In this document: piece after piece, positions 1 through 64,000 of the stretch
Layout of the letters: every line of letters starts with the position of its first letter
Position numbering within the stretch: position 1 is the first letter of the stretch
Source of the DNA: Bacteroidota bacterium
Lineage (GTDB): Bacteria; Bacteroidota; Ignavibacteria; UBA10030
DNA length: 64,000 bases
Assembly: GCA_026416125.1 (NCBI GenBank)
Contig: JAOAFT010000009.1
Span: 1 to 64,000, forward strand
Reading direction: 5' to 3'
Notes under the pieces: model-generated
Told to the model about the DNA's origin: nothing
Databases searched by the model: none
What the model saw: only the letters and a program-made list of their open reading frames with translations
Position numbers and translations under genes: made by a program

Positions 1-105
1 GACCTGAAACAAGAAGACGACTTACGAGTTGTTGACTACGATGGTCATCACATTTTCCTCGAGTTTTCGTGGAAAGAGCTAGGTACACCAATTTACTATG
101 AGTAA
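1..105 (+). CDS. C-terminal end of an unidentified protein (partial)
   Basis: Frame 1 is open from the first base of the window to a TAA at 103-105 and encodes the last 34 residues of a protein rich in acidic and aromatic residues, ending ELGTPIYYE. The 5' part lies outside the window, so neither family nor length can be judged. The next 258 bases are AT-rich and hold no open frame, which fits the end of a transcription unit. The call rests only on frame openness and position and could be chance. Confidence 0.45.
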   Translation, partial: DLKQEDDLRVVDYDGHHIFLEFSWKELGTPIYYE

Positions 106-363
106 CACATTATCCCGAAATAGGATGATGTTAAGTGATTACTACAAAATAATTGTTGTTACTATGGGAACATAAAAAGTTGAACGTTGTAATGAAAAAG
201 ATTTAATGTTGGAATTTTTTACAGTGCGACAAAAGTTGCAGAACGAGATTAAGTGAATACTATTATGTCAAAGTAAAAATTTTTATGGTAAGGGGAGCTA
301 AATTTTTCCTTTTGTAAAATATTTAGTTAACTTTCAAAGCTGAGGATGCGCAGTACATGAAAA

Positions 364-3300
364 ATGAGATGTTTTAAATTTATAAACCGCTATAATATGA
401 ATTTTATGTATTCACAAGTCAGATGGGTGTTGCTTTTGATTTGGGCCTTTTCTGTAGGTAGTTTTACAAAACCGTTAGGTATAATTCAGGACAGGGAACT
501 TCGGTTCAAGCAATATACAACTAATGAAGGATTGTCCAATAATTGGGTTAGGACTATTACACAAGATCGATATGGTTTTCTTTGGGTTGGTACGGACTAT
601 GGTTTAAATCGATTTGACGGTTACACATTTAGCATTTATACACACAAGATCAGAGATACTACTTCATTAGGGAGCAGTAATATCATTAAAGTACTTGAAG
701 ACTCCAAAGGAAGATTATGGATCCTTACTCGTACAACATTAAATCTGTACAATAGAAAAACAGATGCATTTACTTCGTATCGTTTTTGGGGTAATGAGGT
801 TTTGACATCTATTGTCGAAGACAAGGATGGAGAATTATGGGTGTCGTCAAGTATTCGACTTTATAAGTTTTCACCTGAAAAAGGTATAATTGGTTCGTAC
901 TACTCTAGCGATATAATTAAAGGGAGAAAGAACTTAGGACCCCGAGGTATTTATAAATTATTTGTATCGAGTAACAATAACATATGGCTTGCTACAGGTA
1001 ATGGATTACATCGATACGATAAAAAAACAAATACATTCGAAAACTATTACCATGATGAAACGAAACCAAATAGTCTAGGTGATGACAATATCTATAGCAT
1101 AGAAGAAGATAATCAAAATCGTTTATGGATAGGTACAGCAAGTGGACTGGACGTTCTTACAAACATGTTTGCAAAATCGTCAGAAGCTACATTTTATCAC
1201 TATCGATATAATCCAAAGGATAGCAAAAGTATTTTACCAGGCACGGTGTTAACACTGCTTAGGGATAGAGATGATAATTTATGGATAGGACTTGAAAATT
1301 CAGGTCTTTGTAAACTAAAACTTTCTCATTACAGGAATGGTAAAAATAATTTTGAACGGTATCTACCAGATCCTTCATCTCTGTGGAAATTAAATGCAAA
1401 GTCAGTGTACTCAATATATCAGGATCGTGATGGGAATTTGTGGGTTGGAACATTCGATGGAGGACTGCATTTTTCAAATAAGTTGTTCAATACATTCCAA
1501 CATATAAGGCAAAATACACTATTAAAAAAAAATGGTCTATGTGATAATCATGTTAATGTATTTTTAGAAGATGGAGATGGGATGTGGATTGGGACTGAAG
1601 GAGGATTGAATTATTGGGATAGAAGGAAAAACATTTTTAAATCGTACATTCATGACCCTTTTGATGAAAGAACCATTGGTTCAAATGCAATATGGGCATT
1701 GTGTAAAGATTCTAAAGGTAATTTATGGATCGGAACATGGGGGGGGGGACTTAATCGTTTTAATTATCGTACGCAAACTTTTGAACGATACAAACACAAT
1801 CCTCATGACACTACGAGTATTAGTAGCAACAATATTTTTTCTATCGTAGAAGATACGAGAGGTAATCTTTGGATTGGTACAATGGGAGGGGGGTTGAATT
1901 TATTTGATCGCAAGAGAAAGATTTTTAAAAAGTATGATATAATGAATTCAAATATATATACAAACTATGTTTCAGCAATAATTGAAGTAACTCCAGGGAA
2001 GTTATGGATTCTTGCAGAGACGTCCGTTGATGTTTTCGATATTGAAAAAAGAGTCTTTACTCACTTTTTAAACAATCCGAGCGATTCTACGTCTCTAAGT
2101 AGCAATAAAGTTATCTCCATTTATAAAGACCGCAATGACAATATTTGGATTGGTACGGATGCTGGTTTAAATCTCTATAAAAGAAATACAAACACATTCA
2201 GGGTTTTCAATATTGAGAATGGGTTGGTTGATAATTGCATTAATAGCATAGTTGAAGATGATGATGGTAATTTATGGTTGGGAACCAATAATGGGTTATC
2301 AATGTTCGTTCAGGGGACACTTGTTCCTTCTCAAATAGAATTCCGTACTTATACTTATGAAGAGGGATTAGCAGGAAATGGATTTAATAGAAGAGCGTGT
2401 TATAAAGATAGGTTTGGTTTGTTGTATTTTGGTGGCCCCAATGGCTTTAATGTATTTGATCCCCGAGAAATTAAAACAAATAATAACATCCCTCCAGTTG
2501 TAATAACGAAATTTATCCTATTTAATAAACCTATTACACTTGGAGAAAAGGGTTACACCTTGCATAATAATGAAGATAATACCATTGTGCTGCCATATAA
2601 ACCTGTGTTCTCTATTGAATACTCAGCACTAAATTTTACAGCGTCCATTAAAAATCGTTACGCGTATAAACTTGAGGGGTTCGATGTCGACTGGAATTAC
2701 GTCGATACTCGTAGGATAGCTTCATACACTAATTTACCTTCGGGAAAGTATGTGTTCCGCGTTAGAGGATCTAATAATGATGGTGTATGGAATACAGAAG
2801 GTATGTCTCTGTATATTGAAATACAACCAGCGGTTTGGGAGCGTTGGTGGTTTCAAAGTATTGTCGTTGCTCTTCTGTGTGTTACAGGGTACAGTATTTA
2901 CCGTTGGAAAGAAAGAGAAAGAAAATTATTGGAAAATAAAAAGATAACAGAAGCAATTGCTGAAGCAACGACGAGGGAAAGAAATTTACTTCGAACGATA
3001 ATAGATAAAATCCCAGATGAAATCCACATCGTAGATTTATCAGGAAAACTGATTGTTTGCAATAGGGCATTCATGAATAGTGTACATATTGCTAATGAAA
3101 GTGATGCAATTGGAAAGCATATAAATTTATTCCTCCGAGATACTGCAATTGAAATTGCACAACAAGAACGTGAAGAAATTTTAGTACAAGGAAGAGAAGT
3201 GATCGATGTTGAAGGAACAAGTTTAGTTGGTAACGAAAAACGTTGGGTATTGCGAAGTGTCCTTCCTCTTCGTGAGTTTAGTGGTGAGATTATTGGTATA

Positions 3301-3591
3301 ATTGTAATTGAGCATAATATCACGGAGCGTAAAAAATATGAAGAAGAACGTGAAAAATTAATAAATGAGCTGCAAAGTGCTCTTGCAGATGTAAGAGTAT
3401 TGAGTGGATTATTACCAATTTGTGCTAATTGTAAAAAAATACGTAATGATCAGGGATACTGGGTCCAGTTAGAAGCTTTTATTCAAACTCATTCGAGTAC
3501 TAAATTCACACATGGTTTATGCCCAGAATGTGCAACCAAGTTATATCCTGAATATGTCAACAAAGTAAAAAACACATCAACTAATCAATAA
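364..3591 (+). CDS. Two-component-propeller sensor with Y_Y_Y and PAS domains, no kinase domain
   Basis: A 1075-residue periplasmic sensor. After a short basic N-terminus and a hydrophobic stretch (about residues 18-35, probable signal anchor) come many Reg_prop repeats marked by recurring LWIGT/LWVGT strings, about residues 45-690, which build a beta-propeller. A Y_Y_Y-type domain follows (about 720-820), then one membrane segment (about 830-850), a short coiled coil and a PAS domain (about 870-990). The C-terminus carries CANCKKIRNDQGYW and CPEC, a CxxC...CxxC module found after PAS or receiver domains in other regulators. No H-box or HATPase is present, unlike classical hybrid propeller kinases of Bacteroidota, so it must signal by another route. 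The ATG at 364 has no clear ribosome site; ATG at 397 or 406 is possible. No partner gene is adjacent. Confidence 0.85.
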   Translation: MRCFKFINRYNMNFMYSQVRWVLLLIWAFSVGSFTKPLGIIQDRELRFKQYTTNEGLSNNWVRTITQDRYGFLWVGTDYGLNRFDGYTFSIYTHKIRDTTSLGSSNIIKVLEDSKGRLWILTRTTLNLYNRKTDAFTSYRFWGNEVLTSIVEDKDGELWVSSSIRLYKFSPEKGIIGSYYSSDIIKGRKNLGPRGIYKLFVSSNNNIWLATGNGLHRYDKKTNTFENYYHDETKPNSLGDDNIYSIEEDNQNRLWIGTASGLDVLTNMFAKSSEATFYHYRYNPKDSKSILPGTVLTLLRDRDDNLWIGLENSGLCKLKLSHYRNGKNNFERYLPDPSSLWKLNAKSVYSIYQDRDGNLWVGTFDGGLHFSNKLFNTFQHIRQNTLLKKNGLCDNHVNVFLEDGDGMWIGTEGGLNYWDRRKNIFKSYIHDPFDERTIGSNAIWALCKDSKGNLWIGTWGGGLNRFNYRTQTFERYKHNPHDTTSISSNNIFSIVEDTRGNLWIGTMGGGLNLFDRKRKIFKKYDIMNSNIYTNYVSAIIEVTPGKLWILAETSVDVFDIEKRVFTHFLNNPSDSTSLSSNKVISIYKDRNDNIWIGTDAGLNLYKRNTNTFRVFNIENGLVDNCINSIVEDDDGNLWLGTNNGLSMFVQGTLVPSQIEFRTYTYEEGLAGNGFNRRACYKDRFGLLYFGGPNGFNVFDPREIKTNNNIPPVVITKFILFNKPITLGEKGYTLHNNEDNTIVLPYKPVFSIEYSALNFTASIKNRYAYKLEGFDVDWNYVDTRRIASYTNLPSGKYVFRVRGSNNDGVWNTEGMSLYIEIQPAVWERWWFQSIVVALLCVTGYSIYRWKERERKLLENKKITEAIAEATTRERNLLRTIIDKIPDEIHIVDLSGKLIVCNRAFMNSVHIANESDAIGKHINLFLRDTAIEIAQQEREEILVQGREVIDVEGTSLVGNEKRWVLRSVLPLREFSGEIIGIIVIEHNITERKKYEEEREKLINELQSALADVRVLSGLLPICANCKKIRNDQGYWVQLEAFIQTHSSTKFTHGLCPECATKLYPEYVNKVKNTSTNQ

Positions 3592-3932
3592 GTACTCTCG
3601 ATACCTCATATAATTAATTCTGTGTTGTTGACAAAAAGTATATTGTTACTAACGATTAACGATGTAGGTAAGAATAATGTTACTCTAAAGTATAATCTTT
3701 TATCTGCAATGGAATGTACAATACAAGGGGAAAGCACTGTTAGTACTTTTTTGGGAAAACAGGAGTTTTCTTTATCACCGTGATTGGTTTTCTTATTCAC
3801 GAGAGTGATAAGCTTGCAAAAATGACCTATTTAGTTCTAGAATTCTGAGTTATTATGGTGATACTTTATAAGTTTGACAGTCCTTTCGATTATCCTTTCT
3901 CTTGAGTATCTTATCGCACATCGGAGATTCAT
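3592..3932. other. Intergenic region with no recognised gene
   Basis: 341 AT-rich bases between the propeller sensor and the metallophosphoesterase. Short frames here have no ribosome site and no recognisable protein. A weak 7-bp inverted repeat (TTATCAC 3772-3778 with GTGATAA 3805-3811, 26-nt loop) is visible. A TTGACA at 3874-3879 has no convincing -10 box at normal spacing, so I do not call a promoter. Confidence 0.5.
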
Positions 3933-5078
3933 ATGACACGGATACAAGCATTTCTTGTTTTCCTTGCAGTCGTACTCACTGTTTATACGCTCGTGAATAC
4001 CTATCTTTACATTCGCTTAAGAGAAGTACTCTCTCCACAATGGAGAATAGTGGGTACAATTCTTTTTGTAGCGTTTGCTCTCTCTTACATTGCTGCTCGC
4101 TTTCTTGAGCGATTTCTTCCTTCGTCGCTTTCGTCAGTACTTCTCTGGATTGGTTCTTATTGGTTGGGCGAGATGGCGAAAGGCGTTATCCTCCTTCTTT
4201 GTATAGATGTTATTCGCTTTGTATTCTCTTACTTTCCATTTCTTCCTCGGCCTACGTTAAAGAAAGAATATGTTGCTATTGGAGTTACTATGGTTCTGTG
4301 TGTGGCACTCGTTGCTTCCCGAATCAACGCACTGAATCCAGTTGTTCGATCACTTACAGTTCAACTTGAAAAGAGACTTTCAGGGGGAAAGTGTACAATC
4401 GTTGCTGTATCCGACCTTCATCTTGGAACAATGGTTTGTAATTCTCATTTGGATCGTATCGTTGAACAAATTAATGCTCTCTATCCAGACATTGTGCTCT
4501 TTGTTGGTGATATTCTTGATGAAGATCTTGAACCAGTTATTCGTAACAACTTTGGTGAAACTCTCACAAAACTTCGATCGCGTTATGGTGTATATGGGAT
4601 TACAGGGAACCATGAGTACTTTGGCGGTGTTGAGAATGCAATACGGTATCTTGAAAACCATGGTGTGAAAATGCTCCGTGATACAGCAATATCCGTTGAT
4701 AATGGTCTTGTTCTCGTTGGTCGAGAGGATGTCACGTCGCATCGATTTACTGGTCGTAAACGGAAATCACTGCGTGAGCTTCTTACGGATACTACTAATA
4801 CAGGACCAATAGTTGTTCTTGACCATCAACCAGTAGCACTTGCTGAGGCTCGATCGATGGAAATCGATCTTCAGATTTCAGGCCATACCCACCACGGCCA
4901 ATTGTTCCCATTCAATTTTTTTGCTTCAGCAGTGTATGAAGTAAGCTGGGGGTACCAACAACAAGGAAAGACACACATTTACGTTTCATGTGGTGTTGGC
5001 ACGTGGGGTCCACCGCTACGTTCAGGGAATAGACCTGAGATTGTTCATATTACGCTTTTAGGTAGTGAGAAGGAATAA
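3933..5078 (+). CDS. Membrane-anchored calcineurin-like metallophosphoesterase
   Basis: 381 residues. The N-terminal third (about 1-130) is hydrophobic with roughly four membrane segments. The C-terminal two thirds is a binuclear-metal phosphoesterase of the YkuE/YaeI type. The metal-ligand motifs are in order: SDLHLG (Asp161, His163), GD in LFVGDILDE (about 193), GNHEY (about 225), LDHQP (about 293) and GHTHHGQLFPF (about 317). Relatives hydrolyse phosphoesters, in some cases lipid-linked pyrophosphates, at the membrane; the substrate here cannot be read from sequence. The ATG at 3933 follows GGAG at 3924. The next gene begins 4 nt after the stop, so the two are probably co-transcribed. Confidence 0.9.
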   Translation: MTRIQAFLVFLAVVLTVYTLVNTYLYIRLREVLSPQWRIVGTILFVAFALSYIAARFLERFLPSSLSSVLLWIGSYWLGEMAKGVILLLCIDVIRFVFSYFPFLPRPTLKKEYVAIGVTMVLCVALVASRINALNPVVRSLTVQLEKRLSGGKCTIVAVSDLHLGTMVCNSHLDRIVEQINALYPDIVLFVGDILDEDLEPVIRNNFGETLTKLRSRYGVYGITGNHEYFGGVENAIRYLENHGVKMLRDTAISVDNGLVLVGREDVTSHRFTGRKRKSLRELLTDTTNTGPIVVLDHQPVALAEARSMEIDLQISGHTHHGQLFPFNFFASAVYEVSWGYQQQGKTHIYVSCGVGTWGPPLRSGNRPEIVHITLLGSEKE

Positions 5079-5082
5079 TGTA

Positions 5083-7545
5083 ATGAGTGATCGATTGGCA
5101 TTTGGACTTCTCGTGCTAATATGCGTTTTATACGTGGTGATGTGTTTTTCTGGACTCCACGAGCTTAACATTTACGTGCCAGACAGTGGTCGGTATATGC
5201 TTTGGGCAAATGCTCTTGCCCGTGGAGAGGGCTATGTGGATTCAAGTTCACCAACACCAACACGATATGTTATTCACAGTCCACTCTATGCAGTGCTCCT
5301 TGTACCGTCTCAGTGGTTATTCCCAAATTCAATCGAAGCAGCAAAAGCGACAACGGTACTTTTTGCTGCAGGGTCAATTATTGCTTTATTCTTTTTGTTT
5401 CGGCAGTGGGTTGGTAACACGTTCTCCATCATAGCATCGTTGTTGTTTTCAGTTCATCCAGAGACTGTGAATTACTCAACACAGGTATTAACAGAAAGCC
5501 CGTTCATTTTTGTAAGTATTGTTCTTTTTGTCGTTCTTTATAAGTATAGTACCTCTGATTCAAAAACGATATTCTTGAAAGTACAGCTTTACGTGCTTAC
5601 AGGAATTGCGGTGCTCTTACGTGAAGTAGGAGTTGTTCTCGCCTTGTCAGTTGTCATATTCTTTTTTGCAATGAAACAGAAGAAAGAAGCATTGAACGTT
5701 CTTCTTACGCTAATACTTGTCTATGGAGCATGGTTTGTACGGAATGAAATTATTGTTGCTGGCGAAGAAAATCCCAGTACGCGTAACTCAAAAATCTTTA
5801 CAACACACATGTACACTGAACCGTCTACACCAATGATTAGAGAATATTACGAGCGGGTGACTGTCAACTCGAAAATTTATGGTAAGTACATACTCCATAC
5901 GATGTTTACCCTCGGATACCGGTACCCACTTCTCAATGAACTCTATTACCGTGAAGTTCCTGTCTCTTGGATTCTTCAAGCACGCAGTGTACTAGATAGT
6001 ATTACTACGAGTGTAACCATCTTAGTGCTCGGTATAGGAATATTTTCTGCATTTCGTCGAAGACACCCGTTAAACTTCTTGTTCGTTACGTATGCCATAT
6101 TAACTGGGACTGTAATTCTTATCTACCCTGTAACAGATGTACGATTTCTCTATCCTTTACTCCCACTTTACTTTTTTTATGTTTTCTATGGTATCAGTAG
6201 CTGTATCCAACAACTCCAACAATTATGGCGATTTTCAAAGTATGGTATTGGATTGCTCGTTGTAGTTCTCTCAATCCCTAATGTTGTGTGGAGTAGTACG
6301 TACCATTGGCAGAATTATCGATATGCTCATTCACCCGAAGAATGTTATACCTTGTTGGCACAAGGACATGAGTACTTTTCGAGTGCACTGAAACCTGCTA
6401 CGCAATGGCTCGCAGAGCGCATTGGTTCTAACGAGGTACTTCTTTCAAAGTGGAACGAAGTTGCATTATTCTCGGGAGGACGGAAAGTTGCACTAACAAA
6501 TCCTCAAGCATACTGGGGTGAGTTTGAAGAACTTATCCGAGATTATTCCATTCGTTTTATCATCTGTGGGTTACGTCCTGACTCATCAAATGAGTACCAA
6601 ATGTTATTTGCCCAATCGAAGCGATACGTTTTTGTACCTGTGTATCGAAAAGGTTCAACGGAGATACGAATGATCGTCCGAAGAAGCAACCCCCCTTCCT
6701 GGATGAGTTCAATACCGCGACTGTCGTATGAGAATGATTTTACGGAAGCATATTCGTATCTCGAAACAAATCCACAGAGTGCGTACGAACGTTTTGTCGC
6801 CATGGGAATAAAGTATCGGAACATTGATTGTATCTTCAACATTGGGGTTGCCTTTACATTTATGGATTCGCTTGATCGTGCAGAAAAATACTTTAAGAAA
6901 TTTCTCTATCTCCAACAAGCAGGTGCATACGTACGATTAGTAAACGGCCACCTCTACTTACTTGCGAATCTTCGGGAATTATCGACACTCACAGGATCCC
7001 ATGAATTGAGTTATGGATTTCAAAATGTCGGATTGCTGTTGTGGCAGCTTGGGTATCATCAGCGGTCTCTCATGATGATGGATAGTGCATTGAGTAAGGA
7101 GAGAACCTTTTTCCCTGCATCGATCTCAGGAGCTGTATTAGCATTTCAACTTGGAGATACACTGAAATCACGTTGGTATCTTGCGAATGCACGAACAATC
7201 GAGCCGAACCATATTCTTACGCAATGGCTATCTCGTGTACACCTGTATTCCGACTCTCTTCATCGAATGCATTCATTGGATGGACGAATGAAGTACCGGT
7301 GTTCAACAGCAATTGCATTAAAAGAAATGGGGTTTATCAATGCAGCCATTGATGAATTAAGCGATGCTCTCGAAGATACTTCGACTCATCAAGGTGCTCT
7401 TGAACTTTTAGCGCAGTACTTCGAAGAAAAAAAGCGGTACTATAGCGCTCTCAATGTTTATGAACGATTGCTTTCGGTTTATCCAATGAATGAACAGTAC
7501 CGTGCGAAGTATGAAGTACTCAAAGGATACTTGCGAACAAAATGA
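5083..7545 (+). CDS. GT39/PMT_2-like membrane glycosyltransferase with C-terminal TPR region
   Basis: 820 residues from the ATG at 5083, preferred over an upstream GTG at 5065 because AAGGA lies at 5070-5074. The first 420 residues hold about ten membrane segments. The first periplasmic loop has acidic and aromatic residues (DSGRYMLWANALARGEGY) and a later H-S-P-L-Y motif, the layout of dolichyl-phosphate-mannose-type (PMT_2/GT39) transferases that take sugar from a polyprenyl phosphate. A soluble part follows and from about residue 560 the chain resembles TPR helices. It is downstream of, and tightly spaced with, the metallophosphoesterase. Acceptor and sugar are unknown; protein or lipid glycosylation is an inference from fold. 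It shares the transferase-plus-TPR design with the cluster at 20.8-28.2 kb. Confidence 0.8.
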   Translation: MSDRLAFGLLVLICVLYVVMCFSGLHELNIYVPDSGRYMLWANALARGEGYVDSSSPTPTRYVIHSPLYAVLLVPSQWLFPNSIEAAKATTVLFAAGSIIALFFLFRQWVGNTFSIIASLLFSVHPETVNYSTQVLTESPFIFVSIVLFVVLYKYSTSDSKTIFLKVQLYVLTGIAVLLREVGVVLALSVVIFFFAMKQKKEALNVLLTLILVYGAWFVRNEIIVAGEENPSTRNSKIFTTHMYTEPSTPMIREYYERVTVNSKIYGKYILHTMFTLGYRYPLLNELYYREVPVSWILQARSVLDSITTSVTILVLGIGIFSAFRRRHPLNFLFVTYAILTGTVILIYPVTDVRFLYPLLPLYFFYVFYGISSCIQQLQQLWRFSKYGIGLLVVVLSIPNVVWSSTYHWQNYRYAHSPEECYTLLAQGHEYFSSALKPATQWLAERIGSNEVLLSKWNEVALFSGGRKVALTNPQAYWGEFEELIRDYSIRFIICGLRPDSSNEYQMLFAQSKRYVFVPVYRKGSTEIRMIVRRSNPPSWMSSIPRLSYENDFTEAYSYLETNPQSAYERFVAMGIKYRNIDCIFNIGVAFTFMDSLDRAEKYFKKFLYLQQAGAYVRLVNGHLYLLANLRELSTLTGSHELSYGFQNVGLLLWQLGYHQRSLMMMDSALSKERTFFPASISGAVLAFQLGDTLKSRWYLANARTIEPNHILTQWLSRVHLYSDSLHRMHSLDGRMKYRCSTAIALKEMGFINAAIDELSDALEDTSTHQGALELLAQYFEEKKRYYSALNVYERLLSVYPMNEQYRAKYEVLKGYLRTK

Positions 7546-7714
7546 AAAGATAGTTCACTGTGAAAAATCTGTGGTAACTGAAAAGAGAGGTATATGTTCA
7601 ACTGAGAAGCATAGTACTTGTAGAAGCATGTTGTTGTACTCTTACTCACCAGGAGTGGACCAAAGTTCAATAGTAGATACACTAATGTAAAACTTACTGC
7701 AAAATGTAGTTGAA

Positions 7715-8404
7715 CTAGAGCTCAAAGACAAAGCCTTTCTCTTTTAGTTTTTCATATTTCTTTTTGTCGAAGGTGTAGAGGTAAGCAGGACGACGAATAC
7801 CGTTTTTATCTTTTTCGTTCAATTTTTGGATGAAATGCATAGAAAGAATTTTTTTCCGGAAGTTTCGCTTATCAAGTTTTTTTCCCAGAACGACTTCGTA
7901 AAGTCGCTGAAGTTGCGGAAGAGTAAACTTTTCTGGAAGGATTTCAAATCCGATTGGTTGGTAGCGTACTCGTTTCCGAAGTTTTTCAAGTGCAACAGCA
8001 ACAATTTTGCTGTGGTCAAAGGGGAGAGGAGGTATTTTTTCTATTGGAAACCATTGGACGTCACGGGTATCGACACCTGCGTGGAGTGAATAGTGTTCAG
8101 GACTAATGAGTGCAACATGCCCTACTGTGAAAACACGCCAAAGGGGGTAGCGATCAAGTTCATCGAAAACTCCAATTTCTTCGAGGTAGGTATCAGTCAC
8201 TCCAGTCATTTGTGCAAGCACGCGTTTTGCAGCATCTTCGATTCGTTCACCTTTCTTCACGAATCCTCCGGGAAGCGCCCACATACCTGCATATGGTTCA
8301 ACATCCCGCTTAACAAGTAACACTTCTAGAGTTGAATGTTCGTACCCGAAGATGACACAATCAACGGAAATATTTCGAATAACTTCACGTAATTTGTGAG
8401 ACAT
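7715..8404 (-). CDS. NrtR-like regulator: degenerate NUDIX domain plus winged helix
   Basis: 229 residues. Residues 10-140 are a NUDIX fold with the strong lead-in WALPGGFVKKGE. In the Nudix box, Gly47, Glu53, Arg61 and Gly68 are kept, but the REUxEE core reads R-V-L-A-Q-M: all three metal-binding glutamates are replaced (Val62, Gln65, Met66). Residues about 150-229 match the winged-helix domain of NUDIX-type transcription regulators (FEILPEKFTLPQLQRLYE, then DKRNFRKK). It is therefore likely a ligand-sensing DNA-binding repressor rather than a hydrolase; known relatives (NrtR, AraR of Bacteroides) sense ADP-ribose or sugars. No operator was identified. It is convergent with the GT39-like gene and lies downstream of hppA, separated by a terminator. 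Confidence 0.85.
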   Translation of the reverse strand: MSHKLREVIRNISVDCVIFGYEHSTLEVLLVKRDVEPYAGMWALPGGFVKKGERIEDAAKRVLAQMTGVTDTYLEEIGVFDELDRYPLWRVFTVGHVALISPEHYSLHAGVDTRDVQWFPIEKIPPLPFDHSKIVAVALEKLRKRVRYQPIGFEILPEKFTLPQLQRLYEVVLGKKLDKRNFRKKILSMHFIQKLNEKDKNGIRRPAYLYTFDKKKYEKLKEKGFVFEL

Positions 8405-8474
8405 AGTACTTATAAAATATTGACTTTTTGCAAAAAGAAAAAGAGGAAGTGTAGTTCTTTAAGTTGAAAAATAC

Positions 8475-8508
8475 AAAAGCCCATCTGAAAGGATTCAGAT
8501 GGGCTTTT
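8475..8508 (-). terminator. Intrinsic terminator of hppA
   Basis: A perfect 15-bp inverted repeat (AAAAGCCCATCTGAA 8475-8489 and its complement 8494-8508) with a 4-nt loop. It lies 32 nt beyond the hppA stop on the minus strand and ends in a T run there. A-T flanks make it usable from both strands, but only hppA transcription reaches it. Confidence 0.85.
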
Positions 8509-8539
8509 GAAAATAAAGAAAAGAGGGAAGAATCTGTTG

Positions 8540-11101
8540 TTATTTTTCTTCAGTTTCAGCTTCTACGAGTTCACCTGATTCACGTTTACTTTGCCAGATT
8601 GCCCACCCAATTGCAACGATGGCAATGAGAATAACAACAATACCAATACTGCGAGCGGTTGCAAGGAGATCTTCACTCACCATTGGTGATACAATGTTGT
8701 ACCGGAGCACTAGTCCCAGGGTAAGCAAGCTCACCATATTCATAACTTTGATGAGTGGATTGATAGCAGGACCTGCTGTATCCTTCAATGGATCGCCAAC
8801 GGTGTCACCTGTTACAGCGGCTTTGTGTGCTTCAGATCCTTTGCCACCGTAGATACCATCCTCTATCATTTTCTTCGCATTGTCCCATGCACCACCAGCG
8901 TTTGCCATAAACACAGCAAGCAATTGACCAACGAGGATCATACCTGCGAGGAATCCGCCAAGCGCATAAGGACCGAGAACAAAACCGACGAGGATCGGTG
9001 TCATAATTGCGAGGAAACCAGGGCCAATGAGTTCTTTCTGTGCTGTTGTCGTACAGATGTCAACAACGCGTCCGTAGTTTGGTTTCTTTGTCCCTTGCCA
9101 GATTTCTGGATCACGGAATTGAATTCGGCATTCCTTGACAATGTAGTAAGCTGCACGTCCAACAGCACGAATGAGCATGCTACTAAAGAGAAATGGCACT
9201 GCACCACCAATAAGGAAGCCAATGAAAACAGTTGGATCAGCAACAGTAATTTTTCCAGCTTCCTGTAAGTACTGAGCAACTGTCATTAAGTTAATTTTAT
9301 CTTCGCTCCCAACTGCAATAACTGCAATGAAGCTCGAGAACAACGATACTGCAGCAATTACGGCTGACCCAATTGCAATACCTTTTGTTTCAGCTTTGGT
9401 TGTATTACCAACTGCATCGAGATCAGCAAGTATCTGGCGGGCGCGTTTGTAACTCCCTGGATTCTCTCGCTCCATCTGCTCTTTGTCATAACCCATTTCA
9501 CCGATACCATTTGCATTATCGGCAACAGGTCCGAACACGTCCATGGAAATAGTATTTCCTGTGAGGGTGAGCATGCCTATACCTGTCATGGCAACACCAT
9601 ATGCAATGAACATAGGTGGTGTTCCAGCATACGTTAACACTGAGAGGAAAATTGAGATTGCAATTACAAGAATTGCTGTAACAGTGCTTTCATAACCAAC
9701 TGCGAAACCCTGGATTATGTTGGTTGCGTGACCAGTTTGGCAAGATTTTGCAAGACTCTGAACTGGTGCGTGCTTTGTGTGGGTATAGTAACTTGTGACC
9801 TTATTGAGAGCAATAGCAAGGAAAATGCCGATGAGTGTTGTAATGGCTGGTCGCATATCCAATCCAGGGATACCAAAGTTTGCAATCCAACTCAATTGTG
9901 TAGGATCACCGTTCGGGAAACCAGCTTTTGCCATAGGATTACCAAGAAGGTATGCTGGATCGAATCGGAGGTAGAAAAATCCTAATGCAACGAAGCCAAA
10001 GATACTAATAAGAGAACCAATCCAGAAACCTCGATGTACACTCTTCAGAGCTGTATCCGATGTATCGTTGGCTCCTGCTTTAACAGTGTATGTACTGATG
10101 ATGGAACCAAGAACTCCTATACCGCGGACAAGGAGTGGGAAAATAACACCCTTGTGCCCGAAACTTGCCATCCCAAGAATCATTGCGGAAACAATTGTCA
10201 CTTCATAGCTTTCAAAAATATCTGCAGCCATTCCAGCACAGTCGCCAACGTTATCGCCAACGTTATCGGCTATTGTTGCTGCATTCCGTGGATCATCTTC
10301 AGGTATATCTTTTTCAATCTTTCCTACAAGGTCGGCGCCAACATCGGCTGCTTTTGTGTAAATTCCACCACCAACACGCATGAAAAGTGCGAGGAGTGTT
10401 CCACCAAAACCGAACCCAAGGAGTGCTTCGTATGCTTGTTCACCAAAGACGAGAAAGATGAGGGTTCCACCGAGTAGCCCTAATCCATCGGTAAGCATAC
10501 CCGTGATTGTACCAGTACGATATCCAAGCTGGAGAGCTTCACCATAGCTCCGCTTTGCAGCTGCAGCAACACGAAGATTACCTTGTGTTGCAAGTCGCAT
10601 TCCAACGAATCCAACAAGCCAACTAAATACGGATCCCATGAGGAATGCACCAGCACGACCCCAACGAAATGCATCGACTGTTCCAGTGTAGGTGAAATAA
10701 AGAAAAAGAGTGATGATAATAATCAGTGGTCCAATTTTACGGAATTGTGCAGCGAGATATGCATTGGCACCTTCTCGAACAGCTGCAGCAATCTCCTGCA
10801 TCTTTGGGGTTCCCTTATCGGCATTTCGTACTTGCTTTACAAGAAGTAAGGCGTAGAGCAATCCAGCGATCGCTATTCCAAGAACTGTGAGGAGAGCAAC
10901 AACCTCAATTGTTGTATAACGTGGATCGCTGAAAAGTGCAAAGGGTTTGAAGGATTCATGCGATTGTTCATCTGGTGTTTGCGTGAATCCTGTGTAGGGT
11001 AAGAATACAAATGCTGCAACGAACAGAATCATCATTGCTAAGAGGTAATTCCGTCGAGCAACGGGTGTACTCTTGATGAAGAGATCACGTAAACTATTCA
11101 T
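8540..11101 (-). CDS. hppA: Membrane-bound proton-translocating pyrophosphatase, K+-independent type
   Basis: 853 residues, slightly longer than the usual 660-800 because of an N-terminal extension holding a first hydrophobic segment (about 20-40). It couples PPi hydrolysis to ion pumping across the inner membrane. The family signature DVGADLVGKIEKDIPEDDPRN and the following DNVGDNVGDCAGMAADIFE supply the PPi/Mg2+-binding aspartates; a second acidic site is seen in GDTVGDPLKDTAGPAINPLIK. The K+-dependence site reads GNTTKAETKG at about residue 563: Lys where K+-dependent enzymes have Ala, the mark of the K+-independent H+-pumping subfamily. It is a single-gene unit, divergent from the trp operon and ended by the hairpin at 8475. 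Ion specificity is inferred from that residue only. Confidence 0.97.
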   Translation of the reverse strand: MNSLRDLFIKSTPVARRNYLLAMMILFVAAFVFLPYTGFTQTPDEQSHESFKPFALFSDPRYTTIEVVALLTVLGIAIAGLLYALLLVKQVRNADKGTPKMQEIAAAVREGANAYLAAQFRKIGPLIIIITLFLYFTYTGTVDAFRWGRAGAFLMGSVFSWLVGFVGMRLATQGNLRVAAAAKRSYGEALQLGYRTGTITGMLTDGLGLLGGTLIFLVFGEQAYEALLGFGFGGTLLALFMRVGGGIYTKAADVGADLVGKIEKDIPEDDPRNAATIADNVGDNVGDCAGMAADIFESYEVTIVSAMILGMASFGHKGVIFPLLVRGIGVLGSIISTYTVKAGANDTSDTALKSVHRGFWIGSLISIFGFVALGFFYLRFDPAYLLGNPMAKAGFPNGDPTQLSWIANFGIPGLDMRPAITTLIGIFLAIALNKVTSYYTHTKHAPVQSLAKSCQTGHATNIIQGFAVGYESTVTAILVIAISIFLSVLTYAGTPPMFIAYGVAMTGIGMLTLTGNTISMDVFGPVADNANGIGEMGYDKEQMERENPGSYKRARQILADLDAVGNTTKAETKGIAIGSAVIAAVSLFSSFIAVIAVGSEDKINLMTVAQYLQEAGKITVADPTVFIGFLIGGAVPFLFSSMLIRAVGRAAYYIVKECRIQFRDPEIWQGTKKPNYGRVVDICTTTAQKELIGPGFLAIMTPILVGFVLGPYALGGFLAGMILVGQLLAVFMANAGGAWDNAKKMIEDGIYGGKGSEAHKAAVTGDTVGDPLKDTAGPAINPLIKVMNMVSLLTLGLVLRYNIVSPMVSEDLLATARSIGIVVILIAIVAIGWAIWQSKRESGELVEAETEEK

Positions 11102-11302
11102 ACTTATCCCTATAAATTAGTGAGTGATACGGTTACATAATTTCATACTAAGTATGGAGTGAATTGAACGTAGAGAAGCCACGCGCATCTATTTGCTTCG
11201 CCACGTCAAATCAAACTCGACCTTTAAAATCCTTCCAACTTTCTAAAAAATCAAGTTTGTTTTGTTACTTTTAGAAGAAAATTATTTTTTTGAAATTAAC
11301 AC

Positions 11303-11331
11303 TTGACATTATAAGGAGAATTTACTATAGT
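11303..11331 (+). promoter_or_regulatory. Promoter of the trp operon (housekeeping sigma, -35/-10)
   Basis: TTGACA (11303-11308), a 17-nt spacer and TATAGT (11326-11331), a near-perfect sigma-70-type promoter. Transcription should begin near 11338, about 3 nt before the trpL ATG. It lies in the divergent hppA/trp interval; the remaining bases from 11102 to 11302 show no other element I can name. Confidence 0.8.
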
Positions 11332-11340
11332 AAAGTAGCA

Positions 11341-11421
11341 ATGAGAATCGGTACAACATATCAAAGTTTTACATGGACGTGGTGGTGGCGCTGGCGTGTG
11401 TCCACGCTTCCACCTGCGTGA
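11341..11421 (+). CDS. trpL: trp operon leader peptide, 26 residues with five Trp
   Basis: ATG at 11341, TGA at 11419-11421. Trp codons are codons 12, 14, 15, 16 and 18 (11374-11394), in the string TWTWWWRW, in a proteome where Trp is rare. The short frame sits between a consensus promoter and a terminator, upstream of a complete trp operon. Stalling at these codons would leave the antiterminator segment (11402-11414) free; reaching the stop codon would cover it. No Shine-Dalgarno is at usable distance (AAGGAG at 11313-11318 falls in the promoter spacer, 22 nt away). With a predicted start of transcription near 11338, the peptide is probably translated from a leaderless or nearly leaderless mRNA. 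Confidence 0.9.
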   Translation: MRIGTTYQSFTWTWWWRWRVSTLPPA

Positions 11422-11463
11422 TGTACTTTGATTGTTGATTCAGCAAAAAAGGTGGAAACGTGG
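11381..11463 (+). promoter_or_regulatory. trp attenuator: alternative 1:2 and 2:3 RNA pairings
   Basis: Segment 2 (CCACGCTTCCACC, 11402-11414) can pair with segment 1 in the Trp-codon stretch (GGTGG at 11381-11388 and GCGTG at 11394-11398) or with segment 3 (GGTGGAAACGTGG, 11451-11463; 12 of 13 positions match). Segment 3 is also the 5' arm of the terminator. Low tryptophanyl-tRNA stalls the ribosome on segment 1, 2:3 forms and transcription continues. High tryptophan lets the ribosome reach the TGA at 11421, cover segment 2 and allow the 3:4 terminator. This is the E. coli-type logic, read directly from the pairings. Confidence 0.88.
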
Positions 11464-11485
11464 ACTGAGCGTTCCCACCTTTTTT
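11445..11485 (+). terminator. trp attenuator terminator (segments 3:4)
   Basis: AAAAAAGGTGGAAACG (11445-11460) pairs with CGTTCCCACCTTTTTT (11470-11485), one mismatch, 9-nt loop, with the T run in the 3' arm. It lies 140 nt before trpB2. The 5' arm overlaps antiterminator segment 3, so the two structures exclude each other. Confidence 0.9.
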
Positions 11486-11624
11486 GTTGTACATCCTTCC
11501 GAAAGTGTGGGAACCTCACCAAAAGAATGAATTACCACTGAGATAAGATTACAACTAATAATTAATTCCCATTGAACGCTGAAGCGTTTAATGTGTATGT
11601 ATTCATTCAATTTAGGAGGAACCT

Positions 11625-12932
11625 ATGGAACGTAAAATTGTACTCGCAGAAAAAGATATACCAACCCATTACTACAATCTACTTGCAGATTTACCGACAC
11701 CGCTTGATCCACCACTTCACCCTGCCACAAAGCAACCTGTTTCACCACAGGATTTAGCTGTTATTTTTCCTATGGAGCTGATTAAACAGGAAGTAAGCTC
11801 AGAGCGGTATATTGAAATACCTGAGGAGGTCCGGAAAGCGTATACAAAGTACCGACCGACACCGCTTTATCGAGCACTCGAATTGGAGAAAGCACTCGAT
11901 ACACCTGCCCACATTTATTACAAATACGAAGGGGTAAGCCCAGCAGGGAGCCACAAGTTGAATACGGCACTTGCACAAGCGTACTACAATAAGCAAGCAG
12001 GGATCAAGCGTATTGCAACCGAAACAGGCGCTGGACAATGGGGAAGTTCGTTAGCACTTGCTTGTAAGGAGTTTGGTCTCCAGTGTAAAGTGTACATGGT
12101 AAAAGTGAGTTATGAACAGAAGCCATATCGTCGGTCAATGATCCAAGCATGGGGGAGTGAAGTTGTTCCAAGTCCAAGCCCAGACACAAAAGCAGGTCGT
12201 GATATTTTAGCTAAAGATCCGAACTCACGCGGAAGTCTTGGAATTGCCATTAGCGAAGCCGTCGAAGATGCTGCTTCTCGTGAAGATACAAACTATTCTT
12301 TGGGAAGTGTATTAAACCATGTTTTGCTCCATCAAACAGTGATAGGGTTAGAAGCGAAGAAGCAAATGGAGATTGCAGGCGAGTACCCAGATATTGTTAT
12401 TGGATGTGTTGGTGGGGGGTCGAATTTTGGAGGATTAGCACTCCCCTTTATTAAGGATAAGTTCGATGGCAAGAACATTCGTGCAATTGCTGTTGAACCG
12501 ACTTCGTGTCCATCACTTACAGGAGGTGAGTACCGGTATGATTTTGGGGACGTTGCTGGTTTGACACCGCTCCTTTTGATGTACACGCTTGGACATGACT
12601 TTATGCCACCATCAATTCATGCTGGCGGATTACGATACCATGGTATGTCACCACTTGTAAGTAAATTGTATAAAGAAAAGTATATAGAAGCGCAAGCATA
12701 CCCCCAAACGGAGGTTTTTGAAGCAGGGGTTCTTTTTGCTCGCACTGAAGGGATTATTCCAGCACCCGAATCAGCCCATGCTATCAAAGCAGCAATTGAA
12801 GAAGCAAGGAGAGCAAAAGTAGAGGGGACAAAAAAGATTATTCTCTTTAATCTGAGTGGTCATGGATTACTCGATTTGAGTGCGTACGACGCTTACTTTG
12901 CAGGTCAATTGAATAACGGAAACAACAAATGA
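11625..12932 (+). CDS. trpB2: Tryptophan synthase beta-like, TrpB2 type
   Basis: 435 residues, PLP-dependent, longer than the TrpB1 copy at 17.5 kb as is usual for TrpB2. The PLP lysine lies in [16 protein letters not shown], the phosphate loop in [11 protein letters not shown], and late motifs in [10 protein letters not shown] and NLSGHG. TrpB2 converts indole and serine to tryptophan, generally without tight TrpA binding, and may salvage free indole or act as a serine deaminase. The ATG at 11625 has an excellent site (AGGAGG, about 11612). It is the first structural gene after the attenuator and so receives the full Trp-responsive control. An operon with both TrpB2 and TrpB1 is noteworthy; the exact in vivo role of this copy cannot be read from sequence. 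Confidence 0.95.
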
Positions 12933-12943
12933 GAAAAAATACG

Positions 12944-12982
12944 TGGAGTGTGGTGGGATGAAGTATATACTCACCACCTCCA
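12944..12982 (+). other. Intercistronic hairpin between trpB2 and trpE
   Basis: TGGAG (12944-12948) and GTGGTG (12950-12955), separated by one bulged T, pair with CACCACCTCCA (12972-12982) around a 16-nt loop. No T run follows, so it is not an intrinsic terminator. It ends 9 nt before the trpE ribosome site (AAGGGAG, 12991) and could stabilise or process the mRNA or set trpE expression relative to trpB2. Confidence 0.45.
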
Positions 12983-13004
12983 TTGTAAAAAAGGGAGCAT
13001 AGGT

Positions 13005-14495
13005 ATGATTTCATTCGAGCTTTTTAAAGAGGCAAGCACTCAGTATAACGTTATTCCCTTAACGGAGACGTTTTTAGCTGATACGCATACCCCAGTAACA
13101 CTGTATAGGGCACTTCGGCAGAAAGGTGAAATTTCATTTTTACTTGAGAGTGCCGAAAGCAATGAACGATTAGGAAGATTTTCTTTTGTTGGTTGTAAGC
13201 CACTTTTTACGCTCGCGCTCCGTGATGGGGTTGTTTGGATTAATAAAGGTGGAAAAGAAGAACGTATAGAAGGTCACTTAATTGATGTAATACGAAATCT
13301 AATGTCTACGTACACCCAATACCCTCTTCCTCAATTAGAAGGATTTTCTGGTGGGCTTCTTGGATATGTTGGTTACGATACCGTGACACAGTTTGAAAAA
13401 ATTCCACTTCCAGTAAGGAAACCGTACGTTCAACCAGATGCACTTTTTGGATTTTTCCTTTCGGTTGTTCGCTACGACCACAGGAAACAACTTATAACGA
13501 TTATCCACAATGTTATTGTAAAAGACGGTATAACACTTCGACAACAGTATGAAGAAGGTCGGTATGCACTCGAATTTCTGAAAGAACAAGTACTTGCTTC
13601 GCACAATGGACCATCATTTTTTGAATATGAGAAACCAAAGTACACGGAAGATGATGAAAGAAAATTTGAAGAGATGGTCGAAAAAGCAAAGCAGTATATT
13701 TACGATGGTGATATTTTTCAGGTAGTTCTTTCCAGAAGAATGACGCTCAAGTATCGAGGAGATACATTTCCTGTGTACCGTGCTCTTCGTTTAATTAACC
13801 CTTCACCATATTTGTTTTACATTGAGTTTGGTACAATTACATTGCTTGGATCTTCCCCTGAAATACTCGTGCGTGTAACAAATAGACACGTTGAAGTTTT
13901 TCCAATTGCTGGAACGCGGAAGCGTGGCAGTACAATCGAAGATGACATTAAACTCGAGCGTGAGTTGCTTGCAGATGAAAAGGAGCTTGCAGAACATCAC
14001 ATGCTCATAGACTTAGGTCGGAACGATGTTGGGAGAGTATGTACCGTTGGAAGTGTCCATGTTCCAGTTAATAAACGGATTGATAAGTATTCGCATGTAA
14101 TGCATATCGTTTCCGAGGTACATGGCACATTGCGTCCTGAATGTACAAGTGTTGATGCTCTCCAAGCATGTTTTCCTGCTGGAACAGTAACGGGTGCGCC
14201 AAAAGTTCGAGCAATGGAAATAATCAGTGAATTAGAAGAAGTACGCCGCTGTGTGTACGCTGGTGCTGTGGGATATATTGGTTTTGGCGATTCCTTAGAT
14301 ATGTGCATAGCGATTCGCACACTTGTTGCAACTGAAAACCACATTCACATTCAAGCAGGTGCTGGAATTGTTGCCGATTCACGACCAAAGAGAGAATACC
14401 TTGAAACACAGGCGAAAGCCAGTGCTTTGCTTGAAGCAGTACATCTCGCTGCATCAGATTTTAATTTAACACTACTCCGACGAGGTGTTGCATGA
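13005..14495 (+). CDS. trpE: Anthranilate synthase component I
   Basis: 496 residues; chorismate to anthranilate using ammonia supplied by TrpG. The start is ATG 13005, with AAGGGAG at 12991-12997; an in-frame GTG at 12948 would run through the intercistronic hairpin and is less likely. The N-terminal region has the tryptophan-feedback pocket motif FLLESAESNERLGRFSF (about residue 44). The catalytic C-terminal half shows IFQVVLSRR, GSSPEILVR, PIAGTRKRG, ELLADEKELAEHHMLIDLGRNDVGRV and GTVTGAPKVRAMEII, all typical of chorismate-using enzymes. The stop overlaps the trpG start (ATGA), implying translational coupling of the two subunits. Confidence 0.97.
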   Translation: MISFELFKEASTQYNVIPLTETFLADTHTPVTLYRALRQKGEISFLLESAESNERLGRFSFVGCKPLFTLALRDGVVWINKGGKEERIEGHLIDVIRNLMSTYTQYPLPQLEGFSGGLLGYVGYDTVTQFEKIPLPVRKPYVQPDALFGFFLSVVRYDHRKQLITIIHNVIVKDGITLRQQYEEGRYALEFLKEQVLASHNGPSFFEYEKPKYTEDDERKFEEMVEKAKQYIYDGDIFQVVLSRRMTLKYRGDTFPVYRALRLINPSPYLFYIEFGTITLLGSSPEILVRVTNRHVEVFPIAGTRKRGSTIEDDIKLERELLADEKELAEHHMLIDLGRNDVGRVCTVGSVHVPVNKRIDKYSHVMHIVSEVHGTLRPECTSVDALQACFPAGTVTGAPKVRAMEIISELEEVRRCVYAGAVGYIGFGDSLDMCIAIRTLVATENHIHIQAGAGIVADSRPKREYLETQAKASALLEAVHLAASDFNLTLLRRGVA

Positions 14496-15064
14496 TCGTT
14501 GTACTCGACAACTATGACTCATTTACCTATAATCTGGTTCAAATTGTTGGTACCCTTGTAAGCGAAGTACGCGTCTTTCGCAACGACGCAATTACAGTTG
14601 ATGAATTAGACCAGCTTCGGCCCCATGGTATAATTATTTCCCCCGGACCGGGAAGACCTGAGGATGCAGGTATTTCAATGGAGGTTATTCGTGTTCTAGG
14701 TGATAGGATACCAATACTTGGTGTTTGTTTGGGGCATCAAGCAATTGGTGCTGTTTATGGTGCTTCAATTGTCCATGCACCAGAATTAGTTCATGGTAAA
14801 ACATCAAAGATATACCACACTAACCACTTTCTTTTTCATAATATGGACAATCCATTCGAAGCTGGGAGATACCATTCCCTTGTTATTGATAAAAATTCAT
14901 TACCACCTGGATTGCGAGTAATTGCTACCACAAGCGATGGTACTATTATGGCTGTTGAACATGAAAAGTATCCAGTTTTTGGTATTCAGTTTCATCCAGA
15001 ATCGATTTTAACACCAGCGGGACCAACTATTCTTGCGAATTGGGTAGGAGGATTATACCAATGA
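14492..15064 (+). CDS. trpG: Anthranilate synthase component II, glutamine amidotransferase
   Basis: 190 residues, class I amidotransferase that releases ammonia from glutamine for TrpE. The catalytic triad is visible: Cys79 in GVCLGHQAIG, and His168 and Glu170 in QFHPESI. The N-terminal DNYDSFTYNLVQ and SPGPGRPEDAG oxyanion region are canonical. A free-standing subunit, not fused to TrpD as in enterics. It overlaps trpE by 4 nt and trpD by 4 nt. Confidence 0.97.
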   Translation: MIVVLDNYDSFTYNLVQIVGTLVSEVRVFRNDAITVDELDQLRPHGIIISPGPGRPEDAGISMEVIRVLGDRIPILGVCLGHQAIGAVYGASIVHAPELVHGKTSKIYHTNHFLFHNMDNPFEAGRYHSLVIDKNSLPPGLRVIATTSDGTIMAVEHEKYPVFGIQFHPESILTPAGPTILANWVGGLYQ

Positions 15065-16074
15065 AGTACTACATTGAAAAATGTTTGAACAATGAACATC
15101 TCACAATAGAAGAAGCTTCGCAAGCACTTGATACAATTATGAGTGGAGGTGCAACAGATGCGCAAATTGCTGGTCTCCTTGTTGCATTGCGAGCAAAAGG
15201 GGAAACCGTTGATGAGATAATTGGGTTTGCACGTACAATGCGCGAAAAAGCCATTAAAATTAACATTGAAGATGATAACGCAGTGGATTTGTGTGGTACT
15301 GGAGGAGATGGTACAAATACATTTAATATTTCAACGGTTGCTTCGTTTGTTGTTGCAGGTGCAGGGATCACTGTAGCGAAGCATGGAAATCGTTCTGTTT
15401 CAAGTCAATGTGGAAGTGCCGATTTGCTAACAGCTCTTGGTGTTAACATTGATATAGAACCTGAAAAAGTCAGAAGAGCGATTAACACAATCGGAATAGG
15501 GTTTCTCTTTGCTCCCAAGTTTCATCCTGCCATGAAGCACGCTTCAAAGGCTAGAACGGATCTTGGCATTAAAAGTATTTTCAACATGCTAGGACCCATT
15601 ACAAATCCTGCGAGTGTCCAGAAACAAGTCATTGGAACATATAGTCCAACTGTTGCTCAAAAGCTGGCACATGCACTCAGTTCCCTTGGATCTGAGCATG
15701 CCTGTGTCCTTCATAGCCACGATGGCGCAGATGAAATTACACTTTCGAGTACGACGTCGATCTTTGAAGTGAAGAGAGGAACAGTTGCTGAAGTTTACAA
15801 CATTTCTGCAGATACGTTCGGAGTGCGGAATGCTCCACTTCGTGTACTGCAAACAAAATCAAAAGAAGAGAATATTTCAATTGCACTAAGTGTTCTTCGG
15901 AACGAACAATCGCCAGCACGCGATGTTGTTATTGTAAATGCAGCGTATGGTATTTATGTCTCAGGGAAAGCCAAAAGTATCGGTGAGGCAACAATGGCAG
16001 CGCAAGAATCGCTCCAGAGTGGACGAGCGCTTCAAAAACTTCAACAACTCATTGATTTTACGAACGCAGTATGA
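15061..16074 (+). CDS. trpD: Anthranilate phosphoribosyltransferase
   Basis: 337 residues; transfers phosphoribosyl from PRPP to anthranilate. The PRPP-binding glycine-rich loop reads GTGGDGTNTFNIST, followed by KHGNRSVSSQCGSADLLTALG; the anthranilate-side motifs H-P-A-M-K and RTDLGIKSIFNMLGP-TNP are present. The ATG at 15061 overlaps the trpG stop (ATGA) and has TAGGAGGA at 15045-15052; a TTG at 15040 in frame is unlikely. Standard length. Confidence 0.97.
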   Translation: MKYYIEKCLNNEHLTIEEASQALDTIMSGGATDAQIAGLLVALRAKGETVDEIIGFARTMREKAIKINIEDDNAVDLCGTGGDGTNTFNISTVASFVVAGAGITVAKHGNRSVSSQCGSADLLTALGVNIDIEPEKVRRAINTIGIGFLFAPKFHPAMKHASKARTDLGIKSIFNMLGPITNPASVQKQVIGTYSPTVAQKLAHALSSLGSEHACVLHSHDGADEITLSSTTSIFEVKRGTVAEVYNISADTFGVRNAPLRVLQTKSKEENISIALSVLRNEQSPARDVVIVNAAYGIYVSGKAKSIGEATMAAQESLQSGRALQKLQQLIDFTNAV

Positions 16075-16868
16075 GTATTCTTACTTCAATTGTCGAACGC
16101 AAAAAACAACAGCTCCAATACCAGAAACGACAAGTACCACAACATATCTTCGTCGATTCGCAGTACTACGATCGAACAACGTTATCACTTCTCGAGGGAG
16201 TGTCAAGAAAAAAAATTGGAATTATTGCAGAATGTAAACAAGCATCTCCATCGAAGGGTGTACTTAGGAAAGGATACAACGCAGCATCAATTGCACAATC
16301 CTACGAGCAGGCGGGTGCAGCAGGAATTTCTGTGCTCACAGAAGAACACTTTTTCCGTGGATCTTTGAATGATTTAGCGAATGTTCGTGCTGTTGTAAAC
16401 CTACCGGTTCTCCGAAAAGATTTCATTATTGATTCGTATCAGCTCCATGAAGCGAAATCCTATGGCGCTGATGCAGTACTTCTCATTGCTGATATTCTCG
16501 AGAAGAACCATTTGCAAGAACTGATGCACGAAGCTGAGGAGCTTGGCTTAGAAACACTTGTTGAAATTCATTCTGTGCAGGAACTTGAGAAAATACCGTT
16601 GGACCAAACAAAATTGCTTGGAATCAATAATCGTAATCTTCGGACCTTTACGGTTGACTGCGAAACAACGGTAGCTGTTGTACGTGCAATTCCTCGTACT
16701 ATTACAGTGGTTAGTGAAAGCGGTATCCAGAACGCAAACGATATTCAATACCTGTATACGTATGGAGTGAAAAACTTTCTCATCGGAGAAGCATTTATAC
16801 GCACTGATGATCCTGGAAAAGCATTACGAACACTACTTATGGAAGGGGAATCAAGACTATGCTTGTGA
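16071..16868 (+). CDS. trpC: Indole-3-glycerol-phosphate synthase
   Basis: 265 residues, a (beta/alpha)8 enzyme that closes CdRP to indole-3-glycerol phosphate. Signature IIAECKQASPSKGVLRKGY holds the catalytic lysine and serine; LRKDFIIDSYQ gives the general-acid lysine, and GINNRNLRTF and SESGIQ form phosphate-binding loops. Single-function, not fused to TrpF. The ATG at 16071 overlaps the trpD stop by 4 nt. Confidence 0.96.
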   Translation: MSILTSIVERKKQQLQYQKRQVPQHIFVDSQYYDRTTLSLLEGVSRKKIGIIAECKQASPSKGVLRKGYNAASIAQSYEQAGAAGISVLTEEHFFRGSLNDLANVRAVVNLPVLRKDFIIDSYQLHEAKSYGADAVLLIADILEKNHLQELMHEAEELGLETLVEIHSVQELEKIPLDQTKLLGINNRNLRTFTVDCETTVAVVRAIPRTITVVSESGIQNANDIQYLYTYGVKNFLIGEAFIRTDDPGKALRTLLMEGESRLCL

Positions 16869-17482
16869 AAATTTGTGGTATTACAAATGTAGATGATGCA
16901 ATGTGCGCAACAGAATTAGGGGCAGATGCTCTTGGTTTTATTTTTGTTTCGTCCAGTCCACGGTACGTTCAACTCTCGCATGCAGCAAAAATTATTCATA
17001 TCGTAAAAGGCTGTTATGGAACAAAAGCACCTCTCTGTGTTGGTGTGTTTGTGAATGCGGATCGAATACGCATAAGCGAAGTGCTTCAACGAGTACCACT
17101 CGATTGTCTTCAATTCCATGGAGATGAACAAGCGAATGATTTAAAAGGATACACACAAACTGTGTGGAAAGCATTTAGAGTATCGGAGTACTTTGAAGCT
17201 GAAGTAGTAAAGCAATATCCCATTGATGTGTGTGTATTAGATACATACGATCCATTGTCATTTGGTGGTACAGGGAAGGCATTTAACTGGGAAAAAGCTG
17301 TGGAAGTGAAAAAGTATCGTAAAGTCATACTCAGTGGGGGGCTTCATCCTGGAAATGTACTCCAGGCATATGAACAAGTTCAACCGTTTGGAATTGATGT
17401 GAACAGTGGAGTTGAGTTTGCTCCTGGGAAAAAAGACCATCAAAAATTACGATTACTTTTTAAAATTATGGAGAGAGGATAG
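16859..17482 (+). CDS. trpF: Phosphoribosylanthranilate isomerase
   Basis: 207 residues, (beta/alpha)8 Amadori isomerase making CdRP from PRA. KICGITN at the N-terminus carries the general-base cysteine (Cys6 or so); the general-acid aspartate is in [19 protein letters not shown], and the phosphate loop is [11 protein letters not shown] plus GIDVNSGVE. Starts inside the end of trpC (10-nt overlap), consistent with coupled translation. Confidence 0.95.
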
Positions 17483-17487
17483 TACGA

Positions 17488-18678
17488 ATGAAATATGGGT
17501 TACCGGATAAACGAGGGTACTTTGGTGCGTACGGTGGACGATTCGTACCAGAAACTTTAATTGAACCATTGAGGCGTTTGGAGAAGCTCTATACTCGTAT
17601 GAAGAGAGATCCCGCTTTCACCAACGAGTACTATAGTATCCTTCGGGAGTATGCTGGACGTCCGACACCTCTTACATTTGCAGAGCGATTGACAGCATAC
17701 TATGGACGAGCATCTATCTTTCTGAAACGAGAAGACCTCTGTCACACAGGTGCACATAAAATTAATAATGTTGTTGGGCAAATTCTTCTCGCTGTTCGAT
17801 CCAAGAAAAAACGGATTATTGCAGAAACTGGTGCAGGTCAGCACGGAGTTGCCACCGCAACTGTAGCAGCTCGGTTTGGATTACAGTGTGTTGTGTATAT
17901 GGGGGAAGAAGATATGCACCGTCAACAACTCAATGTCTATCGGATGAAAATGCTTGGTGCAGAGGTTATTCCTGTCACTAGTGGAAGTCGGACGCTAAAA
18001 GACGCAACGAGTGAAGCAATTCGTGACTGGGTAACGAATGTAAATGATACATTCTACGTTATCGGTTCGGTGGTAGGCCCACATCCGTACCCGATGATGG
18101 TACGTGATTTCCAAGCAATCATAGGGAAAGAAGTACGGAAGCAGCTTCGTACTCTCAACACAGGGAAATCGCTTTACCTTATTGCATGTGTTGGAGGTGG
18201 AAGTAATGCTGCTGGATTGTTCTATCCTTTTCTCCAGAGTACAGCTCGTATGTATGGTGTTGAAGCAGCAGGGTTAGGACTTGATACTGATAAACACGCT
18301 GCAACACTTGCAAAAGGAATCCCTGGAGTTCTCCATGGTTCCTTAAGTTACGTGCTGCAGGATGATGATGGACAAATCGCTCTCGCGCACTCGATTTCTG
18401 CAGGACTTGATTATCCTGGTGTGGGACCTGAACATTGTTATCTGAAGGAGAGTGGAAGAGTGCAGTACCATGCTGTTACCGATGAAGAAGCACTAAAAGC
18501 TGCAGCACTCCTTGCAAAATTAGAAGGAATTATTCCGGCACTTGAATCAGCCCATGCCATTGCATTTCTTGAGAAACTCATGCCATGTACGAAGAAGGGT
18601 GAATGTGTAGTGGTGAACCTTTCGGGTCGTGGTGATAAAGACATGCAGACATTTATGGAAAGGTTAACATATGAGTAG
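17488..18678 (+). CDS. trpB: Tryptophan synthase beta chain, TrpB1 type
   Basis: 396 residues, the canonical beta subunit. The PLP lysine lies in [19 protein letters not shown]; also present are [17 protein letters not shown], the phosphate loop [26 protein letters not shown] and [13 protein letters not shown]. It condenses indole delivered through the tunnel from TrpA with serine. It lies 5 nt after trpF and overlaps trpA by 8 nt, as expected for the alpha/beta complex partner. The second beta gene of the operon. Confidence 0.97.
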
Positions 18679-19471
18679 TTTTCATGAAGACCACCAATCA
18701 CGGGTAACAAAGAGGTTACTTGAACTTCGAAGGAAAAACAGAAAGGCATTTGCTGTGTTCCTTACAGCAGGTTATCCTTCTCTCGACTCAACACTTCCTT
18801 TAGTGCGATTATGCGATGAAGCAGGTATAGACATTCTTGAACTTGGCATGCCATTTTCGGACCCTCTTGCCGATGGCCCGATTATTCAAGCATGTTCGCA
18901 ACAAGCGCTCAACAATGGTGTAACATTGTCATGGATCTTAGAGCAAGTTCAAGCAATAAGAGAGTTCACAAATCTTCCACTCGTACTCATGGGGTACTTA
19001 AATCCAATATTTCGATATGGGGTAGAAAAATTTTTTCGAGACGCTTCATCAGTTGGAGTTGATGGTGTAATATTGCCAGAAGTACCATTAGAGGAGGTTC
19101 ATCGATTTTCACACCATGCAAGGGCTAATAGTATAGACATTGTCTTGTTAGTTTCTCCTACAACACCGATTTCCCGTATTAAAGAAATTGATAAGACAAC
19201 AAGTGGATTCCTCTACTGTGTATCTTCTACAGGTGTAACAGGACATTCGACTACGGTTGATGAGGTTCGAGCGTACGTTGTAATGGTGAAGGAGCTTGCA
19301 GTTCATCCAGTTCTCGTTGGTTTTGGGATACGGAGTGCTGAACATGCGCAACAAGTCGCTTCTGTAGCAGATGGTGTCATTATTGGAAGCGAATTTTTAA
19401 CTAAAATAAGGTCTTTAGGACAAACAAACGGCCTTCAGATGTGGATTCGAAAAATAAGAGAATCACTTTGA
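18671..19471 (+). CDS. trpA: Tryptophan synthase alpha chain
   Basis: 266 residues, cleaves indole-3-glycerol phosphate to indole and glyceraldehyde 3-phosphate. The family motif [19 protein letters not shown] contains the catalytic glutamate and aspartate; [28 protein letters not shown] and GFGIRSAEH follow. It overlaps trpB1 by 8 nt and closes the operon; no terminator-like hairpin is obvious directly after its stop. Confidence 0.96.
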
Positions 19472-20097
19472 ATATCGGTATAAGAGTTGATATGGTGGTA
19501 TGTTAGGAAGTCATTTGGTGCTGTGTATACAATGTATTGTGTATTGAAACCATTTCAAGTATCGTGTACGTAATACCCTCTGCATTGGTCATGAAGTGAA
19601 AAGACCTACAGTTCGGGCAATAAAAGTTGAAAAAGAACGGTGACACTCAACGTGTTGACGAAACAATCGAAAGGCGAAACCATGGTGGGATGTTGTCAAA
19701 TGGGAGTGATCGATCATCAGATTTTACTAAGTAAAAGGAAGCCATAAACGCTTAATGAATTCAGTTTGTATCTTTTTGGATTATTAGTTTATTTCTCGTT
19801 GTCAATATGTCTAAAGGTAGAGAGATCCCTATGTAAAAATCGAGAATATTCAATATTACAAAGTAAATATCCTTATACAATATAAGGGTTAATGATACTG
19901 TTTATTCGTGTCAAACGGTTGGATAGAACATGACTTACAATATTTAGTAATCAATACTACATCGCTGGTGCTTGATATAAATTCATATTTACATACTGAA
20001 TTTCAGGTAGATCCTTTGATTATTACTAGATATTCTAGACTTATCTAGATTTGGTATTTAAGTATTGAAAGAGTTATTTCATACTTGTGGTTTGTAG
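19472..20097. other. AT-rich intergenic region, no gene recognised
   Basis: About 625 bases after trpA with stops in all frames and no frame that looks like protein. The only local pattern is a cluster of CTAGA/TCTAGA words around 20025-20050. The region may be decayed sequence belonging to the orphan sorting domain that follows. Confidence 0.5.
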
Positions 20098-20310
20098 ATA
20101 GAAGGCTTTCATGATTCAACACCTGGGTTGGTAACAATTAAGGTGTTCGATATTCTTGGTCGAGAAATTGCGACGATTGTGAACGAAGTGAAACAACCTG
20201 GCACCTACACTGTAGCCTGGAACGCAACAGGATTTACAAGTGGTGTCTACTTCTACAAGATGCAGGCTGGGAACTTCACAGATATCAAGAAAATGGTACT
20301 GTTGAAATAA
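20098..20310 (+). pseudogene. Orphan type IX secretion C-terminal sorting domain (gene remnant)
   Basis: An open frame from just after an in-frame TAG (20095-20097) to TAA at 20310. It encodes a stretch starting STPGLVTIKVFDILGREI, with a later SGVYFYKMQAG, and ending KKMVLLK. That is the complete Por-type (type A) sorting domain normally found at the C-terminus of large secreted proteins in Bacteroidota/Chlorobiota. Nothing upstream in frame encodes a passenger or a signal peptide, and there is no good start codon (only TTG at 20128) or ribosome site. A normal terminator follows at 20341, suggesting the 3' end of a once-complete gene whose 5' part was deleted. An assembly or frameshift cause is less likely because all upstream frames are closed. 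Confidence 0.75.
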
Positions 20311-20340
20311 TCTTCTGTGAAACAAATTCTTCCTCCAATG

Positions 20341-20373
20341 AGCCTCACAGTGAAAAACTGTGGGGCTTTTTGT
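20341..20373 (+). terminator. Intrinsic terminator after the orphan sorting domain
   Basis: AGCCTCACAGT (20341-20351) pairs with ACTGTGGGGCT (20357-20367), one T-G wobble, 5-nt loop, followed by a T-rich run (TTTTTGTTTTT). Confidence 0.85.
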
Positions 20374-20523
20374 TTTTCTTGCATATCAGTTTTCCACCAC
20401 CTGTAGAAATGTAACCAACTCCAGTGAGAACGAGATTCCGAATATCATGAAAAAATAACACACAAGTATGGCATATTAGTTGATGTCGATTTATGTAGAC
20501 TCAAACAAATGTCCATCCGATTT

Positions 20524-20568
20524 GGCCCGAACGTTCCCGGTCTAGCCTTCAACCGGTTGGTTCGGGCC
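20524..20568. repeat. GC-rich two-stem imperfect palindrome
   Basis: GGCCCGAAC (20524-20532) pairs with GTTCGGGCC (20560-20568); inside, CCGGT (20537-20541) pairs with ACCGG (20552-20556) around a 10-nt loop, with an asymmetric 4/3-nt internal bulge. It stands out in AT-rich surroundings and is followed by a pyrimidine stretch. It could be a terminator, an RNA element or a dispersed repeat; only one copy was noticed in this window. Confidence 0.55.
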
Positions 20569-20770
20569 CCTTCCTTTTAAATAAAGAGAGTGGTACGAGC
20601 AATACGGTAATTATAAAGCATTCTATTTATCGCCATAAGGCTGATATTCTCCAGATATGGTTAATAAGTTTCATATCCAAAGCGAAATTTCAAGGAATTT
20701 ACGTATGCGGAAAAATGGCATCCTGATTGTAGTGACAAATGAGGGGTGAAACATAACTCATAAGGTATAT

Positions 20771-23629
20771 ATGGATGTTCAACTCATAGCATTCTATCTT
20801 CCACAATTTCATCCTATTCCAGAAAATGATCAATGGTGGGGGAAGGGATTTACAGAATGGACAAATGTTACCCGTGCCAAGCCTCTTTACAAAGGTCACT
20901 ATCAGCCCCATCTTCCTGCAGATTTAGGGTTTTATGATTTACGAAATCCAGAAACACGGGAAGCACAAGCAGATCTCGCAAAATTATATGGAATTTCTGG
21001 CTTTTGCTATTGGCATTATTGGTTTAATGGAAAACGCTTACTTGAAAGGCCATTTGAGGAAGTGTTAGAGAGTGGAAAACCAGATTTCCCTTTTTGTTTG
21101 GCATGGGCAAACGAGCCCTGGTCACGTCGATGGCATGGGTTAGAACAAGATGTTCTTCAACCCCAAACATACGGAGGTGAAGAAGATGATGAACGACATA
21201 TCCAATGGCTTGTTAAAGCATTCAAAGATAAACGATATATAAAACTCGATGGGAAGCCATTATTTTTAATTTACAATCCTGCACATTTACCATCGCCGGA
21301 ATGCACGATTGAGCGCTGGAGAAAATGTGTACAAAAAGCAGGGTTTGATGATCTTTTCATTGTTGCGATAAAATCACATGAAAAAACATGGACAAAAAGT
21401 TGGAAAGATAGTGGTTTTGATCATGAATTAATTTTTCAACCGAACTTTGGTATTATTAAGGATCTTCACACTACCCTGCAAAGCTTTTCAATACTTCCAA
21501 CTATTTATGGAAGAGACGAAGTTGACCCGATTGTTGTACCATACAATGTTGTATGGAAAGACTTTGCAGCATTTTCTCTACAGTACCCGTCATTGTTTAC
21601 AACAGTTGTGCCACAATGGGATAATTCTCCGCGTCGAAAGTACCAACCTGTGATTCTTGAAGGTCCTTCTCCAATTGAATATGAGAAATGGCTAACGTTT
21701 GATATCGATCGTGCACGGGTTGAAAAGCGGCCTTTTGTCTTTGTTAATGCGTGGAATGAATGGGCTGAGGGAAACCACTTAGAACCAGATCAACAGTATG
21801 GACATGCCTTTCTTCAAGCCACCTACAATGCTCTAAGTGCGTCACCTGAACGTATTATTGAATGTATCTGCGATGTTGTAATTGCAATACTCCATAACGA
21901 TAACCAAGAACTCGCAAATAAAGTATTAATTGATCTCCAAAATCGTTTTGGGAGTACACAAGTGAAAACACAACTATCGCGAAAACTTAAAGAATTTAAT
22001 TTACTGAGTAAAAATCGAGAAGCCGTAGAACTGTTTCGTGCAGGTCAATTGCAGAAAGCTATTTCGATATTCGAAGATCTTTTTCATCACTCTAACCATC
22101 CATTGATTATTCGCAATTTAGCATGTTCATATTATGAACAGCAGCAGTATGAGACTGCACTTCAGCTCCTTACGTCACAGAAAGAAGCAACTCTTGAAAA
22201 TCCGTTTGCTCGACTCCTTGAGGCGGAGTGTAGGGAACACCTTGGTGACTTGAGTGGTGCGCTCCGTATCTATGGAGAACTCCTTACTGATTCTTACGAT
22301 GAGTTACGTTGTATGCAACGGATTCAACGGCTTGTGGTACCTGAAGAGAAGACGCAAAATGCCAGGCAAGAAACTCTGTTCACTTCGATAATTGTTGTTA
22401 CGTTCAATAACCTTCACTATACACGAGAATGCCTTGCATCGATTCTTGAACATACAACACCCCCATATGAGCTTATTGTTATTGATAATGCGAGTAGTGA
22501 TGGGACACCTGAGTGGCTCGAAGAATTTTGTTCAAACAATTCACAATGCAAGTGTGTGTTAAATCCCTCAAACATTGGATTCCCAAAAGCAGTAAATCAA
22601 GGGTTGCGTATTGCTCGCGGAGATGCTGTTGTTTTGGTAAATAATGATGTCGTAGTTACTGAAGGCTGGTTAAATGGCCTTCTTCGTATTGCAACAGAAT
22701 ATGAGAGTATTGGACTTGTAGGGCCGATGACAAATTACATTAGTGGTTCGCAAAAAGATCGTACAGCGTGGTATTCAACTCGTCAACACATGCTTCAGCA
22801 TGCTCGAAAAACCAGGGAGCTTTACCGCAATGTGATGTATGAAGCTACACGGATACGTTTTTTTTGTGTGCTTATTACGAAGAAAGCCTTAGAGCTATGT
22901 GGAGGTCTCGATGAACGTTTTACCCCCGGAAATTGTGAAGATGATGACTACTGTTTACGTGTTCAAAAGGCAGGGCTCCGTGTTGTTATCGCACGGGATG
23001 TTTTTGTTCATCACTATGGTTCAAAGGCATTTTCGTCCATTGGAAAAGGATTCTTTGAAGATATTCTTTTCACGAACATAGAACGCTTTCGAGAAAAGTG
23101 GGGGATTAGTGTATATGATATAGGTATGAATAATCCACATGAGAAACACTACCCTCTGAAATATCCTGTTTCATCCAATCGACTCGAAGAAGCGATTGAA
23201 CGAGCTCTCATGCATGTGCAAGCCAATGAAATGATTCAGGCAGCAAAGTTACTTGATGAAGCTCTTGAATTGATGAATTCTTCAGATGTTCATAAACAAG
23301 AGTTGATGAGCATCGAGGATCTTTACAACATTGCTGGAAAAGTGTTCCTAAGCATTGGAAACCTGGAGCGCGCAAAGGAATTGTTTGAACTTGAACTGCG
23401 AATGAATCCTACATCTGCACGAGCATGCGCTGGATTGGGGAAAACATTTTACGCAGCGTCGTTGTACGAAGCTTCAAAAACGATGTATGAATATGCGTGC
23501 GTATACGATGTGACAAATAACAGTGTTAGAGAAGAATTAGGGAAAGTAAATGAAATCCTTGGGTTATCCCGTGAGCATAATTCACTTGTTCAGCAATGCG
23601 ATGTTCTAAACGAGGGTACTAATGAATGA
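20771..23629 (+). CDS. WbsX-like (GH99-like) domain, TPR, GT2 glycosyltransferase, TPR fusion
   Basis: 952 residues. Residues 1-350 are a WbsX-type domain, known from O-antigen clusters: IAFYLPQFHPIPENDQWWG near the N-terminus, ANEPWSRRW (about 114) and NAWNEWAEGNHLEPD (about 326). TPR-like helices fill about 400-535. A GT2 domain follows: TSIIVVTFNN (about 538), VIDNASSDGTPEW, the metal-binding LVNNDVVV (about 624) and CEDDDYCLR (about 722) with HHYGS. More TPR-like helices close the chain (815-950). It is predicted cytoplasmic, building or transferring glycan. The ATG at 20771 has only a weak site (AAGG 20762). It overlaps the next gene by 8 nt, so the three glycan genes are co-translated. 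Confidence 0.85.
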   Translation: MDVQLIAFYLPQFHPIPENDQWWGKGFTEWTNVTRAKPLYKGHYQPHLPADLGFYDLRNPETREAQADLAKLYGISGFCYWHYWFNGKRLLERPFEEVLESGKPDFPFCLAWANEPWSRRWHGLEQDVLQPQTYGGEEDDERHIQWLVKAFKDKRYIKLDGKPLFLIYNPAHLPSPECTIERWRKCVQKAGFDDLFIVAIKSHEKTWTKSWKDSGFDHELIFQPNFGIIKDLHTTLQSFSILPTIYGRDEVDPIVVPYNVVWKDFAAFSLQYPSLFTTVVPQWDNSPRRKYQPVILEGPSPIEYEKWLTFDIDRARVEKRPFVFVNAWNEWAEGNHLEPDQQYGHAFLQATYNALSASPERIIECICDVVIAILHNDNQELANKVLIDLQNRFGSTQVKTQLSRKLKEFNLLSKNREAVELFRAGQLQKAISIFEDLFHHSNHPLIIRNLACSYYEQQQYETALQLLTSQKEATLENPFARLLEAECREHLGDLSGALRIYGELLTDSYDELRCMQRIQRLVVPEEKTQNARQETLFTSIIVVTFNNLHYTRECLASILEHTTPPYELIVIDNASSDGTPEWLEEFCSNNSQCKCVLNPSNIGFPKAVNQGLRIARGDAVVLVNNDVVVTEGWLNGLLRIATEYESIGLVGPMTNYISGSQKDRTAWYSTRQHMLQHARKTRELYRNVMYEATRIRFFCVLITKKALELCGGLDERFTPGNCEDDDYCLRVQKAGLRVVIARDVFVHHYGSKAFSSIGKGFFEDILFTNIERFREKWGISVYDIGMNNPHEKHYPLKYPVSSNRLEEAIERALMHVQANEMIQAAKLLDEALELMNSSDVHKQELMSIEDLYNIAGKVFLSIGNLERAKELFELELRMNPTSARACAGLGKTFYAASLYEASKTMYEYACVYDVTNNSVREELGKVNEILGLSREHNSLVQQCDVLNEGTNE

Positions 23630-24965
23630 ACCAATCGTTTCGTTAGCTATGATTGTAAAAAATGAAGAAGCAATGCTTCCAGAATGCTTAGAGAGTGTTA
23701 ACGGTATTGTTGATGAAGTAGTTGTAGTCGATACAGGGTCGACGGATGCTACCAGAGACGTAGCCAAAGCATTAGGCGCACATGTGTATGTTTGTCCATG
23801 GACGAACAATTTTGCAGAAGCTCGTAATCGTGCATTGCGCTACTGTACTGGAACATGGATTCTCCAACTCGATGCAGATGAGCGGTTGGCTCATTGGAAC
23901 AAAGCGGTGCTTCTAAAGCATATAAACAACAATCACTACGATGCATTCATTGTTACTATTGAATCACCGATGGGAGAAAAGGGAGGAACTGTTCTCTCAT
24001 CAGCTCTTCGACTGTTTCGTCGTGATGCAACAATTGAATACGAAGGAATTATTCATGAAAGCGTGCTCCCTTCACTCCAACGCCATGGAGGTAAGATTGG
24101 AATCTTACCTTTACGCATTTACCATGTAGGATACGAAGAACCATCGAGACACAGACAAAAAGCTCTACGGAATGTAGCATTAATGGAGGAATATCTTGCA
24201 CAGAATCAAAATGATACTCTAATGGGTATCCACTATGCGATGGGGTTAACTACATTGCATCGATTTAATGACGCAAAGAAGGTCTTACATTCTCTCCTAC
24301 GGAACACTGATACATCCATACCTCTAGTAGTAACTGCGCTCAATCTCCTGGCCCAAATTGCATTAGAGGAAAAAGAAATCCAGTTAGCGAGAAAGTACAC
24401 TGATCGGTCTCTTTCATTGTTTCCCGAGCAAATGTACGCTCGTAAACTTCGTGTTGTAGCACTCGTGCACAATCGTGAGTATTCACGGGCAGAACAAGAG
24501 CTTCTTGGAATAATTGAAATGCTTAAACGAAAAGACGAGCATCAACAAGGAATTAGTTGGTACGATTCTTTTCCAGCTTATTCGGAAGTAGTTGAGCTAT
24601 TAGGTGCATGTCTTGCTGAACAAGGGAAATTTGAAGAAGCGTTGGAAAAGTTCCTCGAAGCAATTCTTGTTGGCTCAGACTCTCCCTCGATTATAGTAAA
24701 TATCAAAAATATTCTTTCGTACATTCCAACTCTCTCTGTGTATGAAGAAAAAATTCGGAAAATTGTTGCGTCAAATATGGTTCATTCTTCTTTACTTCCC
24801 TATGTACTGGTGGAAGTACTTTGTGCAAATGGGAAATACAATGATGCTATGATTGTTGGAAAAAACTATTCTATACCTGAGAAAGTGATGCTTGAATGTC
24901 AAGTACGTTGGATGGTTCAAAGAGGAGAAGAGCGTTTTCTCTATCGGTCTTTATTATCTTTTTGA
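23622..24965 (+). CDS. GT2 glycosyltransferase with C-terminal TPR
   Basis: 447 residues. The N-terminal 200 residues are a GT-A fold of the family that begins SLAMIVKNEEAMLPECL, with VVVDTGSTDATRDVA (about 37) and the metal-binding LDADERL (about 85). The C-terminal half is TPR-like helices. Such GT2-TPR proteins are common in loci that glycosylate flagellin or secreted proteins, where TPRs can hold the protein acceptor. It overlaps the preceding fusion by 8 nt and precedes the methyltransferase/GT9 fusion. Sugar and acceptor cannot be deduced. Confidence 0.85.
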   Translation: MNEPIVSLAMIVKNEEAMLPECLESVNGIVDEVVVVDTGSTDATRDVAKALGAHVYVCPWTNNFAEARNRALRYCTGTWILQLDADERLAHWNKAVLLKHINNNHYDAFIVTIESPMGEKGGTVLSSALRLFRRDATIEYEGIIHESVLPSLQRHGGKIGILPLRIYHVGYEEPSRHRQKALRNVALMEEYLAQNQNDTLMGIHYAMGLTTLHRFNDAKKVLHSLLRNTDTSIPLVVTALNLLAQIALEEKEIQLARKYTDRSLSLFPEQMYARKLRVVALVHNREYSRAEQELLGIIEMLKRKDEHQQGISWYDSFPAYSEVVELLGACLAEQGKFEEALEKFLEAILVGSDSPSIIVNIKNILSYIPTLSVYEEKIRKIVASNMVHSSLLPYVLVEVLCANGKYNDAMIVGKNYSIPEKVMLECQVRWMVQRGEERFLYRSLLSF

Positions 24966-24990
24966 TTTGTAAACTTTCGTGAGTGAACAT

Positions 24991-27900
24991 ATGAAAATCC
25001 ATGAAGTACTCTTTGCATTACCCCATGGTAAGGGTATAGTTCGAGAAGATAATCAGTGGACAAACGGATCTATGTACCAAGCGTATAACGAAATCGGAAC
25101 AATTCTTAATCCATTATCAATTGTTGGCATTGGTGTTGACTTCGGGCACAGTCTCATTGCGCTTATTGACGGTGCATCTAGGGTTCGTGAAATTGTATGG
25201 TTCGATGATGAGTCTTTGATTCCAAATTCGAATCAAATGTGCTTGAACAATATTCGGTACTATTTTGAACACTTATCAAAAGTTTCAAAGCAAGTCGATG
25301 TTCAATATTCATACTCTAAGAACCTATTACTTAATGCTATTTCAGAAGGGAAAAAGTACGATCTCATTCATATAAGAGGAGACAGTTCATACAATAGTAC
25401 GTTTGATAATTTAAATATAGCCTACCACCTTTCGCCAAAAGTTATACTGGTAGATGGTTACCTGCGCTATGAAGAGGTACGACATGCTGCCAGTGTTTTG
25501 GCGTCGTTGTATTGCTTTCGATATGCTGTGTTCCCAAAACACGATGGGATAGCTATTATTGATAGAACACCACAGTGTAGTATTATTTCAAAGTTAGTTG
25601 AATCAAATGTCCAAATCGACTTTGTTGAACCTTTCCAAGAAATGATAAATAGGAAAACATGCTGGTGTGGAGGAACGTTAAGCGAGCAATCAGTACATCC
25701 ATTGTACAACCATTGTGACAACTGTGGGACATTCGTATATCCAGGTACGGTGTCTGAAGAAGGAATAAAAAAACTCTACAAGTGTTCAGACTATTGGTAC
25801 ACGCATGTTCAAGCTATGGGGTTTCCTACTTTAGAAGAACGTGGAGAATATATTCTTAAACAGCGAGTGCCACGATGGTATGATCTGGTTCTACGATATG
25901 CAAAGAAGATTGACCCGTTGCTTGAAATTGGCTGTGCTGAAGGCTCATTCTTGTGGTACTGTAAGGATAAGGGAATACCGTCGGTCGTTGGCGTTGAAGT
26001 TGATGAAGACACCTGCTCATTTGCAAGAAAAAAATATGGCCTTGAGCATGTGTACAGTGGAGTTTTTCCTCATGTATCACTGCCATATACCAAGTACAAT
26101 GTTATTTGTGCTTTTGATGTGCTCGAGCATTTTGCTGATCCTCTCCTCTCATTACGAGCAATGAAAAACCTTTTGGGTGATGGCGGAATACTGATTATTC
26201 AAACACCAATCTATAGAGGAGAAGGTGCCACATGGTTGCATTTTAAACCCCCAGAGCATCTCTATCTTCTTACAGAAGAAAGTGCCAGGCTCCTCTTTGA
26301 CCGTGCTGGATTTGATGTTATTTCAGTTGAAGATGGTTTCATACGAGAAGATAAAATTTTCATTCTACAAAAGAAGGTCGATGTCGATGCACTGGTAATA
26401 CCAAGGAGAAATAGTACTATAAAAGAATCTACGGCAGAATTTAGTATTGCAGTAGGGTTGATTGAACACTTTGGAGATATTGTTGCATGTGAACCTGTTA
26501 GTCGATATCTGCGTTACATGTACCCGAGTGCATACATTGTGTGGTGTGTAAGAAAAGAGTATGTAGAGATATTGAGGAATAATCCCTATCTCGATGAAGT
26601 TGTAACAGTTCATTGTCTTACAGAGTGGATCGAGATAAAAGAATCGGGAATTTACAATCAGTACGTTGATTTGCACATCGATCGAAGAAAGTGTCCAGTA
26701 TGTGGCCGTGAGTTAGTAAAAGATACACCATTTCGGGTTACTGGCGAAACATACTTTAAAGTTGGAAATTTACTTTCGGCGTTTTCGAAAGGTGCTGGTC
26801 TCCCTGCCTTGGATGGTGTTCCGAGGGTGTACATCGATGAAGCGACGGTTGAGGCGGTGAACCATCTTTCTTTGCCAAGACGATTTGTGGTTTTCCATGC
26901 AATGGCAAATGAATCAGATCGAGATTGGCACAAGGCTGGGTGGGCAGCTCTTTTAGCATATCTGAAGAATAAGTACGATCTCCCAGTTGTAGAAATTGGT
27001 GTTAGACCAGTACTGTCGCAATTTTCCGATCTCGTAGTGAATCTTTGTGGGAAAACAACACTTCTTGAAACGGCAGAGATCATACGTAGAGCAGCATTGT
27101 TTGTCGGTGTGGAAAGTGGTCCTGCACACATGGCATATGCACTAGGTACTGATGCAGTGATTCTTCTTGGTCAGTATCGATCGTTTCAACGATATATTCC
27201 ATATTCAAAGGTTGAGGAAAAAAGTAAGAACTTCAAACTTGTCTATAGTCGTGGTGGTCCAGCCCAAAACGTACATATCGAAGATGTTTGTAGAGCCATC
27301 GATGACTTTCTACAACAATCAACTCTCTGTGTTCAGAATTCCCAAGAGCGAGAATTACAGAACCCAGGATATTGTCAACGAACACTTTTAGATAGTCGAT
27401 ATTCACTTGATGAACAATCCGTAGTTTTATTTTCACAAGTATTATCACACGGGAATGACATTGAATCGATACGTTACGCACTCCGTATTGCAGCTCGTAA
27501 ATATGCTCATGAATATCACAGTGATAAGTTAGGGAATGGTGCAGAAAAGAGTACCGCTCTCTTGGTAGACCTTGTTCATCTTCTCCTACACTACGGAATA
27601 GTGACAGTAGACCGGGGGAATGTGTATAAAGGATGGCAGTTGATTTACCGTGGATTACGGAGAGCTCATGAGGAAGATATTTGGGAGAACTATTGCACCA
27701 TTGATCAACAATTTGGAGTACGAAAGCACTTAAACACATATTTTCAAGATCTTGAGTCAACAGAGGATTTCCCAAAAGAATTCATGTATGCATTCTCGCT
27801 TTTCCTTGCATTGGAACAGCAGTTTGATGGAGCTTTGCAAGTGATTGAAGCTGTACAGAATCGTGATCCGATGGATAAAGAAGCAGAGAAAATTCAAACA

Positions 27901-28197
27901 CTAATCCATCGATCGATTGAGAGGTACCTACGAAAAACAGCAAAAGCAGGAAGTGCTCTCCTCGAACAAGCTGAGGAATACATTCAAAATGGTCGTTTTT
28001 CGCTAGCTGAGGAATTATTATATCAAATACTTTCTAGTTGTCCGGATAACGTTGATGCATTGAATGATTTGGCGGTGATATATATAGCACAGGGTAAAGT
28101 AGAAAAATCTATAACAGTGCTTAATAAAGTTTTAGTTCTTGACCCAGTGAATGAAATTGCGATAGAAAATTTGCAAGCGATTTTTACGTCGACATAG
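24991..28197 (+). CDS. Multidomain methyltransferase, GT9-like glycosyltransferase and TPR fusion
   Basis: 1068 residues from the ATG at 24991 (an in-frame GTG at 24979 is possible; neither has a strong site). Residues about 1-210 look like a divergent class I methyltransferase-like domain (GVDFGHSLIALIDG, YDLIHIRGDSSYNST, VILVDGYLRYEEV); this part is inferred. A zinc-ribbon-like segment with CWC and CDNC follows (about 223-246). Next is a clear SAM methyltransferase: LLEIGCAEGSF (about 310), FDVLEHF (about 375). Then a GT9/heptosyltransferase-like domain: FSIAVGLIEHFGD (about 484) to GVESGPAHMAYALG (about 706). TPR-like repeats end the chain (about 860-1068). The next gene is flagellin, 158 nt downstream, so flagellin is a candidate acceptor. 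Confidence 0.82.
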   Translation: MKIHEVLFALPHGKGIVREDNQWTNGSMYQAYNEIGTILNPLSIVGIGVDFGHSLIALIDGASRVREIVWFDDESLIPNSNQMCLNNIRYYFEHLSKVSKQVDVQYSYSKNLLLNAISEGKKYDLIHIRGDSSYNSTFDNLNIAYHLSPKVILVDGYLRYEEVRHAASVLASLYCFRYAVFPKHDGIAIIDRTPQCSIISKLVESNVQIDFVEPFQEMINRKTCWCGGTLSEQSVHPLYNHCDNCGTFVYPGTVSEEGIKKLYKCSDYWYTHVQAMGFPTLEERGEYILKQRVPRWYDLVLRYAKKIDPLLEIGCAEGSFLWYCKDKGIPSVVGVEVDEDTCSFARKKYGLEHVYSGVFPHVSLPYTKYNVICAFDVLEHFADPLLSLRAMKNLLGDGGILIIQTPIYRGEGATWLHFKPPEHLYLLTEESARLLFDRAGFDVISVEDGFIREDKIFILQKKVDVDALVIPRRNSTIKESTAEFSIAVGLIEHFGDIVACEPVSRYLRYMYPSAYIVWCVRKEYVEILRNNPYLDEVVTVHCLTEWIEIKESGIYNQYVDLHIDRRKCPVCGRELVKDTPFRVTGETYFKVGNLLSAFSKGAGLPALDGVPRVYIDEATVEAVNHLSLPRRFVVFHAMANESDRDWHKAGWAALLAYLKNKYDLPVVEIGVRPVLSQFSDLVVNLCGKTTLLETAEIIRRAALFVGVESGPAHMAYALGTDAVILLGQYRSFQRYIPYSKVEEKSKNFKLVYSRGGPAQNVHIEDVCRAIDDFLQQSTLCVQNSQERELQNPGYCQRTLLDSRYSLDEQSVVLFSQVLSHGNDIESIRYALRIAARKYAHEYHSDKLGNGAEKSTALLVDLVHLLLHYGIVTVDRGNVYKGWQLIYRGLRRAHEEDIWENYCTIDQQFGVRKHLNTYFQDLESTEDFPKEFMYAFSLFLALEQQFDGALQVIEAVQNRDPMDKEAEKIQTLIHRSIERYLRKTAKAGSALLEQAEEYIQNGRFSLAEELLYQILSSCPDNVDALNDLAVIYIAQGKVEKSITVLNKVLVLDPVNEIAIENLQAIFTST

Positions 28198-28239
28198 CGA
28201 CGCGACATTTGTAAAATTGTAAAAAAGTACAACTATGTC

Positions 28240-28266
28240 TTAAGTTTTTCCTCAAGGTGCCGAAAA
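28240..28266 (+). promoter_or_regulatory. Sigma-28 (FliA)-type promoter of flagellin
   Basis: TTAAGTTT (28240-28247), 11 nt, GCCGAAAA (28259-28266): a close match, with exact spacing, to the FliA consensus TAAAGTTT-N11-GCCGATAA. It lies about 90 nt before the flagellin start, giving a leader of roughly 80 nt. An FlgM-like anti-sigma gene lies downstream in the same module. Confidence 0.85.
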
Positions 28267-28299
28267 TAAAAGTAGAGCAAGTAAAGCTCATTAATTAAC

Positions 28300-28350
28300 G
28301 GGCACGGAAGCCCCAAAAATTAACAACATTAACCATTAATTACATGGAGG
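28300..28350 (+). promoter_or_regulatory. Flagellin 5' leader: GGA-loop hairpin and ATGGAGG ribosome site, possible CsrA sites
   Basis: GGGC (28300-28303) pairs with GCCC (28310-28313), exposing the hexaloop ACGGAA, and 31 nt further the ribosome site reads ATGGAGG (28344-28350). Both contain ANGGA, the core of CsrA binding sites, one in a hairpin loop and one over the Shine-Dalgarno, the usual arrangement for CsrA repression of flagellin. No csrA or fliW is in this window, so this is a prediction from motif placement. Confidence 0.4.
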
Positions 28351-28355
28351 TAGTT

Positions 28356-29510
28356 ATGGCATTCTCATCAGGTTCCCGCATCAACACCAATATTGGTGCA
28401 TACAATGCACTAAACGCGTTAAATAACGTGAATCGCGAGATTGGTGTACACCAACTTCGCTTAGCCACAGGCAAGCGTGTCAATTCAGCGCAGGATGATG
28501 CATCTGGCTACGTTATTTCGAAGAAAATGGATGCACGCATCCGAGCGTTAACGGTTGCTCTCGACAACATGGGCGATGCCCAGAGCGTTCTGAGCACAGC
28601 GGAGAGCGGATATCAGACAGTTGCAGATTTGCTCGTACAGATGAAGGAAAAGCAAACCCGCTACAAGAACGGCAGCTGGAGCACAGAAGAAAAAGAAGCC
28701 ATTGTTGCCGAGATGGAACAACTTCGCCAAGAGATCTTGGAAACGATCCAAAGCACAAAGTTCAACGGTGTAAAGCTAATGGATGGATCGTTTGCCAATG
28801 TGTCGTTAAGTGGAACAAGCACCATGAAAGTTGGCGATACAGGGTCGACCTATGTGGTCATTACCAACATTGATGTTTCTTCAGCAAAAGCTGGAAAGAC
28901 ATACAATATGACCTACAGTGGTGCTTACGTAACACTTACAAATGCAAGCGATGCAACCGACACCCAAACTGTCCAAGTAAAGGCTGCAACAGCTCAAGGT
29001 GAAACACAAACGCTGAACTTCGATCAACTTGGGATTAAGATTTCATTGCTCTCCAAAGCAGCAGGGACTGCTGCACAAATTGCAGCTGAATTGGACAGCT
29101 TAGGTGATGGAGCAAGCGACATTGTAACGAGCTCAGGTACAAGTCGTGGCTTTGAAGTCGGCGGTAGCTCGCTGTTATCGATTAGCTTTGCAAACTTGAC
29201 GACACTCGGACTCTACAGCACCTCAATTACCACGAGCAATGCAGACACTGTTGATATTGACACAGACTTATCAACGGTCAACAGTGCTATTGGGACTATT
29301 GGTGCTCAGTTGGCACGTTTGACAACGAAAGAAGCCAACTTGAATGCAGCAATTACCAATACGCAGGCTGCTCAAAGCCGAATTGTTGATGCGGATATTG
29401 CAAAAGAGCAAATTGCGGCTGTGAAGTTGCAAATTCTCCAGCAGACAGCGACTGCACAGTTGGCACAGGCCAATCAGGCTCCGCAAGTCTTCTTGACACT
29501 CTTCCGTTAA
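28356..29510 (+). CDS. fliC: Flagellin
   Basis: 384 residues. The conserved D0/D1 N-terminus (NIGAYNALNALNNVNREIG, LATGKRVNSAQDDASGYVIS) and C-terminus (QSRIVDADIAKEQIAAVKLQ, then QANQAPQVFLTLFR) enclose a variable Ser/Thr-rich centre of about 150 residues, suited to O-glycosylation. The start is ATG 28356, 5 nt after GGAGG; the ATG at 28344 overlaps that site and is not used. A sigma-28-type promoter precedes and a hairpin follows, so it can be transcribed alone at high level. Next genes are fliS (its export chaperone) and fliD (the cap). Confidence 0.98.
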   Translation: MAFSSGSRINTNIGAYNALNALNNVNREIGVHQLRLATGKRVNSAQDDASGYVISKKMDARIRALTVALDNMGDAQSVLSTAESGYQTVADLLVQMKEKQTRYKNGSWSTEEKEAIVAEMEQLRQEILETIQSTKFNGVKLMDGSFANVSLSGTSTMKVGDTGSTYVVITNIDVSSAKAGKTYNMTYSGAYVTLTNASDATDTQTVQVKAATAQGETQTLNFDQLGIKISLLSKAAGTAAQIAAELDSLGDGASDIVTSSGTSRGFEVGGSSLLSISFANLTTLGLYSTSITTSNADTVDIDTDLSTVNSAIGTIGAQLARLTTKEANLNAAITNTQAAQSRIVDADIAKEQIAAVKLQILQQTATAQLAQANQAPQVFLTLFR

Positions 29511-29524
29511 TCCTGAGTAGGGTG

Positions 29525-29553
29525 AAGGGGCTCCGAATGGATGCGGAGCCCTT
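29525..29553 (+). terminator. Hairpin after flagellin
   Basis: GGGCTCCG (29528-29535) pairs with CGGAGCCC (29544-29551), 8-nt loop, 18 nt after the fliC stop; the T content after it is modest (CTTCCTCCGTTTT), so termination may be partial, letting some transcripts reach fliS-fliD. Confidence 0.7.
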
Positions 29554-29590
29554 CCTCCGTTTTAAAGAACACTAAGAGAATGAGGAACGT

Positions 29591-29977
29591 ATGCAACACG
29601 CAGTAGCTCAGAAAATTGGCAGTGAAAGTGGAATGAAAGAAGGAAGACTGTTGGTTCCGCAGAAACAATTAAACGTCGCTGCACAACGATACCAACGGGA
29701 ACAGTATATGAACCTTACACCAGTAGAGGTCATTAAAAAACTCTATGATGTTGCTATTTTAGGCTGTAAAAAACGCGATAAAGCGCTTGCAAATAATGCT
29801 GTTACAGAACTCATTGTTGGATTAAATTTTGAGTACCAGGAAATTGCTCTTGGACTCTATCGTTTGTACCAGTATGTAAAACATTGTTTGCGCCATGAGA
29901 ATTATTCCGAAGCTGAATATGTGTTGCAGGAATTACGGACAACATGGATGCAAGCATTTCATTTAGAAGATAAATGA
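29591..29977 (+). CDS. fliS: Flagellar export chaperone FliS
   Basis: 128 residues, all-helical. After a 33-residue lead, YQREQYMNLTPVEVIKKLYDVAILGCKK matches the FliS N-terminal helix pattern (Y..n.v.t.sp.eli..LYdgai), and the last helices end in LQELRTTWMQAF, like FliS. It binds the flagellin C-terminus in the cytosol and prevents early polymerisation. Position between fliC and fliD supports the call. The ATG at 29591 follows GAGGAA. Confidence 0.85.
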   Translation: MQHAVAQKIGSESGMKEGRLLVPQKQLNVAAQRYQREQYMNLTPVEVIKKLYDVAILGCKKRDKALANNAVTELIVGLNFEYQEIALGLYRLYQYVKHCLRHENYSEAEYVLQELRTTWMQAFHLEDK

Positions 29978-29990
29978 AAGGCAACGAACA

Positions 29991-31502
29991 ATGGCAGCAA
30001 CATCATCCATATCGAACGTATCAAGTACATCAACACAGCTTGAATCAGTAGCAACAAAGTATAAATCTCTGTTAGTTGCTCAGTATGTAACACCGTTGAA
30101 TAATAAGAAGACAAATCTTCAAGCACGGATCAATGCACTTAATACGTTGAAGTCAAAACTTAAAGCGTTGAGCGATGCTGCGACTGGTCTCACCGGTTCA
30201 AGCGGAGTAACGAAGTTTAAGATTTATTCCGTTGAGAGTAGCAACAGTGCAGTTGCAACAGCGACCGCATCAGCGATAGCATCGCCAGGGTCCTTTACGC
30301 TCTCGGTTCAATCACTCGCAAAGGCGGATACTTTATTATCGTCGCGAATAACGAATTCTGAACAATCTATTGTTTCAACAGAATTCACACCAGAAGAGCA
30401 GACTGCGGGGGAAGCAATCAGACAGATTCGTGTGAAAATCCATGGGGTTGAGGTTGCAACAATTTCTGTTACGCTTTCAGCCAGTGACAATAATCGAACA
30501 GTATTGCAGAAGCTTCGTGATGCATTGAATAGTTCGCAGGAAGCATCAAAGTACATTTCAGCTGCGGTGGTCTCAGATACTCAAACGACATCTCGGTTAA
30601 CTATATTAAGCAAAAACACAGGTGAAGAGAATACAATCAGCCTTGAAGATGTTACGGGCGCATTACTCGATGCTATTGGCATAACGGATGATGTAGTAAC
30701 AAACCGCGTTGCTTCTACTTCGTCAACAGCGGGTTATGTAACAGGAAATGCAAGCGATCTCAATGCCCGATTTACACTCAATGGTGTTGACTTCACTAGT
30801 GGAAAAAATACAGTTGTTGATGTTTTACCAGGAATCACACTACAGTTAAAATCAGCTCAGAGCCAAAATGAAAATCCAGTGCAATTTCTCGTGTCAGTCG
30901 ATACTTCGTCAGTACAATCAAATATTCAAACATTCATTTCGGCCTACAATGCGGTCGTAACGTACATTAGGCAACAAACAGCAACGAATCCCCAGGCTGG
31001 GACACGAGAAATATTCGCTGGAGATTCTTTTGTCACAAACATACGAGTAAATCTTCAGTCGTACGTATCACAGGCTGTCAACGATATTGGAGAAGACTAT
31101 AACGCATTGTTTAAAATAGGCATTACACAAAACCGCGATGGTACGCTGACACTCAGTAATGTGTCAAAACTCAACGAGGCCCTGAAAAATAACCTTAGTA
31201 CCGTTATTGACCTCTTTGGGGCTAGCAATGGAGAAACTAAGGGTATTGCGGTACGGATTAAAGAAGCGTTGAGTAATATCATTGGTACTGCTGGACAAAT
31301 AGAATCAACACAAACAACGTTGAAATCACAATTGACGTCGTTGACAAACCGAATTACTGCAATGAATAAACGTGTTGAGAAACAGGCTGAACAGTACAAA
31401 TTGCAATTTTCAAAGATGTTAGCTGTATACCAGGAAGCTGTTGCACAACAAACAGCATTGAAAACATTAACCGATTCACTTTACGCAGCATTTTATTATT
31501 AG
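29991..31502 (+). CDS. fliD: Flagellar filament cap protein FliD
   Basis: 503 residues, rich in Ser/Thr/Asn. The N-terminal segment has the FliD_N pattern (LVAQYVTPLNNKKTNLQARINALNTLKSKLKAL is split here as helix 1 and 2), the middle has an FliD-type flagellin-IN repeat (ITLQLKSAQS region, FTLNGVDFTSGKNTV about 258), and the C-terminal coiled coil (GTAGQIESTQTTLKSQL, later QYKLQFSKMLAVYQEAV) matches FliD_C. A pentameric cap at the filament tip helps fold exported flagellin. It follows fliS by 13 nt and precedes flaG by 14 nt. Confidence 0.93.
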   Translation: MAATSSISNVSSTSTQLESVATKYKSLLVAQYVTPLNNKKTNLQARINALNTLKSKLKALSDAATGLTGSSGVTKFKIYSVESSNSAVATATASAIASPGSFTLSVQSLAKADTLLSSRITNSEQSIVSTEFTPEEQTAGEAIRQIRVKIHGVEVATISVTLSASDNNRTVLQKLRDALNSSQEASKYISAAVVSDTQTTSRLTILSKNTGEENTISLEDVTGALLDAIGITDDVVTNRVASTSSTAGYVTGNASDLNARFTLNGVDFTSGKNTVVDVLPGITLQLKSAQSQNENPVQFLVSVDTSSVQSNIQTFISAYNAVVTYIRQQTATNPQAGTREIFAGDSFVTNIRVNLQSYVSQAVNDIGEDYNALFKIGITQNRDGTLTLSNVSKLNEALKNNLSTVIDLFGASNGETKGIAVRIKEALSNIIGTAGQIESTQTTLKSQLTSLTNRITAMNKRVEKQAEQYKLQFSKMLAVYQEAVAQQTALKTLTDSLYAAFYY

Positions 31503-31516
31503 CAGTGAGGTGTGCC

Positions 31517-31855
31517 ATGACAACAATACAAGCCGTTGGTACTGAAGCTCCTTATCCAATACAGGATGTACGCTTCGAGAAAGAGCACAATCATTTACAG
31601 CAACGAAAATCTGTAGCAACGAAACAGTTAAGGAAGGAAGAGCTTGCAGCAGTTGTTGAAGAACTCAATAAAGCAATGCAAGTAGTAGGTACAACATTGG
31701 CATTTACAATCGATGAACATACAAAGAAAACAGTGGTAAAAGTACTTAATGCCCAAACGGGTGAAGTGATACGCCAAATCCCACCCGAAGAAATGTTGAA
31801 AGTATCTCAACGTATTGCAGAGTTAATGGGGATTCTCATTGATCAATCGCTGTGA
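31517..31855 (+). CDS. flaG: FlaG-family flagellar protein
   Basis: 112 residues from the ATG at 31517 (an in-frame GTG at 31505 is less likely). The C-terminal 75 residues are the FlaG domain: LNKAMQVVGTTLAFTIDEHT, then VKVLNAQTGEVIRQIPPEEM. FlaG proteins affect filament length in several bacteria. Neighbours fliD and a chaperone-like gene are as usual for this family. Confidence 0.9.
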   Translation: MTTIQAVGTEAPYPIQDVRFEKEHNHLQQRKSVATKQLRKEELAAVVEELNKAMQVVGTTLAFTIDEHTKKTVVKVLNAQTGEVIRQIPPEEMLKVSQRIAELMGILIDQSL

Positions 31856-31870
31856 ATTCGTGGTGGAACA

Positions 31871-32266
31871 ATGAATGCTATCGTAAACAATAGTACGTGG
31901 CATAATGAGATGGAGAACTTGGTATCGGTGCTAGAAGATATGTGTTCACTCACAACCGATCTTCAGCGTGCAGTACTCAACCTTGATGAAGCAGTATTAG
32001 AGTATGGATTAAAAAAACGAAGAGAGTTGCTTGAAAGAGTTGAGCAGTACCAGCAAGTGATGCAACAGGTAACAATGTCTGATGAAGAACGATCAGTTTA
32101 CCGAAAACGTATTATACCATTGCTACAGTCTCTTATGCAAGCAGATCATGCTTTTATGACAACACTCGAAGAGAAGAAAAAAGAAATTGGAACTATTTTA
32201 TCAACATTGTATCGACAACGAGACCGAGGACAATACAACCATGGAGGGTACTATGGGAATCAATGA
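31871..32266 (+). CDS. FlgN/FliT-like flagellar chaperone (weak similarity)
   Basis: 131 residues, nearly all helical with a coiled-coil pattern: LEDMCSLTTDLQRAVLNLDE, then KKRRELLERVEQYQQVMQQV, and a C-terminal helix ending in a GGYYGNQ tail. Size, helical pattern and position between flaG and flgM fit a FlgN or FliT type chaperone for hook-associated proteins, but residue identity to either is low. The GGYYGNQ tail arises where its end overlaps the ribosome site of the next gene. Its stop (32266) overlaps the next start by 14 nt, suggesting coupling. Confidence 0.5.
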   Translation: MNAIVNNSTWHNEMENLVSVLEDMCSLTTDLQRAVLNLDEAVLEYGLKKRRELLERVEQYQQVMQQVTMSDEERSVYRKRIIPLLQSLMQADHAFMTTLEEKKKEIGTILSTLYRQRDRGQYNHGGYYGNQ

Positions 32267-32504
32267 AATCTCTGGGAATGGAATACCATTACAGCGCCCG
32301 GCTCCGAAGAAAGCTCAGTATGAAAAACCGAGTGATGTTCTCCGAAAAGATTCCGTCGAGCTGTCAGATGAAGCGCGTGCCAAGTTCCTTGCAGAGCAAG
32401 CAAAGCGACTTGAAACAATTCAACAGCGCATTGCAGATGGATTTTATAACCAGCGGGAAGTATTAGAACGAGTCGTTGATGCACTGCTGAAGGAGTTATT
32501 GTAA
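32253..32504 (+). CDS. flgM: FlgM-like anti-sigma-28 factor
   Basis: 83 residues from the ATG at 32253, placed 5 nt after GGAGGG (32243-32248). The ATG at 32241 overlaps the ribosome site. The second half reads DSVELSDEARAKF, then IQQRIADGFYNQREVLERVVDALLKEL, which matches the FlgM C-terminal pattern (v.lS..a......v..I..G.Y.vd...vA..ll). It would hold sigma-28 inactive until the hook is complete, in line with the sigma-28 promoter before flagellin. The disordered N-terminal half is also typical. Confidence 0.75.
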   Translation: MGINEISGNGIPLQRPAPKKAQYEKPSDVLRKDSVELSDEARAKFLAEQAKRLETIQQRIADGFYNQREVLERVVDALLKELL

Positions 32505-32506
32505 CC

Positions 32507-32830
32507 ATGGCAACCAAAGGTAATAGAACGTCTCGCAACGCAATTGTAACACGTGGAATTGACCTTTGTGCCCAGATAAGTTACATGAGCATGCAAGCAG
32601 AGCGTCTCTCACAACCGCAACGTGACCTTGTAGTATCGTTCGATGTCTACTGTGATCTTATTGAGTACTCGATCTATCTTCAGAACATGAGCACGAGTTC
32701 TTTGTCTACACTTGAAGAGTACTTACAAGCGGATGATTTGATTTTTCAAACAAACAGTCACCAACTTGTTGTTGTTGTCGATTTTTTTCTCCCACCAAAT
32801 ACTATACTTATACGTGGTGCTGAGAGCTGA
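32507..32830 (+). CDS. Conserved-looking small protein of unknown function in the filament module
   Basis: 107 residues, soluble. It starts MATKGNRTSRNAIVTRG, has a helical centre rich in Ser/Gln/Leu, and ends in a beta-like stretch HQLVVVVDFFLPPNT. I recognise no family. It begins 2 nt after flgM, with GAAGGAG about 12 nt before the ATG, so it is translated with the filament genes. It may be a sigma- or chaperone-related partner, but nothing in it shows this. Confidence 0.6.
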   Translation: MATKGNRTSRNAIVTRGIDLCAQISYMSMQAERLSQPQRDLVVSFDVYCDLIEYSIYLQNMSTSSLSTLEEYLQADDLIFQTNSHQLVVVVDFFLPPNTILIRGAES

Positions 32831-32907
32831 ATATTAAGTGCATAGTTATTTCTTCAAACCCAAGGTGTACCATCTTTAACTTCATAGGGAGAATTACTAT
32901 ATTCCGT

Positions 32908-33648
32908 ATGGTGAATCAGGTCCAATCGGTTTTCGAACAGATCAGCAATATCCATACAGTAGAAATGAAGTCACGACGACCAATAAAAATTCTTGTTGTC
33001 GATGATCACTTAATTGTACGTCGTGGTATTATATCACTTCTTTCTTTAAACAAAGAATTTGAAGTTGTTGGGGAGGCTTCTGATGGACATATGGCACTGC
33101 AGATGGTTGATCAGTACGATCCAGACGTTGTGCTTCTTGATATAGCACTACCTGTTAAGGATGGGGTAGAAGTGACACGTGAGATACGAACTCAGTATCC
33201 ACGTGTAAAAGTTCTTGTTCTCTCAGGGTACGATAGCGAGGAGTATGTTCAGAAGATTCTTACTTGTGGTGCTCATGGCTACTTGTTAAAAACAACCTCT
33301 CCGGAAGAATTAACATCAGCTATTAAAGCTGTTATTGCCGATAATGCCTTTTTTAGTCCGAGGATTTCAAAGATTATTCTTGAACACTATACCCATGGTC
33401 ACAGAGGAGGGCGCCTCAATGGAGAATCGCTTTCACATGCGAAAGGAGTTTTATCGAAACGTGAACGAGAAATATTAAAACTCATTGCTTTAGGAAAAAC
33501 ACACCAACAAATTGCTGACGAATTAAACATTAGCGTTCGTACTGTTGATACACACCGAACAAATATAATGCGAAAAATAAATCTCCATGATACAGCAAGC
33601 CTCGTTCGATATGCAATAGAGCAAGGAATTATTCCACTCTCTCGTTAA
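32908..33648 (+). CDS. NarL/FixJ-type response regulator
   Basis: 246 residues. A receiver (about 27-145) has the acidic pair in ILVVDDH, the phosphoryl aspartate Asp78 in VVLLDIALP, and the conserved Lys in GYLLKTTSPEEL. A LuxR-type DNA-binding domain follows (about 175-240): LSKREREILKLIALGKTHQQ, then NISVRTVDTHRTNIMRKI. The ATG at 32908 lies 15 nt after AGGGAGAA; a later ATG (32965) just before the receiver is an alternative. Orphan in orientation: its kinase may be the product of the next gene. Targets unknown. Confidence 0.9.
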   Translation: MVNQVQSVFEQISNIHTVEMKSRRPIKILVVDDHLIVRRGIISLLSLNKEFEVVGEASDGHMALQMVDQYDPDVVLLDIALPVKDGVEVTREIRTQYPRVKVLVLSGYDSEEYVQKILTCGAHGYLLKTTSPEELTSAIKAVIADNAFFSPRISKIILEHYTHGHRGGRLNGESLSHAKGVLSKREREILKLIALGKTHQQIADELNISVRTVDTHRTNIMRKINLHDTASLVRYAIEQGIIPLSR

Positions 33649-33785
33649 TCAACCCATCTACGTAATAGTGCTTACAGCAAACAACGTAGTATAAAATTAC
33701 GTCATATCGTGTATTGCGTTCAGTTGGCGAATATTGTACACTTGTACACGAATTTCATAAGGTCCATAAACCAAGTACAATCACG

Positions 33786-35372
33786 GTGCAAAAGAAAGCA
33801 AAAAATAATATTACAATTCTTGTTGTTGATGACATTCCTGAGAACCTTGAGCTTTTTCTCGATGTTTTTGTTGACGAGGGGTACCAAGTTCTCAAGGCTG
33901 AGAGTGGTTTTCAAGCATTAGAAATTCTTTCCCAGCACACTGTTGATTTAATTGTGGCTGATGCCCTGATGCCGCGAATGGATGGATTAGAACTTTGCAA
34001 GAAAGTACGCTCCCACGAACAGTGGAAAACTATCCCATTCATTATTTACACAAGCAATTACATAGATCCAGAAGATGAGGAACTTGCAAAGAGCATAGGT
34101 GTCGATCGTTACATTATGAAATCATACGGATTGCGAAGTCTCGTTAATGCTGTTGAAGAGGTTCTTAACTTTCCTTCTCCTGATACTGTAGGGAACTCAG
34201 TTCCTCCGATTGATGAGTATAGTTTTCTTGAGCGGCACCACAGCATTGTCATGAAAAAGCTCGAAGAAAAAATGAAAGAACTTGAACAGTACACTGAAGT
34301 GTTAATGCAGCGTAACCAAGAGCTTATTGCTTCGGAGGGTCGCTATCGAAGTTTATTCGAACAAGCAATTGTTGGAATAGCTGTTCTCGACAATTATGTT
34401 AAAAAAATAGTGGATGTTAACAAGGAATGTTGTCTGCTTTGTGGTACCGATCGTTCAACAATACTCACGACATCATCGCTTCCTCTGTACACACTTGATG
34501 GAAGTCCGCTAGATATTTTTTCTCTTCAGCGAGTGCAAGGTTTAGAAGTACGATTACGAAGGGCTCACGTATCGGATCGATATGTCGAATTGAGCATCGG
34601 TCCGATTGAAATTCCCAATGACACGTCTTTTTCATTGCTTTTTCTTCGGGATATCACTGAACAAAAACGATTGCGGGAACAGATGTTTCAAAACGAACGA
34701 ATGACAACAATGGGACGTATTGCTGCTGGTATAGCACACGAAATACGGAATCCACTCGCTGGTATTTCTTTTAACTTGCAGTTCCTCGAACGACGTCTGC
34801 AAAAAGGTACACAGGAACATGATTCTGTCGTTTCAGCACTCGAAGGCGTTGAACGTATTCGTCAGGTTATTGAGGATACTCTGGGATTAGCACGCTTTAA
34901 ACCACCGTCGTTCAATCGGGAAGATATCCATACTATTGTTGATAAAACACTTTCGTACTTAAAGTTGACATTGCGTCAGAAATCTATTCAGATTAAGAAA
35001 AACTATGCAGAGGCTCTGCCTCTAGTGAATGTTGATTCAAGTCAAATTCAGCAAGTGCTGTTAAACATACTTCAGAATGCTATCGATGCTTCTCCAGAAC
35101 ATGGTGTAATTGAAATTTCTTCTGGCTTAACAAATCACCAACATTATCCGGAACGAGAGTATGTCTTTGTGAGTATTCGCGATCAGGGGAATGGTTTCAC
35201 GGCTGATGTTCTAGAACATCTCTTTGAGCCCTTCTATACAACGAAGATAGATGGTACAGGATTGGGGTTGATGATTTCAAAATATGTCATCGATCATCAT
35301 CAAGGAATAATCGAGGCAAAGAATGATACAGGGGCATGTGTTACTGTGTACTTACCACGAGAGAAAGGATAA
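33786..35372 (+). CDS. Receiver-PAS-histidine kinase
   Basis: About 528 residues. Domain order: receiver (ILVVDDIPENLELF, Asp in LIVADALMP, Lys in YIMKSY), coiled coil, PAS (YRSLFEQAIVGIAVLDNY), HisKA with the H-box GIAHEIRNPLAG (His318), and HATPase (LLNILQNAIDASPEHG, DQGNGF, GTGLGLMISKYVI). It is soluble. The receiver at the N-terminus means it accepts as well as gives phosphate. No ATG lies before the receiver: the start is GTG 33786 or TTG 33714, neither with a clear ribosome site. It is 3 nt from the sigma-54 activator gene, its probable partner. Confidence 0.88.
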   Translation: MQKKAKNNITILVVDDIPENLELFLDVFVDEGYQVLKAESGFQALEILSQHTVDLIVADALMPRMDGLELCKKVRSHEQWKTIPFIIYTSNYIDPEDEELAKSIGVDRYIMKSYGLRSLVNAVEEVLNFPSPDTVGNSVPPIDEYSFLERHHSIVMKKLEEKMKELEQYTEVLMQRNQELIASEGRYRSLFEQAIVGIAVLDNYVKKIVDVNKECCLLCGTDRSTILTTSSLPLYTLDGSPLDIFSLQRVQGLEVRLRRAHVSDRYVELSIGPIEIPNDTSFSLLFLRDITEQKRLREQMFQNERMTTMGRIAAGIAHEIRNPLAGISFNLQFLERRLQKGTQEHDSVVSALEGVERIRQVIEDTLGLARFKPPSFNREDIHTIVDKTLSYLKLTLRQKSIQIKKNYAEALPLVNVDSSQIQQVLLNILQNAIDASPEHGVIEISSGLTNHQHYPEREYVFVSIRDQGNGFTADVLEHLFEPFYTTKIDGTGLGLMISKYVIDHHQGIIEAKNDTGACVTVYLPREKG

Positions 35373-35375
35373 ACT

Positions 35376-36791
35376 ATGCCGAAAGGTCGGGTTCTTATTG
35401 CGGACGATGAACAAACGTTGTGTATTTCGTTAAAAAATCTTCTTACCGAAGCCGGATATACACCAGAGATTGCAAGGAATAGAGTAGAGTTCTTTACAAA
35501 ACTTGGTGCAGTAAATCCAGATGTTGTATTACTTGATGTGTATTTAGGTGATGACAATGGTATTGATATTCTTCGCCAAATGAAAACTGATGGGTGGAAT
35601 ACACCAGTTATTGTTATGACTGCACACTCAGAAATTGCTATTGCTGTTAGAGCCATGAAAGAAGGTGCAGTAGAGTTTCTAGAAAAACCATTTGATACGG
35701 ATTACTTGTTTTTACTTATCGAACGTACTCTTGAGTTTGTACACTTGGAATCACGAGTGAAGCTTCTCCAGGAGGAATTAGAAGAGCAGTGGGCAAAGAG
35801 CGGTATTATTGGGAAAAGTCGTTCCTTACGCCGTACACTTGAAATAGCAGAACGTTTTGCCCAGAGTGATAGCACAACTATCCTCATCGAGGGTGAGAGT
35901 GGAGTTGGAAAAGAGCTTTTAGCCCGCTACATTCATCAGAAAAGTATCCGTTCCGATAAGCCATTTATTGCATTCAACTGTGCTGCTATCCCGAAAGATT
36001 TAGCTGAGAGTGAATTTTTTGGGTACGAACGGGGTGCATTCACTGGAGCAGTAGAGAAGATGAAACAGGGGAAATTTGAACTCGCGAACGGTGGTACTAT
36101 TCTCCTTGATGAAATCGGTGAACTTTCCCTCGATATGCAAGTTAAGTTGTTGCGAGTACTTGAGGAAAAGAAATTTTACAGACTCGGTGGTACACGAGAA
36201 CTCTCCATCGATGTTCGTATTATTGCTGCTACAAATCGGAGCCTTGCCAAAGAAACAGAGGCAGGGCGGTTTCGGGAAGATCTGTTTTATAGGTTAAATG
36301 TAGCAACTATACATATTCCTCCACTCCGAGAACGAAAGGAAGACATTCAACCGCTGGTTCTTGCGTTTGCTCATGAGTTTGCTCAAAAGTTCAATAAGCC
36401 AACACCGAAAGTTTCCAGTGATGCTATTCAATATCTTTCCGATTTACCTTGGAAAGGAAATATCCGCGAGCTTCGGAATTGCATCGAACGTGTCGTATTA
36501 CTCCACGATGTTCCTGTACTGACTTCCGAACATTTCGCGTTTATGCAAGGAGGAACAAAAGCAGAAGTGCATTCAGTACACTTTGGTAACGATACGTACT
36601 ACCTTCAAGTACCAAAGAAAGGAGTGAAAATGAACGATGTACTCAAAGATCTCATTCTCAAAACGCTCGAATTAACTGGGGGCAATCAGGTACAAGCTGC
36701 AAAAGTTTTGGGAATAACACGAGCGAAACTACGGTATAAAATGGAGCAGCTTGGAATTAAACCAGAAATGAGAACTTATAAGACCCAGTAA
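35376..36791 (+). CDS. NtrC-family sigma-54-dependent response regulator
   Basis: 471 residues: receiver (Asp54 in VVLLDVYLGDD), AAA+ domain with Walker A GESGVGKELL, the sigma-54-contact motif GAFTGA at 220-225, Walker B GGTILLDEIGEL, and the arginine-finger region FREDLFYRLNV; then a Fis-type helix-turn-helix (LELTGGNQVQAAKVLGIT). All parts needed to open sigma-54 promoters are present. Within a motility island this is a good candidate for a FlrC/FlgR-like master regulator of the flgB operon, which has a sigma-54-like promoter at 49787. Tightly flanked by two kinases. Confidence 0.93.
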   Translation: MPKGRVLIADDEQTLCISLKNLLTEAGYTPEIARNRVEFFTKLGAVNPDVVLLDVYLGDDNGIDILRQMKTDGWNTPVIVMTAHSEIAIAVRAMKEGAVEFLEKPFDTDYLFLLIERTLEFVHLESRVKLLQEELEEQWAKSGIIGKSRSLRRTLEIAERFAQSDSTTILIEGESGVGKELLARYIHQKSIRSDKPFIAFNCAAIPKDLAESEFFGYERGAFTGAVEKMKQGKFELANGGTILLDEIGELSLDMQVKLLRVLEEKKFYRLGGTRELSIDVRIIAATNRSLAKETEAGRFREDLFYRLNVATIHIPPLRERKEDIQPLVLAFAHEFAQKFNKPTPKVSSDAIQYLSDLPWKGNIRELRNCIERVVLLHDVPVLTSEHFAFMQGGTKAEVHSVHFGNDTYYLQVPKKGVKMNDVLKDLILKTLELTGGNQVQAAKVLGITRAKLRYKMEQLGIKPEMRTYKTQ

Positions 36792-39700
36792 TGATAAAGC
36801 CAAAAATATCTGTACTTTGTATTATCTCATCCCGAGAGCGTGCAGATGCGATCTATACTGTTCTTAACCAAGAGTACTCCATTACTCAATGGAAGTGGTT
36901 GAAGGGTATACCCAAGCAGAAAATAACTCCATTCATACCAACCCTTGTTATAGTTCAACGCTCAGTGCTCAAACAGCTGTCACATGTGAAGTTTTTAAAA
37001 GAACAATTTCCGTCATCGATTCACATTCTCCTTACTACAAAATCCATACTGAGTCAGTCACTCTGCACTACGTTTGACGCTATACTTTCTATTAGAGAAC
37101 TTAAAAAGCTTCCAGAATATGTCCAACACTGTATCTTCAACTCCAATACTCCCAATCTGTATGATAACACTTTGTCGCTCGAAAAAAACAGATTGTTCTA
37201 TGAGTTACAAGAAGAACGAAAAAAGGTTACTGATTTAACTGAACAATTGAAACATTATGAAGAACTTTTTACAAAAGCTTTTTTAACAACACCCGATGCA
37301 GTAAATATTAATCGACTTCACGATGGCCTTTACATTGCTGTGAATGAAGGATTTACTTCGCTCACAGGGTACACCTCTGATGATGTAAAAGGGAAAACAT
37401 CACTTGAACTAAGTATCTGGGCTAATCCAGATGACAGGAAAAGACTTGTCGAAGAATTGAAAGCGCATGGTAAAGTAAAGGACTTTGAAGCTCAATTTCG
37501 ACTCAAAGATGGAAGTGTTCGCACGGGTATTATGTCTGCATCAATTGTTACGGTTAACGGAGAACTATGTATTCTCTCTATTACTCGCGACATAACCGAA
37601 CGGAAAATAATAGAGAACAGATATCGGACACTATTTGAATCGTCACCAGACCCGATTGTACTTTTTGATGAGAATTTTATTGTATGCGGAATCAATCAAC
37701 GAGCAGTTAATGTATGGGGTGCAGCAGATAAGGAGTACTTTATTGGGAAAAGTATTTTAGAGTTCCTTGTACCCGAGGATCGTCCTCGTGCTATTGAAAG
37801 CAATAAAAAATTTCTCGATTCGATGGAACCTCGTACCGCTGTATATACATTGCTGCGTCCTAATACTACAACACTGTCATGTGAAGTGAATGTTGCTCGG
37901 TTTCCACAAGAACCTGGGGGAAAACGATTGTACATCGCGATCCTTAGAGATATCACTGAAAAACTCCGTACGCAACAAGAACTTCAATTATTAGCACATG
38001 CATTGAAAAGTATTCACGAGAGTGTTATCATTGTTGATCAACAAGGTACAGTGCTGTATGTTAATGAACAGTTTGAGAAAGTGTATGGTTTTTCAGCACG
38101 TGAAGTACAATCTCAACAGTACACAACAATTATTTTCCCAGGAATTGTAGATGAAGTCGAAATTGCTTTTGAGCAATGTCGTAAAGAAGGAGAATGGAAC
38201 GGTGAACTTGTACACCGGAAAAAAGATGGTACCCTGTTTCCTGTTCATTCAGCGTTCTACAGAATTGTTGGAGAGGACAACAAGATTGTATCGTTCGTCA
38301 ATATCGTCCAAGACCTTACACAGGGAAGAAAAATAGAAGAGGTTCTCCGAAAAATTGTTCGTGGAACCTCAACATCTATTGGTGCTGAATTTTTCAAAAC
38401 GTTTGTATACCATCTCTCTTCTGCTTTAATGGTAGATGTTGTATTCGTTGGGAGTCTTGATGATCAAAACCCTACCACATTGAAGCAAGTAACATATTGG
38501 AGAGGGAAGTATGAGGAGTCCAATGTACCTATTGTCTTAGAACACACTGAACTTTCATTCCTTACACTCGAGAATAGGGATTTCTTCTATCCCTCCGAGA
38601 TCCAACAATCATTCCAACAAAAAATGTTTCCCGATAGTACAGTTCATATCGTAGGGGTTGTACCTCTCAGGGATAATGATAATATTGTCAGAGGGCTTAT
38701 TGTGCTTGCCCATGGTTATCCTAAAGAACTTACTCGCCAAGAGATCGCTGTTTTGAAAATTTTTGCATCTCGTGCTGCTGCTGAACTTCGGCGTTTGAAA
38801 GCTGAAGAAGAATGGAAAAAACTTCTTCTCGCTGTTGAGTACAATCCTATTGCCATCGCTATCGTTACCCAGGATCATCGGGTGGAATACGTCAATCCGC
38901 AGTTTACAGCTATTACAGGCCATGCGTTGATGGATATCAAAGGACAACCAATCTATTCGATACCGTTTGATCAGGCAGATCTCATTCGGAACTTACTGAC
39001 AAATGCAATCGACGGTGATATTGTCGTTTCAAAGCGAGGAAGGAAGAGTATTACAAGCTATGTTCGGGCAATACCAATTATTACATCAAATAAAACAGTA
39101 AGTCATTACGTTATATTGATCGAGGATTTTACACAGCGTCGTACAATTGAAGAACGACTACGTTTATCGGAACAACGACTGCAAGAAATATTTGAGAACG
39201 ATATCACAGGGAATTATGTTTGTCTTCCGGATGGAAAAATTCTCGATTGTAACTCTGCCTTTGTCGCTATGTTTGGTTTTGCTTCGTACAAAGAGGCATG
39301 TTCAACGTTGATGTCAACTCTCTATAAAGACAACGAATGTTTTCCGTTGATCGTTGAGATGATTAGAGAGAAGAAGAAGATATTACACGCAGAGTACGAA
39401 ATGAAACGAGTGGATGGGAAAGTGCTGTATGTTGTTCAAAATATACTCGGGATCTATAATGACGATGGTACGTTAAGAGAAATATTTGGCTATATATATA
39501 ATAACACAGAGCGACATCTATTAGAGCTTCAAGCTCGTCAATCGCAGAAAATGGAATTAATTGGAACACTTGCAGGCGGCATAGCTCACGATTTTAACAA
39601 TATTCTTAACAACATTATTGGTTTTTCTACCCAAGCCCGACGCCACGTATATGAACCCGAACGGGTTCTCAGGTATTGCAATTCGATAGAAAAGTCAGCA

Positions 39701-40666
39701 GCACGTGGCGCTCAAATAGCACGTCAACTTCTCCACTTCTCGCGTTTGAAAGACGCTGAACAAGAAATTGTTGATATCGGAGATATTTTACAGGAGCTAT
39801 CCTCACTCATTCGGGATACATTTCCACAAACTATTATACTGAAAGAAGACATTGCAGACGATCTCCATACTGTTTATGGTGATCGAGGGGCACTTTATGA
39901 AGTATTTCTTAATTTGTGTGTGAATGCCCGCGATGCAATGCCGAATGGAGGACTATTAACGATCCGTGCATATAATCGAAGCGTAGGTACAGAGGTAAGT
40001 CCTCAATTGTTTACAGTCGAAACTCACGAATGCGTGTGTGTTGAAGTTACCGATACAGGCATAGGAATTGATGAAAAAGATCTTCCAAGAATTTTTGAAC
40101 CATTCTATACAACTAAAGAAAAAGGGAAAGGTACGGGTCTTGGACTTTCGATTGCATACAATGCAGTAAAAAATTCAGGTGGAAGTATTGTTGTTGAAAG
40201 CAAAGTTAACTATGGTACAACATTTACTGTATACTTGCCCGCAGCGCAGGAAAAGCAGACAATTGAGAGTAATGAGTCCTCAACTTTACCACGCGCACAG
40301 GGAGAATGTATTCTTCTTGTTGACGACGAAGAAGCAATGTTGATTCTTGGTCGAGAAATACTTGAAGAGCGTGGGTTTAGAGTACTTACAGCCAGCAATG
40401 GAGTAGAAGCTGTTGAGCTCTACGCAAAACGTTGGCGTGAAATAGATCTCGTTATCCTCGATCTTATAATGCCATTGAAAGATGGTGGTCAGACATACCT
40501 GGAGATGAAGGAAATTAATCCAACGCTTAAAGCAATTTTTTGCTCTGGTTATACATCGAGCAAATTGATTACTCAACTCCTCGAACACGAACACCTAAGT
40601 GCAATCCAAAAGCCATTTAAAGATGAAGAACTACTTGAGATGGTGTTCAAAGTACTTACTACGTAG
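36791..40666 (+). CDS. Multi-PAS hybrid histidine kinase with GAF and C-terminal receiver
   Basis: 1291 residues, soluble. In order: a receiver-like fold without the usual aspartate (about 5-120); PAS domains at about 160-275, 285-395 and 395-515; a GAF-like stretch (about 515-665); two more PAS (about 670-790 and 795-915); HisKA of the GGIAHDFNN type (His933); HATPase (LCVNARDAMPNGG, DTGIGID, GKGTGLGLSI); receiver with VILDLIMP (Asp1224). It overlaps the NtrC-type gene by 1 nt (TAATG). No transmembrane segment is seen, so the signal is cytoplasmic and the ligands of the PAS/GAF domains cannot be inferred. Confidence 0.92.
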   Translation: MIKPKISVLCIISSRERADAIYTVLNQEYSITQWKWLKGIPKQKITPFIPTLVIVQRSVLKQLSHVKFLKEQFPSSIHILLTTKSILSQSLCTTFDAILSIRELKKLPEYVQHCIFNSNTPNLYDNTLSLEKNRLFYELQEERKKVTDLTEQLKHYEELFTKAFLTTPDAVNINRLHDGLYIAVNEGFTSLTGYTSDDVKGKTSLELSIWANPDDRKRLVEELKAHGKVKDFEAQFRLKDGSVRTGIMSASIVTVNGELCILSITRDITERKIIENRYRTLFESSPDPIVLFDENFIVCGINQRAVNVWGAADKEYFIGKSILEFLVPEDRPRAIESNKKFLDSMEPRTAVYTLLRPNTTTLSCEVNVARFPQEPGGKRLYIAILRDITEKLRTQQELQLLAHALKSIHESVIIVDQQGTVLYVNEQFEKVYGFSAREVQSQQYTTIIFPGIVDEVEIAFEQCRKEGEWNGELVHRKKDGTLFPVHSAFYRIVGEDNKIVSFVNIVQDLTQGRKIEEVLRKIVRGTSTSIGAEFFKTFVYHLSSALMVDVVFVGSLDDQNPTTLKQVTYWRGKYEESNVPIVLEHTELSFLTLENRDFFYPSEIQQSFQQKMFPDSTVHIVGVVPLRDNDNIVRGLIVLAHGYPKELTRQEIAVLKIFASRAAAELRRLKAEEEWKKLLLAVEYNPIAIAIVTQDHRVEYVNPQFTAITGHALMDIKGQPIYSIPFDQADLIRNLLTNAIDGDIVVSKRGRKSITSYVRAIPIITSNKTVSHYVILIEDFTQRRTIEERLRLSEQRLQEIFENDITGNYVCLPDGKILDCNSAFVAMFGFASYKEACSTLMSTLYKDNECFPLIVEMIREKKKILHAEYEMKRVDGKVLYVVQNILGIYNDDGTLREIFGYIYNNTERHLLELQARQSQKMELIGTLAGGIAHDFNNILNNIIGFSTQARRHVYEPERVLRYCNSIEKSAARGAQIARQLLHFSRLKDAEQEIVDIGDILQELSSLIRDTFPQTIILKEDIADDLHTVYGDRGALYEVFLNLCVNARDAMPNGGLLTIRAYNRSVGTEVSPQLFTVETHECVCVEVTDTGIGIDEKDLPRIFEPFYTTKEKGKGTGLGLSIAYNAVKNSGGSIVVESKVNYGTTFTVYLPAAQEKQTIESNESSTLPRAQGECILLVDDEEAMLILGREILEERGFRVLTASNGVEAVELYAKRWREIDLVILDLIMPLKDGGQTYLEMKEINPTLKAIFCSGYTSSKLITQLLEHEHLSAIQKPFKDEELLEMVFKVLTT

Positions 40667-40924
40667 ATATCCATTATAGTTCCTACCAGCGAATTCCCAT
40701 CAATTGTTGACAAGCCCCTAGGTGTGAAGGTTATAGTATGGGTTGTTGAGAAGGCTCAGTTCGGTAAGTGAAGTGGCTATATTTATACAGTGGTCTGTAT
40801 TTTAACAGCTTATCATAGTAAAACGGTGAAAAACACCCATGAATGGAAGAATTTTTGAGAAATATTACATGGTATAGCATTTGATAATAAAAAAGGTGAT
40901 AACTATTGAATGAAAGGATATCCG

Positions 40925-41209
40925 ATGGATGTTCAAACAGAAGTACGTGAGACGAAGATGTCATGGAATGAGAGAGTTTTTAAGCGATGCCCCCTCTGTG
41001 GTAAGGAATGGAAAACATCCGATGATTTCCTCAAAGATCCGGATTTACAAGTAAATGGATACCAAGGGAACCTTCATCGCCTTTTCATGGGTATAGAGCG
41101 GGGAGGGCTTGTGTTATTCACTCACAATGCGGAAAACTGTGGCACGACCCTAGCATTCACAGCTGACAATTTTCGATTACAATCAAAACGACCACATTCA
41201 TTCAGGTGA
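40925..41209 (+). CDS. Small Cys-motif protein of unknown function
   Basis: 94 residues from the ATG at 40925, with AAAGGA 6 nt before it; an in-frame ATG at 40910 overlaps that site. CPLCGKEWKTSDDFLKDP gives a CxxC zinc-knuckle-like start and NCGTTLAFTADNF near the end adds one more Cys. The line CGKEW...D and NCGTTL pattern looks like a conserved domain, but I cannot name it. It is 3 nt from the next small gene and 5' of cheW; possibly part of chemotaxis. Confidence 0.7.
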   Translation: MDVQTEVRETKMSWNERVFKRCPLCGKEWKTSDDFLKDPDLQVNGYQGNLHRLFMGIERGGLVLFTHNAENCGTTLAFTADNFRLQSKRPHSFR

Positions 41210-41212
41210 CGT

Positions 41213-41416
41213 ATGAAGACCGCTGAATATCCATGGCACGTTCGGTGCGATGGAACCATTGTGTGTCGAGAATGCAATCACCGATACTCAGAGTATGAAT
41301 TGTCTCATTATCCTGATTGTCGGTTCTTCGATGTTGAAGAGGTAGAAGAAGATGATGATGAACTGTATAAACTGCTCGATGAATACAAAGAAAAAGAGCA
41401 TATTCTTCACACATGA
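41213..41416 (+). CDS. Small acidic Cys-containing protein
   Basis: 67 residues: VRCDGTIVCRECNHRYSEYE has CxxC among four Cys (with HYPDC later), followed by a strongly acidic tail (EEVEEDDDELYKLLDEYKEKE). A ribosome site AGGTG lies before the ATG at 41213. The Cys pairs could bind zinc. It overlaps nothing and lies 54 nt before cheW. No family recognised; context suggests a role in the chemotaxis or flagellar island. Confidence 0.6.
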   Translation: MKTAEYPWHVRCDGTIVCRECNHRYSEYELSHYPDCRFFDVEEVEEDDDELYKLLDEYKEKEHILHT

Positions 41417-41470
41417 GGTCCAGGCGAATAACTAAAATAAGTTGTCCTATACAGAAGAAAGGGAATCCTT

Positions 41471-41932
41471 ATGGAAAATACTCATGAAGTGAATGATCAA
41501 AGGAACTCTGACGAATTACTTCAGCTTGTCAGTTTCAATATCGGTGATGAGGAATTTGGCGTTGATATTCTGAAAGTCCAAGAAATAAATAGGATGCTCA
41601 CAATCACTCGAGTGCCAAACGCTCCTGAGTACGTAGAAGGGGTTATCAACCTTCGTGGGAAGGTTATCCCAGTTGTAAATTTACGAAAGAGATTTGGTCT
41701 CCCCCCAAAAGAAGCTGATAAAAATACACGGATTATTGTCATCGAGCTTAATGGGAAAACGGTTGGATTTGTTGTCGATTCTGTTCGTGAAGTTTTACGC
41801 ATTCCTAAAAGCGTAACCGAACCACCACCGGCACTTGCAACGCGGATCAACGCAGAGTACATCACTGCTGTGGGGAAACTCGATGATCGGTTGCTTACAT
41901 TGCTTGATATGGAGAAAGTATTGTCGAACTGA
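41471..41932 (+). CDS. cheW: Chemotaxis coupling protein CheW
   Basis: 153 residues, the SH3-like CheW fold. Characteristic strings: SFNIGDEEFGVDILKVQEIN, ITRVPNAPEYVEGVINLRGKVIPVVNLRKRF and VDSVREVLRIPKS. It links receptors to CheA at the membrane array. AAAGGG precedes the ATG. Separated from the cheR-cheB genes by hemerythrin and a HEAT-repeat gene. No chemoreceptor gene is in the window. Confidence 0.96.
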   Translation: MENTHEVNDQRNSDELLQLVSFNIGDEEFGVDILKVQEINRMLTITRVPNAPEYVEGVINLRGKVIPVVNLRKRFGLPPKEADKNTRIIVIELNGKTVGFVVDSVREVLRIPKSVTEPPPALATRINAEYITAVGKLDDRLLTLLDMEKVLSN

Positions 41933-42062
41933 TTTGATTCGAGAGATTATCATAGCATTTTTTGTATTCTGGTCAGAAGTTCAATGGAAGTGGGCTTTTT
42001 TCTAAATACGCTCGTTGAGGTAATTAAAAATTGTTCAGCTTTAAGAAGAAAGGGTAACGTTT

Positions 42063-42470
42063 ATGGGGCTTGTACAGTGGAATTCGGAATTAAGTGTTGG
42101 CATACCATCAATTGATAGTCAACACAAGAAGCTAGTTGAACTTGTCAATACAATGCATGAAGCAATGCTCACAGGGAAAGGGAAAGATATAGTCGCAAAA
42201 ATTCTTTCAGAATTGATCACCTATACAAAAACGCACTTCAAGCATGAAGAAGATTACATGGAACGAACTGCGTACCCTCAAACTGCGGTTCATGCCTTAC
42301 AACATGCTCAGCTGACAAAAAAAGTCCTCGACTTACAGAGCAAGGTCGAAAGTGGAACAGTAACAATAACAATGGAAGTAATGAACTTTTTGAAGTCGTG
42401 GCTTCAAGACCATATTATGAAAATGGATAAAGCCTATGAACAGCATTTCAAGCAACATGGGCTCAAATAG
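42063..42470 (+). CDS. Bacteriohemerythrin
   Basis: 135 residues, the diiron oxygen-binding four-helix bundle. All seven metal ligands are present in order: His21, His58, Glu62 (HFKHE), His77 and His81 (HALQH), His117 and Asp122 (HIMKMD). It binds O2 reversibly and could supply or sense O2; being among chemotaxis genes hints at aerotaxis, but the protein has no signalling domain. AGAAAGGG precedes the ATG. A 253-nt gap follows. Confidence 0.95.
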   Translation: MGLVQWNSELSVGIPSIDSQHKKLVELVNTMHEAMLTGKGKDIVAKILSELITYTKTHFKHEEDYMERTAYPQTAVHALQHAQLTKKVLDLQSKVESGTVTITMEVMNFLKSWLQDHIMKMDKAYEQHFKQHGLK

Positions 42471-42723
42471 TCTTTGAACCTGTTATGTTTGGGAAAAAAG
42501 AGTAGCTCATCATCTATGGGAGTATTGTTTCAAAGTACAATGACGCATGTCTTGGAATCTACCATTATTCAATGGGTGGTAAGAGTGAGGAAAAAAGAGA
42601 TTGAGTGGCAATAATTCGACTAGTGGTGTATAACGAGCATTGGAGGAATACAACGTAGATCCAGGTAGTCTTAAAAAGAAAGTAACAGTAAATACATTTT
42701 TTGGCACATAACGTGGTAGAAAA

Positions 42724-44190
42724 ATGAATAGTTCAATGATGATGGACCATCATTCACATAATGATATTTCAACGTTAGCAAGGGAACTACTTACTAACGA
42801 AGATGCAGGAATTCGTCGGCAAATTGCGGAACAATTAAGTGGTGTCGATAGCTATGTGGCTATCGCAGCTTTAGCGAATGCTTTGCGTGATGAGAACAAG
42901 GGAGTACGCGATGCGGCTGAACGATCTCTCATAGCAATTGGTAATGAGCATGTTGCTCGGAGTGTAGTCGATTACCTTCTCGATACGAACATTTCACTCC
43001 GAAATACCGCTGCCGAAATACTTATAAAACTTGGTACATGTTCAATTAATGCAGTACTCCCATATCTCTATGATGCTGACCACGATGTCCGAAAGTTTGC
43101 AGTTGATATACTTGGAGTAATTGGAGATAGTAGCCCTGTAGAACACCTTATTCCATTTCTTAACGATCCCGATGATAATGTTGTCTTTTCAACGGTTGAA
43201 GCGTTGGGTAATATTGGTTCGCAACGGGCTGTTAGAGATTTACAGCGGATATATGAACATCGTGACGACTGTAAAGCTGTAGTCGCAGAAGCTTTGGGGA
43301 AAATCGGTGGTGATGAGGCTTGTGATTTTCTGCTGCAAAAATACTGTGAGCAAATACTCCAGTCGGATGTAGATCAGTTACTTCTCTACACAATGTTAGA
43401 AGCATTAAGTAAATGCGGAAACAAGAAAGCCTTGACGATACTCCGCGAACAAATTGGTATGCTCAAAGGTCATTTGAACTATCTCATTATCCATGCAGTT
43501 GTACAGATAGGTCTTCGATGTAATGCGTGTGAAATAGGTTGGCTACCATACAAACAATACTTACTTGAGGCACTGAGTGCTGAAGAACCATTCATTCGTA
43601 TCAGTGCGATACAGGCTCTCCATACACTTAAGGATGATGATATTACTACTGCATTATTCCTTGAACTAGGGAAAAACGAAGAAGTAGATTTACTATTACT
43701 CGATATACTCCCCCAACGGTCGAAATTTCTTGAAATAGCTGTGAAGACGATTTGTAGCGCAGAATTTATGCTCTCAAAAGTATTTCTTCTGGTTCTCAGG
43801 AAGTACTTGAAAAATCTTACCTATGCAAACCTCCATCAGGAGTTTCTTATTCATGAAGTAACGTATTTACATACGCTAAGTCAATTGCTTGGAAAACAGT
43901 GGTACAGTGCTGATGAGGAAACTCGGCCAATTCTTATTGAATTACTCTTCCTACTCGATGGTGATCACGCAATAGAAGTGCTTTCTGATGTAACAGAGTA
44001 CCCTGACCCATGGGTAAAAATGCAAGTTATTGAGTACCTGGCTCCTGTTTCAGGTCGACAGGCGGTCGATTTCATTGCTCGATTTGTGAGCGATGATGAT
44101 GAAATGGTTCGACAGTTAGCAATAACTATTCTTGAATCGAAGGGGTACTCAAGTGAATTTACTCAGACACCGAGTGCAGAGGTGCAATGA
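42724..44190 (+). CDS. HEAT-repeat protein coupled to cheR
   Basis: 488 residues. At least six HEAT-like helical pairs in the first 300 residues, for example AIAALANALRDENKGVRDAAE, AVLPYLYDADHDVRKFAV and LIPFLNDPDDNVVFSTVEAL, with another near the end (DPWVKMQVIEYLA). No enzyme motif. HEAT scaffolds bind proteins, so it may bind a chemotaxis component. Its TGA overlaps the cheR start (ATGATG), which forces translational coupling. The ATG at 42724 has no strong ribosome site; other Met codons follow at once (MNSSMMM). Confidence 0.8.
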   Translation: MNSSMMMDHHSHNDISTLARELLTNEDAGIRRQIAEQLSGVDSYVAIAALANALRDENKGVRDAAERSLIAIGNEHVARSVVDYLLDTNISLRNTAAEILIKLGTCSINAVLPYLYDADHDVRKFAVDILGVIGDSSPVEHLIPFLNDPDDNVVFSTVEALGNIGSQRAVRDLQRIYEHRDDCKAVVAEALGKIGGDEACDFLLQKYCEQILQSDVDQLLLYTMLEALSKCGNKKALTILREQIGMLKGHLNYLIIHAVVQIGLRCNACEIGWLPYKQYLLEALSAEEPFIRISAIQALHTLKDDDITTALFLELGKNEEVDLLLLDILPQRSKFLEIAVKTICSAEFMLSKVFLLVLRKYLKNLTYANLHQEFLIHEVTYLHTLSQLLGKQWYSADEETRPILIELLFLLDGDHAIEVLSDVTEYPDPWVKMQVIEYLAPVSGRQAVDFIARFVSDDDEMVRQLAITILESKGYSSEFTQTPSAEVQ

Positions 44191-45077
44191 TGGGCAATCC
44201 AGCGCGGCAAGTAGTTCAAACACCAATCGTGTACGTACCAACAACACTGAAACTAAGTGATGAAGTTTTCCGTTTGCTGAGGGATTTTATTTACCAAAAG
44301 ACAGGTATTTATTTTCAGGATACAAAGAAGTACCTCCTTGAAGGACGTATAGGGAAACGAATTCAACTTTTAGATATGAGTGGGTTCGATGAGTATTTAC
44401 AACTGCTTCGAGGTCCTCAAGGAACACATGAATTACCATTTCTATACGAGGCGGTTACAATTAATGAAACATACTTTTTTCGCAATGAACCACAATTTGA
44501 TGTTTTCGAACGTATACTTATACCTGAAATCATTACTCGACACCAATACAATGGAAGACCACGTGTTCGAATATGGAGCGCTGCAAGTTCCTCCGGCGAA
44601 GAAGCATACACAGTAGCACTCATTTACTTGGAACGGTTAAAACCAAAGTACCCCTTATTAGACATTGAAATTATAGGTACTGATATAAACAATGCAGTGC
44701 TGGATGTTGCTCGTGCAGGGGTCTACAGTGAATATTCCATCCGGAATGTTCCTCGGCCATACTTGGACAAGTACTTCGAGTATGAAGGTGGAAAGTACTA
44801 CCTTGCTGATCATGTGAAGCAGTTAGTACGCTTTGAACATCTCAATTTGTATGATAGGAATAAAATGCGAAGGATGACCCATTTCGACGTTGTTTTTTGT
44901 TGTAATGTGCTCATTTACTTTGATATGAAATCTAAAATTCAAGTTGTATCTGATATTTATGATGCAATGAACAGCGGGGGATACCTCTTTATAGGGTATG
45001 CAGAAACATTGCATGGAATATCATCAGCGTTCAAATTGATAAACTTTCCGAAAACCGTTGTATACAAAAAGGAGTGA
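44187..45077 (+). CDS. cheR: Chemoreceptor glutamate methyltransferase CheR
   Basis: 296 residues. An N-terminal helical CheR_N domain (LRDFIYQKTGIYFQDTKKYL) precedes a SAM-methyltransferase domain: VTINETYFFRNEPQF, IWSAASSSGEEAYTVAL, GTDINNAVLDVARAG, VVFCCNVLIYFDM and GGYLFIGYAETL. It methylates receptor glutamates for adaptation; the partner is CheB downstream. Starts at ATG 44187 or 44190 within the end of the HEAT gene. The first of the cheR-Y-Y-Z-A-B cluster. Confidence 0.96.
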   Translation: MMGNPARQVVQTPIVYVPTTLKLSDEVFRLLRDFIYQKTGIYFQDTKKYLLEGRIGKRIQLLDMSGFDEYLQLLRGPQGTHELPFLYEAVTINETYFFRNEPQFDVFERILIPEIITRHQYNGRPRVRIWSAASSSGEEAYTVALIYLERLKPKYPLLDIEIIGTDINNAVLDVARAGVYSEYSIRNVPRPYLDKYFEYEGGKYYLADHVKQLVRFEHLNLYDRNKMRRMTHFDVVFCCNVLIYFDMKSKIQVVSDIYDAMNSGGYLFIGYAETLHGISSAFKLINFPKTVVYKKE

Positions 45078-45084
45078 GACTCCC

Positions 45085-45459
45085 ATGAAGAAGTGTATTC
45101 TCGTGGTTGACGATTCATCCACGGTGCGTAAGTTTGTGTCGGTTTCTTTAAGTATGCAGGGATTCGATGTGGTTACTGCATGCGATGGAATGGATGCACT
45201 TGAGAAACTCCCACAACGGAAGTACGATTTGGTTATTACTGACCTCAATATGCCGACAATGGATGGATTCGAACTCATTCGTAACCTGAAAAGTAACCCT
45301 GAGTACAAAGATATCCCTGTCATTATTCTTACATCTCTTTCAGACAATGCCAATCGTGAAGAAGGGGCAAAACTCGGTGTGTATTCATACGTTGTAAAAC
45401 CATTTAGTCCTGAGAAAATTCAGTATGAAGTTTCCAAGTACTTAAGTTGGAGTGATTAA
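45085..45459 (+). CDS. CheY-like response regulator (first copy)
   Basis: 124 residues, a single receiver domain: LVVDDSSTVRKFV, the phosphoryl Asp53 in VITDLNMP, Thr in IILTSLS, Lys in VVKPFSP. The start is ATG 45085, after AAGGAG (45069-45074); the in-frame ATG at 45058 lies inside cheR. It lies 2 nt before cheY. With two single receivers in one operon, one may drive the motor and the other be a phosphate sink; the second copy has the more typical CheY sequence. Confidence 0.9.
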   Translation: MKKCILVVDDSSTVRKFVSVSLSMQGFDVVTACDGMDALEKLPQRKYDLVITDLNMPTMDGFELIRNLKSNPEYKDIPVIILTSLSDNANREEGAKLGVYSYVVKPFSPEKIQYEVSKYLSWSD

Positions 45460-45461
45460 CG

Positions 45462-45845
45462 ATGGAAATCAAATTTCTTATTGTTGATGATTCATTGACG
45501 ATGCGCAGAATTGTTATCAACGCGCTGAAAACACTCGGCTATGAGTCGATTGTAGAAGCAAGTGATGGGAAAGAGGCAATCATGAAACTTATGACAGAAG
45601 GAGCAAACTTCGTTATAACAGACTGGAATATGCCTGAAATGAATGGATTAGAATTGACGCGGTGGATTCGGAGTACGCCACAGTTTGAAAATGTACCGAT
45701 CCTTATGGTAACAACTCGCGGTAATAAAGACGATGTAATCGAAGCTATGAAAGCGCGAGTTAACAATTACATTGTAAAACCGTTTACTCCCCAAGGATTG
45801 AAAGAGAAGATTGAACAAATACTCAAAACCGTTGGGGTTGGGTAA
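45462..45845 (+). CDS. cheY: Chemotaxis response regulator CheY
   Basis: 127 residues. FLIVDDSLTMRRIV, Asp54 in VITDWNMPEMNGLEL, MVTTRGNKDDV and YIVKPFTPQGLKEKI match CheY closely (Asp-Trp-Asn-Met-Pro at the active site is typical of CheY). Phospho-CheY binds FliM or FliN of the switch. A cheZ-like phosphatase gene follows 29 nt later, which supports this copy as motor signal. Confidence 0.93.
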   Translation: MEIKFLIVDDSLTMRRIVINALKTLGYESIVEASDGKEAIMKLMTEGANFVITDWNMPEMNGLELTRWIRSTPQFENVPILMVTTRGNKDDVIEAMKARVNNYIVKPFTPQGLKEKIEQILKTVGVG

Positions 45846-45874
45846 AACATTTGTACTATCGAAGGAGAAAAACG

Positions 45875-46567
45875 ATGGAGCCTCAACAGAACAATGAAGC
45901 GATTATGAAAGATGTGCTCCAACTGTTAAAAGAGATCGTACCGTTGTTGGAGAGTGTACGGCACTCAATCCAAGAAAGCACAAAACATATTCCCAATGCC
46001 ACTGAACAACTCTCTAAAGTAAGTGAAGCAACAGAAAGTGCAACAGTTGAAATCCTTGACCTTATTGATGTGTTATCGGAGCAACTTACGAAACTTCAGG
46101 AACGTGTTCGAACATTCCAGCAATCGCTTCAATCATCACGAGCGCTCGTTCTTGAAAACCTTGGAACACTTCGAAAGGCTCTTACAGATTCATCACAACT
46201 ACACTGTATAGAAAGTATTGAACACTATTTTACGAATCAGAGTCTCGATGCGTTCTTTGATGAACTCCATTCAATTTTTGAGTCAACAAAAATGCAATAC
46301 ACATCAATTGCAATGGCACTCCAGGTACAGGATATTACTAATCAGCAAATTGTTGGTGTTTCTCAAATAATCGATATAGTGTACAGACACCTTGCTTCTG
46401 CACTCCATCGGTTTGAACATGGTGTTCATGAATCCCTTCCTCCGCTTGATGAACATACCGATGTTGTCGTTGATATCAATGCACAGTACACAAAATCGCC
46501 TAAACGACAAATGACAGCTGATGAAATTGTTCAGCAGTGGCAAGAAATGCAGAAACGGAAACAATGA
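45875..46567 (+). CDS. cheZ: CheZ-like phosphatase of CheY-P
   Basis: 230 residues from the ATG at 45875 (AAGGAG at 45861-45866; the GTG/TTG-type extension upstream has no site). It is all-helical, with a long hairpin-like pair. The second long helix contains VQDITNQQ: Asp153 and Gln157 match the catalytic Asp143 and Gln147 of E. coli CheZ (QDLTGQ), same spacing. The first helix has PNATEQLSKVSEATESATVE, like the CheZ N-terminal helix. The short CheY-binding tail of enteric CheZ is absent; the C-terminus reads TADEIVQQWQEM. CheZ is known mainly from Proteobacteria, so this is a remote member found by motif and position. Between cheY and cheA. Confidence 0.75.
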   Translation: MEPQQNNEAIMKDVLQLLKEIVPLLESVRHSIQESTKHIPNATEQLSKVSEATESATVEILDLIDVLSEQLTKLQERVRTFQQSLQSSRALVLENLGTLRKALTDSSQLHCIESIEHYFTNQSLDAFFDELHSIFESTKMQYTSIAMALQVQDITNQQIVGVSQIIDIVYRHLASALHRFEHGVHESLPPLDEHTDVVVDINAQYTKSPKRQMTADEIVQQWQEMQKRKQ

Positions 46568-46579
46568 AAAGGTGTGGGT

Positions 46580-48361
46580 ATGGGACATCACTCCTTTGAT
46601 AATGAAATGAGAGAAATCCTTGAAAGTTTTATTGTTGAAACACATGAAATTCTTGAGAAACTCGGACAGGATTTACTTCAACTTGAGAAAGATCCTGTGA
46701 ACTCAGAACTCCACAACGTTATCTTTCGTGCTGTCCACACCGTGAAGGGGACCTCATCGTTCCTCGGATTTGATCACATGACTCACCTTGCTCATAAGTT
46801 TGAAGATGTTCTCAATAAAATTCGAAAAGGTGAGTTAGTAGTAACATCCCCGATTATGGATGTAATGTTTGAGGCGTACGATCTCCTCAAGGAAAATCTT
46901 CAATCCATTGAACGGGGAAATTACGAAGGTATCGAAGGTAACGAGGTAATTGAAAAGTTAACTGCAATTGCGCTCGGAGAAATCCCGAAAGGTAGAACTA
47001 ACGATCAGGGAGGAGAACACGATCAAGGAATACAAGAGCATGACGATATTCAACTACAGAGTGAACGAAAAGAAACGATCGAACTACAAGCTCAAGAAGA
47101 AACAGTGGGAGCAGCGCAACCAAAAGAAGCAGAACACTTACAAAAAGAGAGCATTGGAGGAACCCGAACTACCGAGACAACAATACGGGTTGATGTAGCG
47201 CGCTTAGACGTTTTGATGAATTTGGTAGGTGAATTGGTGCTCGGAAGAAATCGACTTGCTCAAATTGCACATCAATTGACTGAAGAACTTGATTCTAGCA
47301 GTCTTTCACGAGAATTAGCGGAAACAAGTTCTCACATCGATTTCATAACAACCGAATTACAAATGGCAGTGATGAAAACACGAATGGTACCTATTTCAAA
47401 GGTATTCAATAAACTGCCTCGATTGGTCCGAGAACTCTCAAAAGAAATGAAAAAAGACATTGAACTTGAGATTAGTGGAGAAGAAACAGAGCTCGATAAA
47501 TCACTCATCGAAGAACTCAATGATCCACTTATTCATTTACTGCGAAATGCTGTTGACCATGGAATTGAATCACCGGAAGAACGTTTAGCCATTGGGAAAC
47601 CTCAAACTGGTACTGTGAGTGTGAAAGCATACCAAGAAGGGAACCACATTGTCATACATATTGCCGACGATGGGCGTGGTATGGACCCGCAGAAGTTGAA
47701 AGCCAAAGCGATTGAAAAGGGACTTATATCACAGGAAATTGCAGAAGAAATGAGTGACGGAGAAGCATACAATCTTATCTTCTTACCCGGATTCAGTACA
47801 GCCAAGGTGGTTACGAACGTATCAGGCCGTGGCGTTGGTATGGACGTAGTACGAACCCATGTAGAAAGGTTAAAGGGCACAATCCATGTAACATCTGAAG
47901 TTGGCAAAGGAACAGCATTTAGTATTAAACTTCCACTAACCTTGGCAATTATTCAGGCGCTATTAGTAGAATCGTGTGGAGAAATATTTAGCATACCACT
48001 CGATTCAGTTATTGAAGTAGTTCGAGTACGAGACTCCGAAATTGACCTTGTTGGAGGGAATGAGGTAATACGATTGCGAGATACAGTGCTTCCATTAACG
48101 AGGCTTTCTTCAGTACTTGGGAGTATTAATGGTCATTCAAAAAGTGAATGGAAGTACATTGTTGTACTCGGCGTCGCAGACCATCGCTTGGGTGTGATTG
48201 TTGATGCACTTCTTGGTCAAAAAGAAGTTGTAATAAAATCAATAAGTGAATATTTGGGTACTGTACGTGGAATTGCAGGCTCAACAATTCTTGGGGATGG
48301 GAGAGTTATTATGATTGTTGATGTTGCTGAACTTATTCGTCTCCACAAAACAGCAGCGTAG
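46580..48361 (+). CDS. cheA: Chemotaxis histidine kinase CheA
   Basis: 593 residues. P1: HPt domain with His53 in AVHTVKGTSSFLG. A Gln/Glu-rich linker (about 140-205) stands where P2 would be; I see no P2 fold. P3 begins at DVARLDVLMNLVGELVLGRN. P4: LIHLLRNAVDHGIESPEER, IADDGRGMDP, GRGVGMDVVRTHVERLKG. P5: a CheW-like domain, about 460-590. The start is ATG 46580, with AAAGG before it; the GTG at 46574 is less likely. It phosphorylates CheY and CheB. 12 nt after cheZ and 15 nt before cheB. Confidence 0.96.
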   Translation: MGHHSFDNEMREILESFIVETHEILEKLGQDLLQLEKDPVNSELHNVIFRAVHTVKGTSSFLGFDHMTHLAHKFEDVLNKIRKGELVVTSPIMDVMFEAYDLLKENLQSIERGNYEGIEGNEVIEKLTAIALGEIPKGRTNDQGGEHDQGIQEHDDIQLQSERKETIELQAQEETVGAAQPKEAEHLQKESIGGTRTTETTIRVDVARLDVLMNLVGELVLGRNRLAQIAHQLTEELDSSSLSRELAETSSHIDFITTELQMAVMKTRMVPISKVFNKLPRLVRELSKEMKKDIELEISGEETELDKSLIEELNDPLIHLLRNAVDHGIESPEERLAIGKPQTGTVSVKAYQEGNHIVIHIADDGRGMDPQKLKAKAIEKGLISQEIAEEMSDGEAYNLIFLPGFSTAKVVTNVSGRGVGMDVVRTHVERLKGTIHVTSEVGKGTAFSIKLPLTLAIIQALLVESCGEIFSIPLDSVIEVVRVRDSEIDLVGGNEVIRLRDTVLPLTRLSSVLGSINGHSKSEWKYIVVLGVADHRLGVIVDALLGQKEVVIKSISEYLGTVRGIAGSTILGDGRVIMIVDVAELIRLHKTAA

Positions 48362-48376
48362 TAAAAAGGTTCTCCA

Positions 48377-49462
48377 ATGAAGAAAGAAATTAAAGTTTTG
48401 GTCGTTGATGATTCAGCGTTTATGCGAAAATCTCTTTCGATGATGCTTGAATCGGATCCTGAAATCAAAGTGGTTGGAATTGCCCGTGATGGGCGCGAAG
48501 CAATAGAAATGGTGCGAAAAGTACGACCAGATATAGTAACTCTCGATATTGAAATGCCGGTAATGGATGGTCTCACGGCACTAAAAATAATCATGAAAGA
48601 AATGCCATTACCTGTGCTAATGGTTAGTTCATTAACCACAGAAGGAGCACAAGCGACCATTGATGCATTAGCACTTGGTGCTGTGGACTTTATCCCTAAG
48701 GAGTTATCATATGTCTCGCTTGATATTGTAAAAATACGGGAAGAATTAATCAACAAAGTGAAAAGTATAGTTCGAAGCCGGGCGCTTACATTTCGGCTAC
48801 GACGAATTCAAAATACCACAGCCCATGTTCTTGGGGAGGCATCGCCTAAAACACCGCCAAAAATAGTAGGGAAAATAGAACGCCGGAATTACAGAGCCGT
48901 TGTCATTGGTGTATCAACGGGGGGACCAATGGCACTTCTCCAGATCATCCCAAAAATTCCGCAAAATTTTCCGGTGGGGATTGCTATTGTTCAACATATG
49001 CCGCCACGCTTTACGCAATCTATGGCTGCGCGCTTGGATAGTTTGAGTGCTGTACGTGTGAAAGAAGCTGAGGACGGTGATGTATTGTCTCAGGCAACAG
49101 TACTCATTGCTCCTGGAGGTCGCCATTTAGTGTTCGAAAGTGTTAATGGTCAAGTGAAAGCTAGAGTTACAGATGAACCGCGCGATTCTCTCTACCACCC
49201 ATCTGCCGATGTGATGTTTCACTCTGCAGTTGATGTGTACAATCAACCTCTTATTGGAGTTATTATGACAGGGATGGGTAAAGATGGACTCGAAGGATTG
49301 AAACGCGTTAAGCAGCGTGGTGGATTCGTTGTTGCGCAAGACGAAGATACATGTATTGTGTATGGCATGCCGAAAGCTGTTGTAGATGAAGGGGTTGCTG
49401 ATATCATTGTTCCACTTCAAAATATTCCAAAGATTTTAAATCAACTCGTGGGGGTAGAATGA
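48377..49462 (+). CDS. cheB: Receptor methylesterase CheB
   Basis: 361 residues: receiver (VVDDSAFMRKSL, Asp57 in VTLDIEMPVMDG) and CheB methylesterase domain with Ser180 in VIGVSTGGPMALL, His in IVQHMPPRFTQS and Asp in MTGMGKDGLEGLK, the catalytic triad. It demethylates or deamidates receptors when phosphorylated by CheA. Overlaps the next small gene by 4 nt. Confidence 0.97.
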   Translation: MKKEIKVLVVDDSAFMRKSLSMMLESDPEIKVVGIARDGREAIEMVRKVRPDIVTLDIEMPVMDGLTALKIIMKEMPLPVLMVSSLTTEGAQATIDALALGAVDFIPKELSYVSLDIVKIREELINKVKSIVRSRALTFRLRRIQNTTAHVLGEASPKTPPKIVGKIERRNYRAVVIGVSTGGPMALLQIIPKIPQNFPVGIAIVQHMPPRFTQSMAARLDSLSAVRVKEAEDGDVLSQATVLIAPGGRHLVFESVNGQVKARVTDEPRDSLYHPSADVMFHSAVDVYNQPLIGVIMTGMGKDGLEGLKRVKQRGGFVVAQDEDTCIVYGMPKAVVDEGVADIIVPLQNIPKILNQLVGVE

Positions 49463-49710
49463 GTGTGGTTGAAAATACTGATTCTGTTGAAAATGGATTT
49501 ATTGAGCTCCATACATTAGTACATCAGACTTCATTGCCTGATACAACTCAATCCAGACCATGTAGTGAAGTACATGGTCATTCCACCAATGATTCCACTG
49601 ATGAACCGCAAGTACTTCTTCATAGAAAAGGGCCATATATCGAAGCAATTGAATTCTGTTGTTCGTGTGGTAAGCGAACAGTGGTACGACTTCTATACAA
49701 TGGTGATTAA
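49459..49710 (+). CDS. Small CxC protein coupled to cheB
   Basis: 83 residues. The first 55 are low-complexity and polar (many Thr, Ser, Asp); the last 28 read GPYIEAIEFCCSCGKRTVVR then LLYNG, with C-C-S-C-G that could bind a metal or form disulphides. The ATG overlaps the cheB stop (ATGA), so it is translated with cheB. No family recognised. It may belong to the chemotaxis complex; it ends the cheR-B operon, 77 nt before the sigma-54-like promoter. Confidence 0.65.
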   Translation: MSVVENTDSVENGFIELHTLVHQTSLPDTTQSRPCSEVHGHSTNDSTDEPQVLLHRKGPYIEAIEFCCSCGKRTVVRLLYNGD

Positions 49711-49786
49711 GCAACATGTGGTTGATTATCTCCACCACCACGAGCGTTGGAGTGGAAGAAATGCTTTTTTCTTAATGAGTATACTT

Positions 49787-49801
49787 TGGCACTTTGCTTG
49801 T
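49787..49801 (+). promoter_or_regulatory. Sigma-54-type promoter of the flgB operon
   Basis: TGGCAC (49787-49792), 5 nt, TTGT (49798-49801), against the -24/-12 consensus TGGCAC-N5-TTGC: 9 of 10 positions with exact spacing. Transcription would start near 49813, about 10 nt before flgB. The interval is intergenic and an activator with GAFTGA lies at 35376. Confidence 0.7.
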
Positions 49802-49823
49802 TATAGTAGATAGTGTATACAGT

Positions 49824-50240
49824 ATGAAACTCTTTGAACTTACAAAAATACCGATTCTCAGTAAAGCACTCGATGCGTATGCAGCACGGCAGCGTGTTAT
49901 CGCTAATAACTTAGCAAATGTCAACACTCTTGGTTATAGAGCAAAAGCAGTGACATTCGAAGAAGAATTGAAGAACGCGACAACGAATCAGACAATCGAT
50001 CTATCGAGAACTCATGAACATCACTTGACATTAAAGGAAAATCCCGAAGGAATCAACGTAGTCGACGCTGCAGCAGAAGGTATACTTCCGAACGATCCAA
50101 CAACAAGTGGTATAAATAATGTAGATGTTGATATGGAAATGACGACCCTGGCAGATACTCAATTACGCTTTAAATTTGCATCGCGCATCATGGCTGAAAC
50201 ATTCCGAGGAATTCAAAAAAGTATTCGAGGTCAAGTATGA
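49824..50240 (+). CDS. flgB: Flagellar rod protein FlgB
   Basis: 138 residues. The start is ATG 49824; an earlier in-frame ATG (49794) lies in the promoter. LSKALDAYAARQRVIANNLANVNTLGYRAK is the rod N-terminal motif (asparagine-rich ANNLANVNT; the whole segment lies at residues 9-38). The C-terminal region contains DTQLRFKFASRIMAETFRG. Proximal rod subunit, with FlgC next. First gene of a 13-gene basal body/hook operon; no strong ribosome site. Confidence 0.95.
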   Translation: MKLFELTKIPILSKALDAYAARQRVIANNLANVNTLGYRAKAVTFEEELKNATTNQTIDLSRTHEHHLTLKENPEGINVVDAAAEGILPNDPTTSGINNVDVDMEMTTLADTQLRFKFASRIMAETFRGIQKSIRGQV

Positions 50241-50731
50241 AGATCGATAAATTATTTGCTGGGTTAAAGATAAGCGCTCTCGGTCTCTCTGCACAACGGA
50301 AAAAGCTAAATGCAATTGCAAGTAACATCGCAAATGTAGAGACCGTTAAAACAGAGAGAGGCGAACCATATCGCAGGAAGGTAGTTGTAATGGAAGCGCC
50401 AAAACAACAGTCTTTTGCACGTGCTTTGAATTCTGCTGAGAGTGGATTGGCAGTGACACATCCTGCACATTTCACATCATCAACCATTCTCAGTGAAACA
50501 CAAAATCTAACACCCGGTGTTATAAGTAAAGAAGTTGAAGATCCAACAGACTTTAAGCTTGTGTACGATCCAGCCAACCCTGAAGCTGATGAAAATGGCT
50601 ATGTTCGACTTCCTAATGTGAATATTGTTGCTGAAATGGTCGAAATGGTAAATGCAACGCGAGCCTATGAAGCAAATATTACAGCTGTGAATGCTGCAAA
50701 AACGATGACAAGAGATGCATTGGAGATATAA
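50237..50731 (+). CDS. flgC: Flagellar rod protein FlgC
   Basis: 164 residues. LKISALGLSAQRKKLNAIAS and NIANVETVKTERGEPYRRK at the start, and VNIVAEMVEMVNATRAYEAN at the end, are canonical rod/hook terminal helices. Overlaps flgB by 4 nt (ATGA type) and is followed by a small unknown gene rather than directly by fliE. Confidence 0.95.
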   Translation: MKIDKLFAGLKISALGLSAQRKKLNAIASNIANVETVKTERGEPYRRKVVVMEAPKQQSFARALNSAESGLAVTHPAHFTSSTILSETQNLTPGVISKEVEDPTDFKLVYDPANPEADENGYVRLPNVNIVAEMVEMVNATRAYEANITAVNAAKTMTRDALEI

Positions 50732-50734
50732 GGT

Positions 50735-51010
50735 ATGGATATTCATCGTGTATCAATGACTCTACACAACGTTAACCAAGGACAACCAAACGTCCAATCT
50801 AAGAAAGTAATTTCTGCTCTTACAGTTGAAAACAAACAGATTAATGAAGTTGTAAAAGATAACGAGAGCGTACTCAATGCTGAGGAACATAAATTCTTTG
50901 AGCAGTTATTTCCTGAAGCTGTCCATGATTTGCGATCGTACCATGCCTACAAACGAGATGGGACACGATCGACATTCACAACGGGTACACTTATAGATCG
51001 AAAGGGGTAA
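50735..51010 (+). CDS. Small unknown protein between flgC and fliE
   Basis: 91 residues. The first 40 are polar and probably disordered; the rest looks conserved: LNAEEHKFFEQLFPEAVHDL then YHAYKRDGTRSTF and TGTLIDRKG. No known family comes to mind. It starts 3 nt after flgC and ends 3 nt before fliE, so it is certainly translated in the rod operon. Likely a lineage-specific rod or export-apparatus accessory. Confidence 0.65.
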   Translation: MDIHRVSMTLHNVNQGQPNVQSKKVISALTVENKQINEVVKDNESVLNAEEHKFFEQLFPEAVHDLRSYHAYKRDGTRSTFTTGTLIDRKG

Positions 51011-51013
51011 CTG

Positions 51014-51322
51014 ATGAAGATAAGTCAAAGCCTCACATTACTTCCTAACATTGATTCAAAGATAGATAGTCGAAAGATCAATCGAACACTTGAAGAAACG
51101 AAGGAAACATTTAGTGAAATGCTTTCCCAAGCAATTAGTGATGTCAACCGATTACAAGCAGAAGCGGGGAAAGCAGTGGAGAATGTCATACGAGGCGAAG
51201 AAGTCGATATTCATTCTGTTATGATTGCTGTCGAAAAAGCGCGTACAAGTTTTGACTTATTAATGGAAATAAGGAATAAAACGATTGATATGTACCGTGA
51301 ACTCATGAGAATGCAGGTGTAA
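51014..51322 (+). CDS. fliE: Flagellar hook-basal body protein FliE
   Basis: 102 residues. The C-terminal half is the FliE pattern: AISDVNRLQAEAGKAVENVI, GEEVDIHSVMIAVEKARTSF and ELMRMQV at the extreme C-terminus. FliE joins the MS ring and rod. The ribosome site AAAGGGG precedes the ATG; 4 nt before fliF. Confidence 0.95.
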   Translation: MKISQSLTLLPNIDSKIDSRKINRTLEETKETFSEMLSQAISDVNRLQAEAGKAVENVIRGEEVDIHSVMIAVEKARTSFDLLMEIRNKTIDMYRELMRMQV

Positions 51323-51326
51323 TACT

Positions 51327-52883
51327 ATGGCTGCAACTCCGGCGCTATCTCAAGTATCTCATTTCCTCACGAAGCTTACAACAGCCCAAAAAGTACTACT
51401 TGGTGGAGTCTTTATTGGTGTCCTTGTTGGAGTTATAGTGTTGGTTGGTGTTCTCAACAAACCCTCTTATGGTGTACTGTATAGTAATTTAAGTGCAGAG
51501 GATGCATCAAAGATAGTCGACGCCTTGAAAGAAAGAGATATTCCCTACCAATTAGAGGATGGTGGAAAGGTTATTAAAGTACCACAACAACACATCTATG
51601 ATCTTCGCCTATCGTTTGCTGGTCAGGGGCTTCCTCGTTCGAGTATTATTGGGTACGAGATCTTTGATCGAACAAATCTTGGTGTTTCTGATTTTGTTCA
51701 GAAAGTAAACTATCGACGTGCATTAGAAGGGGAACTCGCACGCACAATTTTGGAATTAGAAGAAGTGGAAGCTGCTCGGGTTCACATTGCAGTGCCGGAG
51801 AAAGCACTTTTTAAGGAGGATGAACGTCCAGTAACAGCATCGGTTGTGTTGAAATTGAAATCTTCCAAACCTTTACGTCGTGAGGTAGTTCAAGGGATAG
51901 CACACCTCGTGGCAAGTAGTGTTGAAGGGTTAGAGACTAGTAATGTTACCATTGTAGATTCACGGGGTGTGCTCCTTTCGGAACCAACGAAACCAAATGG
52001 ACTCACGGCACTCTCATCTACCCAATACGAAATACAACAAAAAGTAGAATCATACCTTAGTTCAAAAGTCCAAGCTCTCTTGGAACGAACTGTAGGAATG
52101 GGAAATGCATTGGTTCAAGTGAACGCTGAGTTAGATTTTCGCCAGATCCACAGGACACTTGAACAGTACGATCCTGAAAAGACAGCGGTACGAAGTGAAC
52201 AGATATCCGAAGAAAAAACACCGACGTCAGATACCTTACCTCCATCAACGCGGAGTAATACTGTTACAAATTACGAGATCAACAAGTCAGTTGAAACCAT
52301 AGTAGAAAATGTAGGAGCGATAAAACGTCTTACCGTGGCAGCTGTTGTTAATGGGATTGAGAAAATTCAAGAGATCGATGGTGAACAGAAGGTGGAGTAC
52401 ATCCCACGTACTCAACAAGATCTCGAACAACTCACAGAACTTGTTAAACATGCTGTGGGGTACAATAAGGAACGAGGTGATGAGGTGTCTGTTATCAACA
52501 TGCAATTTGGGACGGGTGTGCGTGATGATGAATTTATGTATAAACAGACACCATGGACTGAGTGGTCAGATATACTCCAAAAAGTACTTCTCCTTGCTGC
52601 CATGGCTGGGGCGGTTTTTATTCTTCGCTCCTTACTCAATAAAATTCGTTTGCGAACTGTTGATGAGGTTGAAGAAGTATTCCATACAAAGCATACTGCC
52701 GAAGAAGTAGCAGGGAAATTACACCACCGGAAAGCTTCGATATCTCTCCCATCACCAGAAGAAGAGATATCGGAAGAGGCGCTCATTCGAGAAGAGAAAC
52801 GAAAACGAGTTGCTTCGTACGTGAAAGAGCGACCGGACGAAGCAGCGAGATTGTTAAAAGTATGGCTTTCGGAGGAAGAATAG
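51327..52883 (+). CDS. fliF: Flagellar MS-ring protein FliF
   Basis: 518 residues. A first membrane segment at about 22-45, the ring-building motifs DAL-ERDIPYQLEDGGKVI and ELARTILELEEVEAARVHIA, the Gln/Ser-rich linker (about 285-330), and a second membrane segment at about 415-435. The cytoplasmic C-terminus (RPDEAARLLKVWLSEEE) is the FliG-binding tail. Standard length. GGAGG near its end also serves as the fliG ribosome site. Confidence 0.97.
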   Translation: MAATPALSQVSHFLTKLTTAQKVLLGGVFIGVLVGVIVLVGVLNKPSYGVLYSNLSAEDASKIVDALKERDIPYQLEDGGKVIKVPQQHIYDLRLSFAGQGLPRSSIIGYEIFDRTNLGVSDFVQKVNYRRALEGELARTILELEEVEAARVHIAVPEKALFKEDERPVTASVVLKLKSSKPLRREVVQGIAHLVASSVEGLETSNVTIVDSRGVLLSEPTKPNGLTALSSTQYEIQQKVESYLSSKVQALLERTVGMGNALVQVNAELDFRQIHRTLEQYDPEKTAVRSEQISEEKTPTSDTLPPSTRSNTVTNYEINKSVETIVENVGAIKRLTVAAVVNGIEKIQEIDGEQKVEYIPRTQQDLEQLTELVKHAVGYNKERGDEVSVINMQFGTGVRDDEFMYKQTPWTEWSDILQKVLLLAAMAGAVFILRSLLNKIRLRTVDEVEEVFHTKHTAEEVAGKLHHRKASISLPSPEEEISEEALIREEKRKRVASYVKERPDEAARLLKVWLSEEE

Positions 52884-52886
52884 ATC

Positions 52887-53915
52887 GTGGCTGTCAGTAG
52901 AGTGTTTGAAAAAAGTAGAATCTCAGGGAAACAAAAAGCGGCAATGTTATTATTGTCCCTCGATGTTGAAACAGCAACCCAAGTGTTGCGGAAACTGACA
53001 CAAGAAGAACTAGAAGCTGTAACACTTGAAATTGCTAATATACGTGGGGCTACTCCCCCTATGATTGAGCAAGTCACTGATGAGTTCTATCAGCTCATTG
53101 TTGCTCAACAGTATGTTATACAAGGGGGGCTGGAGTACGCACAAAAACTCTTAGAGAAGACACTTGGTTTTAATAAAGCAGCAGATATCATTGAGAAAGT
53201 GAAAATGCTCTCGCACGTCACAGGGTTCGACACGTTGAAGAAGGCAGATCCACGTCAGCTTGCAAGCTTTTTACAGAAAGAACACCCGCAAACCATTGCT
53301 CTCATTCTTGCTAATTTACCACCAGATCAAACAGCAAATGTACTTTCTGAGTTTCCAATCGAACTCCGAGTTGATGTAACCTATAGGATGGCAACACTTG
53401 GAAAAATTGCACCTTCACTTATCACTGAAATGGAGAATGTGCTTGAAGATGTAGCTGAAACGGAAATTAGTCAGAACATGAGTGTCCTTGGAGGAACAAA
53501 ATCAGTAGCAACAGTTCTGAATCGGTGTACAACTGTTGAAGCACGTCAAATTTTAGAGGAATTAGAACGACGTGATCAAAATCTTGCTCAAGAAATCAAA
53601 CGACTAATGTTCTTGTTTGAAGATATCATCTTCATTGATGATAAGGGAATACAGCGATTACTCCGTGAAGTTGATAAACGTGACCTTGCGATGGCTATGA
53701 AAGTTGCTGATGATAAACTTAAAGAGAAAATACTAAAGAACATGTCTGAGCGTGCAAGGGAGTTACTCAATGAAGAACTCCAGTTTATGGGACCGGTACG
53801 ACTCAAGGAAGTAGAAGCTGCACAAACACGGATCGTTGAAATTGTGAAGCAGCTCGAAGAAGCTGGTGAAATTGTTGTAGCAGGGCGTGGTGGAAAGGAG
53901 GAAGTCTTTGTCTAG
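52887..53915 (+). CDS. fliG: Flagellar motor switch protein FliG
   Basis: 342 residues. It starts with GTG at 52887, served by GGAGGAA (52871). SGKQKAAMLLLSLDVETATQVLRKL, cut here to its core KAAMLLLSL, and QKEHPQTIALILANLPPDQ are the N/M domain signatures. The C-terminal torque domain contains MFLFEDIIFIDDKGIQRLL and charged residues that face MotA. Complete family length. The last codons overlap the fliH start. Confidence 0.97.
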   Translation: MAVSRVFEKSRISGKQKAAMLLLSLDVETATQVLRKLTQEELEAVTLEIANIRGATPPMIEQVTDEFYQLIVAQQYVIQGGLEYAQKLLEKTLGFNKAADIIEKVKMLSHVTGFDTLKKADPRQLASFLQKEHPQTIALILANLPPDQTANVLSEFPIELRVDVTYRMATLGKIAPSLITEMENVLEDVAETEISQNMSVLGGTKSVATVLNRCTTVEARQILEELERRDQNLAQEIKRLMFLFEDIIFIDDKGIQRLLREVDKRDLAMAMKVADDKLKEKILKNMSERARELLNEELQFMGPVRLKEVEAAQTRIVEIVKQLEEAGEIVVAGRGGKEEVFV

Positions 53916-54669
53916 GACAATCACTGTACATCGGCCTGTGCGGTCAGCAGTTATTGAACATGCAATGGTCTTTCCAGACATCAACGAGATTTCTGTGACT
54001 GATCTCGATGCTGGAGAAGTGTTACAAGATTCACGTGGGGACGAACAACCAGCGGGGTATGCTGTTCACAGTGAAGAAGCACAATGCGTCGAAGATCATT
54101 CTGTGGAGATAGTGAACATTGAAGAATTAGTCAATACTGCTCGGCACGAAGGTTTTGAACAAGGATACCAAGCAGCTCGAAACGATATTGAAAATGAATT
54201 TTCTGCACGGCTTGAAGAGATTAAACGGCACGAGCTAGAACCCTACATTCGTCAATTGTCAGAGTTCCTTACATCTCTCCATCAACAGTGGAAATACCTT
54301 AGTAAGAAAATCGAGGATGCTGTCGTAACGCTTTCGCTCACTGTAGCACAACAAATAATTAAAGTTGAAGTTAGTACAAATGGAATGGTTATTGTTAACC
54401 AAGCACGCGAAGCAATTCGACACCTTGCAGGTGTCGAACGCTTGCGAATTCGAATTCATCCCGAGGATGAAGCACTCCTGAAACAATTCAGAGCAGAGCT
54501 TATAGCAGCGTCCGATGCTGTGAAAGAGATTATCATTGAAGCAGATGAACATGTAGCACGAGGTGGTTGTATACTAGAAAGTGAATCTGGTAATATTGAT
54601 GCTACGCTCGAAACACAGTTTCGAAAAATTTCAGATCTCCTAATGTCTGATCATGAATTATCAGCGTAA
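53908..54669 (+). CDS. fliH: Flagellar assembly protein FliH (TTG start)
   Basis: 253 residues if started at TTG 53908, with the strong site AAAGGAGG (53894-53901) 6 nt before it. The start lies inside the end of fliG; a GTG at 53887 overlaps the site and is less likely. The middle is a polar coiled coil (QGYQAARNDIENEFSARLEE), and the C-terminal half is the FliH/HrpE fold: VVTLSLTVAQQIIKVEV, LRIRIHPEDEALL. It regulates the FliI ATPase. The TAATG overlap joins it to fliI. Confidence 0.85.
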   Translation: MSRTITVHRPVRSAVIEHAMVFPDINEISVTDLDAGEVLQDSRGDEQPAGYAVHSEEAQCVEDHSVEIVNIEELVNTARHEGFEQGYQAARNDIENEFSARLEEIKRHELEPYIRQLSEFLTSLHQQWKYLSKKIEDAVVTLSLTVAQQIIKVEVSTNGMVIVNQAREAIRHLAGVERLRIRIHPEDEALLKQFRAELIAASDAVKEIIIEADEHVARGGCILESESGNIDATLETQFRKISDLLMSDHELSA

Positions 54670-56069
54670 TGCTTATGGCGAACGTTGAAACAATCGAAAA
54701 AGACCGATTCCTTTTATCGACGGAAACGCAGAGTACACTCTCTGGTGCCTGTATCTTAAGTCGCCTCGATTACTACGCATCAAAAATTCGAAAAGCAGAT
54801 CTTATCAAAGTGAATGGTCGTGTTGTACAAGTCATTGGACTAGTTATTGAATCAATTGGTCCAAATTGCTCACTTGGTGAAGTATGTGTTGTAAAGTCGC
54901 GCGATGGTGAGGATGTATGCCTTTCAGAAGTTGTCGGCTTCAGGAATAACAGAGTACTTTCGATGGTGCTTGGCGATGCAACTGAAGTGAGCCCAGGTAG
55001 CGAAATTGTTGCGACGGGAAAAACACTTTCAGTTCATGTAGGGTTTGAGATGTTAGGACGTGTTATCGACGGGTTGGGGCGACCAATTGATGGCAAAGGT
55101 CCTATTCATACGACAGAAACTCGGTCTATTTACAATACACCACCAAACCCTTTAGAACGTCGAAGAATTGAGAAGCCAATTACCACAGGGATTCGTGCCA
55201 TCGACGCTCTCCTAACATGTGGAGTAGGACAACGTGTCGGCATTTTTGCAGGGAGCGGTGTTGGGAAAAGCGTAACACTTGGGATGATTGCTCGAGATAC
55301 AAACGCTGATGTAAATGTAATTGCATTGGTCGGTGAACGAGGACGTGAGGTAGGGGAGTTTATTGAAGAACAGTTAGGACCCGAAGGACTTCGCCGTTCA
55401 GTCGTTGTTGTTGCAACGAGTGATCAGGCAGCTCTCATTCGCATTAAAGCAGGATTTATGGCAACTACAATCGCAGAGTACTTTCGCGATCAAGGGATGA
55501 ATGTCATGTTCATGATGGATTCTGTAACACGACTTGCCATGGCTCAGCGCGAGGTAGGCCTTGCTATAGGTGAGCCACCAACAACAAAAGGATATACACC
55601 ATCGGTGTTTGCAATGTTACCAAAGTTGCTTGAGCGGGCTGGGAACTCTAAGGACGGAAGCATTACAGCATTATACACAGTACTAGTTGAAGGAGATGAT
55701 ATGACTGAACCAGTTGCTGATGCAGTTCGCTCAATTCTCGATGGACACATCGTTCTCTCACGACGGTTAGCTGCTGCTGGCCACTATCCAGCGATTGATG
55801 TACTCGAAAGTGTGAGTCGTGTCATGCCTGCGATCACAACGCTTGAACATCGAGCAGCAGCCCAACGTATTGCAGATTGGCTTGCGACATACAGAGAAGC
55901 TGAAGACTTAATTAATATTGGTGCTTATGTGAAGGGAAGTAACCCTAGGATTGATAAAGCTCTGCAAAAAATCGATGCGATACGAGCATTCTTAAGGCAA
56001 CAACCTGACGAACGCTCCGACTATGAAACAAGTCTCCAAAAGTTAATGGAACTCGTAGCGGATAAGTAA
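54669..56069 (+). CDS. fliI: Flagellum-specific ATPase FliI
   Basis: 466 residues, related to F1 beta. Walker A GIFAGSGVGKSVTLG, Walker B VMFMMDSVTRLAMAQREVG, and conserved LVGERGREVGEF, KGSITALYTVL-type (DGSITALYTVLVEGDDM) strings. It powers type III export with FliH and FliJ. The ATG at 54669 (or 54675, MANVETI) overlaps the fliH stop. Standard length. Confidence 0.97.
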   Translation: MLMANVETIEKDRFLLSTETQSTLSGACILSRLDYYASKIRKADLIKVNGRVVQVIGLVIESIGPNCSLGEVCVVKSRDGEDVCLSEVVGFRNNRVLSMVLGDATEVSPGSEIVATGKTLSVHVGFEMLGRVIDGLGRPIDGKGPIHTTETRSIYNTPPNPLERRRIEKPITTGIRAIDALLTCGVGQRVGIFAGSGVGKSVTLGMIARDTNADVNVIALVGERGREVGEFIEEQLGPEGLRRSVVVVATSDQAALIRIKAGFMATTIAEYFRDQGMNVMFMMDSVTRLAMAQREVGLAIGEPPTTKGYTPSVFAMLPKLLERAGNSKDGSITALYTVLVEGDDMTEPVADAVRSILDGHIVLSRRLAAAGHYPAIDVLESVSRVMPAITTLEHRAAAQRIADWLATYREAEDLINIGAYVKGSNPRIDKALQKIDAIRAFLRQQPDERSDYETSLQKLMELVADK

Positions 56070-56114
56070 ATGAAGTAGAATTAACATGTTGTGGAAACAC
56101 AAAGGAGATTAAGG

Positions 56115-56555
56115 ATGAATGTCAACTCAGTGAAATTTGGAACGTTACTCAAGGTTCGAAAGTACCAGGAAAAAAAGGCTCAGGAAGAGCTTCTCCATAT
56201 ACGGACCCAAAAACAGCGTGAAGAAGAAACACTCTCAAAACTTGCAGAAAAACATGATGAAGAAATATCCTCATCGCCACAAACGGGAAGGGTACAAGCT
56301 GCGGAGGTCCAGGTTAGTAGAGCGTTCCTCAGAAAATTAGCTAAAGAGATTCAAGCACAAAAGAATAAAGTTGACGAGATCAAACAGCAAGAAGAAATAA
56401 AAACCTATGAACTCATTGAACGAAAGAAAGCAAAAGAGATGGTTGAATTGCTCGAAGAAAAGTTTCAATTACAGCTTGCTAAAGAACGCGAGCGAAAAGA
56501 ACAACGGTTGATCGATGTGTTAGCACAACGAACACAGGTTGAGAAGAAACTATGA
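56115..56555 (+). CDS. fliJ: Flagellar export protein FliJ
   Basis: 146 residues from the ATG at 56115 (AAAGGAGA before it; the GTG at 56091 is unlikely). A single long coiled-coil hairpin, extremely rich in Glu, Lys and Gln: LLKVRKYQEKKAQEELL, later ERKKAKEMVELLEEKF and KEQRLIDVLAQR, as in FliJ. Identity is low, as for all FliJ, and the call depends on coiled coil plus the position just after fliI. Confidence 0.8.
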   Translation: MNVNSVKFGTLLKVRKYQEKKAQEELLHIRTQKQREEETLSKLAEKHDEEISSSPQTGRVQAAEVQVSRAFLRKLAKEIQAQKNKVDEIKQQEEIKTYELIERKKAKEMVELLEEKFQLQLAKERERKEQRLIDVLAQRTQVEKKL

Positions 56556-57064
56556 ACGGAACAATAAAACCATACCTTGTACTTGTTGGGGTTACAACAA
56601 TTCTTTCTATAGCAACATCGGCGGTGCTCTACTACACGCAGCCAACGTTCATACATAAGTTACCTTCGGGTATTTCCTCAGTCCGCGGTGTTATGGATAC
56701 GACTCAACAACAAGCAACGCAAGGGAACACTCCACAAGATACGCTGACATTAAAGCGTTCGCCAATTGTGTGGGAAGATACAGTAGCTATACTTCGGAAA
56801 GAACTTGCAGCACGTGATAGAAAAATTGCGGAACTCACAAGACAAATTCAGAGTTATAGTACACACATTGACAGTAACAAAATAGCTCGTGAGCTCCAGT
56901 ATGCAAAACTACTAGAAGCAATGAGACCGGAAGAGGCGGCAAAAGTACTCAGTAATTTTAATGATGCAGACATGAAAGCAATTCTATTAAAAATGAAAAC
57001 AAAGCAAGCAAGTAAAATTGTCGCTGCGTTAGAACCAAAACGCGTAGCTCGCATTATGAAATAA
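56552..57064 (+). CDS. MotE/YlxF-like protein (MgtE N-domain-like)
   Basis: 170 residues. One N-terminal membrane segment (about 9-29), a polar linker and a coiled coil (RKELAARDRKIAELTRQI), then the MgtE_N-like region with AKLLEAMRPEEAAKVLSNF and KIVAALEPKRVARIMK. Similar proteins are encoded next to fliJ and fliK in many flagellar operons (YlxF in Bacillus; MotE in rhizobia, a MotC chaperone). It overlaps fliJ by 4 nt. Periplasmic or membrane; the precise role is unknown. Confidence 0.75.
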   Translation: MNGTIKPYLVLVGVTTILSIATSAVLYYTQPTFIHKLPSGISSVRGVMDTTQQQATQGNTPQDTLTLKRSPIVWEDTVAILRKELAARDRKIAELTRQIQSYSTHIDSNKIARELQYAKLLEAMRPEEAAKVLSNFNDADMKAILLKMKTKQASKIVAALEPKRVARIMK

Positions 57065-57075
57065 AGGAGGTTCAC

Positions 57076-58503
57076 ATGCATATCCCCATTGTTCAATCAA
57101 GAGGAGAACTACCGGAAGACCAGATCCAACTTAGAACAGGAGATGGTGCTGTAAACGATGGTACGATAAACACAAATGAAACGGCAGTATTTATGATCGT
57201 GCTTCAGCAGTATACGATGCAACAACTCAACCAAACAGTTGGTGGGATGAATGAACATATAGAGGAAACTATTCAGGAACAACTCCCTCAATATCCAGAC
57301 ATTACCCATGAGTGTGGTTTTATCCCTAATGATATGGCATGTGAGCCGATGGAGTTGAATAATCCTTTTTCGTTTTTACAGGAAATGGAGCAAGTTCCTA
57401 GCGACCCTGTTTCGGTGGCACTTACCCATCGTGGAATACCAAAGAATCCTATCAACGTTAGTAAAAATATTATCACAGAAGTAATGGTGAATGAAACTCC
57501 GAGCACTCTGCAACAAGCAGTGAAAGTGACACAAGAACAAATTTCCAACTACACTTTTATTGGAGAAGAACAAACCACTGTTTCAACCACAGACCTCCCA
57601 CAATACGAGGTGAAGAGTATAGGCGAAGAGGATAATGTCCCCGATGACAGTATTTTGAAACATATTGTTCATTCAAGGAAAACACAGGGTGGAGGTGAAC
57701 GTGCACTTAATACAGGTAGAGGAGATCAACGATTAGCTAATCCAGTTGCAGATAACGCTACAACAGAAAGTGAGAAGGGATTAACTACTAACTCTGGATC
57801 TGTATCAGTGGTACCATCAAAAAGTTCTGACGAAGGTGCCTATAGCACATCATTCAAGACGACCAACGAGAGTCTCTTACAGAATTCGGCAAAGGAACAA
57901 ACTGAACAGCAAGAGGGAGAACAAAGTCCTGTTACTATTTCACCTATGGATGAATTAAAAGTACAACCAAGTATTGAGAAAAAACCACAATCCCAGCAGT
58001 ATCACTCGCAGCAGTCGACTCCTTTTCGGAATCATGTAGTTTCAAGCGGTTTGGGAACAATGCGAATAACAGAGGTGGCACAGAAGGATGAAGGAACGCG
58101 TTTCGTTATAGAACAGGTTGTTCAAACAATTACATATACCATTCGAGAAGAAATATCGCAGTTGAAGGTAAAACTTCAACCACCAACATTAGGGGAAATA
58201 CTTGTTAAGGTAAAAATGGAACGTGGAACATTCCAAGCCGAGATTGATACAACAAATCCTGCAACGAAACTCCTTCTCGAATCTGGTCTTCCTCAATTAC
58301 GTGAGGCACTCTCATCACGCGGTATTGAAATGCAGAAAATCGATATTGTAACATCTCAACAACAAGGAGCTGACACATCAGAACGACGGAGAGATTTGAA
58401 AGATGGTAAGAGTAAACACACTGTATCGTTCCGCGATGATGCATCAGAAGATAACGAAGGATTGAGAACTTTAGGATATAATACTATGGAACTTACACTA
58501 TAG
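57076..58503 (+). CDS. fliK: Hook-length control protein FliK
   Basis: 475 residues. The first 330 are polar, Gln/Ser/Thr/Glu-rich and probably disordered, acting as a molecular ruler. The Flg_hook domain follows at about 340-445: LKVKLQPPTLGEILVKVKME, then TKLLLESGLPQLREALSSRG. The ATG at 57076 follows AAAGGAGG. It sits before flgD, as usual. The polar N-terminal part varies strongly in this family. Confidence 0.9.
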   Translation: MHIPIVQSRGELPEDQIQLRTGDGAVNDGTINTNETAVFMIVLQQYTMQQLNQTVGGMNEHIEETIQEQLPQYPDITHECGFIPNDMACEPMELNNPFSFLQEMEQVPSDPVSVALTHRGIPKNPINVSKNIITEVMVNETPSTLQQAVKVTQEQISNYTFIGEEQTTVSTTDLPQYEVKSIGEEDNVPDDSILKHIVHSRKTQGGGERALNTGRGDQRLANPVADNATTESEKGLTTNSGSVSVVPSKSSDEGAYSTSFKTTNESLLQNSAKEQTEQQEGEQSPVTISPMDELKVQPSIEKKPQSQQYHSQQSTPFRNHVVSSGLGTMRITEVAQKDEGTRFVIEQVVQTITYTIREEISQLKVKLQPPTLGEILVKVKMERGTFQAEIDTTNPATKLLLESGLPQLREALSSRGIEMQKIDIVTSQQQGADTSERRRDLKDGKSKHTVSFRDDASEDNEGLRTLGYNTMELTL

Positions 58504-58511
58504 GTGATGCT

Positions 58512-59192
58512 ATGACACAGTCAATTCAATCAAGTACTACAACTGGTACGACAAATCATAACTCTGTGGTGGGGAATTCTTCTGCTATACTTGGGAAAGA
58601 TGATTTCCTAAAAATGCTTATTATGCAATTGAAGTACCAAGATCCGTTAAATCCACTCAATGGTACTGAATTTGCAGCACAACTAGCGCAATTCAGTTCA
58701 GTGGAACAATTGACAAATATTAAGACGAACTTGTCACAGTTTATGAATACGAATGTTGCGCTCGCTAGTTCGATCAATAACGCATTGGCACCTACATTTA
58801 TCGGGAAAACCGTACGAGCGTCTACGAATGCGTTTACGTACACAGGAACTGGCTCCGTAGAACTTGGGTACACAATCTCTGCACCAGTAGAGCAAGTACT
58901 GATAAAAGTGTACGATTCAAACGGTACGATCGTGAAAGTTCTGAAAGGAAGTACTAAGAATGGCGAAAATACGATAGAATGGAATGGTAAAACTGACAGT
59001 GGTGAACAAGCACCGAGTGGGCGATATACGGTTACTATCGAAGCCATTGGGAGCGACGGTCAACGGATTGATGTGCCAGCGTTTATCTATGGGAAAATAA
59101 CAGGTGTACGATTTAAATCGGATGGTACAGTCTTTGTACTAAATGGTGTGGAAGTGTTACTTGGCGATATTGTTGAAATAAAGGAGGAGTAA
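58512..59192 (+). CDS. flgD: Hook-capping protein FlgD
   Basis: 226 residues. The FlgD N-terminal signature is complete: GKDDFLKMLIMQLKYQDPLN, then QLAQFSSVEQLTNI. The C-terminal two thirds is the FlgD Ig/tudor-like region (NTIEWNGKTDSGEQAPSG near residue 160). It caps the growing hook. 8 nt after fliK and 2 nt before the next gene. Confidence 0.96.
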   Translation: MTQSIQSSTTTGTTNHNSVVGNSSAILGKDDFLKMLIMQLKYQDPLNPLNGTEFAAQLAQFSSVEQLTNIKTNLSQFMNTNVALASSINNALAPTFIGKTVRASTNAFTYTGTGSVELGYTISAPVEQVLIKVYDSNGTIVKVLKGSTKNGENTIEWNGKTDSGEQAPSGRYTVTIEAIGSDGQRIDVPAFIYGKITGVRFKSDGTVFVLNGVEVLLGDIVEIKEE

Positions 59193-59194
59193 CA

Positions 59195-59590
59195 ATGGCT
59201 GAAATTATTAATGGTGTTCAGGTACCTTTTTTACCAATTGGTGGTATAGAAGGACTTCGAGAAAAGCCTTTTCTCCCTGTGCAACAGGGGGTTCCGGAAA
59301 AGACATTCGAAGAAGTATTGGCAGAAGAAATTGAAGGACTGAAATTCTCAAAGCATGCGCAGAAGAGATTGGAATCACGAAACATTCACCTTACTGAAGA
59401 AGATCTTCGAAGCCTTTCAAATGCTGTTCAAAAAGCAGAATTGAAAGGTGCCCAGGAAGCACTTGTGTTATTGCGAAATCTTGCCTTTGTCGTGAGCATA
59501 AAAAACCATACAGTTGTTACGGCAATCGATGGAGAACGTTTGAAAGAAAATGTATTTACGAATATCGATAGTGCTGTTATTGCAGAGTAG
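59195..59590 (+). CDS. TIGR02530-like flagellar operon protein
   Basis: 131 residues. LKFSKHAQKRLESRNIHLTE, then KNHTVVTAIDGERL and ENVFTNIDSAVI, are the signature strings of the small flagellar operon protein family TIGR02530, found between flgD and flgE in many phyla. Function unproven; a hook-assembly role is assumed from position. The structured element of 59605-59671 follows its stop. AAAGGAGGAG just before the ATG. Confidence 0.88.
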   Translation: MAEIINGVQVPFLPIGGIEGLREKPFLPVQQGVPEKTFEEVLAEEIEGLKFSKHAQKRLESRNIHLTEEDLRSLSNAVQKAELKGAQEALVLLRNLAFVVSIKNHTVVTAIDGERLKENVFTNIDSAVIAE

Positions 59591-59604
59591 AGTGTAATTC
59601 ACTG

Positions 59605-59671
59605 GGGCTGGTCCTTTGACGCAACGCGTCAAGGAAGCCCTCCGGTAAAGCTGACTGACAGAAGCTTTACC
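59605..59671 (+). ncRNA. Double-hairpin structured element in the flgD-flgE interval
   Basis: Three helices lie in a 67-nt stretch. P1: GGGCT (59605-59609) with AGCCC (59636-59640). Inside it P2: CC and TTGACGC (59613-59622, one bulged T) with GCGTCAAGG (59626-59634), 3-nt loop AAC. Then 3 nt on, P3: GGTAAAGC (59644-59651) with GCTTTACC (59664-59671), 12-nt loop. No T tract follows, so it is not a simple terminator. It ends 25 nt before the flgE ribosome site. It may be a leader RNA switch, an mRNA-processing site or two terminators; I cannot match it to a known riboswitch class. Confidence 0.55.
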
Positions 59672-59709
59672 ACATGTTCTAAACAATTAACTATATGGAG
59701 GGTTCAACT

Positions 59710-61329
59710 ATGTCATTTCTTCGATCACTATATTCTGGTGTTTCTGGACTTAAAAATCACCAGGTGATGATGGATGTCATTGGGAACAATATTGCAAACA
59801 TTAATACTGTAGGATTCAAGGCAGGTCGAGCAACGTTTAGTGAGACATTCTCACAAACGCTTCGGAATGCAACGCAACCCTACAGTGGAACTGGTGGTTC
59901 AAATCCAATCCAAATTGGATTGGGGATGGCAATAAATTCCGTTGATACAATCTTCTCGCAAGGGAATCTTGAAACGACGGGAGTTTCAACAGATTTGGCA
60001 ATTCAAGGGAATGCATTCTTCATTGTGAAGAAGGGGGGAAAAACGTTGTACACTCGAGTGGGGCAATTCCAATTTGATGCAAATGGAACACTTGTAAATC
60101 CTGGGACCGGAGCAATTCTCCAGGGGAAATTAGCAGATGCCACAGGAAGGATTCCAACTGGTACGAGGCTTGAAGACATTCGTATTGCACTTGATCAAAA
60201 ATCACCAGCACGAGCAACATCGCTCATTAGATTCTCTGGTAACTTGAATGCAAATGCGTCCGTAGCTCGGACGACACTCTCTGGCACGCTTGATTCGACA
60301 GCTCCTGTTGGTACAAGCTATAGTCAAACAATCACTATGCGAGATGATTTTGGTGTTTCTCATGATGTAACATACACGCTCACAAAAACTGCTGCTAATA
60401 CATACTCTGTCACAGTCACAACAACGAATGGTAGTATCACAGGTGGAACAGGTACAGCAACATTTGATCCAGTGACGGGGTCATTGATATCATTTACACC
60501 ACCTGGAATTACACTTGTACCTGCTGGTGGAGCTCCACCAATGTCGATTAATGTTGATGGAAGTAGTCTCACCGAAGTTTCAGGATCATCGTCCTTTATA
60601 GCAAATTTAGAAAAAACAGCTGATACAACAGATGCAGCAATTTCTATTTATGACTCCTTAGGAAATAGACATACAGTGACGATAACGTTCACAAAAACAG
60701 CAAATCAAAATGAGTGGACATGGGCAGCGAATGTTAGTCAACCAGCTGTTGCGCTCGCTGGTCGGAGTGGCAGAATTCTCTTTAACCCCGATGGAACAAT
60801 TCGAGCATTTAGTTACGACGATGGCTCAACAGCACTTTCTATAGCACCGAATAACGGAGCAGAACCGATTTCAATTAACTTGAACTTTGGTACTCCTAAT
60901 TCGTTTACTGGAATTACACAGGTACAAGGTGACTCAACTGTAACTCCACGTGAACAAAATGGTTACGGTGCTGGTGTTATGACAAACATTTCAATCGATG
61001 CAACAGGGAAAATCATCGCAACATTTTCCAACGGTGCTGTGATGAATCTCGGTCAGGTATTGCTTGCGGAGTTCAATAATCCTGGAGGACTCGTAAAAGC
61101 GGGTGATAACATGTATGACCTCTCTGGTAATTCGGGAACACCAGCGATTGTAGAAGCTGGAGTATCGACGAGTTCAACAATCACAGCAGGTGCTCTTGAG
61201 CAGTCCAATGTTGATCTTTCAGAGGAATTTACGCGAATGATCACTGCGCAACGTGGCTTTCAGGCGAATGCACGTATTATTACAACGAGTGATGAATTTT
61301 TACAGGAAATTGTCAATTTGAAACGCTAG
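59710..61329 (+). CDS. flgE: Flagellar hook protein FlgE
   Basis: 539 residues from the ATG at 59710, 8 nt after GGAGG (59697-59701); the ATG at 59695 overlaps the ribosome site. N-terminus: SLYSGVSGLKNHQVMMDVIG, NIANINTVGFKAGRA; C-terminus: EQSNVDLSEEFTRMITAQRG, FQANARIITTSDEFLQEI. These are the hook/rod terminal helices. The centre (about 170-400) holds repeated Ig-like domains, so it is longer than the enteric hook protein (about 400). A hairpin follows, ending the operon. Confidence 0.97.
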   Translation: MSFLRSLYSGVSGLKNHQVMMDVIGNNIANINTVGFKAGRATFSETFSQTLRNATQPYSGTGGSNPIQIGLGMAINSVDTIFSQGNLETTGVSTDLAIQGNAFFIVKKGGKTLYTRVGQFQFDANGTLVNPGTGAILQGKLADATGRIPTGTRLEDIRIALDQKSPARATSLIRFSGNLNANASVARTTLSGTLDSTAPVGTSYSQTITMRDDFGVSHDVTYTLTKTAANTYSVTVTTTNGSITGGTGTATFDPVTGSLISFTPPGITLVPAGGAPPMSINVDGSSLTEVSGSSSFIANLEKTADTTDAAISIYDSLGNRHTVTITFTKTANQNEWTWAANVSQPAVALAGRSGRILFNPDGTIRAFSYDDGSTALSIAPNNGAEPISINLNFGTPNSFTGITQVQGDSTVTPREQNGYGAGVMTNISIDATGKIIATFSNGAVMNLGQVLLAEFNNPGGLVKAGDNMYDLSGNSGTPAIVEAGVSTSSTITAGALEQSNVDLSEEFTRMITAQRGFQANARIITTSDEFLQEIVNLKR

Positions 61330-61337
61330 TAAATACC

Positions 61338-61376
61338 GCAGGCTGTTTTCACAATGTTGAGAACAGCCTGCATTTT
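61338..61376 (+). terminator. Terminator of the flgB-flgE operon
   Basis: GCAGGCTGTTTTC (61338-61350) pairs with GAGAACAGCCTGC (61359-61371), one T-G wobble, 8-nt loop, followed by ATTTT. It lies 9 nt after the flgE stop. Confidence 0.8.
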
Positions 61377-61398
61377 AGGATTGAGGAGAAGCAATAGA

Positions 61399-62604
61399 AT
61401 GACATCGGTTGTGTTACATGACGTTCATCAACAGAAGAATGCAATTCTTGCTGCAGGTGTTGATTATGAACATCAGGTTATACTACAAACAATCATGAAC
61501 GATGTTGGAGAAAGGATTGGCATTGTACCTAATTTACAGGATGTACTCATCGTTGGAGCAAAACGGAAACTCGATATCATTATAATCTTTCTCCAAGGTA
61601 AATCAGATTCAGAGTCGGTCGTTCTGAAAAACCTGCGTTCGCTTCAACCGGAAGCTTGTATTGTCCTTCTAGGTTCAGAAGAGCTTCGAGGTGATGCCTT
61701 CGAATACATCGCTGCGGGCTATGCAAATAGACATTTGCTCCTACCCCTCCAGTATGCAGAGGTTGTGCAGGAAATACATCAAATCATAAAAGAACGGTAC
61801 GACTTTCGATACCAGAATCTTCAAAGTTCTTTATCCTCGTTTGTGAATTTGCCTGTACCAGAACGCTTTCACACAAAATTGCGTACACTTCTGAGTCAAG
61901 AAGGAACGCCACTCCAAGAAATCATTACAGAAATAGAGAAAAATCCCGCCCTTGTTGCGAAAGTACTTCGGGTAGCAAATTCAGTACACTATGCTACACG
62001 AAATCCTATTCTCACTCTCCGGGAAGCGATTATTTTTATTGGCATTAGTTACCTTGAAACACTAGTAATGGCAGTCGATTTGTTTGAACGGTTTGCCGTT
62101 AGTCGAGATCCCAAAATACGAGCATCCTATGAGCACCTGTGGAACAGTTCGCTTCGTCGGGCGCTTATTGCAAAAAAGATTGCAGAAGAGTCAGATTTAA
62201 GAACAGAAGCGAGTACAATTCACATCGCTGCACTGTTACAGGATATCGGCATGCTTGCACGGTTGTGTACTACGCCTGATCAGTACGCAACGATGTTACA
62301 GAGAAAAGAAGAAGGAACCTCACTCTATATTGCAGAATTACGTACGTTCTTGACAACGCACGATGAAATTGGTGCAGCATTATTACGACGGTGGAATTTT
62401 CCACAAGAGATTGTTTTTGCAGTTGCTAACCATCATAGTGAAACCTTTGGAAATGACATTGTGCGCTGTGTACAAATTGCAGATGCTTTGGACCCTGTTG
62501 GAGAAAATGAGCCACACGACGAAGATCTCTACCCAGATATAGCAGAATGGGAACAAAATCTTGAACCTATGCTTGAGCGATTGAAAGAACATGCTGTGCC
62601 ATAA
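61399..62604 (+). CDS. HDOD-domain protein with degenerate receiver (paralogue 1)
   Basis: 401 residues; the ATG at 61399 follows GAGGAGA (61383), and an earlier in-frame ATG lies in the flgE terminator. Residues about 25-130 fold like a receiver but lack the phosphoryl aspartate: the usual LVLLD strand reads IIIIFLQGK. An HDOD domain follows (about 155-360): ITEIEKNPALVAKVLRVANS, LREAIIFIGISYLETL, ALLQDIGMLARL and FAVANHHSE. HDOD proteins lack the full HD phosphohydrolase triad and act as signalling or scaffold proteins, often with motility or c-di-GMP. Starts a new unit after the flgE terminator. Confidence 0.88.
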   Translation: MTSVVLHDVHQQKNAILAAGVDYEHQVILQTIMNDVGERIGIVPNLQDVLIVGAKRKLDIIIIFLQGKSDSESVVLKNLRSLQPEACIVLLGSEELRGDAFEYIAAGYANRHLLLPLQYAEVVQEIHQIIKERYDFRYQNLQSSLSSFVNLPVPERFHTKLRTLLSQEGTPLQEIITEIEKNPALVAKVLRVANSVHYATRNPILTLREAIIFIGISYLETLVMAVDLFERFAVSRDPKIRASYEHLWNSSLRRALIAKKIAEESDLRTEASTIHIAALLQDIGMLARLCTTPDQYATMLQRKEEGTSLYIAELRTFLTTHDEIGAALLRRWNFPQEIVFAVANHHSETFGNDIVRCVQIADALDPVGENEPHDEDLYPDIAEWEQNLEPMLERLKEHAVP

Positions 62605-62628
62605 TCGATGGATGAAAAAGGATGTACT

Positions 62629-63834
62629 ATGAAAAAACAAGCAACAGAAGTCTTTGTACCATCAGTTCTCTTTATCGTAGAATCAGTTGAACTGCGACAC
62701 TACTTGCGTGAATTGTTTTTAAGAGAAAAATACCACCTCCGGTTCTACAGCAGGTTAGATTTCGCAATAGACACAATCAAGAAAAATCCGATAGATCTCC
62801 TTGTGGTTGTACCAGAAAACGACATAGAGGTGTATATACGATTTCTGAAGAAACTAGCAGACGAACGACCAGAAATTCGAGTAGTCATGATTACTTCAAA
62901 AGATAGAGAACCGAAAGTGTTAGAGGCAGTTGCTACTGGAATCGTTCATAAACTCCTCATCAAGCCCTTTTCTGATGAGCTTGTTCGGGGAGTTGTGAGT
63001 GAGCTTGTATATTTGAACTATAAGTTACGGTTCGAAGCAATGCGAAAAAAGCTTGCATCGTTCAGAAGTCTTCCTTCCCCTACACGATTTCAGGAGCGAA
63101 TCCATCACCTTTTACATGAACAAGATCGGAACTTGCGTGAAATTGTAGCTGAAATCGAGCAGAATCCAGCACTTGTTGCAAAAGTACTTCAAGTTGCAAA
63201 TTCGGTTCACTTTTGGACACGTGTACCAATTACCACAGTGTGGGATGCTGTTGTCTTCATAGGCACGGAGAACGTTGCTGCTATCATCGCAGCTATTGAA
63301 GTGTTTAATACCTTGGGACAAAATGTCCCAGACGATGTAAAAGCGTACTATGAACTATTGTGGAATCGGTCGTTGTTGCGTGCTAATATCGCAAAGCATA
63401 TCGCTGAAGAGTGGGAGGAAGTTAACAATTCTCAGGTGGTGTACGTGACAGCACTCCTTCAGGATATAGGGTTGTTAATTCGCCTCGTTAACGAACCAAT
63501 TCGTTATCGGGAAATGATGCATCGAAGTCATACGCAGCATATAACTCTCGCAGAAGCTGAACTTCAAGTTTTTACTCATTTCCATGCTGATATTGGTGCA
63601 TTTGTTTTGCAACTGTGGAACTTTCCAAAAGACATAGTTTTTGCAGTTGCACATCACCATGGTTTTACCTACGACGACCCCTTAACACAAACAATACAAA
63701 TGGCAGATATTCTTGCTACCTCCGATACTACAATCCCACATGACCCTACAATCGATCCATTTCTTGATATATGGACGGTTCGTTTGGGAGGATTTTTTCA
63801 CCCATTAACAACACCACCACTGTACAAGCAGTAG
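62629..63834 (+). CDS. HDOD-domain protein with degenerate receiver (paralogue 2)
   Basis: 401 residues from the ATG at 62629, with AAAGGAT before it; the ATG at 62608 has no site. A receiver-like domain (about 10-120) keeps a Lys in LLIKPFSDEL but has VVVPENDI where the phosphoryl aspartate strand should be. The HDOD domain follows: VAEIEQNPALVAKVLQVANS, ALLQDIGLLIRLVN and FAVAHHHGF. It is clearly a tandem duplicate of the gene before it (shared EIEKNPALVAKVL and DIG motifs), 24 nt apart, likely the same operon. Confidence 0.88.
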   Translation: MKKQATEVFVPSVLFIVESVELRHYLRELFLREKYHLRFYSRLDFAIDTIKKNPIDLLVVVPENDIEVYIRFLKKLADERPEIRVVMITSKDREPKVLEAVATGIVHKLLIKPFSDELVRGVVSELVYLNYKLRFEAMRKKLASFRSLPSPTRFQERIHHLLHEQDRNLREIVAEIEQNPALVAKVLQVANSVHFWTRVPITTVWDAVVFIGTENVAAIIAAIEVFNTLGQNVPDDVKAYYELLWNRSLLRANIAKHIAEEWEEVNNSQVVYVTALLQDIGLLIRLVNEPIRYREMMHRSHTQHITLAEAELQVFTHFHADIGAFVLQLWNFPKDIVFAVAHHHGFTYDDPLTQTIQMADILATSDTTIPHDPTIDPFLDIWTVRLGGFFHPLTTPPLYKQ

Positions 63835-63956
63835 TAAAAGAATTCTAGCACATTCTCCTTCACTACATGCACCGAGTACTCTGAAAAGTATACCTGCGAT
63901 TGTAGTTTTCGCCATTTGTCTATTATTCACCACCTCTCTGAAGAATGGGGATTTCT

Positions 63957-64000
63957 ATGCACACAATATTTATAACATTTTCGTTTTTTTTGATGTGGTA
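63957..64000 (+). CDS. Start of a gene with a hydrophobic N-terminus (partial)
   Basis: ATG at 63957 after GGGGA (63947), then MHTIFITFSFFLMW before the window ends; an in-frame ATG lies at 63945. A hydrophobic leader suggests a signal peptide or membrane anchor. Too short to identify. Confidence 0.4.
   Translation, partial: MHTIFITFSFFLMW

What the first reader, a model, noticed from the sequence alone, without database searches (positions are those of the whole stretch)
11303..11485. Complete E. coli-type trp attenuator in an FCB-group bacterium
The sequence directly shows all parts: promoter, 26-codon leader peptide with five Trp codons (12, 14, 15, 16, 18), segment 2 (11402-11414) able to pair with segment 1 or with segment 3 (12 of 13 bases), and a terminator 11445-11485 whose 5' arm is segment 3. 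The Trp codons lie on segment 1, and the peptide stop at 11421 would place a ribosome over segment 2. Leader-peptide attenuation of trp is best described in Proteobacteria; its use here implies independent origin or wide distribution.
Basis: partly seen in the sequence, partly recalled or inferred. Interest (0 to 1): 0.8.

Follow-up and report, generated by a model that had tools for sequence, protein, structure and literature searches.

The report
Tryptophan-operon attenuator widespread in Bacteroidota
The tryptophan genes of this Ignavibacteria-like bacterium are preceded by a working-looking version of the classic E. coli switch, in which a ribosome stalling on tryptophan codons decides whether transcription goes on; relatives across the class keep it, most sampled relatives across the phylum carry a similar leader, and it seems to have an extra RNA segment whose job is still unproven.

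Summary
At 11341-11421 a 26-codon ORF carries five Trp codons. Segment 2 (11402-11414) can pair with segment 1 or with segment 3 (12 of 13 bases). Terminator 11445-11485 uses segment 3 as its 5' arm and lies ahead of trpB2-E-G-D-C-F-B-A. The leader folds at z = -6.0. It is conserved upstream of trpB2 across the class, and the antiterminator helix 2:3 has double-sided changes at 8 of 12 pairs (0 of 500 shuffles reach the observed covariation score). The genome has no TRAP; its only TrpR-family protein is the hisG-linked YerC type. Similar WWW leaders precede trpE in most sampled Bacteroidota families, but not the two Chlorobia-like ones. So the mechanism is known and its spread in this phylum is wide.

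Three features differ from E. coli. The leader ORF appears leaderless (no Shine-Dalgarno; start codon a median 7 nt after the -10 box). The first gene is trpB2. A fifth segment (11501-11517) complements segment 4 and, weakly here, the trpB2 Shine-Dalgarno. In 20 of 41 relatives a second terminator-like hairpin follows. This hints at a two-stage relay, but covariation and switch simulations do not prove it.

The parts
11303..11331 (+). sigma-70-type promoter: TTGACA 11303-11308, 17 nt, TATAGT 11326-11331
   Evidence: consensus scan, 11 of 12 positions; same layout in most relatives
11321..11334 (.). perfect 14-bp palindrome TTTACTATAGTAAA over the -10 box; possible operator, unproven
   Evidence: among fetched loci otherwise only in G003 (L008/L035/L139)
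11341..11421 (+). trpL leader ORF, 26 codons, MRIGTTYQSFTWTWWWRWRVSTLPPA*; probably translated from a leaderless mRNA
   Evidence: WWW leader ORFs in most relatives with a recognisable leader
11374..11394 (+). regulatory Trp codons 12, 14, 15, 16, 18
11377..11395 (+). segment 1 (Trp codons themselves; pairs with segment 2)
   Evidence: MFE fold
11402..11414 (+). segment 2 (pairs with 1 or 3)
   Evidence: covariation of 2:3
11451..11463 (+). segment 3 (antiterminator partner of 2; 5' arm of terminator)
11445..11485 (+). intrinsic terminator T1 (3:4 plus U tract)
11470..11479 (+). segment 4 (3' arm of T1)
11501..11517 (+). segment 5: GTGGGAAC (11507-11514) complements segment 4 (11471-11478); CCTC (11514-11517) complements GAGG of the trpB2 SD (11616-11619)
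   Evidence: 4:5 -18.2 kcal/mol, p 0.005; 5:SD p 0.085 in this locus; sequence GTGGGAACCTC footprinted in the family; fold probabilities
11615..11619 (+). Shine-Dalgarno GGAGG of trpB2
11625..12932 (+). trpB2, first structural gene of the operon
   Evidence: NF009057 753.7 bits, TIGR01415 685.4 bits
12948..14495 (+). trpE
   Evidence: TIGR00564 537.7 bits, above cut-off
14492..15064 (+). trpG
   Evidence: TIGR00566
15040..16074 (+). trpD (start codon as called mechanically; the true start may be internal)
   Evidence: TIGR01245
16071..16868 (+). trpC
   Evidence: NF001377
16859..17482 (+). trpF
   Evidence: NF002298, best match but just under its cut-off
17488..18678 (+). trpB (TrpB1)
   Evidence: TIGR00263 598.4 bits
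18671..19471 (+). trpA
   Evidence: TIGR00262

Best explanation
This is a ribosome-mediated transcription attenuator that senses Trp-tRNA and controls the trpB2-E-G-D-C-F-B-A operon. RNA polymerase starts a few bases before the ATG of trpL and a ribosome loads on the near-leaderless message (inferred). When Trp-tRNA is plentiful the ribosome runs to the stop codon at 11419-11421, covers segment 2, and segments 3 and 4 form terminator T1. When Trp-tRNA is scarce the ribosome halts on Trp codons 12-15, keeps segment 1 from pairing, segment 2 captures segment 3 before segment 4 is made, and transcription runs into trpB2. In transcripts that have passed T1, segment 4 can pair with segment 5; since segment 5 is made only after the T1 decision, this pairing can act only on a later step. 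Shown here: anatomy, conservation, covariation of 2:3 and 3:4. Inferred: ribosome behaviour, Trp response, role of segment 5.
For: Anatomy read directly. Strong fold, z = -6.0. WWW leader ORF in the family and class, ahead of trpB2. Antiterminator 2:3: 8 of 12 pairs changed on both sides, 0 of 500 shuffles reach the covariation score, no slid register comes near; its own complementarity beats dinucleotide shuffles, Fisher P 1.7e-17 over 27 genera. T1 stem 3:4 also covaries, and two genomes (L118, L119) carry the whole set with opposite base polarity. Masking the transcript up to a ribosome at Trp 15 gives, before segment 4 is made, the 2:3 fold (-28.0); masking around the stop codon gives T1. 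All genes downstream are trp genes. No TRAP; the only PF01371 protein is YerC/YecD type next to hisG, TrpR model far below its cut-off.
Against: No transcript, reporter or tryptophan data. At equilibrium the T1 fold is more stable than 2:3 once segment 4 is out (about -35 against -28), so antitermination must be kinetic, and a stall at codon 16 or 18 would favour T1 in the full-length fold. In some relatives the 2:3 helix is weak on its own (L004 p 0.24, L012 p 0.85, L019 p 0.44). Some trpB2 operons in the class have no recognisable leader.
Confidence: 0.93

Rival explanations
1. Two-stage version of the same attenuator: after T1 is bypassed, pairing of segment 4 with segment 5 keeps a second gate open. 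In many relatives the gate is a second terminator (segment 5 with a segment 6); in the window's family it would be the trpB2 Shine-Dalgarno, which segment 5 can cover when segment 4 is locked in T1.
For: 4:5 complementarity beyond shuffles, 14 of 27 genera at p<=0.05, Fisher P 8.9e-16; 5:SD Fisher P 1.2e-6. 20 of 41 loci have a second terminator-like hairpin, in most cases 8-34 nt after T1 and with a 5' arm that also pairs with segment 4; an unconditional second terminator would shut the operon for good. Segment 5 is kept where no second terminator exists (window, L004, L009, L165, L168). Genomes without segment 5 (L151, L162, L177, L180) have SD GGAGGTTA instead of GGAGGTTCAC. Window fold: GAGG of the SD paired to segment 5 at 0.92-0.98 when T1 stands, 0.43-0.55 when the ribosome stalls at codons 12-15.
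Against: Within the window's family 4:5 shows no covariation beyond shuffles and it is weak in L007, L012, L014. Across all loci, freeing segment 4 does not open the SD on average (mean change -0.03, 7 genera up, 7 down), and the whole-transcript simulation gave SD less open when stalled in 16 loci, more open in 3. 5:SD in the window is only p 0.085. Segment 5 resembles segment 3, so 4:5 could partly follow from duplication of a terminator. The second hairpins of L016, L017, L019 and L119 are less clear-cut and may be chance calls.
Confidence: 0.3
2. Segment 5 and the second hairpins are leftovers of a duplicated terminator with no regulatory role; the system is a plain E. coli-like attenuator.
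For: In f14 and f27 genomes the second hairpin repeats the outer stem of the first (GCCGTG...CACGGC). No covariation for 4:5 in the window's family.
Against: Complementarity kept without a segment 6, joint presence/absence of segment 5 and the extended SD, and the cost of an unconditional second terminator.
Confidence: 0.45
3. Direct RNA sensing (T-box, tryptophan riboswitch or TRAP-like protein) with the ORF a by-product.
For: Conserved structured leader with terminator ahead of trp genes.
Against: No Rfam family reaches threshold in 10001-14000; no TRAP gene; the conserved thing is the run of Trp codons in frame while the rest of the peptide changes.
Confidence: 0.03
4. trpL encodes a small functional protein and the hairpin is an ordinary terminator.
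For: peTrpL of Sinorhizobium meliloti acts in trans as well (PMC7298713).
Against: Outside the Trp run the sequence and length vary; the coding sequence is tied up in covarying RNA helices.
Confidence: 0.03

Closest known systems
E. coli trp attenuator (trpL-trpEDCBA; Yanofsky)
   Same: Trp-codon leader ORF overlapping segment 1, stop codon placed so that a ribosome covers segment 2, mutually exclusive 1:2, 2:3, 3:4, U-tract terminator, trp biosynthetic operon downstream.
   Different: 26 codons with five Trp codons (E. coli: 14 codons, two Trp, from memory); no Shine-Dalgarno before trpL; trpB2 first; no TrpR found in the genome; extra segment 5; no match to Rfam models.
Sinorhizobium meliloti trpLE(G) attenuator
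   Same: Leaderless trpL ORF, attenuation without TrpR repression (PMC7298713).
   Different: Different phylum, operon and leader sequence; no trans role tested here.
Leader-peptide attenuation clues in Flavobacterium psychrophilum amino-acid operons
   Same: Same phylum in the broad sense; authors report strong clues for leader-peptide attenuation upstream of amino-acid biosynthesis operons (PMC9723704).
   Different: No operon, sequence or structure is detailed in the passages found in the main text; the paper is about Flavobacteriaceae.
E. coli/Salmonella his attenuator (six-segment alternation A:B, C:D, E:F against B:C, D:E; from memory)
   Same: If segments 4:5 and 5:6 are real, the order of alternating stems is like his; L116 has a U tract only on its second hairpin.
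   Different: The window has a terminator at 3:4 and none at 5:6.
B. subtilis trp operon: TRAP terminator plus trpE SD-blocking hairpin (from memory)
   Same: Would be the nearest parallel for a transcriptional plus translational double gate.
   Different: Protein-sensed, not ribosome-sensed; no TRAP gene here.

Membership tests
Ribosome-mediated (leader-peptide) trp transcription attenuator | Short ORF with clustered codons for the regulated amino acid, upstream of its biosynthetic operon | tested here: met
   conserved in relatives
Ribosome-mediated (leader-peptide) trp transcription attenuator | Intrinsic terminator between leader ORF and first gene | tested here: met
   covariation
Ribosome-mediated (leader-peptide) trp transcription attenuator | Antiterminator 2:3 mutually exclusive with the terminator | tested here: met
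Ribosome-mediated (leader-peptide) trp transcription attenuator | Protector/pause hairpin 1:2 over the regulatory codons | tested here: met
   MFE fold of the free leader; not tested for covariation
Ribosome-mediated (leader-peptide) trp transcription attenuator | Stop codon placed so that a terminating ribosome masks segment 2 | tested here: met
   segment 2 ends 4 nt before the stop codon; similar offset (about -19..-6 from the end of the ORF) in many relatives, just after the stop in the short-peptide clade
Ribosome-mediated (leader-peptide) trp transcription attenuator | Read-through rises when charged Trp-tRNA falls | not testable with these tools
   needs experiment
Rfam Trp_leader or any described RNA family | Covariance-model match | tested here: not met
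   no family above threshold
E. coli-type dual control with TrpR | TrpR repressor gene | tested here: not met
   only a YerC/YecD (HisR-type) protein beside hisG; genome 98.65% complete
TRAP-controlled trp operon | mtrB (PF02081) | tested here: not met
Two-stage relay (4:5 against 5:6 or 5:SD) | Covariation of 4:5 | tested here: inconclusive
   complementarity beyond shuffles across the class but no covariation in the window's family
Two-stage relay (4:5 against 5:6 or 5:SD) | SD opens when segment 4 is free | tested here: inconclusive
   seen in the window, L004, L005 but not on average

The most novel reading that the evidence does not exclude
A ribosome-sensed attenuator with two serial gates: the position of one stalled ribosome on a leaderless ORF is passed along a chain of strand exchanges (2:3, then 4:5) to a second output past the terminator, which is a second terminator in many Ignavibacteria and blockage of the trpB2 Shine-Dalgarno in the window's family.
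Probability: 0.28. Interest if true: 0.65.

Novelty: new member of a known kind. Interest (0 to 1): 0.42.

Why it matters
Leader-peptide attenuation is usually taught as a proteobacterial (and actinobacterial) device; Naville and Gautheret (2010, PMC2965389) knew of none outside those two phyla before theirs. Here it appears as a broadly distributed way of controlling tryptophan synthesis in Bacteroidota, with aligned families in which the decisive helix covaries. That gives a clean comparative data set to ask how such switches arise, how they work on mRNAs without a Shine-Dalgarno, and whether they can drive more than one output.

Tried and rejected
Rfam scan gave only chance matches. Own-genome search for His-codon runs was uninformative (27 hits against 14 for the reversed-pattern control), as was the TGG-run pattern (39 against 28). 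First script on minus-strand loci printed wrong sequence for L004, L015-L017, L019 and was redone. T1 of L176 was mis-called (its second hairpin was taken), so L176 is left out of the second-terminator count; it stayed in the 27-genus statistics, where it does not help 4:5 or 5:SD. The SD-gating idea was tested three ways and is not supported in general, only in the window and a few close relatives. Lopatovskaya et al. 2010 (Mol. Biol. 44:128), a broad attenuation survey, is not held, so how far it already covers this phylum is unchecked.

Full report
CHECK. The free leader folds into 1:2 plus the terminator at -65.1 kcal/mol, z = -6.0. Downstream genes are trpB2-E-G-D-C-F-B-A; upstream and divergent is a membrane pyrophosphatase gene.

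WHERE.

CONSERVATION. Of same-family genomes with trpB2 and enough upstream DNA, those with a close trpB2 (65% identity or more) all carry a Trp-rich leader ORF, mostly WWWRW; the more distant trpB2 copies (about 50% identity) do not. The leader continues in other families of the order (L113-L119, L127) and of the class, though many order and class members with trpB2 lack it. Peptide sequence outside the Trp run drifts.

COVARIATION. On 16 aligned leaders the 2:3 helix has both-sided changes at 8 of 12 pairs, 80.7% paired against 72.3% in shuffles, covariation score 0.391 against 0.222 (0 of 500), and registers slid by 1-3 columns fall to 37-45% paired. The 3:4 helix has 4 such pairs. Across 27 genera (median p per genus) the 2:3 complementarity gives Fisher P 1.7e-17 against dinucleotide shuffles. 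L118 and L119 have the set with reversed polarity: in L118 segment 2 is GTGGGTT, segment 3 AACCCAC and the terminator ends in GTGGGTTTT.

MECHANISM. With the transcript masked up to a ribosome at Trp codons 12-16 and RNA made to 11468, 2:3 forms (-24.7 to -28.8); at codon 18 it does not; with a ribosome at the stop it does not. Once 11490 is reached T1 is more stable in all states, so the switch must be decided kinetically, as coupling of polymerase and ribosome implies (inference).

LEADERLESS ORF. In 35 of the 41 loci where the script found a promoter the start codon lies 4-12 nt after the -10 element (median 7 over all 41), and none has a Shine-Dalgarno in the presumptive transcript, whereas 41 of 42 trpB2 starts do. 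Four more have longer presumptive 5' UTRs (17-25 nt) but no Shine-Dalgarno is seen; the promoter call failed or fell inside the ORF in L014, L127 and L164. Leaderless trpL is known in Sinorhizobium meliloti (PMC7298713), so this is a precedent shared, not a first.

SEGMENT 5. Downstream of T1 the family keeps GTGGGAACCTC(C) (11507-11517; alignment A2). It complements segment 4 (window -18.2 kcal/mol, p 0.005) and its CCTC complements the trpB2 SD. Over the class, 4:5 is beyond shuffles in 14 of 27 genera (Fisher 8.9e-16) and 5:SD in 9 of 27 (Fisher 1.2e-6); these P values treat genera as independent and so overstate. In 20 of 41 loci a second terminator-like hairpin follows, in most 8-34 nt after T1 and with a 5' arm that can pair with segment 4. 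Against: no covariation of 4:5 in the family, and simulated release of the SD is not general. I leave this as a lead, about 0.3.

WIDER SPREAD. Of the 30 trpE loci drawn first across the phylum, 28 have a leader ORF with a WWW or WAWFW-like run about 140-400 nt upstream; the two without are the window's own trpE, which sits inside the trpB2-led operon, and L229. Among 40 further trpE upstream regions, Trp-rich leaders appear in families f33, f36, f38, f40-f42, f44, f45, f48, f49 and f14 (weaker candidates in f52 and f53), and not in f35, f37, f50, f51, f32, f39, nor in the f6, f12 and f1 genomes sampled. f37 and f35 contain genomes whose lengths (2,154,946 and 3,293,456 bp) I recall as Chlorobaculum tepidum and Chloroherpeton thalassium. 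Terminators and pairing were not checked for these trpE leaders.

KNOWN OR NEW. Mechanism: known. Phylum: leader-peptide attenuation of amino-acid operons was already suspected in Flavobacterium psychrophilum (PMC9723704), and a 2010 survey by Lopatovskaya et al. that I could not read may cover it. No held paper found describes it for trp in Ignavibacteria. I therefore file it as a new member of a known kind, with a possible new variant in segment 5.

Noticed in passing
window 11321-11334: Perfect palindrome TTTACTATAGTAAA across the -10 box; among fetched loci shared only with the G003 genome (L008). Looks like an operator, but no TrpR was found.
   Followed up: partly
window 11570-11593: 10-bp hairpin CATTGAACGCTGAAGCGTTTAATG just upstream of the trpB2 Shine-Dalgarno.
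   Followed up: no
L116: First hairpin has no U tract; only the second hairpin (5:6) looks like a terminator, a his-like order of segments.
   Followed up: partly
L199, L200, L207, L209, L210: Leaders with TGGTGGCC near the stop codon and, in some, a GGCCTC...GAGGCC repeat over the Trp codons, with no terminator seen; possibly a translational version of the same sensor.
   Followed up: no
L159, L161, L181 (G201, G338, G363): TTG-started leaders with TWPWRR and no terminator ahead of trpB2.
   Followed up: no
L118, L119: Complete attenuator with reversed base polarity of segments 2, 3 and 4.
   Followed up: partly
L220 (G009), L221 (G070): These genomes have separate trpB2 and trpE loci, each with its own WWW leader, so two trp attenuators per genome.
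   Followed up: partly
L289 1480-1776: YerC/YecD (HisR-type) TrpR-family gene directly upstream of a hisG-like gene in the window's genome; HisR was described mainly from Firmicutes (PMC9413887).
   Followed up: partly

Follow-up and report, generated by a model that had tools for sequence, protein, structure and literature searches.

Most of what is known about flagellin glycosylation comes from Proteobacteria and Firmicutes, where it proceeds with separate enzymes. In one of the closest described systems, that of Listeria, the available part of the source presents GmaR as a bifunctional protein, both flagellin GlcNAc transferase and antirepressor, in which the N-terminal domain transfers GlcNAc onto flagellin and the tetratricopeptide repeats (TPR) are the proposed flagellin-binding part (PMC9638930). 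FlmG of Caulobacter is described, in the text available, as a cytoplasmic protein that serves pseudaminic acid and whose N-terminal TPR region binds flagellin and gives specificity (PMC7591256). The portions available on flagellin glycosylation islands mention transferases that also contain methyltransferase domains in Enterobacteriaceae (PMC4875605) and methyltransferases in Geobacillus (PMC5109656). A search of open-access literature, seen in part, returned no description of flagellin glycosylation in the clade considered here, nor of WbsX as a GH99 protein, although either may be in print elsewhere.

The window, i.e. the whole stretch of DNA analyzed, comprises 64,000 nt (positions 1-64,000, forward strand, of contig JAOAFT010000009.1, assembly GCA_026416125.1). 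The first-pass annotation had described three overlapping or near-adjacent genes with WbsX, GT2, methyltransferase and GT9-like domains and TPRs, with flagellin as the next gene, and the open frames and Pfam matches confirm this layout (Table 1). ORF1 and ORF2 overlap by 8 bases, 13 bases separate ORF2 from ORF3 and 146 bases separate ORF3 from fliC, after which the order is fliC-fliS-fliD-flaG. This fliC is the sole flagellin found in the genome, a second match being FlgL-like, and the FliA gene lies on the same contig as the cluster. As in the Enterobacteriaceae and Geobacillus islands, to the extent that their descriptions were available, transferase and methyltransferase genes stand together at the flagellin locus. 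The words 'TPR' and 'tetratricopeptide' are absent from both texts (PMC4875605, PMC5109656), as is 'WbsX' from PMC4875605.

Table 1. Features of the flagellin locus, in positions of the window
Feature	Position	Strand	Description	Source
ORF1	20771-23629	+	952 aa; WbsX-TPR-GT2-TPR	open-frame list, Pfam
ORF2	23622-24965	+	447 aa; GT2-TPR	open-frame list, Pfam
ORF3	24979-28197	+	1072 aa, GTG start; MT24-like-MT23-GT9-TPR	open-frame list, Pfam
sigma-28-like promoter of fliC (predicted)	28240-28266	+	TTAAGTTT-N11-GCCGAAAA; top score within window	
fliC, flagellin, proposed acceptor	28344-29510	+	388 aa; Flagellin_N/C	Pfam
FliS, flagellin export chaperone	29591-29977	+		Pfam
FliD, filament cap	29991-31502	+		Pfam
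FlaG	31505-31855	+		Pfam

ORF2 combines a GmaR/SunS-type GT2 domain (aa 1-195; Pfam match aa 7-128, E 2e-24) with a TPR superhelix directly behind it. In the PDB sequence set, GmaR is its first match (E 1.4e-32), followed by SunS (2.1e-22) and ThuS (7msk, 9.7e-12). The predicted structure (pLDDT 85) has an overall SunS/ThuS-like fold with the TPR part right after the GT2 domain, and these two peptide S-glycosyltransferases, of the same GT2-plus-TPR build, are its nearest solved fold (Foldseek 4.6e-18 to 1.3e-15, next structure 3.7e-08; Z 26.8-24.5, next 18.8). Their acceptor is a bacteriocin cysteine, whereas that of ORF2 would be flagellin, and ORF2 scores 80.5 bits against the NCBIfam SunS equivalog TIGR04195, below the curated cut-off of 350. 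The nucleotide-sugar and metal motifs of the GT2 domain are conserved (Pfam, alignment), and the DTGSTD-, LDADER-, HE- and HxGY-type positions are retained in all 10 aligned ORF2-type sequences. GmaR likewise places its TPR after its GT2 domain and acts in a flagellar setting, but it has 637 residues, about 190 more than ORF2, which in addition has further transferases beside it. The proposed mode of action of ORF2 also recalls that of FlmG, cytoplasmic and with TPR on flagellin, as far as the available text describes it (PMC7591256); the catalytic domain of ORF2 is a GT2, however, and no sequence link between the two proteins was found. The bifunctionality of GmaR, as given in the available part of PMC9638930, raises the alternative that ORF2 is mainly a regulator, in the manner of the antirepressor side of GmaR, a C-terminal domain that acts on MogR, with glycosylation secondary. 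The shorter length of ORF2 and its retained catalytic motifs make this highly improbable; a search of the window's genome for the MogR family gave no match either, though the positive controls were likewise without match.

ORF1 opens with a WbsX domain (PF14307, aa 5-351, E 4.7e-136, 454 bits against a gathering cut-off of 25.1), followed by TPRs (Pfam around aa 421-476; extent about 421-505), a GT2 domain (Pfam aa 539-698, E 3.1e-29; extent 539-760) and C-terminal TPRs (Pfam around aa 851-891; extent about 850-930). The name WbsX stems from O-antigen clusters, and the first-pass annotation had counted the domain among the transferases. The model of residues 1-360 has a GH99 fold, with Z 24.4-20.6 across the top 29 entries and about 12-18% identity to the GH99 structures listed. 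A single WbsX domain as query gave no convincing match in a PDB sequence search; the sequence link to GH99 was found with a profile of 15 WbsX sequences, in which N-E-W-A-E-G of WbsX stands opposite N-E-W-H-E-G of GH99 (E333/E336 in the Bacteroides xylanisolvens enzyme). The E-W-x-E glutamate pair of GH99 is retained, as E330/E333 of WbsX, and a GH99 chain titled E333Q reads N-Q-W at the aligned glutamate site. The WbsX domain of ORF1 has the fold of the GH99 endo-mannosidases and keeps their two catalytic glutamates, and its designation as a glycosyltransferase is therefore doubtful. GH99 endo-alpha-mannosidases differ from it in that WbsX sits in a putatively biosynthetic protein, where its partners are GT2, GT9 and methyltransferase domains.

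In ORF3, a Methyltransf_23 domain (aa 298-450, E 5.3e-21), with CxxC pairs just before it, precedes a GT9 domain (Pfam aa 598-744, E 7.8e-14; extent about 490-780) and a C-terminal TPR region (Pfam aa 1002-1067, E 1e-10; extent 993-1067). Residues 1-240, to which the first-pass annotation had given no domain, form a weak methyltransferase-24-like domain, under the Pfam cut-off (E 0.011), with a relative at locus L213 matched at 5e-33. The methyltransferase domains are the basis on which a methylated sugar is proposed.

Across 245 genomes of the class, an ORF2-type GT2 occurs in 80 of the 84 that bear flagellin and in 6 of the 161 that do not (counted by reading at E <= 1e-25, a threshold picked after the tables were seen). 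As to synteny with fliC across the clade, which had been proposed as a check, the distance between an ORF2-type gene and flagellin is no more than 6 kb in at least 39 of 69 genomes with usable places, spread over several families. This count covers the 69 of 84 flagellin genomes with a listed place, takes flagellin from its N-terminal matches (leaving aside the C-terminal ones and a single G050 row on a second contig) and includes ORF2-type rows to about E 1e-33; it is a lower bound because weaker ORF2-type rows were dropped and flagellin places are those among the matches listed. Proximity is found in f1 (3/3), f5 (3/4), f6 (3/4), f12 (11/11), f14 (12/12) and f20 (6/7), and never in f21 (0/13), f11 (0/3) or f19 (0/4). 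The counts are given without a Fisher value, as that test disregards relatedness among the genomes. Reading of individual loci places an ORF2-type neighbor in 24 of 31 flagellin-bearing loci (L206, on the contig of L117, being omitted), a proportion biased by the partial choice of stretches for their matches, so that 39/69 is the fairer figure. By both approaches, transferase genes stand beside fliC across genomes, as in a flagellin glycosylation island. For Maf (PF01973), the window's genome gave no match, and the positive control matched only in archaea.

The other domains of the cluster recur at these loci in varied arrangements, labeled here by phmmer with segments named by Pfam. Four Kryptonia genomes carry MT23-GT9-WbsX on a single protein of ~1420-1450 aa beside fliC, with GT2 also present in the three read through (L117, which is the same locus as L206; L205; and L207); this protein holds the domains that are split in the window between ORF1 and ORF3. 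Descent of ORF1 and ORF3 from one fused gene was sought in trees and was not established by them: splitting is inferred, as the WbsX tree does not settle the inner branching order and only one outgroup, a distant one, is available in the GT9 tree. The portions available on the Enterobacteriaceae and Geobacillus islands show no large, shuffled multi-domain proteins in the range of 1200-3300 aa (PMC4875605, PMC5109656).

Flagellin might also be glycosylated by ORF2 alone, with ORF1 and ORF3 serving another target under shared control, as could be suggested by L118, L121 and L122, in which the ORF2-type gene adjoins fliC and the stretch read contains no large multi-domain gene. This is rather unlikely given that such a gene stands immediately upstream of the ORF2-type gene at many loci (L091, L092, L094, L095, L096, L216 and L222) and that the terminal GT2 of the large upstream gene belongs to the subfamily of that of ORF1 in 14 distinct loci. 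A different explanation is that ORF1-3 act in the synthesis of a surface polysaccharide or on some other exported protein (e.g. S-layer or type IX-secreted), the adjacency to fliC being incidental. It draws on the O-antigen origin of the WbsX name, on large WbsX-bearing proteins of f12 away from fliC (L210, L212 and L213, with no flagellar query gene within the 19 kb read) and on stand-alone WbsX proteins of 370-380 aa (those of G037, G116 and G166, and one of the three places with WbsX in G049). In the WbsX tree, the stand-alone and most viral WbsX lie apart from the multi-domain ones (support 87/95), except for a viral row whose branch is very long. The recurrence of fliC adjacency in distant families, the near absence of ORF2-type genes from flagellin-less genomes, the TPR fusions and the likeness to a flagellin transferase all speak against this explanation, as do promoters in Kryptonia, and it is given little credence.

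These promoters are sigma-28-like sites located 50-57 bases before the fused gene in L117, L205 and L207 (scores 24.5, 21.5 and 20.5 of 24.5) and 59-61 bases before a lone ORF2-type gene in two more loci, L208 and L120; the flagellins of relatives are preceded by such sites as well. In the window, a sigma-28-like promoter stands before fliC only, the best site before ORF1 (15.5) being at chance level (equalled in 60% of shuffles). The large upstream gene has no above-chance sigma-28-like site in any of the nine non-Kryptonia loci scored (L091, L092, L094, L095, L096, L099, L116, L216 and L222). A sigma-54-like site at 20716, before ORF1, provides no evidence, because 35 sites on the plus strand of the window match the consensus when two mismatches at most are allowed.

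The Ser/Thr-rich center of flagellin, highlighted by the first-pass annotation, is real (29.0%, against a mean of 12.8% for 109 window segments of 138 aa) and yet is unspecific as a sign of glycosylation, since equally rich segments occur in FliD and in the long protein at 59695-61329, and the G040 flagellin reaches 27.7%. The latter, 51% identical to that of the window, comes from a genome without an ORF2-type gene; such a flagellin can therefore dispense with one.

Taken together, domains, relatedness, fold, neighborhood, co-occurrence and promoters provide good comparative support for a cluster that is most likely a cytoplasmic flagellin O-glycosylation machine, in which ORF2 would start the glycan and ORF1 and ORF3 would extend and methylate it. 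Comparison with relatives further suggests that the enzymes acting nearest the protein are kept, whereas outer sugar-adding parts are exchanged as modules. The first-pass proposal, in which TPR-fused transferases glycosylate flagellin and a methylation step is included, is thereby sustained, notably by the relatedness to GmaR, the co-occurrence and neighborhood with flagellin and the Kryptonia promoters. From these data we infer which protein is the acceptor, in what order the steps run, what each sugar is, what is methylated and what the TPRs do. ORF2 most likely grips newly made flagellin via its TPR part and would place the first sugar on Ser/Thr residues. ORF1 and ORF3 would work on already glycosylated flagellin, with the next sugar coming from the GT2 of ORF1, the outer part being built or remodeled by the GT9 of ORF3 and the GH99-fold WbsX of ORF1, and a sugar being methylated by the methyltransferase domains of ORF3. 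The TPR parts of ORF1 and ORF3 may hold the acceptor or one another.

A broader and much more tentative idea is that modular multi-enzyme proteins linked by TPRs specify the glycan through the order of their domains, roughly in the fashion of an assembly line. Both protein-proximal steps (GmaR-type starter and terminal GT2-TPR cassette) would be conserved, while the outer modules (MT24, MT23, GT9, GH99-fold WbsX, GT4, RgpF and other GT2) would come and go, fuse and split from genus to genus; the GH99-fold domain, with its catalytic pair intact, would work, perhaps as a transglycosidase, inside a biosynthetic protein.

Here, a Bacteroidota-related clade appears to pair a GmaR-type starter with multi-domain enzymes, fused or split, that change in content from one genus to the next. 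The system offers an experimental handle on WbsX, which has the fold and active site of a glycosidase despite its glycosyltransferase name. Should glycan structure prove predictable from the order of domains, the evolution of a glycan code would become readable and testable.

On the best reading, the genes beside the flagellin gene build an O-linked flagellin glycan that would be begun by ORF2 and then lengthened and methylated by ORF1 and ORF3. The three genes lie tightly packed on one strand and, read as open frames, end 146 bases upstream of fliC. The first-pass annotation of TPR-fused WbsX, GT2, methyltransferase and GT9 genes beside flagellin is confirmed by open frames and Pfam. The N-terminus of ORF3 gives a weak methyltransferase-24-like match (0.011), and a relative of it adjoins a methyltransferase 23 in the related locus L213 (5e-33). 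One flagellin is encoded in the genome (98.65% complete, 2.41 Mb in 77 contigs), a second, weak match being FlgL-like, and the FliA gene is on the contig of the cluster.

Genes of the cluster and its downstream neighbours, with Pfam domains
Feature	Position	Strand	Domains
ORF1	20771-23629	+	WbsX, TPR, GT2, TPR
ORF2	23622-24965	+	GT2, TPR
ORF3	24979-28197	+	methyltransferase 23, GT9, TPR
Downstream of ORF3			Flagellin_N/C, FliS, FliD, FlaG

The GT9 part of ORF3 (26434-27351) contains a CPVCG motif and weakly matches (3e-05) the autotransporter O-heptosyltransferase family TIGR04414, a possible hint of a protein-linked role. Genes at 33714-40666, beyond those for the filament, are candidate flagellar regulators; they are of histidine-kinase-like, sigma-54 activator and PAS-rich hybrid kinase type. 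The 1.3 kb gap before ORF1 includes an open stretch without a gene body (about 20130-20310, + strand) that reads by eye ...VFDILGREIATIV...GVYFYKMQAGNFTDIKKMVLLK and then stops. It looks like the end of a type IX secretion sorting domain and is probably what remains of a gene.

The function of the cluster turns on ORF2. Among solved structures GmaR is closest to it in sequence (E 1.4e-32), with SunS and ThuS next; GmaR transfers GlcNAc to Listeria flagellin (PMC9638930). A structure model of ORF2 built on 10 aligned sequences (mean pLDDT 85) matches SunS and ThuS far ahead of all else. With 80.5 bits, where the cut-off is 350, ORF2 does not count as a SunS equivalog.

Across 245 genomes of the class, flagellin (E <= 1e-12) was matched in 84, and the ORF2-type GT2 (E <= 1e-25) in 80 of these 84 (exceptions G040, G054, G156, G184). 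Outside them it was matched in 6 of 161 genomes (G036, G076, G081, G105, G186, G252). These counts take no account of kinship among genomes. For ORF2-type genes, synteny with fliC across the clade holds in part: among 69 flagellin genomes with usable places, again ignoring kinship, at least 39 carry such a gene no more than 6 kb from flagellin, including nearly all of families f1, f5, f6, f9, f12, f14 and f20, whereas none do in f11, f19 and f21. These unlinked genes count against the best reading, as does G040, whose flagellin resembles that of the window and which lacks an ORF2-type gene. The arrangement recurs, among others, in Kryptonia, in genomes labelled Ignavibacteriae, Calditrichaeota and KSB1, and in one labelled Deltaproteobacterium. 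In G036, where no flagellin was detected, a 2293 aa protein (locus L220, 6704-13585) combines GT2, GT4, TPR and a GmaR-type domain. Loci L214, L215, L218 and L219 encode proteins in which GmaR-type GT2 domains are repeated in tandem, two or three to a protein and mostly accompanied by TPR; no flagellin was found beside them in the stretch read.

Three Kryptonia loci (L117, identical to L206; L205; L207) carry MT23 (methyltransferase 23), GT9, WbsX and GT2 on one protein, about 1420-1440 aa long and encoded next to fliC, whereas the window divides these four domains between ORF1 and ORF3. In a fourth Kryptonia genome (G124), a 1454 aa frame that contains WbsX, with GT9 ahead, lies between an ORF2-type gene and flagellin. 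In the multi-domain proteins of the loci compared that have both, MT23 always precedes GT9 (window ORF3, L117, L205, L207, L212) and GT9 always precedes WbsX (L099, L117, L205, L207, L210, L212, L213). For 14 distinct loci the final GT2 of the large proteins falls in the subfamily of the ORF1 domain, and earlier GT2s fall in other subfamilies; the ORF1 type is absent from L094, L095, L096, L116, L220 and L222. The remaining modules vary freely between relatives: a 2803 aa protein has four GT4 and one GT2 (L095), a 3329 aa frame running off its contig has RgpF, GT4, GT2 and a methyltransferase (L104), and radical SAM proteins are among the modules of L100. There, TPR-containing methyltransferase/radical-SAM and B12-binding radical-SAM proteins (211-5961) adjoin the flagellin-linked glycosyltransferase cluster. 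Even inside f1, the set of modules ahead of the conserved ORF2-type gene and fliC differs between G012 (L091), G021 (L092) and the window. The multi-domain proteins of f12 stand away from fliC, which counts against the best reading.

WbsX is rare in the class: 13 genomes out of 149 have it, at 15 places, and 10 of these places lie in frames >900 aa. A model of ORF1 residues 1-360 from 15 sequences (pLDDT 82.5, pTM 0.87) matches the GH99 fold: the best 37 Foldseek rows are GH99 endo-alpha-mannosidases, save one GH-like protein, and the best 29 VIA-align rows have Z 24.4-20.6, an alpha-1,3-glucanase being lower (19.1). In a profile search, N-E-W-A-E-G of WbsX aligned on N-E-W-H-E-G of GH99, and a GH99 chain titled E333Q has Q at the first glutamate of that motif; both catalytic positions are thus kept. 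WbsX proteins also occur on viral-collection contigs (L225-L243); the one in L226 continues far beyond its WbsX part.

The top sigma-28-like site of the window lies 104 bases upstream of fliC (21.5 of a maximum 24.5), about 0.1 match as good being expected per shuffled window. Of the 497 upstream regions scored, which come from the window plus 38 other loci, 18 score at least 21: 14 of flagellins, three of the Kryptonia multi-domain gene (two of them, L117 and L206, on one contig) and one other. In the divergent Kryptonia loci a separate site serves the multi-domain gene from 50-57 bases upstream (24.5, 21.5, 20.5), and in L208 and L120 a site stands 59-61 bases upstream of a lone ORF2-type gene (20.5, 20). 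Neither window ORF1 nor the large genes of the nine other loci scored have such a site in front of them; the suggested link of the glycosylation genes to the flagellar hierarchy is therefore supported in relatives and putative in the window.

Several related clusters (L116, L100, L104, L217, L210) have a UDP-galactopyranose mutase gene nearby, a hint that galactofuranose is involved in those relatives; the genome of the window carries one mutase gene of this kind, but on a different contig.

We infer the acceptor, the sugars, the order of steps and the methylation target. ORF2, guided by its TPR part, would attach the start of an O-linked glycan to flagellin while the protein is still in the cytoplasm, ahead of export, and ORF1 and ORF3 would then extend and methylate this glycan.
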